Source of the DNA: a virus | Virus record (IMG/VR): IMGVR_UViG_3300031599_000046 | Span: 1-21,610 of that record | DNA: 21,610 nucleotides | Strand: one strand, 5' to 3' | Shown here: piece by piece, positions 1 through 21,610 of the stretch | How the letters are laid out: every line of letters begins with the position of its first letter | Position numbering within the stretch: the first letter of the stretch is position 1 | Notes under the pieces: model-generated | The model's database searches: none | Told to the model about the DNA's origin: nothing | Seen by the model: only the letters and a program-made list of their open reading frames with translations | Program-made: the position numbers and the translations under genes

Positions 1-66
1 ATTTTGAAGTTCATTTACATTATGAGGAAATACCTTTTTATAATATTTTGCATTTTCAAAGTTCAT
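1..66 (-). CDS. Partial CDS, N-terminus of an unidentified protein (runs off left edge)
   Basis: An ATG at 66 (minus strand) opens a frame that stays open for 22 codons to the window edge, beginning MNFENAKYYKKVFPHNVN. A GGAG Shine-Dalgarno at 73-76 lies 6 nt upstream of the ATG and overlaps the stop codon of the preceding receptor-binding-type gene, so this is very probably the next gene of the same operon. Too little is visible to assign a family; the visible residues are polar and basic, without a signal peptide. Confidence 0.6.
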   Translation of the reverse strand, partial: MNFENAKYYKKVFPHNVNELQN

Positions 67-75
67 TTAAATCTC

Positions 76-1269
76 CTATAATTCTGCATCTAATTTTAAA
101 CTATTGACAGAGGTATAATAATTTGCAGCACTAGTATCCCCATTAAGCCCAAGTTTGTTTCTTTGATCATTGCCTTCTGTAGTAGGTGCACCATTTACAA
201 AACTACCGCCTGTAGCCATAGTAAGAGTAACAGTAGGACTTGCTCTCATAGGCGTAGGTAAAAGAAAACTTCCTCGCCTAAAATGACTTGTACCACTAGT
301 AGTAATAGGGTGAAGCCATATATAGCTGGAAGCAGTTATCTTAGGGTCTTGATAATACCTTTGACACAAAGCTAGTTCTTCCCCAACTGATCTATGTTCA
401 AATGATGTAGCCGCTGTGCCAACTTCCATTTGTAAGCCAGTAATTCTAACTAAGTTGTCAGTACTATCAAAAAAAGAACCAATGCCAACTGCCCTCATGT
501 TATCACTTGCTGACCTTGATTGCCATGCATTTGCAACATAAGTTCCTCCAGTAAAGTTAGAACCTGCGTGCATCCAAATACCTAAACCAAAAGACCTATC
601 AGTATTATTATCTAAAGCTCCAGCAGTATCTGCTGCAAATGTTAAAATATGACGAGTCCAACTTGTAGAGGTTGTAAAGCGTTGTGTATTTACTCTATTG
701 TTATCAAAATCATTTAACTCACACATAAAAGTAAAGGCTTTATTTGTTTTCATATAAAAAGATACAGTTATTTGTTCTGCATTAGATGTGCCTTTTTTGA
801 ATAGCTGTAAACTTTCACCTTCAAAACTTTGTTCTAATAACATATATTCATTAGCAGCAATAGAGGTATCTGCTGTAGTACAATCAAACTTTATAGAGTC
901 TCCAAAACCATCTGGTGTATCTGTGTCTTGTGTCATAGTTAAACGACCAGCAGTATTTGGAGCATAAAGTTTATGTCTATCTACTGTCCAATAATTTGTA
1001 TTTCCACCAATACTAGCTTGTGTTGTATTTCTTTGTGCCACTTGCATCGCACCATTAATCACTAGATTACGCCTGCCACCAATCTGACCACCATTTATCG
1101 ATGGCGTATTTACTGTACCGGTTGCAGTTACATTCGTAACGTTAGCCGTAGTGATCGCGGCCGTAGTAATATTAGCCGTAGTAATAGCTGCGCTTCCACT
1201 ACTATCAATCGTAATAGAGTTAGTTCCGTTTGGATACTGTATTTTTTTTACGCCTATTGTACTTGTCAT
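76..1269 (-). CDS. Tail fibre / receptor-binding-type structural protein, 397 aa
   Basis: The first ~65 residues are a short repetitive shaft with iterated ITTAxITTA and TNV/TVN strands, as in beta-rich fibre stalks. Near residue 67 comes the block NLVINGAMQVAQRNT, a signature of many marine phage fibre proteins, followed by a 'YWTVDRHK' segment and a long beta-rich domain resembling a carbohydrate-binding jelly roll. Near residue 290 is the characteristic 'SFEHRSVGEELALCQRYYQ' block that often precedes the distal tip. The ATG at 1269 has an AGGA Shine-Dalgarno 6 nt upstream. The gene is last in a run of fibre genes, 8 bp after the C1q-like gene. Role as adhesin or distal fibre is inferred from these family motifs; the receptor is unknown. 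The ~90 C-terminal residues after the conserved block would be the most host-specific part. Confidence 0.75.
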   Translation of the reverse strand: MTSTIGVKKIQYPNGTNSITIDSSGSAAITTANITTAAITTANVTNVTATGTVNTPSINGGQIGGRRNLVINGAMQVAQRNTTQASIGGNTNYWTVDRHKLYAPNTAGRLTMTQDTDTPDGFGDSIKFDCTTADTSIAANEYMLLEQSFEGESLQLFKKGTSNAEQITVSFYMKTNKAFTFMCELNDFDNNRVNTQRFTTSTSWTRHILTFAADTAGALDNNTDRSFGLGIWMHAGSNFTGGTYVANAWQSRSASDNMRAVGIGSFFDSTDNLVRITGLQMEVGTAATSFEHRSVGEELALCQRYYQDPKITASSYIWLHPITTSGTSHFRRGSFLLPTPMRASPTVTLTMATGGSFVNGAPTTEGNDQRNKLGLNGDTSAANYYTSVNSLKLDAEL

Positions 1270-1277
1270 CTTTTATC

Positions 1278-1844
1278 CTATACTGACGCACATAATTTTA
1301 TAAAGGTTACTTCGGTAGAGGATATGCCACTACCTCCTTGAATCATTATCGTTTGATGGGTTTCTATGTCATAAAAAAGTTTTTGATTTGTTGTATCTGT
1401 TACATTCATATACTGAGTTAGTATACTGTGATTGTATCTATTAGCTCCACTATTATTTGTGTAAGATACCTTTGTTGAAGCATAATCGCTGTTGTTAGTT
1501 GTAGTTTTTAGTCGAGAACTAGTATATGTACTAGCATCTGAACTCTTATAACGTAAAACCAGAGTTGCATTCCAAGTACCGGTAGATGGAAAAGTCCAAA
1601 TACCATTACTATTTACACTCATGCCACTATTTTTTTCTGCATATTGAAAAGACTTTGATCTTCTAGTCCAACCTAAATCTAAGACTCCATTAGTAGCAAG
1701 ATTTTCACCAGAACCATTGGCTAGTAGTGAATAATAAAATGTTTCTATTACACTATTAACTTCAGCAGGATTGGCAAGAGTCTGAGTACCTGCTTGGTTT
1801 GTAATAGTGTCTGTTTTTACGGTTGCTACTTTTATATCGCTCAT
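1278..1844 (-). CDS. Small fibre protein with C1q/TNF-like jelly-roll head, 188 aa
   Basis: The N-terminus (IKVATVKTDTITNQAGT) matches the short beta-strand shaft common on small fibres of marine myoviruses. From about residue 75 the pattern GIWTFPSTGTWNATLVLRY, then alternating strands, then a C-terminal SSTEVTFIKLCASV, looks like a C1q/TNF-type jelly roll, which usually trimerises and forms a fibre tip or decoration head. The start overlaps the stop of the preceding 120-aa gene in an ATGA arrangement (1841-1844), which suggests translational reinitiation; no strong Shine-Dalgarno is present. It most likely binds the host surface or caps a fibre. The fold is recognised from the strand pattern only and has not been tested by structure prediction. 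Confidence 0.65.
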   Translation of the reverse strand: MSDIKVATVKTDTITNQAGTQTLANPAEVNSVIETFYYSLLANGSGENLATNGVLDLGWTRRSKSFQYAEKNSGMSVNSNGIWTFPSTGTWNATLVLRYKSSDASTYTSSRLKTTTNNSDYASTKVSYTNNSGANRYNHSILTQYMNVTDTTNQKLFYDIETHQTIMIQGGSGISSTEVTFIKLCASV

Positions 1845-2203
1845 ACTACCATCAATGTCCCATTAACTGTTATTGTTACGCCTGAGTCCACATTAAATGG
1901 ACCTACTAATAACCCATTACTATTTGAATCAATTATGTGGCTTCTTGATAAATTTTTTGGATTTGTTCTCAAATCTGCCGCAATCTTTCCCGTAATTGTT
2001 GTTGTTGATATAATTGTATTTATATACGCAGAATCAACTTGATCCCCAATTGCTGAATCTATCATTGATTGAGTTGCTGCAGAGTCAGTTCCAGCACTTT
2101 GTCTTAATTGAATATAATCTGAATCTATTAAAGTAGATGCTAATGATTGTATTCGCGTTTCAGTATCTGTGTGTAGATTAAATGGTCTGATTTTTGTTGA
2201 CAT
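1841..2203 (-). CDS. Small DS-rich fibre-associated protein, 120 aa
   Basis: This short protein contains a module, DSDYIQLRQSAGTDSAATQ followed by SMIDSAIGDQVDSAYI (residues ~28-62), that is nearly the same as modules in the adjacent 1797-residue fibre. The C-terminal half (VGPFNVDSGVTITVNGTLMVV) is a beta-strand ending typical of marine phage fibre pieces. It has six Asp-Ser dipeptides in 120 residues. Its start ATG overlaps the stop of the large fibre gene by 1 nt (TAATG at 2203), with AAGGA about 10 nt upstream, so it is coupled to the fibre. It may be a detached or recombined C-terminal fragment of the fibre, or a small connector. No enzymatic function is visible. Confidence 0.6.
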   Translation of the reverse strand: MSTKIRPFNLHTDTETRIQSLASTLIDSDYIQLRQSAGTDSAATQSMIDSAIGDQVDSAYINTIISTTTITGKIAADLRTNPKNLSRSHIIDSNSNGLLVGPFNVDSGVTITVNGTLMVV

Positions 2204-5200
2204 TATACCGGTGTCCTTATCGCTCTTAGTTTAACATGTGTATTTATCTTTGTTGGACTTAATGTAAGTTGTACATTATCCCCTGATATTCTTGCGTCGA
2301 ATGTTCCTAAATCAGAATCAAGTAGTATTTTTGCGTAACTTGTCATTGCTACACTAGTTCCGTTGTGTACTAATAATATTTCTTCAGAATGATAACCACT
2401 ACTATCATTATTTTCAAGTTGTGCAGTGTACTTTACTGTTCTATAAATTGTTTTATTAAAGCTATGTATAATCTGTGCAGAGTCAGTAGATGTTAAATCT
2501 GAATCAATTGAAAAGATTCCATTTAAATCTGTGGTTGTAGCTTTAGCATGACTTACAACTTCAATAATATTTCCAGATGATAACGCAGAATCAAATACTA
2601 TAGATGTTCCATTAGCAGCTGTAAAATCTTTTCCTGTTACTAATCTTACACCGTTTGCAAATACATCAACTTTACCTACATCATAAGCAAGAGATACTCC
2701 AGCAGAATCATTTCCACTTACTGAATCAGAAGTTGCGCCTAAAGTGTAAATATATGATTTATGATCTCTTAATATTAAATTTACAGATTGTATTAAATGT
2801 GTTCTTGTTTCAATTTCATCACTTGATGATGGAGCAGAATCAAGTGTTAATGTAACACCAGATACGCCATATGTATTTGTGTGTTGTAATATACCATTAA
2901 TGAATACTAATACATCATCTGAATCAACTGGAGTATTCGATAATGTAAACGCTTTGTTACTTCCATTTCCAGCGAATGTATCAGCTTTTACATTATTGAT
3001 TGATCCAATTGAACCACTTGCACTTCCAGGAATAGTAATTGTTTTTGTTGCGCCAGAGCCAGTTGCGGTTACACCGGATCCTACAAAGTTTAATGTACTT
3101 GCTGCAGTAGATAGAGAACTGGCTTCTTCTTGAATTGTTATTGCGCTACCAACTTGTCTTGCTTGTACATAAGATGAGTCAACTTGAAATCCTATAGAAG
3201 AATCAATCATCGCTTGTGTAGCAGCTGAATCTGTACCTGCTGCGGTTCTTGCTTGAACATACGCTGAATCAACTAACACTATCACAGCTGAAGAATCGAT
3301 ATTTCCACTTAATGCTGTAACTGATGCAAATGATAAGTTACCACTTCCATCAGTTTTTAATACATGATTGTTAGAACCATCAGCCTTTGGAAATCTTAAT
3401 CCACCAATCGTTGCTGAGTCGGCAGTAAGTTCACCAGTTATGCTTACTCCTGAATCACTTGTTTGGAATCTTACAGAATGATTGTGCCTTAGCTGAACAT
3501 ACCCATTTTCTTGGAAAATTGCCATATTTTCCGTTCCAGCTGCATTTTGTATATAAAGATCATCTGCCTTAATAACTAAATCACCAGCACCGGCTTCTTC
3601 GATATAAGAAGTGTTATTGGCCTTATTGTGTCTAATGACTAAGTCACCACCAGTTCCAAAACTTGCTTTGTGATCGTCACCAAATTCTAGAGCTTTATCT
3701 GACTTATCAAATATTATACCACCAGCAGAATCAAATATTATGTCATTAGCAAATGTTATTGTATTAGCAAAATTTGAATCAATCATTGACTGCGTAGCGG
3801 CTGAATCTGTACCTGCGGCTGTTCTTGCTTGTACGTATGCAGAATCGATTAATGCGGTAGTTCTTGCAGCTGTGTAATATAAGTTAGTTTGTTCTGGAAG
3901 ATCTGCAGTACTTACTTGATTAGTACCAGTTCCAAAATCAATATGAGTATCATCAATACCATTAGCTTTAATTGTAACTGCACCAGACGAAACACTAAAA
4001 TGATCAGCGCTAAATGAAGCTATACCTTTATTTGAAGTTGATGCATTTTCACCAGATATTGCTCCTGATGATATATCAATACCTTCGCCTGCTGATATTG
4101 CTCCCTGAGCTCTAGCATTTGTAAAATATAGATTACTTCCTTCAGTTAAATTTGCTGTGGTAAATCCTGTTAAGTTGCGTGTACCAAGTACGAGAGCGTG
4201 ACCCATATAACCATGTGCTGAACACTGGTAATGTAATGTTGGAGGTGTCGCTTCACTTACAGCAATTTGTAAGTACGTTGAAGTAGTTGTAACACCACTA
4301 GTATAAGCTGTTGTTTTTGCAGCGTCATAATAAAGTCTAAATGGATGACTTGACATATCACTTGAACTTAAAGTGAATCTATATGTTCTACCTAATTGTA
4401 ATTGAATTATAGGTGAAAACGTACCATCTACTTTATAACCAAGACTACTGCCTGATCCATTATAAACGTGATCGGTGCTTTTTGTAGCGACTGTAACTGC
4501 AAAGTTCTTAACTGCTGCAGTATGCTTATTTCTTTCAACGGCTGTATTTGCAGAGTCTTTTGCTAAGATATAATCACTATCAAAATTAAACATTCCTCGT
4601 ACATTTGCAGAGTCTATATCAAATGTTCTACTAGTAACAATAGTACCACCGCCAGTTAATCCTTTTCCAGCAACTATAGAAACTCCAGAGTGAGATATAT
4701 GCTCGTTAGCTACAAAATTAGCAAGAGCGTCGTGATCTATTGAAGGTATATTACCAATATCAGCAATTAATAAAGCTGGTATTCTAGCGGAATCAATTGT
4801 ACCAGTTAATTGAGCTGCAGGTAATGCTGTTAAATTTGCTCCACTGCCTGTAAATGCATTGGCTTGCATAATACCTGTTAAAAACATGTTTCCTTCATGT
4901 GTTATTCTTGCTTTTTCAGCAGCCGCACCAGAAGTACTAAGTTTAAATACTAAATCAGTATTATTAGCAGTAGAAGAAAAAGTTGTATCTGCTTCTGCTA
5001 CAATAGCAGCAGCTTCGACATTGGCATCACCGCCACTAGCTTCATTAGTTCCTTTAAAACTAATTGTGCCTAGTGTATTTCCATCAACAATTGTACCATC
5101 ACTTCTTTCTAAGATAAGATTACCACCATTACCAGTAGCAGACGCTCGCAGGGTGCCAGCCACTGTCAAAAGATTAGTAGATGGATTAAATGTTAACCCG

Positions 5201-7596
5201 CCGTTGTCTACTTGCATTTGAGAATAACTATTACCAGCTGGCCTTGTGTTCTCAAATATAATATTATAAGCTGCATTATCATCTTCAGATTCGTCAACAA
5301 ACACAGTGCCGGCTCGTGCAGCATTTCCGTTACTGACGTCACTATCAACTCTTGCTTTAGTATAATAAAGATTTGTTCCTTCAGATAACTTTGTAGTAGA
5401 AGCTGAATCTAAATTCATATCAAAGTCAGAATCAACTCTTGCTTTAGTATAATATAAGTTAGTTCCTTCAGTTAAATTAGCAGTGTTTTTAGTTCCTAGT
5501 GCGGAATCAAAATCAGAATCAAATCCTAGAAAACTACCTTGAAATGGTTTATTAAATACAAACTTATCGCCTACTGCCGCATATGTTATTGAAGCATTAG
5601 CACCATTAATTGTAATACCTGCTCCATTCGCAGCAGTTGCTGAATCTGCAGAATCAGCTAATATAATATTCTTATCGTTTATTGAAACTGCAGTTGAATT
5701 AATTACTGTTTGTACACCTTCAACTGTAAGATTTCCTAAAATTGTAACTCTACCAGTTGCATTACCAACTGCAGCAGGATCTATAACAAAGTTTGCTGGA
5801 CCTCTTATTTCGTTAAATGTAACAGTATCACCAGTTCCTACTGATTGTCCAATTGATATTACGCCTGAACCTGAATCATAAGTTACACCTGTTCCACCAA
5901 GTAATGAAGCTTTTGCATCGCTATCACCTCTTGCAGTTGTATAATAAAGATTTGTTGAACCTTCTGATAATTTATCAGTTGAAGCTGAATCTAAGTTTTT
6001 ATCAAAGTCTGAATCAGCTCTTACTGTTGTGTAATATAAATTAGTTTGTTCTGGAAGATCTGCAGTACTTACTTGATTAGTGCCTGTACCAAAATCAATA
6101 TGAGTATCATCAATACCATTAGCTTTTACACTAACAGCTCCAGATGATACAGCAAAATGTTCTGTATTAAAAGACGCAATACCTTTGTTAGATACTGTAG
6201 CATCTTCACCAGATATTGCTCCTGATGATATATCAATACCTTCACCTGCTGTAATATGTGCTCTTACTTCAGAAGCACTTGGACCAGTGTAAGTCATTAC
6301 TCCAGTTGCTGAATCATACGTAAATGATCCATCGCCACCAGCATCAATTCCTAGCAATGAAGCTTTTGCATCAGAGTCTGTACGTGCAGTAGTATAATAT
6401 AAGTTTGTTCCTTCAGGTAATTGAGCAGTATTTGCTAATCCTAAATCTGAATCAAAATTAGATTTTGTATAAATTTGTTCTACATCAATAGAGAATACAC
6501 CAGTTGCAGAGTCATATGTAATGTCACCTTGACCAGAAAAGTGTGCTCTTACTTGTGTTGGGCTTGGACCTGTATATGTTATAACACCATTAGCTGCGTT
6601 ATATGCTAATGCTCCATCACCGCCAGCGTCAGTAACAGATATCATTGACTTTAAATTTGCAGAGTCAACACTAAATATACCAGTTGAGTTACTGTAAACT
6701 AAACCTTTATCGCCTGTAAAGTGCGCTCTTGTTTCACTTGCACTTGGACCAGTGTAAGTCATTACTCCTGATGAAGAATCATAAGTAAAATTACCATCAC
6801 CGCCACCTATTGATCTTGCAAATAAAGAAGCCTTTGCATCACTATCAGCTCTTGCGGTTGTATAATATTGATTAGTTCCTTCTGGAAGATTTGTTGTACT
6901 AAAGTTTGCTGTGAATTCAGCACTATCTATTTTTATAGTATTTGTTGCAGCGTCATAAGCTAAACCTACACCGCCTAAAGCAGCTTCATCAATAGCTAGA
7001 TTGAAATCAGAATCAAAATTTGCTTTTGTATATACTTGCTCAACATCAAAACTAAATACTCCAGTAGAAGAATTATAAGATAAATCTCCACCAGCACTGA
7101 AAAATCCACGTATTTGAGGTACTGATCCAGCTAAATCTATATTTACTACACTACCAGCACTATCTTTAACACCAAACTTATCACCTGAATCTTTAAGTAG
7201 TAATCCACCTAAATGAATAGTTGTTCCACTTAAAAATAAATCTTTCCATTTTTTATCACTATCACCTAAATTATACGCGCTATCTGCGCCAGGCAATAAG
7301 CTTCCATGAGAAGTAAGACCTGATATAATAGGAGAAGAACTCGAATCTATTCGAATTAATAATCTATCATTTCCTGGAGTATATAATTTTTCTAATCCAT
7401 TATCAACATTTAAATCAAAGTTTTTAAATGCTTGTTCACTTGAATCATAGACTAGTATTTGAGCGTCAGATTTCGTGGAAACTTTAAAATCGTTAAACTG
7501 ATCAATTGATAAACCAGTAACTGCTGTAGATATTGGAGTACCAACAACAATCTTTTTAATAAAGGTGTTTTGGCCTGTTGTGACTCTAATTGTCAT
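2203..7596 (-). CDS. Giant repeat-built tail fibre protein, 1797 aa, with cupredoxin-like insert
   Basis: A long fibre built from repeats. The N-terminal 150 residues hold the attachment-type motif GADSAYNLGDSDKKWKDLFL, then SGTTIHLGG, common in marine myovirus fibres. Residues ~160-560 carry repeats of the type GGDGxFTYDSxxGVMTYTGPSASExRAHF alternating with LPEGTNLYYTTARADSDAKASL. Residues ~1028-1137 form a distinct cupredoxin-like domain (H1084, C1125, H1128, M1131). A second set of repeats follows, then FINGILQHTNTYGVSG near residue 1600, another known fibre module. About 50 Asp-Ser dipeptides were counted by eye. The ATG at 7596 has a GAGG Shine-Dalgarno 5 nt upstream. The fibre role is inferred from the motifs; it could be a long tail fibre or a baseplate-attached side fibre. 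A chaperone is not recognised nearby. Confidence 0.8.
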   Translation of the reverse strand: MTIRVTTGQNTFIKKIVVGTPISTAVTGLSIDQFNDFKVSTKSDAQILVYDSSEQAFKNFDLNVDNGLEKLYTPGNDRLLIRIDSSSSPIISGLTSHGSLLPGADSAYNLGDSDKKWKDLFLSGTTIHLGGLLLKDSGDKFGVKDSAGSVVNIDLAGSVPQIRGFFSAGGDLSYNSSTGVFSFDVEQVYTKANFDSDFNLAIDEAALGGVGLAYDAATNTIKIDSAEFTANFSTTNLPEGTNQYYTTARADSDAKASLFARSIGGGDGNFTYDSSSGVMTYTGPSASETRAHFTGDKGLVYSNSTGIFSVDSANLKSMISVTDAGGDGALAYNAANGVITYTGPSPTQVRAHFSGQGDITYDSATGVFSIDVEQIYTKSNFDSDLGLANTAQLPEGTNLYYTTARTDSDAKASLLGIDAGGDGSFTYDSATGVMTYTGPSASEVRAHITAGEGIDISSGAISGEDATVSNKGIASFNTEHFAVSSGAVSVKANGIDDTHIDFGTGTNQVSTADLPEQTNLYYTTVRADSDFDKNLDSASTDKLSEGSTNLYYTTARGDSDAKASLLGGTGVTYDSGSGVISIGQSVGTGDTVTFNEIRGPANFVIDPAAVGNATGRVTILGNLTVEGVQTVINSTAVSINDKNIILADSADSATAANGAGITINGANASITYAAVGDKFVFNKPFQGSFLGFDSDFDSALGTKNTANLTEGTNLYYTKARVDSDFDMNLDSASTTKLSEGTNLYYTKARVDSDVSNGNAARAGTVFVDESEDDNAAYNIIFENTRPAGNSYSQMQVDNGGLTFNPSTNLLTVAGTLRASATGNGGNLILERSDGTIVDGNTLGTISFKGTNEASGGDANVEAAAIVAEADTTFSSTANNTDLVFKLSTSGAAAEKARITHEGNMFLTGIMQANAFTGSGANLTALPAAQLTGTIDSARIPALLIADIGNIPSIDHDALANFVANEHISHSGVSIVAGKGLTGGGTIVTSRTFDIDSANVRGMFNFDSDYILAKDSANTAVERNKHTAAVKNFAVTVATKSTDHVYNGSGSSLGYKVDGTFSPIIQLQLGRTYRFTLSSSDMSSHPFRLYYDAAKTTAYTSGVTTTSTYLQIAVSEATPPTLHYQCSAHGYMGHALVLGTRNLTGFTTANLTEGSNLYFTNARAQGAISAGEGIDISSGAISGENASTSNKGIASFSADHFSVSSGAVTIKANGIDDTHIDFGTGTNQVSTADLPEQTNLYYTAARTTALIDSAYVQARTAAGTDSAATQSMIDSNFANTITFANDIIFDSAGGIIFDKSDKALEFGDDHKASFGTGGDLVIRHNKANNTSYIEEAGAGDLVIKADDLYIQNAAGTENMAIFQENGYVQLRHNHSVRFQTSDSGVSITGELTADSATIGGLRFPKADGSNNHVLKTDGSGNLSFASVTALSGNIDSSAVIVLVDSAYVQARTAAGTDSAATQAMIDSSIGFQVDSSYVQARQVGSAITIQEEASSLSTAASTLNFVGSGVTATGSGATKTITIPGSASGSIGSINNVKADTFAGNGSNKAFTLSNTPVDSDDVLVFINGILQHTNTYGVSGVTLTLDSAPSSSDEIETRTHLIQSVNLILRDHKSYIYTLGATSDSVSGNDSAGVSLAYDVGKVDVFANGVRLVTGKDFTAANGTSIVFDSALSSGNIIEVVSHAKATTTDLNGIFSIDSDLTSTDSAQIIHSFNKTIYRTVKYTAQLENNDSSGYHSEEILLVHNGTSVAMTSYAKILLDSDLGTFDARISGDNVQLTLSPTKINTHVKLRAIRTPV
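3871..4093. repeat. Direct repeat copy A (223 bp) inside the fibre gene
   Basis: This stretch matches 6028-6250 at a constant offset of 2157 bp without indels, with long exact blocks (for example around 3891-3925 and 4052-4085). It encodes a module ending LPEQTNLYYT and containing KANGIDDTHIDFGTGTNQVS. The two copies differ mainly at third codon positions and in a central ~60 bp. Confidence 0.8.
4180..4512 (-). other. Cupredoxin-like domain within the fibre (residues ~1028-1137)
   Basis: Seen in the translation: a beta-rich segment beginning KNFAVTVATKS, a GRTYRFTLSSSDMSSHPFRLY block with H1084, and a terminal HYQCSAHGYMGHAL block with C1125, H1128 and M1131. One upstream His followed by Cys-x2-His-x2-Met is the ligand set of type I copper proteins such as plastocyanin. 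Similar HPF...YxCxxHxxMG segments occur in other marine phage structural proteins. Whether metal is bound is unknown; the fold may serve only as a stable fibre module. Confidence 0.6.
6028..6250. repeat. Direct repeat copy B (223 bp) inside the fibre gene
   Basis: Partner of the copy at 3871-4093. The protein-level module (GEGIDISSGAISGE..., then KANGIDDTHIDFGTGTNQVS) is preserved in both, which indicates intragenic duplication. Recombination between the copies would delete exactly 719 codons in frame. Confidence 0.8.
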
Positions 7597-7603
7597 TAAT
7601 ACC

Positions 7604-7957
7604 TCACTTAGTTACTGAAGGAGTAACTTGAATTCGACCTTCAAGTACTCGTTCAATGATTGTAGCAGAAGTTGCACTATCAACATGAGATAGTTCTATA
7701 TCATATACATGTCGTCCAGATTTTAATGCATTAGTTTGTGCATTAGTAAGAGACAATGTAGCTATTCCGCCAGAAGCATTAGTAATCTGCGTAGCAAATG
7801 ATGTAGTTTCTGAACTATCACTATTAAATGTTTTTTTAATTTTAGATGTTAGTGAATGACCTGACAGGTTTTTTGCTGCGCCGTTAGCATCTACTAAATG
7901 AAGTTCTATAGAGGTATTAGTACCTTGATCAAAGGTAAATTCTTGGTATTGGGCCAT
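7604..7957 (-). CDS. Small beta-sandwich (Ig/BppU-like) fibre- or baseplate-associated protein, 117 aa
   Basis: The chosen start is the ATG at 7957 (MAQYQEFTFDQGTNTSIEL), because GGAG at 7964-7967 lies 6 nt upstream and a late promoter octamer at 8012-8019 would start transcripts near 8006. An upstream in-frame ATG at 8005 would add 16 residues but has no Shine-Dalgarno and sits at the predicted transcript end. The pattern of an N-terminal strand, 'LHLVDANGAAKNLSGHSLTSKIKK', then 'GRHVYDIEL' and 'EGRIQVTPSVTK' resembles the Ig-like N-terminal domain of BppU-type baseplate proteins, which attaches fibres. It precedes the giant fibre by 7 bp, so a connector role fits. The family match is by pattern only. 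Confidence 0.6.
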   Translation of the reverse strand: MAQYQEFTFDQGTNTSIELHLVDANGAAKNLSGHSLTSKIKKTFNSDSSETTSFATQITNASGGIATLSLTNAQTNALKSGRHVYDIELSHVDSATSATIIERVLEGRIQVTPSVTK

Positions 7958-7963
7958 GAAATA

Positions 7964-7967
7964 CTCC
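7964..7967 (-). promoter_or_regulatory. Shine-Dalgarno that fixes the start at 7957
   Basis: GGAG on the minus strand, 6 nt before the ATG at 7957. The same GGAG-plus-6-nt spacing precedes the genes starting at 66 and 12106. The upstream ATG at 8005 has no comparable site. Confidence 0.75.
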
Positions 7968-8011
7968 AGTTGATTTCTTTGTCGGACGATTACCGCCCCT
8001 GCCATTTAAAC

Positions 8012-8019
8012 TATTTATA
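8012..8019 (-). promoter_or_regulatory. T4-type late promoter octamer, reading left
   Basis: A perfect TATAAATA on the minus strand. In T4-like phages this octamer alone, at about -13 to -6, defines late promoters used by host RNA polymerase with gp55 and gp33 on the gp45 clamp. The predicted start is near 8006, giving a leader of about 50 nt before the ATG at 7957. It would drive the distal fibre genes (7957 to beyond 1). Perfect octamers occur elsewhere in this AT-rich window at about the chance rate, so the support is its location in the only divergent intergenic gap. Confidence 0.7.
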
Positions 8020-8031
8020 CAAATTAACTTT

Positions 8032-8039
8032 TATAAATA
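8032..8039 (+). promoter_or_regulatory. T4-type late promoter octamer, reading right
   Basis: A perfect TATAAATA on the plus strand, 12 bp from the divergent minus-strand octamer. The predicted transcript start, 6 nt after the last base, falls on about 8045, which is the A of the ATG of the SPASM-like gene. This suggests a leaderless or nearly leaderless mRNA for the plus-strand enzyme island. Confidence 0.65.
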
Positions 8040-8044
8040 CATTT

Positions 8045-8344
8045 ATGAATGATTTTATCTTAAAACCTCAATGCCATAAACGAGAAAAAACTATACTATC
8101 TAAAGGTGCTGCATATGTATCTACAGGGCATCTACTTCCATGTTGCTGGTGCGATAGTTTAGATCCAAAAAAAATAGAAGAATTTAGAAAGCTTGGTTTT
8201 TTCTTTGAAGATTTAAAAGTTGAAAAAAATGACACAATTGAAGATATACTTATGTCTGACGTTTGGATCAACTTTCATAGAACACTTATAGAGAAACCAG
8301 AAGAAGCACCTTCTACTTGCAAGAAAAACTGCTCGAATGAATAA
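8045..8344 (+). CDS. Stand-alone SPASM-like cysteine-cluster protein, 99 aa
   Basis: A small protein with six cysteines at C10, C33, C34, C36, C92 and C96. The arrangement C10...G28-x4-C33 followed by a closing C92-x3-C96 resembles the SPASM/auxiliary iron-sulfur domain that normally sits at the C-terminus of radical SAM enzymes. The text also fits this family: GAAYVSTGHLLPCCWCD, a helix with 'IEDILMSDVWINFHRTL', then the closing APSTCKKNCS. It overlaps the radical SAM gene by 8 nt, so the two were probably one enzyme split in two, or form a complex. The frame can be extended back to 7898, but that would run through the divergent promoters and the oppositely oriented gene, so the ATG at 8045 is preferred. 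No Shine-Dalgarno precedes it. An auxiliary-cluster or substrate-binding role is inference. Confidence 0.65.
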   Translation: MNDFILKPQCHKREKTILSKGAAYVSTGHLLPCCWCDSLDPKKIEEFRKLGFFFEDLKVEKNDTIEDILMSDVWINFHRTLIEKPEEAPSTCKKNCSNE

Positions 8345-9047
8345 TTTTAATAAGTTATATAGTTCATATATAGAAGAACAAAAAAAAGCAGTTTTTAATA
8401 TCGAAACTACATCTAGATGTAGGCTTCAGTGTCCGTTTTGTCAAAGGCAAAGAAAAGGAGGTAAAGAAAAAGTAAAACTAGCTGGCGAAATGTCGTATGA
8501 AGATATGAGAAAAATTTATAATTTTACTACAAGGATGAATTTTTGTGGACAAATTAGTGATCCGATTTATCATACAGATTTCTTAAAAATACTAGAAATA
8601 AAGAAAAACGAATATCCGAATAATATAATGAGCATAAGAACTAATGGTTCCGGAAAGAAGTTAAGTTGGTGGGAAGCCGCGTACAATCTTTGTGATAAAA
8701 CAACTATATGGACATTTGGTTTAGATGGAGCAAGTCAAAAAACTGCAAATATATATCGAATAGGCACAAACTTTAATGAAATTTTTAAAGCCATGATTAT
8801 TGGAACAAAAAATAAAATACCTATAGAATGGCAATTTATTTTATTTAAACATAATGAGCATGAACTTGAACTGGCTAAAAACCTTTGTAATGAAAACGGA
8901 ATAACTTTAGTTGTTATTTATTCACAGAGATGGCCAAAAGAAAAAAAACATCTTGGAATAAATAAGTCAATTACTCAAATTAAAGAAGAAATTAAAACAC
9001 AACAAATACCAGTGCAAAAATATGGAAAAATATATTTTAACAAATAG
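8337..9047 (+). CDS. Radical SAM enzyme, 236 aa
   Basis: The motif C28-x3-C32-x2-C35 within NIETTSRCRLQCPFCQRQ is the canonical radical SAM [4Fe-4S] site, which cleaves S-adenosylmethionine to a 5'-deoxyadenosyl radical. Downstream, FCGQISDP (69-76) sits where the SAM-binding GGE-type motif is expected, followed by SIRTNG (99-104) and FGLDGAS (127-133), all normal for the barrel. The protein is short and ends soon after the barrel; it lacks a C-terminal SPASM domain, which is supplied by the overlapping upstream gene. The start ATG lies inside the last codons of that gene (8 nt overlap). The substrate is not recognisable: peptide or sugar modification are both plausible. Next to glycosyltransferases in a virion region, modification of virion protein or surface glycan is my inference. 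Confidence 0.85.
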   Translation: MNNFNKLYSSYIEEQKKAVFNIETTSRCRLQCPFCQRQRKGGKEKVKLAGEMSYEDMRKIYNFTTRMNFCGQISDPIYHTDFLKILEIKKNEYPNNIMSIRTNGSGKKLSWWEAAYNLCDKTTIWTFGLDGASQKTANIYRIGTNFNEIFKAMIIGTKNKIPIEWQFILFKHNEHELELAKNLCNENGITLVVIYSQRWPKEKKHLGINKSITQIKEEIKTQQIPVQKYGKIYFNK

Positions 9048-9059
9048 AAGATTAACAAG

Positions 9060-9779
9060 ATGGAAATAATATGTTTAAAGTGGGGTGACAAATTTAGTCA
9101 TGAACATGTAAATCGTTTATATAAAATGGTTAAAAAGAATTTTGATCATGAATTTAACTTTGTATGTTATACAGAAAACTCTACATTAATTAATAAAGAA
9201 ATAGAAATACGTAGATTAAATTCAGAATACGACTTAGAGAAATGGTGGTGGAAACTTACATTATTTGAGAAGCCAACTGATAAACCTACAATGTTTTTAG
9301 ATTTAGATGTTGTAATTCAACATAATATAACTCATTATATAAATTATTGTAAAGATAATAAGATATGCACGATTAAAGCCTATTGGAAGCCACATGCTCA
9401 TAACTTAAAACCAGTCGCACCTGGGTATAATATGGATTTAAATTCTTCTGTTATAATTTGGAAAGGTGATTGTACACACGTGTGGAATGAATTCTATGAC
9501 CAATGTGATTACTTAATGTGTAAATATCAAGGAATAGATTCGTATTTATATTTTCACCATAAAAATATACTTGAATTTTTTCCTAGGAATGAAATATATT
9601 CTAGGTTACATGGAATGGATGAAGAAAGAATGTGGTGGCATGGGCCTAAAGTTCCTTTGTTTTATGATCCGTTATATAGCATTTGTATTTTTAACAAATG
9701 GAAGATGGATAAAAAATGGGGTGGCCCAGGAATTGAAGATGACGCATATGATGGATTTGAAAAGTATTGGAATGATTAA
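9060..9779 (+). CDS. GT-A-fold glycosyltransferase, 239 aa
   Basis: The N-terminus MEIICLKWGDKFSHEHVNRL and 'FNFVCYTEN' match a group of glycosyltransferases common in marine T4-like phages. The metal/nucleotide-sugar DxD motif is D81-L82-D83 within MFLDLDVVI. A preceding KWWWKLTLF (61-69) and a following LNSSVIIWKGD (127-137) are conserved positions in such GT-A enzymes. It would transfer a sugar from an NDP-sugar in the cytoplasm. No signal peptide or membrane segment is visible. It begins 12 nt after the radical SAM stop, and its own stop overlaps the next start (TAATG, 9777-9781). Donor and acceptor are unknown. Candidates are virion proteins, host lipopolysaccharide precursors and modified bases. 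There is no strong Shine-Dalgarno, so coupling to the upstream gene is likely. Confidence 0.8.
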   Translation: MEIICLKWGDKFSHEHVNRLYKMVKKNFDHEFNFVCYTENSTLINKEIEIRRLNSEYDLEKWWWKLTLFEKPTDKPTMFLDLDVVIQHNITHYINYCKDNKICTIKAYWKPHAHNLKPVAPGYNMDLNSSVIIWKGDCTHVWNEFYDQCDYLMCKYQGIDSYLYFHHKNILEFFPRNEIYSRLHGMDEERMWWHGPKVPLFYDPLYSICIFNKWKMDKKWGGPGIEDDAYDGFEKYWND

Positions 9780-10378
9780 TGGACAGTAGATATAGTGAAT
9801 GCTTAGGCTGGTTTTATAGAAGATACCCAGATAAAATAAAAGATTATATACAAAGTGTATCACCAAAACAAATTGCGTGTAAGCAATGGTTAGTAGATCA
9901 ATTAATTGAAATACCACATGATTTTAAAAACATTCATCTATATGGTGGCTGGTTTGGTTATCCTTTAATAGACGTGTTAAATAAACAATATAGTATTGAT
10001 ATTTTAACAAATATAGATTGTGATAAGTTTGCAACTTCAGTTTGTTTTAACTTTAAAAATTATTTTAATCATCATTTTGTAAAAACTTCAACACAAGATT
10101 TAGTAACAACTGGCGGAATATACAAAGAAGTTGATTTAGTAATTAACACTTCTAGTGAACATATGCCTGACTTACCTGAACTTATTAATAATAAATCATA
10201 TAATAAGTCTTGTGTTTTCGCTTTACAAAGTAACAACATGTTTCACTTAGATGAACATACTAATTGTGTAAACTCTCATGAAGAATTAGCTGAAAAAAGT
10301 GGACTTAATACTATATTATATTCTGGTAAATTAGATTTAGATAATTATGAAAGATATATGGTTATAGGTTTATTCTGA
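9779..10378 (+). CDS. SAM-dependent methyltransferase-like protein, 199 aa
   Basis: Rossmann-like pattern: NIHLYGGWFGYPLIDVL (51-67) in the place of the glycine-rich motif I, NIDCD (78-82) as the acidic ribose-binding end of strand 2, and DLVINTSSEHMPDL (119-132) as the motif IV region. After it comes VFALQSNNMFHLDEHTNCV (146-164), seen in related marine phage proteins annotated as methyltransferases. It would methylate an unknown small molecule, sugar or protein. It starts in a TAATG overlap with the glycosyltransferase stop, with GGA 7 nt upstream, and is the last gene of the plus island. Its end overlaps the end of the oppositely oriented oxygenase-like gene by 9 nt (10370-10378). The class assignment is by motif only; motif I is atypical (one GG pair). 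Confidence 0.6.
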   Translation: MDSRYSECLGWFYRRYPDKIKDYIQSVSPKQIACKQWLVDQLIEIPHDFKNIHLYGGWFGYPLIDVLNKQYSIDILTNIDCDKFATSVCFNFKNYFNHHFVKTSTQDLVTTGGIYKEVDLVINTSSEHMPDLPELINNKSYNKSCVFALQSNNMFHLDEHTNCVNSHEELAEKSGLNTILYSGKLDLDNYERYMVIGLF

Positions 10379-10984
10379 TTCTATATCTTCTATCATCATT
10401 TCCCAAAAGCTTTTATCTGGTATAACAAATCCTAATGTGAGTCTATCTTCATAGGCTCTTGCACAATGCCAATATAATTTATCCTTTTCTTCTAAAGATC
10501 CGTAATATCCTACCTTTGCTGTCCAACCAGGCGTATCATTCATAGTTACACTTGATAAACTCTTAGGGTCTTTATATTTAAAAAAACCTTTACCATTTTT
10601 TGTATATGAAAAAAGTATATTATATCCAGAAGCGTTATGATTATTATGCCAACCCATATATCCATTTTCAGGATAATACATTTTAACTGCACAATTTCGA
10701 GCACCTAATATACTACTGAACTGAATATCAACTTGTCTTATTTTTTCTCTTAATTCAATTGGAGTAGAATCAATTGTTGCTATATCAATACCATAAGCTT
10801 TTTCTGGATATCCTACATGAGTTTCTTTATTAACAGATTTAAAATAATCTTCTTCTGTATAATATTCTTCTTGATCAGCTTCACCTGCTAATTTAATAAC
10901 AGATTTATCTAAATTTTTAAACCAACTAGAAAAGTCATTTAGTAACAATAGTATTTCTTTATTTTTAATATTAATTACTTGCAT
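10370..10984 (-). CDS. 2-oxoglutarate/Fe(II) oxygenase-like protein with substituted metal ligand, 204 aa
   Basis: The double-stranded beta-helix signature is visible: YYPENGYMGWHNNHNASGY (103-121), NILFSYT, then KGFFKYKDP, GWTAKVG, and YWHCARAYEDRLTLGFVI (171-188). H113 and H173 fit the iron-binding histidines and R181, eight residues after H173, fits the 2-oxoglutarate arginine. The usual acidic residue of HxD/E is Asn here (H113-N114-N115), so the metal site is non-standard or the enzyme uses another ligand. It starts in a 1-nt overlap with the glycosyltransferase stop (TAATG at 10984), on the strand of the structural genes. If active it would hydroxylate a protein side chain or small molecule. 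Related HxN-type proteins are, as I recall, present in marine phages. Partner and substrate are unknown. Confidence 0.7.
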   Translation of the reverse strand: MQVINIKNKEILLLLNDFSSWFKNLDKSVIKLAGEADQEEYYTEEDYFKSVNKETHVGYPEKAYGIDIATIDSTPIELREKIRQVDIQFSSILGARNCAVKMYYPENGYMGWHNNHNASGYNILFSYTKNGKGFFKYKDPKSLSSVTMNDTPGWTAKVGYYGSLEEKDKLYWHCARAYEDRLTLGFVIPDKSFWEMMIEDIESE

Positions 10985-11685
10985 TAACTTCTCATACTTT
11001 GAGGTATAGGCTGGTGACCTATAACAATATCGTGGCCTTTAAGCTCTTGTTTATTATACACATGTACAAAATTCCATTTAACGTCTGGATCTGGAAAGTA
11101 TGATCTTTTAATTGCATAATCAGTTTTATTTTGTAACCACCAATATGTCCACATATCCCATGGTCTTAAATATTCTGGATAAAGATCAGTATTCCATTTC
11201 CATTTATCAGAATGTTGCTCGCAGTATAATAACCACCATTGTTTCATAAATTCTAAAGTGTGATCTTTATTGTTATATAAAAACAATCCGCAATGATCAG
11301 TTAATTCTCCGCCTTTAAATCTAGATTCAATAGATGCTGCATATCTTCGAGCTTTTGTTATAGTAATATCTGTATTATGATCATATTGATCAAAAATATA
11401 TTGTACATCGTCATGCTCTACCCATGTATCACAATCAATATAACATGTTAACTTATAAGGAGTTTTATCTAAAGCCCATAGTTTTGCTCTTACATGATAT
11501 GGAACATCTTTAGTAATTATATTATCAAATAATGATTTATCTTCTTCGCACACCCATTCTTTATGAGTGAATAAAGTAACATTACAATCAGGCCAATGAT
11601 CTTTTAAACTAGATGCAGAATATCTTGCTGCTACAATAAATTCTTTAGATTTACTTGCAACATAAACGAACCCGTTATTTGCCAT
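10984..11685 (-). CDS. GT-A-fold (GT8-like) glycosyltransferase, 233 aa
   Basis: The DxD motif is D84-C85-D86 within CYIDCDTWVE, after VRAKLWALDKTPYKLT (65-80), where R66 and K68 occupy the conserved basic positions before the DxD in GT8-like enzymes. The start (GFVYVASKSKEFIVAARYSA) and 'NVTLFTHKEW' form the usual first strands of the nucleotide-sugar domain. The C-terminus has IVIGHQPIP, a plausible metal-binding His. It differs clearly from the plus-strand glycosyltransferase, so the cassette carries two separate transferases, perhaps adding two sugars. Its start lies inside the last codons of the upstream gene (11 nt overlap) without a clear Shine-Dalgarno, and its stop is shared with the start of the oxygenase-like gene. 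Donor and acceptor cannot be read from the sequence. Confidence 0.75.
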   Translation of the reverse strand: MANNGFVYVASKSKEFIVAARYSASSLKDHWPDCNVTLFTHKEWVCEEDKSLFDNIITKDVPYHVRAKLWALDKTPYKLTCYIDCDTWVEHDDVQYIFDQYDHNTDITITKARRYAASIESRFKGGELTDHCGLFLYNNKDHTLEFMKQWWLLYCEQHSDKWKWNTDLYPEYLRPWDMWTYWWLQNKTDYAIKRSYFPDPDVKWNFVHVYNKQELKGHDIVIGHQPIPQSMRS

Positions 11686-12106
11686 GTTCTAATAATATCA
11701 ATGAAGAAGTAAATGCAATTACTTCGGTTAAGCTTTTTGCTTTTCTTATTTTAGATTTAAATTCTCTGTTTTTTGAAGTCTTAATTTCTTCAATCTCAAA
11801 TGCTTCAAGTTTAGCTGAAAAAAGAGCGTCAGTCTTCATTCGTTGTTTTTCATCTAATTTAAATTCATTTTTTTTATCGTGTTCTAATTTTACTTCTTTT
11901 AGCAATTCTTCAGTGTTTTTGTCAATTTCTTCAGAAGTATATATTTCAAAGATTTCTTTCCAATCTGGATTACTATCTTTTGTATCTGAAACAGCAGCTT
12001 CCATAACTGGACCGCCTTCATAATTAAATTGACATATAACTTGTGTTTTTTGTTGATTTCCCCAATAGGGATTTAGTATTTTTCGTGGAAGATCTTTGTA
12101 TTCCAT
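11675..12106 (-). CDS. Unassigned charged helical protein, 143 aa
   Basis: I do not recognise a family. The first ~50 residues contain MEYKDLPRKILNPYWGNQQK and 'GGPVMEAAVSDT'; the rest (from ~55) is a strongly charged, Lys/Glu-rich helical stretch with coiled-coil character, ending in a hydrophobic SLILLEHGK. The start is the ATG at 12106, because GGAG at 12113-12116 lies 6 nt upstream; a TTG at 12118 in the same frame is inside that site and is not used here. It lies between structural genes and the glycosyltransferase, whose start it overlaps by 11 nt. It could be a virion or assembly protein, or a helper of the enzymes. No membrane segment or signal is seen. Confidence 0.6.
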   Translation of the reverse strand: MEYKDLPRKILNPYWGNQQKTQVICQFNYEGGPVMEAAVSDTKDSNPDWKEIFEIYTSEEIDKNTEELLKEVKLEHDKKNEFKLDEKQRMKTDALFSAKLEAFEIEEIKTSKNREFKSKIRKAKSLTEVIAFTSSLILLEHGK

Positions 12107-12112
12107 AATAAA

Positions 12113-12116
12113 CTCC
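12113..12116 (-). promoter_or_regulatory. Shine-Dalgarno that fixes the start at 12106
   Basis: GGAG on the minus strand with 6-nt spacing to the ATG at 12106. It excludes the alternative TTG at 12118, which overlaps the site itself. Confidence 0.75.
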
Positions 12117-12125
12117 AATAATGTA

Positions 12126-13136
12126 TTAAGCGGTTCTCACCCATAAGTATTTAGTTGATATTGTTTGTTGACTGCTTTGTACAGTTAACCCTGTAAAATT
12201 TCCAGTAAAAAATCCTGTAAAAAATCCTGTAAATGATCCTGTAAAAAACTTTGTACGGCTGCCAGCAAAATTACCAAGGTTCGAACCAGTAAAGGCTTCG
12301 ATCCGAGCATAGCTAGCACTGAAAAATCCAGCAAATGTATTTGTAAAAGTTCCTTGAAAAGTATTAGAAAAAGCAGTTGAATAAGTTTGATTAGCTAATG
12401 CATAACGCGTATCTAAAAAAGCGCTTCCTGCAATGGCCCACGTTCCGCCAGAATCTGGTGCAGTAGCTTGAACTTTGTATTGCCCAACTCCTACTCTAAT
12501 TCTATTTTTTAATCTAGCTGTAAATTGCTTTATTTCAGTATCAGTCATTTCTTGTATAGTTTGAGTACTAAACTTAAGTGGTCTTACTGTTGTAGGTGTT
12601 GATGCTGGCTGAGATTTTCTCCATAATTTATATGTAGTATTTGTAGCATTTGAAAGTAAATTAGTAATAGTGCTTTTAGATACCCATGTTCCATCTGTTG
12701 GTGCAGAAGGTTGTAATTTATACATTCCTACACCAGAATTCACTAAGTTATTTTGAGTAGATGCAATGAAATCAGAATTAACATTTGTTGAAGGCATTCT
12801 TTTTAAATTAGTTGTACTATCAACCATTAATGGTCTAGTTGCTGCAGCAACACTTTCAGATGCTGATCGTAAATCTTGATAAAATGTATATGTTACTGTA
12901 GTTACACTAGTTCCTACTGGGTGTGCGCCAGGAGCAGCGCCTCCTCGAGTATCAGTAATAGTACCTATGTTTGTTAATCCAGTCGCATCTGAAGGATTAA
13001 CACTCAATGTTCCGGAACCTGTATCTGAAGAATAAAAATCTGTTAATAACACATGTTCTAAATAATCTTTATCAGTAGCAGACATCTCTTGTATAGTGCC
13101 ACCAGAGTTTGTTTGTTTAACAATAATATTAGCCAT
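12126..13136 (-). CDS. Virion structural protein with internal duplication and FTG repeats, 336 aa
   Basis: The N-terminal part (MANIIVKQTNSGGTIQEMSA) and a later TQTIQEMTDTEIKQF (from ~192) are related, as are GVGMYKLQPSAPTDGTW (~136) and GVGQYKVQATAPDSGGTW (~217), so the body is an internal duplication. The C-terminal ~75 residues are aromatic-Thr-Gly repeats ending in five FTG units (FFTG SFTG FFTG FFTG NFTG) and a closing STKYLWVRTA. Such F/Y-T-G repeats are found in structural proteins of marine T4-like phages and probably form a beta-solenoid-like stalk. GGAG 8 nt upstream supports the ATG at 13136, 3 bp after the preceding stop. Precise position in the virion is unknown; baseplate or fibre attachment is likely from its neighbours. 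Confidence 0.65.
   Translation of the reverse strand: MANIIVKQTNSGGTIQEMSATDKDYLEHVLLTDFYSSDTGSGTLSVNPSDATGLTNIGTITDTRGGAAPGAHPVGTSVTTVTYTFYQDLRSASESVAAATRPLMVDSTTNLKRMPSTNVNSDFIASTQNNLVNSGVGMYKLQPSAPTDGTWVSKSTITNLLSNATNTTYKLWRKSQPASTPTTVRPLKFSTQTIQEMTDTEIKQFTARLKNRIRVGVGQYKVQATAPDSGGTWAIAGSAFLDTRYALANQTYSTAFSNTFQGTFTNTFAGFFSASYARIEAFTGSNLGNFAGSRTKFFTGSFTGFFTGFFTGNFTGLTVQSSQQTISTKYLWVRTA
12190..12249. repeat. Five tandem 12-bp units encoding FTGx
   Basis: Five contiguous 12-bp units, plus-strand form CCTGTAAAAAAT with small variations, starting at 12190, 12202, 12214, 12226 and 12238. They encode the C-terminal (F/S/N)FTG steps of the 336-aa structural protein. Unit-number change by slippage would keep the frame. 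Confidence 0.85.
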
Positions 13137-13139
13137 TAA

Positions 13140-13769
13140 TTAAGCTCCAGCTCCATGAATAGTTTTCAATGTGTTGCCACTTACGTCTTTAATTAATAGC
13201 GTTGATAATGTTTTTAATTCAGCCGATCCTACAGCATCATTAGCCATTTTAGCTTCAGTCACATTATTATCTGCAATTAATGCAGTTGTAATTTGAAGAT
13301 TTGCAATGTGTTCAGTATCGATTGAAGCGTTAGTATAATGCTCTGAGTTTATTGCATTATCTTCTATTTTAGTTCCATCAACTGCATCAGCAGCTATTCT
13401 AGCAGTAGTAACTGCAAGATTTTCTAACATATCTGGATTAATAGTACCAGTTGGAATAAAGAATCTTCCTTGTGAAGAATCAAACCCTATACCATTTGCA
13501 CTATCTTTCTGAAAATTAGCTTTTATTGATGCACCAGATACACTTGTTTGTCTTGCTATTACATAATCAGAATCGATTAAATTTATAATATCTGCAGAAT
13601 CTGTTTTTTGTACGATATTATTTACATAGTTTAGTGCTTGCACTATATCTGAGTCAACTGACGCTCCAACATTAAGTTGGCCTAAATCACCTAAGTGAGT
13701 AGATATCGTGTTAGTTTTTGTAACTAGAGTTGATACTGGATCTGATAAATTTATTATAGTTTTAGCCAT
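13140..13769 (-). CDS. DS-rich virion structural protein, 209 aa
   Basis: The N-terminal third is helical (SDPVSTLVTKTNTISTHLGD) and contains SADIINLIDSDYVIARQTS, close to the DSDYIQLRQ module of the fibre genes. The middle has FDSSQGRFFIPTGTINPDML, and the C-terminal half is a run of short repeats (TTARIAADAVDGTKIEDNAI, then NSEHY, IANLQITTALIADNNVTEAK) typical of marine phage fibre shafts. It lacks a recognisable receptor tip. It overlaps the preceding 68-aa gene by 8 nt, with GAG about 7 nt upstream of the ATG. It is likely a short fibre or baseplate-associated protein; the family name is unknown to me. Confidence 0.6.
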   Translation of the reverse strand: MAKTIINLSDPVSTLVTKTNTISTHLGDLGQLNVGASVDSDIVQALNYVNNIVQKTDSADIINLIDSDYVIARQTSVSGASIKANFQKDSANGIGFDSSQGRFFIPTGTINPDMLENLAVTTARIAADAVDGTKIEDNAINSEHYTNASIDTEHIANLQITTALIADNNVTEAKMANDAVGSAELKTLSTLLIKDVSGNTLKTIHGAGA

Positions 13770-13968
13770 TTAATTTCTCTACAATCTGTGTTAAAATTTT
13801 TTTAATATCACTTACTTCATTCTTTAGTTCATCAATTTCGTTTTCTTTGTTTTTTCTATCGGCTTTTCTTTTTTGTGCTGCTTTTATTTCTTCTTTATTA
13901 GTATTCAATACTGCACCTGTTCTGTCTCTAACATAACCATGGTGACCTTCAACTTTTACATAACTCAT
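13762..13968 (-). CDS. Small coiled-coil protein, 68 aa
   Basis: The first 24 residues (MSYVKVEGHHGYVRDRTGAV) form a conserved-looking basic head that I have seen in small proteins of marine T4-like phages; residues ~26-66 are a charged coiled coil with heptad hydrophobics (ENEIDELKNEVSDIKKILTQ). It lies between a baseplate-type protein and the DS-rich 209-aa protein, overlapping the latter by 8 nt. A structural or assembly role, perhaps as a trimer or dimer linker, is inferred from the coiled coil and context. Length is too small for enzymatic assignment. Confidence 0.65.
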   Translation of the reverse strand: MSYVKVEGHHGYVRDRTGAVLNTNKEEIKAAQKRKADRKNKENEIDELKNEVSDIKKILTQIVEKLNG

Positions 13969-13970
13969 TA

Positions 13971-15539
13971 TTATACACTCAATGCAATTGCTCTTAAACT
14001 TTGAAATACAGGTACCACCGCTTGGTTGACACTTTGCATTACTATTTTTAATTGATACTTAGTAAATGCTGGTAAGTCGCCTCCTAAGCCTCCTACTAAA
14101 TATCTATACTCTCTAAATATAAGCGGATTTGAATCTTTAGGATTAGTATTTTCTGCAGTTATTAATGCATATGACTTATCTGACAATAGTTCATCAGATG
14201 TTGCAGTTCTATAGTATAACTGAAAATCAGCTGCATTTGGAATATTAGCTTCTAAAAGTATTCTTAAACCTACAGCATCAGATTCAAGATTTATTACTCT
14301 TGTTATATGTCTAGCTGCATGACTTCCATTTGGTCCAGCTTCAGCAGCATGAACTAATGGTACATTAAACCCAGTAGTAGTACTAGATGCTTGTTTATCT
14401 ATAACATTAGATATAAGAGTTGCTGAAGTACGTTGTAAATCAAGCATAGGCGCAACGTTATTGTCTATAGTTGATATATTTATATTCATATCTAAAGACT
14501 TCACACCTGACCCAAGTTCACTGGTTTCTGATGTAGCATTTGCCACTAACTTCATAATAGTTGCGGTATTGTTTTGATTTAATTTAATACCATTAAAAGC
14601 TGATGTTTTTTGAAATGCTGTTTCTGTTCCAGCAAAAGATCTAGCTGATGTAGATTTCATCGATGCAGTAATAGTAGTTCCCTTTGGCTCTATCGTAGCA
14701 GCACTAGGATATATCACACTATATAGAATATTCTTAGTAGCTTTTATTACACTACCTCCACCTTTAACAGCTTTATTAGCATTAGCCGCAGCTTCTACAG
14801 TATATCCGGTATAATCTCTAGCTGTAATTGTTCTACTTCCATTTATATTAGCTGCTGACAATCCACCTACTGCAACAGCTCCACTTATAACTACTGTATC
14901 GCCAATTTGTAATCCATGATTTAGATGAAATATTCTTATAGTAGCATCTGATACAGCTGTAGTAATTGGATTTGGTGTCAATAAACTTAAAGGCAATGGC
15001 GCATTTTTAAGACTTATTATTGCACTAGTATGTTTAAATTTTGCTTTATGTAAAACAAAAGATAAGTCTTGATTTTGTGCAGCAGTAAAAGTAACTCCAT
15101 TTTGTGAATAAAATAAACTACCAGATGTAGGTTGTTTATTAACTCTTCTTTCTGTTGAGCCATATGTGAATTCATTTATTTCTGCTATATAAATTTGATA
15201 ATCTTTTGAATCAGCAGTTACTACTAGAGCATAATCTTCTAAACCTTTTAAAAATATAGGTTCTTGAAATGTAAATGAAGTAGAAGTTAAAGCAGGTCCA
15301 ACTAAATCAACGTTTATACTGCTAGCTGAAACAACAACTTGTGATCCAGGAATAATTTCTGTATCTGATGGCAAACCATTAACTATTGGGCGTAATTGTA
15401 TTTGAACTGGTAAACTTGCATCTTTTGTAGCAAAAAATAAATCTACCTTTGTTACGTATATCCCATTTGGTTCATCAATAAAAAATGATTGGGCTATAGG
15501 CTGTTTATTAAGTTGATACCCTGTAGAAGTTACTGCCAT
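13971..15539 (-). CDS. Baseplate/tail-associated structural protein, 522 aa
   Basis: The N-terminal domain (residues ~10-165) has the pattern PIAQSFFIDEPNGIYVTKVD, FFATKDASLPVQIQLRP, FTFQEPIFLKGLEDYALVVT and SLFYSQNGVTFTAAQNQDL, a beta-sandwich block that in marine T4-like phages accompanies DUF4815 proteins. The middle (~185-265) holds an insertion with LNHGLQIGDTVVISGAVAVG, a small barrel-like motif seen in other structural proteins. The C-terminal part (residues ~320-522) is a further beta domain with 'DFQLYYRTATSDE'. It begins 1 bp after the stop of the 1324-aa gene, with only a weak AGGG Shine-Dalgarno, so the two are probably co-translated and assemble together. No T4 counterpart by sequence is recognised; its place in the operon after gp8 suggests the baseplate periphery. 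Confidence 0.6.
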   Translation of the reverse strand: MAVTSTGYQLNKQPIAQSFFIDEPNGIYVTKVDLFFATKDASLPVQIQLRPIVNGLPSDTEIIPGSQVVVSASSINVDLVGPALTSTSFTFQEPIFLKGLEDYALVVTADSKDYQIYIAEINEFTYGSTERRVNKQPTSGSLFYSQNGVTFTAAQNQDLSFVLHKAKFKHTSAIISLKNAPLPLSLLTPNPITTAVSDATIRIFHLNHGLQIGDTVVISGAVAVGGLSAANINGSRTITARDYTGYTVEAAANANKAVKGGGSVIKATKNILYSVIYPSAATIEPKGTTITASMKSTSARSFAGTETAFQKTSAFNGIKLNQNNTATIMKLVANATSETSELGSGVKSLDMNINISTIDNNVAPMLDLQRTSATLISNVIDKQASSTTTGFNVPLVHAAEAGPNGSHAARHITRVINLESDAVGLRILLEANIPNAADFQLYYRTATSDELLSDKSYALITAENTNPKDSNPLIFREYRYLVGGLGGDLPAFTKYQLKIVMQSVNQAVVPVFQSLRAIALSV

Positions 15540-15540
15540 T

Positions 15541-18500
15541 TTATATGCCCTTTTTCATTGTTATAATTAAACCTATCAGCCTTAATGTTGGTCTTACTAA
15601 TATTTTAGAAGAAATATCATAAGCATGTTGAGCTAAAGTAAGTTTAGTATTTAATTGTTTTGCTTTAAACAATTTAGTTAAAAACGTTCCTGATTTAGTA
15701 TTACCTAATAACTTAGCAAGTTTAGGACCAACTGCATCATATCCAATCATTCTATATGGATCAGTTCTTCGTAAATAAACACCCCATTTTTTAAGAACTC
15801 TATAATGATCCATTGAAATTAAGTTATTATCGAACACTGCTGCACAAATCCAAGAATTATCCGCAGTTGCGGATTCTTCATGTCCACCTACGCCAGAGTG
15901 CTGATTATTATTATTATTGTTTTGTCCATTTGTTGTTCCTACCCCAACTTCATTTCCTACACCTGGATTTCCATGATCTGTTGGAGATGGTCCGTGTTCG
16001 CCTCCATCATCTCCAACATATCTATAATATACAGATGGTGGTACACTAAATCCTTGTACATTTAATTGTCTAGTTGATGTATACGTAGCTTCTTTAGTAT
16101 CTAAATATCCAAGTGCAGCATAATTTGCGCGACCAATACTACCAGCATTTTCTTCATTATCGACTGAGATATCTAAGAATTTTAATTGTTTAGTACCAAC
16201 TCTAAATCTTAAAGCATCGTTATTAGGTATTATCAAAGAACCTTCTACAGCGCCGTCATTATCAGTTGTTAAAGTATTTGTTCCATCCGGATGAGCTGTT
16301 AATCCGTTTAAGGTATTACCAAAATCTGTAGTAGTTGCTGAATAAAATTGGAATGTTTCTTCTCTAGCGAATGCTGCTATATTTACACCGTCTAGTACTG
16401 GAAATATTTGTGTGTTAGGGCGCATTGCTTGTACTTTAAAATGCACTTTACGCGATCTCATAAATGGTAAAAACGCAGTTTGTAAAACTCTATCTTCAAC
16501 TAAATCTAATATTGTTTCTTCACTCACAACTCTATTAACCACACCGCTTTGTGTGTTAGTACTAGATCCTACTTGTAAATTTTCTACAGGTATTCCAGAC
16601 CAACTCCATGACCAATTATTCCAGTTATTAGCGTTATTAGTTGCAAGGCGTGTTCCACCATGAATAATTTTATCTGGGAGACGTAATACGTCTCTCCACT
16701 CATCTGAAGCAGGAGATAGTGTAACTAGTCCTTCATAAATAATTACAGCAAAAGGATTAAGATGAACAAATTTTGTAGCTAGGTTTTGATTAATATATGG
16801 TTCTTCATCATATTCCATATAGACGTTATCGCCTTTACGTATAGTATTAGTTGATGCAGCAGAATCATACAATAATCTTATATTGTCTTCTAAGAATGCA
16901 GGTCTCATATGCTGTTCTACAGGATCAATGGCTGCTCTATACCCAGCAGTAATCCTTCGCGTATCAGTAAAAGTATGATCACCAAAATTATCAACAAAGA
17001 ATCCTGATTTAGCTCTATCATTACCAGAAGAATCTAGTGTTTGAAAATATTTAGTATCAACTTCTAATAAGCTTAAAGCTGTAACGTCTTCAAGGTTGCT
17101 TAATCTTTTTTCTAATCTTCCAATATCTTTCATAGTAAAACGTCTATGCTCAATTTTTTGAACTGATACATCAGAATCATTATCAGTATTTGCACCCATT
17201 TTAATATCATACAGCCCTAAAGACTGTTCTGGTCTATTTGGAGTAGCTGGTGTAAAAGATGGCATGCCATGAACAAAATTTATAATACCTTCTCTATTAA
17301 TTACAAGTTTGCCAGCTTGTCCTAAATAATACTCATTATCACTCGTAATAAGTGTTCCAGGTTGAGGAAGTTCAATTACTCTAGCGCCGGAGCCTGAGGT
17401 AGCGAATGTAGATGACGCGTCCATGACTGATCTAAAATCTAAGAAATTTCTTAAATTAATTCTATTGCCTGTAGATGTAGTAAATTCTGGTATTTTATCA
17501 TAAGTAACTTGACCATTATATGAATTAACTGCGAAGAAGTCTCCAGAAACACCATGCTCAAAATAACGATACTTTATTTGACAACTATCAACTGCGGATA
17601 AACCAGGATTTAGACTTATTTTTCCTAAAGCATAATGATTATCTCTTTGACCATTATCTAATTTAAATACTGTAGTTCGTGAAGTAGCGCTATCACCTGC
17701 CTTTATTACTTCAGTTATATCAAATATGTCAGCTTTACCTAAAGTTATAGATGTTCCTCCTGCTAAAACTTCAGTCTTGGTTGTTAAAGTTTTAGTTTTT
17801 ATTGAAGGTTGACTTTTATTAACATAAGCTAATATTTCAACGGCTGCGCTAGCTGGTAAAGAAGTTATAGACGAAGCGGTTGCTCCATTACCACCAATTG
17901 ATGGATTAGTATATAACGCACTTGGATATAATACACTACTATCGCTACCAATAATCCAATCACTTACATTAGTAAATGTTTCTCCAGTAGCTGATAAACT
18001 TATTGAAGCTGCGCCTGATCCATTTGCAGTTGCAGTAAATCTACGTTGTACAGCAAACGAAATATCTGTAATTGCTTTAGGTCTAGGTTTACCTACAGGA
18101 AATAAAGAAGTATTATTAAAAGGATCTTTTAAAACAGCTTTACCATTTTCTAATTCTGCATTAAAATATTCAGAAGTGCCTGTTCCTATACTTTTAACAT
18201 TTCTAAAAGCTTTTCCACTATTCAATTGAATATCAAACATATGAAATTTAAGTTTATTTTCAAAATGATTTATAGCTTTAACTCTTGCAGTTCCAATAGT
18301 TGATCCAGCATAATTGTGGCCATCTCTAAGATTCAATGCCGGAAAAGTGTTTATATTAGGTATTCCATCAATTGCACCTGCACTATCAGTATTAACTACA
18401 ATAGCATTACCATAATCTATTGGTGTCACTTCATTTGTAATTTCAAGTGATGAACTTGGTTTTGTTATACGCAGAGTTGTAGGAAATGTAGTAGCTGCTC

Positions 18501-19515
18501 TATAGCCATCTACAATTGCAGTTCCTGGACTTACTGCTAAATTTAAATGAGTAGTAGCTGAATCTAATTCAAATTTTACTGTAAAAGGTTTTACAATGTA
18601 ATCACCAGAATTTTCATTTATTCTTTTAGCTATAACATCAGCTGGAATATTGTAAGAACTATTAGCGTCTATTGCACTAAATATTTGACCTTTTTTAATA
18701 GTTGCTACATGAATAAAGTTCTCATCAGAGTCAATATCAGCTTCTTCTGCTATTGTTAATTTAATTCTATATCTATCGGCGCCTGGCGCAGTTAAATTAG
18801 GTGCTGCTCCTTGATTATCAAATAATGAGTTATCGTCAATTGCTGACACAACATCTTCAACTGATTTAAATCCTATATTAGTTGTTTTATTATCAGAATA
18901 TTTTGAAATAACTTTCGACTGGTCTTCAGTGAATACAAAGTGTCCTCTAGCATAATATATGCCTGATGCTAATGTTGCAAGTATTCCTACACCAGTTGCT
19001 TGATTTGCAGCTGTATTAGTTGACTGTACTGTTAAGTTAATTGTTCCATTGTTTATTACTTCGCCTGGTGTTAATCTCACAGTTGTAGTTCCAGAAGAAG
19101 AAACAGTATTCATATATTGAATGTATAAAGTATCTGGATCTGAACCAGTTGCACTAACAACTTGTAACACTTTAACTTGTATTGAAGATGTTTGACCAGT
19201 GAAAAGATTAGCAGAACTTGCTGCTGTAGTTATAGAAGTAGTATCAGTTGGAAGAGTATTAGTTGTAGTGTCTAATTTAGCAAATTCATACTTAGGATTT
19301 ATATTTGCTCCACCTGGTTTAACTACTGCACCTTCTTTAAATATATTATTACCAAATCTTTGTATTTGATTTTGAAGTATTGATTGTAATTGCGTCAATT
19401 CACGAGCTTGTAATGCTTTACCTGAATTAAATAAGATTTTATGAAATCCTGCGCTATCGGCAAAATCATCTTTATATGTAGTTTTAAAGACGGTTTCTGT
19501 AAGTGTAGTAGCCAT
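15541..19515 (-). CDS. DUF4815-type baseplate/fibre structural protein, 1324 aa
   Basis: The N-terminus carries the DUF4815 hallmark FNSGKALQARELTQLQSILQ followed by RFGNNIFKEGAVVKPGG (residues ~27-70), seen in large structural proteins of marine T4-like phages. Further on: GDFFAVNSYNGQVTYDKIPE (~655), MKDIGRLEKRLSNLEDVTAL (~794), a short coiled coil, then FFVDNFGDHTFTD. A Gly/Asn-rich linker with six Asn in a row lies near residue 1200, and residues ~1215-1324 form a separate C-terminal domain (SWICAAVFDNNLISMDHYRV, then a basic helical end MKKGI). The ATG at 19515 has AAGGA 8 nt upstream. It follows gp8 by 11 bp. The protein is inferred to be a baseplate or fibre-base component; its exact virion position is unknown. 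Confidence 0.75.
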   Translation of the reverse strand: MATTLTETVFKTTYKDDFADSAGFHKILFNSGKALQARELTQLQSILQNQIQRFGNNIFKEGAVVKPGGANINPKYEFAKLDTTTNTLPTDTTSITTAASSANLFTGQTSSIQVKVLQVVSATGSDPDTLYIQYMNTVSSSGTTTVRLTPGEVINNGTINLTVQSTNTAANQATGVGILATLASGIYYARGHFVFTEDQSKVISKYSDNKTTNIGFKSVEDVVSAIDDNSLFDNQGAAPNLTAPGADRYRIKLTIAEEADIDSDENFIHVATIKKGQIFSAIDANSSYNIPADVIAKRINENSGDYIVKPFTVKFELDSATTHLNLAVSPGTAIVDGYRAATTFPTTLRITKPSSSLEITNEVTPIDYGNAIVVNTDSAGAIDGIPNINTFPALNLRDGHNYAGSTIGTARVKAINHFENKLKFHMFDIQLNSGKAFRNVKSIGTGTSEYFNAELENGKAVLKDPFNNTSLFPVGKPRPKAITDISFAVQRRFTATANGSGAASISLSATGETFTNVSDWIIGSDSSVLYPSALYTNPSIGGNGATASSITSLPASAAVEILAYVNKSQPSIKTKTLTTKTEVLAGGTSITLGKADIFDITEVIKAGDSATSRTTVFKLDNGQRDNHYALGKISLNPGLSAVDSCQIKYRYFEHGVSGDFFAVNSYNGQVTYDKIPEFTTSTGNRINLRNFLDFRSVMDASSTFATSGSGARVIELPQPGTLITSDNEYYLGQAGKLVINREGIINFVHGMPSFTPATPNRPEQSLGLYDIKMGANTDNDSDVSVQKIEHRRFTMKDIGRLEKRLSNLEDVTALSLLEVDTKYFQTLDSSGNDRAKSGFFVDNFGDHTFTDTRRITAGYRAAIDPVEQHMRPAFLEDNIRLLYDSAASTNTIRKGDNVYMEYDEEPYINQNLATKFVHLNPFAVIIYEGLVTLSPASDEWRDVLRLPDKIIHGGTRLATNNANNWNNWSWSWSGIPVENLQVGSSTNTQSGVVNRVVSEETILDLVEDRVLQTAFLPFMRSRKVHFKVQAMRPNTQIFPVLDGVNIAAFAREETFQFYSATTTDFGNTLNGLTAHPDGTNTLTTDNDGAVEGSLIIPNNDALRFRVGTKQLKFLDISVDNEENAGSIGRANYAALGYLDTKEATYTSTRQLNVQGFSVPPSVYYRYVGDDGGEHGPSPTDHGNPGVGNEVGVGTTNGQNNNNNNQHSGVGGHEESATADNSWICAAVFDNNLISMDHYRVLKKWGVYLRRTDPYRMIGYDAVGPKLAKLLGNTKSGTFLTKLFKAKQLNTKLTLAQHAYDISSKILVRPTLRLIGLIITMKKGI
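15904..15921. repeat. ATT microsatellite encoding a poly-Asn linker
   Basis: Five ATT units plus one GTT, which on the coding strand give six consecutive Asn codons in the linker before the C-terminal domain of the DUF4815 protein. The in-frame trinucleotide could vary in length without a frameshift. Confidence 0.8.
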
Positions 19516-19526
19516 ATTTTATTTCC

Positions 19527-20906
19527 TTAAAGTGTTATCACAACTTTTATATCTTCTGTTTGATTAGCAGACCTTGTTACTGGCGCTCTATTTTCTATAT
19601 ATAATATTTGTCCGGATAGTTTATTTACATCATCTTTAGTAAAAGCGTCTGCATCGCCATCTACTCCAGCTGCGACTAAAGTTCCTGAAGTTCCACCACC
19701 AGTTATTGCTTCACCTTCTCCGAAAGCTTTAAATCCAGTAAATTCAGATTGATGAAAATATATTCTATCACTATCTACTTCATCAATTATAGCCTTGGCA
19801 CCTGAAGTTCCACCTGTTATTGTCGCATCTAAGAAAGATGTATTAGCAGCTGCTGTTAATTTTAAAAACGATAAAACTTTACCACTAGCATTTGTAAAAT
19901 CAGAATCCGCAATATGCTTTTTAGGATCGCGGATAAGAGCGACTTGTCTAAAGTCTTGTCCTACTATAAAGTTACTATCTTCAATACCTGCAGGTTTAGT
20001 ATTAAACATTAATGATGTAGATTTTAATTCGTCTCTAGGATCATTTCCCATTCCACTATCAGGTCCTATAATAACTATTGCAGTTGCAGCACCACTATTA
20101 AAGGATACGCTTGCAAAATTATATCCTTGTCCCATCGCCATTGTGCTATCAGTACTTGAATCTAATTCTATTTTAACTACAGCTCCACCTGAAATTGTAG
20201 CAGTAGCTGCAGCACGAACTCCATCACCAGTAATAGTTACTGTGGGTGCATCACCAGTGTAACCACTTCCGCCACTCGTAATAGCAATTCCAATTATTTG
20301 ACCAGGAACCGATGAATCTTGAACTAGTTTTTGTTGGGTTTCTAATACAGAGTGTGAACGTCCTAAAGTCGCAGCTGACAATACCTTTTCGACTGGTATA
20401 AAATTTGCTGATAGAAATTTACTAGCTCGAGCAGCGCTCAATGTATATAAAAACTTCCAAACATAACCATCACCGCTTTTAAACGGTTTATTAGTTGTTC
20501 CAGCTGGTTTTACAGTAGAAGTACTAGGTGCGCCAGTTGATGATTTGCCTTGTTGTAAACAAATATAAACTTGATTATCTTCGGTTAAAACATAATAACT
20601 ATTTGATGGAATAGCCGAAAGATCGTCGCTATACGCTGAATATATTCCACCAGAAGACCAATTATATCTTGGAATTGTGAATGTAACATCATTTGCAGAT
20701 TTAATTGATTGTAGACCGGCTCTTACATTTCTTATACTTCTTGGTGTGTCTGTTGCAGCAGGAACTGTTTCTGTATTATTCCATTGCTCAGATTTACCAA
20801 TTCCTAGATAATACTTATGTGTTGAAGCTGAATCTGGAAAAGAAACTTCTTGAAATATAGTTTGAACTAACTGTTTCTTAAATGGGTCTGTGATTATTGC
20901 CGTCAT
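19527..20906 (-). CDS. gp8: Baseplate wedge subunit, T4 gp8 homologue with inserted domains, 459 aa
   Basis: Homology to T4 gp8 can be read directly: YYLGIGKSEQW (32-42) corresponds to the T4 ITFGRSEPW region, GDGYVWKFLY (145-154) to GDGYVWEYLF, DFRQVALIRDP (318-328) to GFRQISIITNP, and SGQILYIENRAPVTRSANQT (431-450) to SGEMIYMENRPPIIMAMDQT. In T4, gp8 forms part of the baseplate wedge with gp7, gp10 and gp53. T4 gp8 is 334 aa; this one is about 125 longer because of an insert at ~201-282 (GIAITSGGSGYTGDAPTVTI and a repeated strand pattern) and one at ~347-418 (ITGGTSGAKAIIDEVD ... ITGGGTSGTL). The ATG at 20906 has AAGGA 7 nt upstream. It is followed by the DUF4815 gene and preceded by a fibre-like gene. 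Assignment is strong. Confidence 0.9.
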   Translation of the reverse strand: MTAIITDPFKKQLVQTIFQEVSFPDSASTHKYYLGIGKSEQWNNTETVPAATDTPRSIRNVRAGLQSIKSANDVTFTIPRYNWSSGGIYSAYSDDLSAIPSNSYYVLTEDNQVYICLQQGKSSTGAPSTSTVKPAGTTNKPFKSGDGYVWKFLYTLSAARASKFLSANFIPVEKVLSAATLGRSHSVLETQQKLVQDSSVPGQIIGIAITSGGSGYTGDAPTVTITGDGVRAAATATISGGAVVKIELDSSTDSTMAMGQGYNFASVSFNSGAATAIVIIGPDSGMGNDPRDELKSTSLMFNTKPAGIEDSNFIVGQDFRQVALIRDPKKHIADSDFTNASGKVLSFLKLTAAANTSFLDATITGGTSGAKAIIDEVDSDRIYFHQSEFTGFKAFGEGEAITGGGTSGTLVAAGVDGDADAFTKDDVNKLSGQILYIENRAPVTRSANQTEDIKVVITL

Positions 20907-20916
20907 TTTATATTCC

Positions 20917-21610
20917 TTAAGTTATACTTATACCGTTATCTGATGAATCTGCACCATTTAACATAAACCATTTAGCTCCGTCCCAGATGCATTGAGTAGC
21001 ATGATTAGTTGTTAATGCAAATGAAGTTCCATTTGCAAAACTAGCTGGTGTAACCGTGGCTAGTCCACTTCCTTTATTAGAAAAGATTTTAAATTCACCA
21101 GTTGTTGTACCGTTTAACAAAGCTACAGCTAATGCCGATGATTTGTTACATATTATTAAAGTTGCTGCTATTGATGCATTACCATTGGCTGTTATAGTAG
21201 AAGCTCCATATGCAGCTTTAGATATACTAACAGATCCAGTACCTTTAGATGCAAGTGTTATATTTAAGTTTGCTCCGCCTCCAGTTGCAGATAATGCAGG
21301 ACCTGCTACAGATGCGCCATTAGCGATTGTTAATTCATTAACTGCACTTCCAGTTGCTGTAAACTTAATTAATTCTGCACCAGCAGTATCATTTATAGAT
21401 GTACCAATTTTAGGAGATGTTAAAGTTTTATTTGTTAATGTCTGAGCCAATGCTGAAAACACTATAGTATCGCTATCTCCTAAAACTGGTAATCTTATAT
21501 TACGATTAGCAGATAACTCGCCAGGAATCAATGTATATTTGTGATTAGAGCTAGTATCGTTAATTTGTGGTAATGTTATAACTGGTGATGTTAAAGTTTT
21601 ATTTGTTAAT
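20917..21610 (-). CDS. C-terminal part of a fibre-like structural protein (runs off right edge)
   Basis: The frame is open to the window edge; the visible 230 or so residues begin LTNKTLTSPVITLPQINDTS, and the same LTNKTLTSP motif recurs 45 residues later (LTNKTLTSPKIGTSI). This motif is a standard repeat of phage tail fibres and related structural proteins. The C-terminus (ATVTPASFANGTSFALTTNH, then ATQCIWDGAKWFMLNG) is a module found at the ends of marine phage fibre proteins. A TTG at 21531 could serve as a start, but it has no ribosome site and the upstream frame continues with conserved repeat sequence, so the true start lies beyond 21610. It stops 10 bp before gp8. Exact virion role is unknown. 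Confidence 0.7.
   Translation of the reverse strand, partial: LTNKTLTSPVITLPQINDTSSNHKYTLIPGELSANRNIRLPVLGDSDTIVFSALAQTLTNKTLTSPKIGTSINDTAGAELIKFTATGSAVNELTIANGASVAGPALSATGGGANLNITLASKGTGSVSISKAAYGASTITANGNASIAATLIICNKSSALAVALLNGTTTGEFKIFSNKGSGLATVTPASFANGTSFALTTNHATQCIWDGAKWFMLNGADSSDNGISIT

Follow-up and report, generated by a model that had tools for sequence, protein, structure and literature searches.

The stretch of DNA analysed here (the window), a virus record of 21.6 kb, comes from a T4-like marine phage. Tail-fibre and structural genes occupy its minus strand, on either side of a small operon encoded by the plus strand. The operon and its surroundings comprise the following features:

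8012-8019, minus strand: second TATAAATA box, back-to-back with the next one and a few nt from ATG
8032-8039, plus strand: TATAAATA box resembling a T4-type late promoter, 5 nt 5' of the S start and kept in the related contig L003
8045-8344, plus strand: S, a 99-aa stand-alone Twitch (half-SPASM) protein with Cys at 10, 33, 34, 36, 92 and 96
8337-8344, plus strand: 8 nt in which the S stop and the R start overlap
8337-9047, plus strand: R, a 236-aa radical SAM barrel with CX3CX2C at residues 28-35
9060-9779, plus strand: glycosyltransferase-like protein (phrog_1962), 12 nt downstream of R
9779-10378, plus strand: 199-aa protein of unassigned function, conserved with the cluster, with a homologue in L003

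Both TATAAATA boxes fall within the 39-nt spacer (8006-8044) between S and a divergent tail-fibre-assembly gene; the five such boxes in the window equal the chance expectation, and it is their placement alone that is suggestive. The overlap of S and R makes translational coupling possible. An earlier description of this locus made from the sequence alone (the sequence-only reading) had proposed the two frames with their lengths and overlap, the six cysteines of S with G-x4-C and C-x3-C spacing, and a bare CX3CX2C barrel in R; the ORFs and their translations agree with it on every point, the spacings being G28-x4-C33 and C92-x3-C96 in S, and the motif C28-x3-C32-x2-C35 with no C-terminal cluster domain in R. 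Comparison with the homologous pair of L003, the closest relative of the window (76-79% identical), indicates purifying selection on both genes, with dN/dS of about 0.14 for S and 0.23 for R. L003 also carries a weakly matched nitroreductase-family gene (5960-6595) between R and the glycosyltransferase, and homologues of this gene recur near other S/R pairs.

R belongs to the radical SAM superfamily by its CX3CX2C motif and its match to Pfam Radical_SAM (PF04055; 35.8 bits, E 1e-8, cutoff 29.5). Residues C28, C32, C35, R37, G71, D75, D130, R141, W165 and N173 are invariant in its family. The fold was assessed on a natural R-S fusion homologous to R (L097) in place of the window R. The barrel of this model is good (pLDDT 85, pTM 0.71 for the whole chain), and the PDB chains that it matches best are radical SAM enzymes, at Z of about 15, pointing to a partial TIM barrel. 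Over more than 300 columns the fusion model superposes on SPASM enzymes only at 17-22 A rmsd, so the twitch docking known from anSME or SuiB is not reproduced.

The SPASM signature comprises seven Cys for two auxiliary clusters (CX9-15GX4C-gap-CX2CX5CX3C-gap-C), and the Twitch domain, with one auxiliary cluster, has a Cys on each side of a beta-hairpin, the second within GX4C, and two more past the next helix (PMC6231123). In the S family C10, P32, C33, C34, W74, C92 and C96 are invariant (72-73 members) and C36 is conserved in about 60%, so that five of the six Cys of S are family-invariant; the pattern C-x(n)-G-x3-PCC...C-x3-C recurs in 108 of 119 members. The full SPASM signature is absent from the family, which has five invariant Cys and no CX2CX5C. 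The window S scores below the Pfam SPASM cutoff (15.7 bits against 21.5, E 0.018), while 35 of 73 family members match this domain at E<0.01 (best 2.8e-6). S as modelled by AF2 (pLDDT 92, pTM 0.82) has the Twitch layout of Cys, beta-hairpin, Cys, helix and two Cys. Motif, predicted secondary structure and the profile match to one-chain enzymes described below thus identify S as a Twitch domain, the one-cluster half of SPASM, which would be expected to bind a single cluster. The proposal that the 99-aa protein is SPASM-like therefore holds as to kinship and fails as to a complete SPASM. Searches of PDB with the S model (Foldseek) gave no significant match, comparison of its sequence profiles with PDB chains returned noise alone, and NCBIfam yielded no match to S at E<=1. 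When the model was aligned with seven chains by VIA-align, the sole match with Z>=2 was to residues 162-239 of BtrN (4m7s), a weak one (Z 2.6, 75 residues, 3.2 A) that falls in the auxiliary-cluster region of that enzyme.

Several viral contigs encode one-chain relatives of R (348-379 aa), and some of them hold an S/R pair as well. The S profile aligns with the C-terminal domain of these relatives (HHalign 96.7%, E 3e-10, 83 columns) with the conserved Cys in register, and one of them (L096 1117-2205) matches both Pfam Radical_SAM and SPASM over the cutoffs. By this homology S is best regarded as a piece of R's own enzyme. The one-chain proteins (L096 1117-2205 and L067 1538-2584) share with the pair the R family, the twitch (by profile), and the contigs or the type of phage; they differ in having barrel and twitch in a single chain with a longer linker, and form their own clade (98% SH-aLRT).

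The curated family NF033640 (N_Twi_rSAM) resembles the window pair in placing a twitch ahead of the barrel and in occurring in marine phage clusters, and differs from it in being one chain. A true member (L097 2196-3365, 219.8 bits) lies just upstream of the fused R-S gene. Membership takes a score above 170 bits and an N-terminal twitch: relatives reach 23-28 bits, over the barrel part only, and the window R (P0002) gave no match at E<=1. The N-terminal twitch of NF033640 has no detectable homology to the S profile (HHalign 9.6%), and N_Twi_rSAM was rejected on this ground as a fused parent of the S-R order. The 'SPASM protein' of Citrobacter phage IME-CF2 (BFVD) was likewise rejected as a precedent for a split enzyme; it has the appearance of a one-chain gene that has been broken, because a radical SAM protein is annotated at this place in related Klebsiella and Citrobacter phage records. 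In IME-CF2 itself (L169 26837-27990) the radical SAM gene is apparently broken ahead of the SPASM part.

Viral contigs were scanned with R and with S separately, giving 160 loci, and the two scans converged on the same kind of pairs. With S and R paired one-to-one and identical S domains removed, 110 distinct adjacent pairs were counted; every gap is at most 3 nt, and the genes overlap in 98 of the pairs. The order is R-S in 82 and S-R, as in the window, in 28; an earlier count at 82% R identity gave 79 clusters (57 R-S and 22 S-R). Both parts are fused in nine further ORFs. For the eight S genes with no directly adjacent R, the nearest R lies about 0.3-1.6 kb away; in L130 a small ORF occupies the gap. 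Tandem arrays of pairs occur in L089, L040 and L130, the first with four S-R pairs on a single contig (37-5024). S and R thus co-occur obligately, with an R near every S found, which is the outcome that the sequence-only reading had set as its test of partnership. Its view of a split enzyme gains support from the natural fusions and from the homology of S to the C-terminal domain of one-chain proteins. The further idea of an order-swapped enzyme is right for the genes, which stand as S-R in the window and occur in both orders, and does not extend to the domains: fusions in either order had been suggested as worth seeking, and all nine read barrel-twitch, with no S-R fusion found among the contigs scanned. 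Because both gene orders occur naturally, the reversed order in the window is natural variation and requires no reversed domain architecture.

The sole isolated phage found with the pair is the SAR11 phage Mosig (Pelagibacter phage Mosig EXVC030M), whose genes 00084 and 00085, annotated as 'putative molybdenum cofactor biosynthesis enzyme' and 'hypothetical protein', are direct homologues of R and S. They overlap by the same 8 nt as in the window, whereas their order is the opposite one, R-S. A scan of 84,980 species genomes of bacteria and archaea yielded no more than two matches (L167 and L168). Both carry a phage-type upstream gene and are probably phage fragments, and a bacterial origin of the pair was rejected. 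In L168, a contig binned as Planctomycetota, a tail-fibre-assembly-type gene adjoins a Mosig-type R/S operon (1793-2128, 2253-4354).

Distances among S proteins correlate with those among their R partners, with r of 0.46 overall, 0.69 within the S-R order and 0.63 within the R-S order, against permutation maxima of 0.14, 0.33 and 0.17, respectively; such a correlation can reflect partnership and equally the plain co-inheritance of neighbouring genes.

A quick maximum-likelihood tree was built for the barrel, with the one-chain enzymes as root. It places the S-R lineages at the base and unites the R-S lineages in a single derived group (96% SH-aLRT). The fusions are scattered at several positions inside the R-S group, and the L029 group has reverted to the S-R order. 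A single clade of all S-R members is rejected (AU p 6e-5), hence the order must have changed at least twice. The simplest reading of this tree, the base of which is poorly resolved, leads from a one-chain enzyme through a split and a change of order to repeated re-fusion.

The 110 pairs in both orders, the fusions and the constant proximity of S to R support well, by inference, the conclusion that S and R are two subunits of one radical SAM/Twitch enzyme, to which we assign a probability of about 80%. R would hold the SAM-cleaving [4Fe-4S] cluster on its CX3CX2C motif within the partial TIM barrel and generate the 5'-deoxyadenosyl radical. S would be a polypeptide of its own that supplies the auxiliary-cluster (Twitch) domain, with one Fe-S cluster held by C10, C33 (or C34), C92 and C96; docked on the barrel opening, it may shut the active site and accept an electron from the substrate radical. 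Overlap of the two genes would allow both proteins to be made jointly and in similar amounts.

The likely substrate is indicated by the neighbourhood. Raw counts among 96 proteins adjoining S-R clusters give six DegT-family sugar aminotransferases, six Nol-type carbamoyltransferases, six glycosyltransferases and nine other radical SAM enzymes; methyltransferases and a galactose sulfotransferase-like gene are also present. In L145 (3983-5068) S is fused to a phrog_1962-like glycosyltransferase, a homologue of the gene downstream of R in the window (E 1e-9), and a similar fusion with a weaker match is encoded by L151 (3932-5083). In L010 (3974-6346) a 790-aa ORF joins R to a Nol/NodU-type carbamoyltransferase. 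Elsewhere, five genes annotated as radical SAM adjoin an amidinotransferase-like gene in Campylobacter phage CP220 (L005). The S/R pair sits in a host recognition island as described for pelagimyophages: radical SAM cassettes together with glycosyltransferases were noted in the host recognition cluster of these phages (PMC7029224), and 12 radical SAM genes are reported for one T4-like genome from the ocean (PMC5332604).

The sugar-linked neighbours, the fusions of S and of R, and the location in a host recognition island favour an enzyme acting on a sugar or glycan, which we judge somewhat likelier than all other substrates together; the glycan target is probably on the phage or its host. Of the two options in the phrase 'protein- or glycan-modifying' used in the sequence-only reading, the second thus gains from the neighbours and from the glycosyltransferase and carbamoyltransferase fusions, and the first is less favoured. 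A two-subunit enzyme that modifies a protein, such as a tail-fibre residue, or a DNA base is nevertheless a serious, if rather unlikely, competitor. The cluster adjoins tail-fibre genes, QueC, QueE and GTP-cyclohydrolase genes lie near the pairs in a few loci, and some R members weakly resemble peptide maturases; against this, DegT aminotransferases, Nol-type carbamoyltransferases and glycosyltransferases recur, each subunit is fused to a sugar-linked enzyme in some contigs, and neither a precursor peptide nor an RRE gene was noticed. As for the chemistry of the two-subunit enzyme on a sugar or glycan, the substrate would be oxidised or rearranged as by BtrN in aminoglycoside synthesis, with DegT aminotransferases, carbamoyltransferases and glycosyltransferases as partners; a keto product would suit a DegT aminotransferase. 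The neighbours and the weak fold match make BtrN-type oxidation the likeliest single reaction, a choice we make only tentatively.

S could act otherwise than as a subunit of R. As a free-standing ferredoxin-like carrier it would deliver electrons to R or to other radical SAM enzymes; several radical SAM genes are present in many clusters, and electrons can pass from one radical SAM protein to another in vitro (PMC10470005). The presence of one S per R in near-perfect adjacency, kept even in tandem (four pairs in L089), the existence of R-S fusions and the correlated divergence of S and R inside each order class make such a carrier improbable. Still less credible is S as a Cys-rich RiPP-like precursor peptide (as SCIFF/ranthipeptide) with R as its maturase, despite the five invariant Cys of S and the small Cys-rich ORF adjoining a radical SAM gene that typifies such systems: S is fused to R in nine ORFs and, in L145, to a glycosyltransferase, shares homology with the C-terminal domain of the one-chain proteins, is confidently predicted to be globular (pLDDT 92), and has non-Cys residues conserved family-wide (P32, W74, I68). 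A frameshift or assembly artefact in a one-chain radical SAM/Twitch gene, for which the separate radical SAM gene and SPASM ORF of the IME-CF2 record (where related records annotate radical SAM) could be invoked, is refuted by the S-R order, since no frameshift can put the twitch gene upstream, and by the recurrence of 110 distinct pairs, many of them from different samples, with overlapping start and stop codons, together with the purifying selection on both genes and the two overlapping CDS of the isolated phage Mosig.

To our knowledge, the SPASM or Twitch auxiliary cluster shares a chain with the barrel in all other such enzymes, and no paper on a discrete or split SPASM was found in the literature searched; the 'GeoRSP system SPASM domain protein' is a possible bacterial parallel. 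BtrN (2-deoxy-scyllo-inosamine dehydrogenase) resembles S/R in combining a CX3CX2C barrel with a one-cluster Twitch, and its pathway likewise employs a DegT/StrS-family aminotransferase. In contrast to the two genes and two polypeptides of S/R, BtrN is one chain, and the sequence identity is low. The pelagimyophage cassettes and the genome with 12 radical SAM genes come from the same kind of phage and island, and in the available portions of these two papers (PMC7029224, PMC5332604) a separate twitch gene, its pairing or its order was not found.

The two-subunit reading would explain two unassigned genes of the isolated SAR11 phage Mosig. The role of auxiliary clusters is debated, with electron acceptance and substrate binding as the alternatives, and a separable subunit would make it directly testable: in a two-piece version with each part under 240 residues, the auxiliary-cluster subunit could be omitted, mutated or swapped in vitro. 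Taken more broadly, and somewhat speculatively, the pairs may represent a widespread class of radical SAM enzymes with a detachable auxiliary-cluster subunit, which arose from one-chain enzymes, changed its gene order and re-fused several times, and whose barrels and twitches, exchangeable in principle, could diversify glycan chemistry in phage host-recognition islands. The finding points to an unexpected radical sugar chemistry of anaerobic type in phages of oxygenated ocean water.

Follow-up and report, generated by a model that had tools for sequence, protein, structure and literature searches.

Genes for a glycogenin-like glycosyltransferase and an oxygenase-like protein accompany an aromatic-glycine repeat protein in the tail region of T4-like phages

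The window analysed here is the whole of a 21,610-nt virus stretch (IMG/VR record IMGVR_UViG_3300031599_000046, positions 1 to 21,610). An earlier note on this DNA had described a six-enzyme gene set at 8045-11685, and all six ORFs are indeed present there, each with conserved protein homologues in other phages. They form two separate units on opposite strands. Unit A (10370-11685, minus strand) is part of the late baseplate-fibre operon and consists of GT2, a glycogenin/UGGT-like GT-A glycosyltransferase (10984..11685), and 2OG, an Fe/2-oxoglutarate oxygenase-like protein (10370..10984). Unit B (8045-10378, plus strand) is served by a late promoter of its own and encodes a stand-alone SPASM-like iron-sulfur protein (8045..8344), its presumed radical SAM partner (rSAM, 8337..9047), a second, DxD-type glycosyltransferase (GT1, 9060..9779) and a class-I SAM methyltransferase-like protein (MT, 9779..10378). 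The border of this plus-strand island is a minus-strand gene for an L-shaped tail fibre assembly-like protein (asm, 7604..8005; phrog_3304, E 2e-14), the true start of which is likely to be at 7960. Downstream of asm is the ORF of a large tail fibre protein (2203..7596, minus strand), with homologues in the related loci L007, L012, L013 and L014. The window products 15541 and 13971 are VrlC-like.

The late promoter proposed in the earlier note is borne out by comparison between loci. In 40 out of 43 loci the fibre-assembly gene is preceded by the octamer TATAAATA, against an expectation of about 0.01; in the window this copy lies at 8012..8019 on the minus strand and serves the fibre-assembly/fibre unit. 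The plus-strand genes have a second, divergent copy in front of them (8032..8039, plus strand) with the ATG 5 nt downstream, and this spacing is identical in L007, L012, L013, L014 and L179.

Unit A follows two further minus-strand genes, so that the order is repeat protein (12126..13136), small partner protein 11675 (11675..12118), GT2 and 2OG, with the repeat gene two genes upstream of GT2. The span originally noted, 8045-11685, leaves out the repeat protein gene, the gene that the set most needs. The repeat protein has N-terminal domain repeats and a C-terminus made up of [FY]-[TSA]-G-x repeats, of the tyrosine/phenylalanine-glycine type. Few Lys or Pro, the usual targets of hydroxylation, are present in the repeats. 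N-glycosylation was considered and discarded, NxS/T sequons being found at about 2 per 100 aa and not as a consistent feature of the repeat unit. The N-terminal family is also found without repeats. A homologue of 11675 is present in 65/65 repeat loci and in 55/60 repeat-less loci, and this partner is possibly a tail-protein chaperone.

The identities of GT2 and 2OG are based on structure prediction and invariant residues. In GT2, D84, D86, D177 and H224 are invariant in 80 sequences, giving a DxD metal motif and a conserved C-terminal His. The window protein has no match in Pfam and other members of the family have only weak, scattered matches; a profile match to glycogenin has an E of 0.006. 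The structure model (pLDDT 95.7) gave a best Foldseek E of 4e-10, and the best 50 matches are all glycogenin or UGGT. Glycogenin (GT8) glucosylates its own Tyr and UGGT (GT24) glucosylates the N-glycans of glycoproteins. These are the best fold matches and share the DxD metal site, although identity in the fold alignments is only about 10-18%, GT2 is shorter, and self-glucosylation by it is not known. GT2 is described as a putative GT8-like GT-A glycosyltransferase and is not filed as GT8.

The 2OG model (pLDDT 94) has a double-stranded beta-helix fold. Foldseek matches are to prolyl hydroxylases (P4H, PHD2) and AlkB at E 1.6e-4 to 1e-3 with modest TM-scores of 0.33-0.50, and sequence searches of Pfam and the PDB gave nothing usable. 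H113, N115, H173 and R181 are present in all 74 sequences. The canonical HxD/E...H facial triad is thus replaced throughout by HxN...H, which may impair iron binding, and the conserved Arg after the distal His, R181, would bind 2-oxoglutarate. HxN is also present in the bacterial 2OG relatives L311-L316, which were retrieved by a pattern that requires it. A host origin of GT2 and 2OG was not upheld, as the genome-contig search brought up three MAG contigs that carry these families but are apparently phage, together with six distant 2OG relatives that lack repeats.

A DNA scan for the repeat codons, which is unbiased with regard to neighbouring genes, found GT2 and 2OG adjoining the repeat in 65 out of 65 informative loci, meaning those with room for them; these represent 47 distinct loci at 90% GT2 identity. 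Four more repeat loci show GT2 before the stretch ends, and whole-contig searches of incompletely covered repeat loci added GT2 and 2OG in 10 more. In the reverse scan, starting from GT2, the repeat and the partner are upstream in 72/72 cases and 2OG is downstream in 70/70. Homologues without repeats at the same locus have GT2 or 2OG in 0/60 cases, while retaining 11675 (55), MT (45) and GT1 (50). On a VrlC tree, repeat state and enzyme pair agree in 72/72 rows with at least four joint changes, too few events for the independent-pairs test of co-switching (p 0.125). The joint switching partly reflects linkage, because neighbouring genes can be transferred together.

In locus L310, it is another tail fibre, rich in glycine (phrog_11439, E 1e-6), that carries the repeats and has GT2 directly behind it; 11675 and 2OG come after a second repeat protein. 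In the phage collection, 529 records of which have a gp8 homologue, matches to the GT2 family, 2OG and 11675 come together only in C48C1, which carries 207 repeat motifs; when the window repeat protein was the tblastn query, phage records gave no match. Several apparent exceptions did not hold. Eight apparent repeat loci without the enzymes have simple PGR repeats and are likely to be antisense readings or unrelated short ORFs; L111 and L090 were rejected likewise. The S-RIM2 'structural protein' has the repeat GNVTGNLTG and one aromatic motif. One exception stands: L047 encodes a repeat-rich protein of another, carbohydrate-binding-like family, and its 36-kb contig has no GT2 or 2OG.

Since GT2 and 2OG are constantly found behind the repeat gene, their probable role is to hydroxylate and glycosylate the repeat. 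The earlier note had proposed virion-protein modification as a plausible role but could identify no substrate; for GT2 and 2OG both late expression and a virion-protein substrate are well supported, and the aromatic-glycine repeat protein can now be named as a candidate substrate. It is probable that the two enzymes are a late-made pair modifying the [FY]-[TSA]-G-x repeat of this tail-operon protein. This reading draws on what the analysis showed: the genes and their modelled folds, active-site residues that do not vary, a late promoter and an all but perfect coupling to the repeat. Weighing against it are the L047 protein, the scarcity of Lys and Pro in the repeat, the HxN motif, the modest TM-scores of 2OG and the linkage of the genes. 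The chemistry, its order and the acceptor residue are proposed from these, and we infer that the repeat protein sits in the virion. The likely order would have 2OG acting first, oxidising (hydroxylating) residues in or beside the repeat. GT2 would then transfer a sugar from a nucleotide sugar onto the new hydroxyl or an existing one, with Thr, Ser, Tyr or a hydroxylated residue as candidate acceptors. Modification would be timed to assembly and would leave the tail with a repeat segment coated in sugar.

A wider reading is put forward more tentatively. The HxN 2OG hydroxylase and glycogenin-like transferase could be a widespread, undescribed phage system that modifies a tetrapeptide repeat, a counterpart of collagen hydroxylation-glycosylation in which the repeat is a portable glycosylation tag for different fibre proteins.

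The plus-strand genes behave differently. rSAM matches Pfam PF04055 (E 1e-8), the SPASM-like protein matches PF13186 at E 0.018, below the cut-off, and GT1 matches the PHROG 'glycosyltransferase' phrog_1962 (E 2e-13). In Pfam, GT1, MT, 2OG and GT2 of the window have no significant match; MT has weak class-I methyltransferase/spermidine-synthase/Methyltransf_25 similarity (E about 1e-3) and was assigned with its family alignment. The CxxxCxxC cysteines of rSAM (C28, C32, C35) and those of the SPASM-like protein (C33, C34, C92, C96), split over the two proteins, are invariant in 6 homologues, as are D81 and D83 of GT1 in 10 sequences. Gene content of the island differs between phages, and related islands (Mosig, L015, L022) include sugar-type genes such as those for an aminotransferase and a carbamoyltransferase. 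The window island is variable, adjoins VrlC and lies with tail fibres and glycosyltransferases. Such an island is already published as the pelagimyophage 'host recognition cluster' with GT8 enzymes and radical SAM cassettes, for which host O-antigen change is proposed (PMC7029224). The four plus-strand genes are separate, exchangeable late cargo of this cluster, and their products may act on a fibre or a host surface glycan.

That the host O-antigen or surface is remodelled late in infection by GT2, GT1 and the others, blocking superinfection or keeping new virions from sticking to debris, is unlikely. It is the published view of the island, in which no family is more frequent than GT8 and LPS genes are common (PMC7029224), and it fits the sugar-type genes of the Mosig, L015 and L022 islands and the occurrence of MT and GT1 both with and without repeats. 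However, it leaves unexplained the presence of GT2 and 2OG if and only if the tail-operon repeat is present, and the position of GT2 in L310 after another fibre with repeats. Late promoters also suit the exclusion of other phages less well.

It is improbable that all six enzymes form one virion-modification system, in which rSAM/SPASM, GT1 and MT also act on the fibre or repeat protein. The co-occurrence search found all six families together in the window, L007, L012 and L068, and the island has its own late promoter. Island, asm and fibre move together, because the window and L007 are 71-93% identical over island and asm and only 54% in the VrlC-like protein. Nevertheless, only about 4 of the 65 repeat loci yielded rSAM, L021 has the SPASM-rSAM-GT1-MT unit away from the fibre region, and the island occurs without repeats, GT2 or 2OG in Mosig, L022 and many others. 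The unit was therefore rejected as an obligate partner of GT2 and 2OG, and the single six-gene system suggested in the earlier note is not supported. It is very improbable that the genes for the repeat protein, its partner 11675 and the two enzymes are no more than a linked, co-transferred block and that GT2 and 2OG act elsewhere or became structural or chaperone-like: the genes do adjoin and switch together and HxN could mean that catalysis is lost, yet GT2 has diverged to about 28% identity with its DxD invariant, 11675 lies between the repeat gene and the enzymes and persists without them, and the separated enzymes of L310 are each still behind a repeat gene.

The proposed modification of the tail repeat by GT2 and 2OG has partial likenesses in known systems. 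The host recognition cluster resembles the window as a hypervariable T4-like structural region beside VrlC in which fibres are mixed with glycosyltransferases and radical SAM cassettes; that work treats the glycosyltransferases as LPS enzymes and, in the text accessible, does not separate a constant repeat-11675-GT2-2OG block or a coupling to repeats (PMC7029224). Mimivirus L230, a lysyl hydroxylase/glucosyltransferase, acts on viral collagen-like proteins and so joins, as is proposed for the window pair, a viral 2OG hydroxylase and a glycosyltransferase, here a glucosyltransferase, on a repetitive virion protein (review PMC9614988). In L230 both activities are fused in one protein whose target is Lys of Gly-X-Y repeats, whereas the bacteriophage window has two genes, HxN and a Lys-poor aromatic-Gly repeat. 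The interchangeable island of Campylobacter phages CP220 and CPt10 is rich in radical SAM genes; identity to the window rSAM is low, about 25%, and no tie to tail fibres is described (PMC2853527). Glycans on the capsid and tail-tube proteins of mycobacteriophages have been linked to phage glycosyltransferases (Freeman et al. 2023, cited in PMC12619734). That system differs in its phages, targets and enzymes. Mycobacteriophage virion glycosylation is not known to involve an oxygenase partner.

Phage-encoded modification of tail proteins is rarely considered, and the glycosyltransferases of marine phages are as a matter of routine taken to modify LPS or DNA. The present comparison links two unannotated families with one specific candidate substrate, in phages that are common in aquatic metagenomes, so that one peptide and two recombinant enzymes would allow a direct test. 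If the proposal is true, it would change the reading of glycosyltransferase and 2OG genes near phage fibres and offer a possible mechanism to shield or tune tail adhesion. The arrangement is found in many aquatic relatives of phage T4.

The window is a 21,610-base fragment of an uncultured virus record whose named relatives are the Kyanoviridae Pelagibacter phage Mosig and Phage C48C1. It carries baseplate gp8 (19527), a VrlC-like baseplate protein in two ORFs (15541 and 13971), a large fibre (2203–7596) behind a fibre-assembly-like protein (asm, 7604–8005), and small structural and fibre genes. The two VrlC-like ORFs, within 13971–19515, cover phrog_358 positions 578–1398 and 1765–2055; the Mosig protein is a single 2,046 aa ORF. 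All six ORFs described in the earlier note are present. The SPASM-like (8045–8344), radical SAM (rSAM, 8337–9047), glycosyltransferase GT1 (9060–9779) and methyltransferase-like MT (9779–10378) genes are on the plus strand. The oxygenase-like 2OG (10370–10984) and glycosyltransferase GT2 (10984–11685) genes are on the minus strand, in the same direction as the structural genes, and the convergent ends of MT and 2OG overlap by 9 bases. Upstream of GT2 and 2OG is a protein (12126–13136) with C-terminal repeats of an aromatic-glycine tetrapeptide, ...FFTGSFTGFFTGFFTGNFTG. The unit, taken over 99 repeat ORFs, is [Y 72%/F 28%]-[T/S 60%]-[G 73%]-x, and some relatives have hundreds of units, with 207 motifs in 3,347 aa in C48C1.

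At least 119 stretches matched a DNA pattern based on the repeat codons only, blind to the enzymes. Among the matches listed, the small partner protein 11675 (11675–12118), GT2 and 2OG are present on the same strand in 65 out of 65 genuine repeat loci that extend far enough downstream, and GT2 is visible before the stretch ends in four more; the remainder have too little room or do not carry this repeat. Whole-contig searches of short repeat loci found both enzymes in 10 more. Among the best 80 loci of a GT2 profile scan, the repeat and 11675 are upstream in 72/72 and 2OG is downstream in 70/70. Because repeat-linked members alone went into the profile and the result is confined to these 80 loci, the scan could have passed over remote GT2 homologues located elsewhere than beside a repeat. 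Repeat-less loci of the same N-terminal protein family (Mosig/L022 type) number 79, and neither GT2 nor 2OG was found at the 60 with enough sequence; these retain 11675 (55/60), MT (45/60), GT1 (50/60) and rSAM (26/60). The whole records of 19 repeat-less contigs and HTVC008M contain no GT2 except for one weak match of 28.6 bits.

On contig L310 the repeats are within a different, glycine-rich tail fibre (L310:64–1944), followed directly by GT2 and asm, while a second, standard repeat protein is followed by 11675 and 2OG. From this, the repeat seems to be portable between fibre proteins. Across the 72 loci of a VrlC tree, the repeat and enzyme traits match in every row, and well-supported branches show no fewer than 4 joint switches. 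This is suggestive only, because there are too few events for the sign test to reach significance (p 0.125) and because genetic linkage allows joint transfer. A single real exception breaks the rule that the repeat implies the enzymes: on L047, an incomplete, unrelated viral contig, the repeat protein is of another family. This carbohydrate-binding-like protein (L047:3086–4846) has SYTGSYSG repeats, is without GT2/2OG, and its repeat may serve a separate purpose.

The gene order in C48C1 and L016 is repeat protein, 11675, GT2, 2OG, asm, with no gene separating the last two. In other phages this gap is filled by a variable island with mixed contents: MT, GT1 copies, rSAM, SPASM, nitroreductase, another 2OG, and NAD-synthase-like and carbamoyltransferase-like genes. 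What stays constant is the minus-strand block, and the plus-strand genes are cargo. The six genes had been suggested as one virion-modification system; instead there are two units, C48C1 and L016 being without the island and many of the repeat-less loci keeping MT, GT1 and rSAM without GT2 and 2OG. Comparative evidence supports a more specific, putative virion-modification system of the repeat protein, 11675, GT2 and 2OG; a single six-gene system is not supported. In Mosig, a large enzyme island (L001:4702–21306), mostly of genes of unassigned function, includes nitroreductases, a MoaA-like rSAM, aminotransferases, a carbamoyltransferase and two Asp/Arg hydroxylase-like genes.

A published account (PMC7029224) describes the island, with its radical SAM cassettes and GT8 enzymes, as the pelagimyophage 'host recognition cluster' and reads it as O-antigen modification. 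In the window rSAM has CxxxCxxC, with the SPASM part as a separate small protein, GT1 has DxD, and MT is weakly similar to class-I methyltransferases and spermidine synthase. Identity to L007 is 71–88% in the island and 93% in asm, yet only 54% in the VrlC-like protein, indicating joint exchange of the island with the fibre genes. On L021 the same SPASM-rSAM-GT1-MT unit is not near fibres but near genes that we take to encode desaturases and a PstS-like protein. For these four genes, modification of fibres and modification of host glycans are about equally likely roles.

The 39 bases separating the fibre-assembly and SPASM genes contain T4-type late octamers TATAAATA, placed back to back (8012–8039: TATTTATA, usually 12 bp, TATAAATA). 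Across the whole window the frequency of the octamer does not exceed chance. Among relatives, the octamer is present upstream of the assembly gene in 40 of 43 distinct loci (about 0.01 expected), and the divergent copy is also in L007, L012, L013, L014 and L179, the ATG always exactly 5 nt past the octamer. Late expression of the island, proposed previously, is well supported by this recurrence at the same sites. The constant 5 nt gap to the first island ATG suggests that the late mRNA is probably leaderless. The assembly-like gene probably starts at 7960 rather than 8005; this second Met has GGAGT upstream and is about 45 nt past the octamer.

The GT2 model (pLDDT 95.7, from a 54-row alignment) matches glycogenin and UGGT (E 4e-10 and 6e-9), and D84, D86 and H224 are kept in 80/80 sequences. 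The 2OG model (pLDDT 94) resembles prolyl hydroxylases, PHD2 and AlkB, with E 1.6e-4 to 1e-3 and modest TM-scores. All 74 sequences keep H113, N115, H173 and R181, making the metal motif HxN...H, not HxD...H. Bacterial relatives also have HxN, but were retrieved by a pattern requiring it. The genes, their order, late promoters, invariant residues and coupling to the repeat are observed, and the folds are predicted. In the inferred mechanism, 2OG would oxidise the repeat and GT2 would glycosylate it during tail assembly, probably adding a hexose to Ser/Thr/Tyr or the hydroxylated residue. The weakest step is the activity of HxN enzymes such as 2OG, which is uncertain. Mimivirus L230 is the best analogue: it both hydroxylates lysine of viral collagen-like repeats and adds glucose (PMC9614988). 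The window-type repeat, however, has little Lys or Pro, so 2OG/GT2 resembles L230 only in outline. Distant HxN-oxygenase relatives occur in marine bacterial bins (L311–L316; Halieaceae, Luminiphilus, Rhodobacteraceae and others); a Pfam scan of four of them gave no family. Apparent phage contigs L308, L309 and L310 are within bacterial MAGs (Muricauda, 'Bifidobacterium breve', Gammaproteobacteria), and are probable binning errors or infections.
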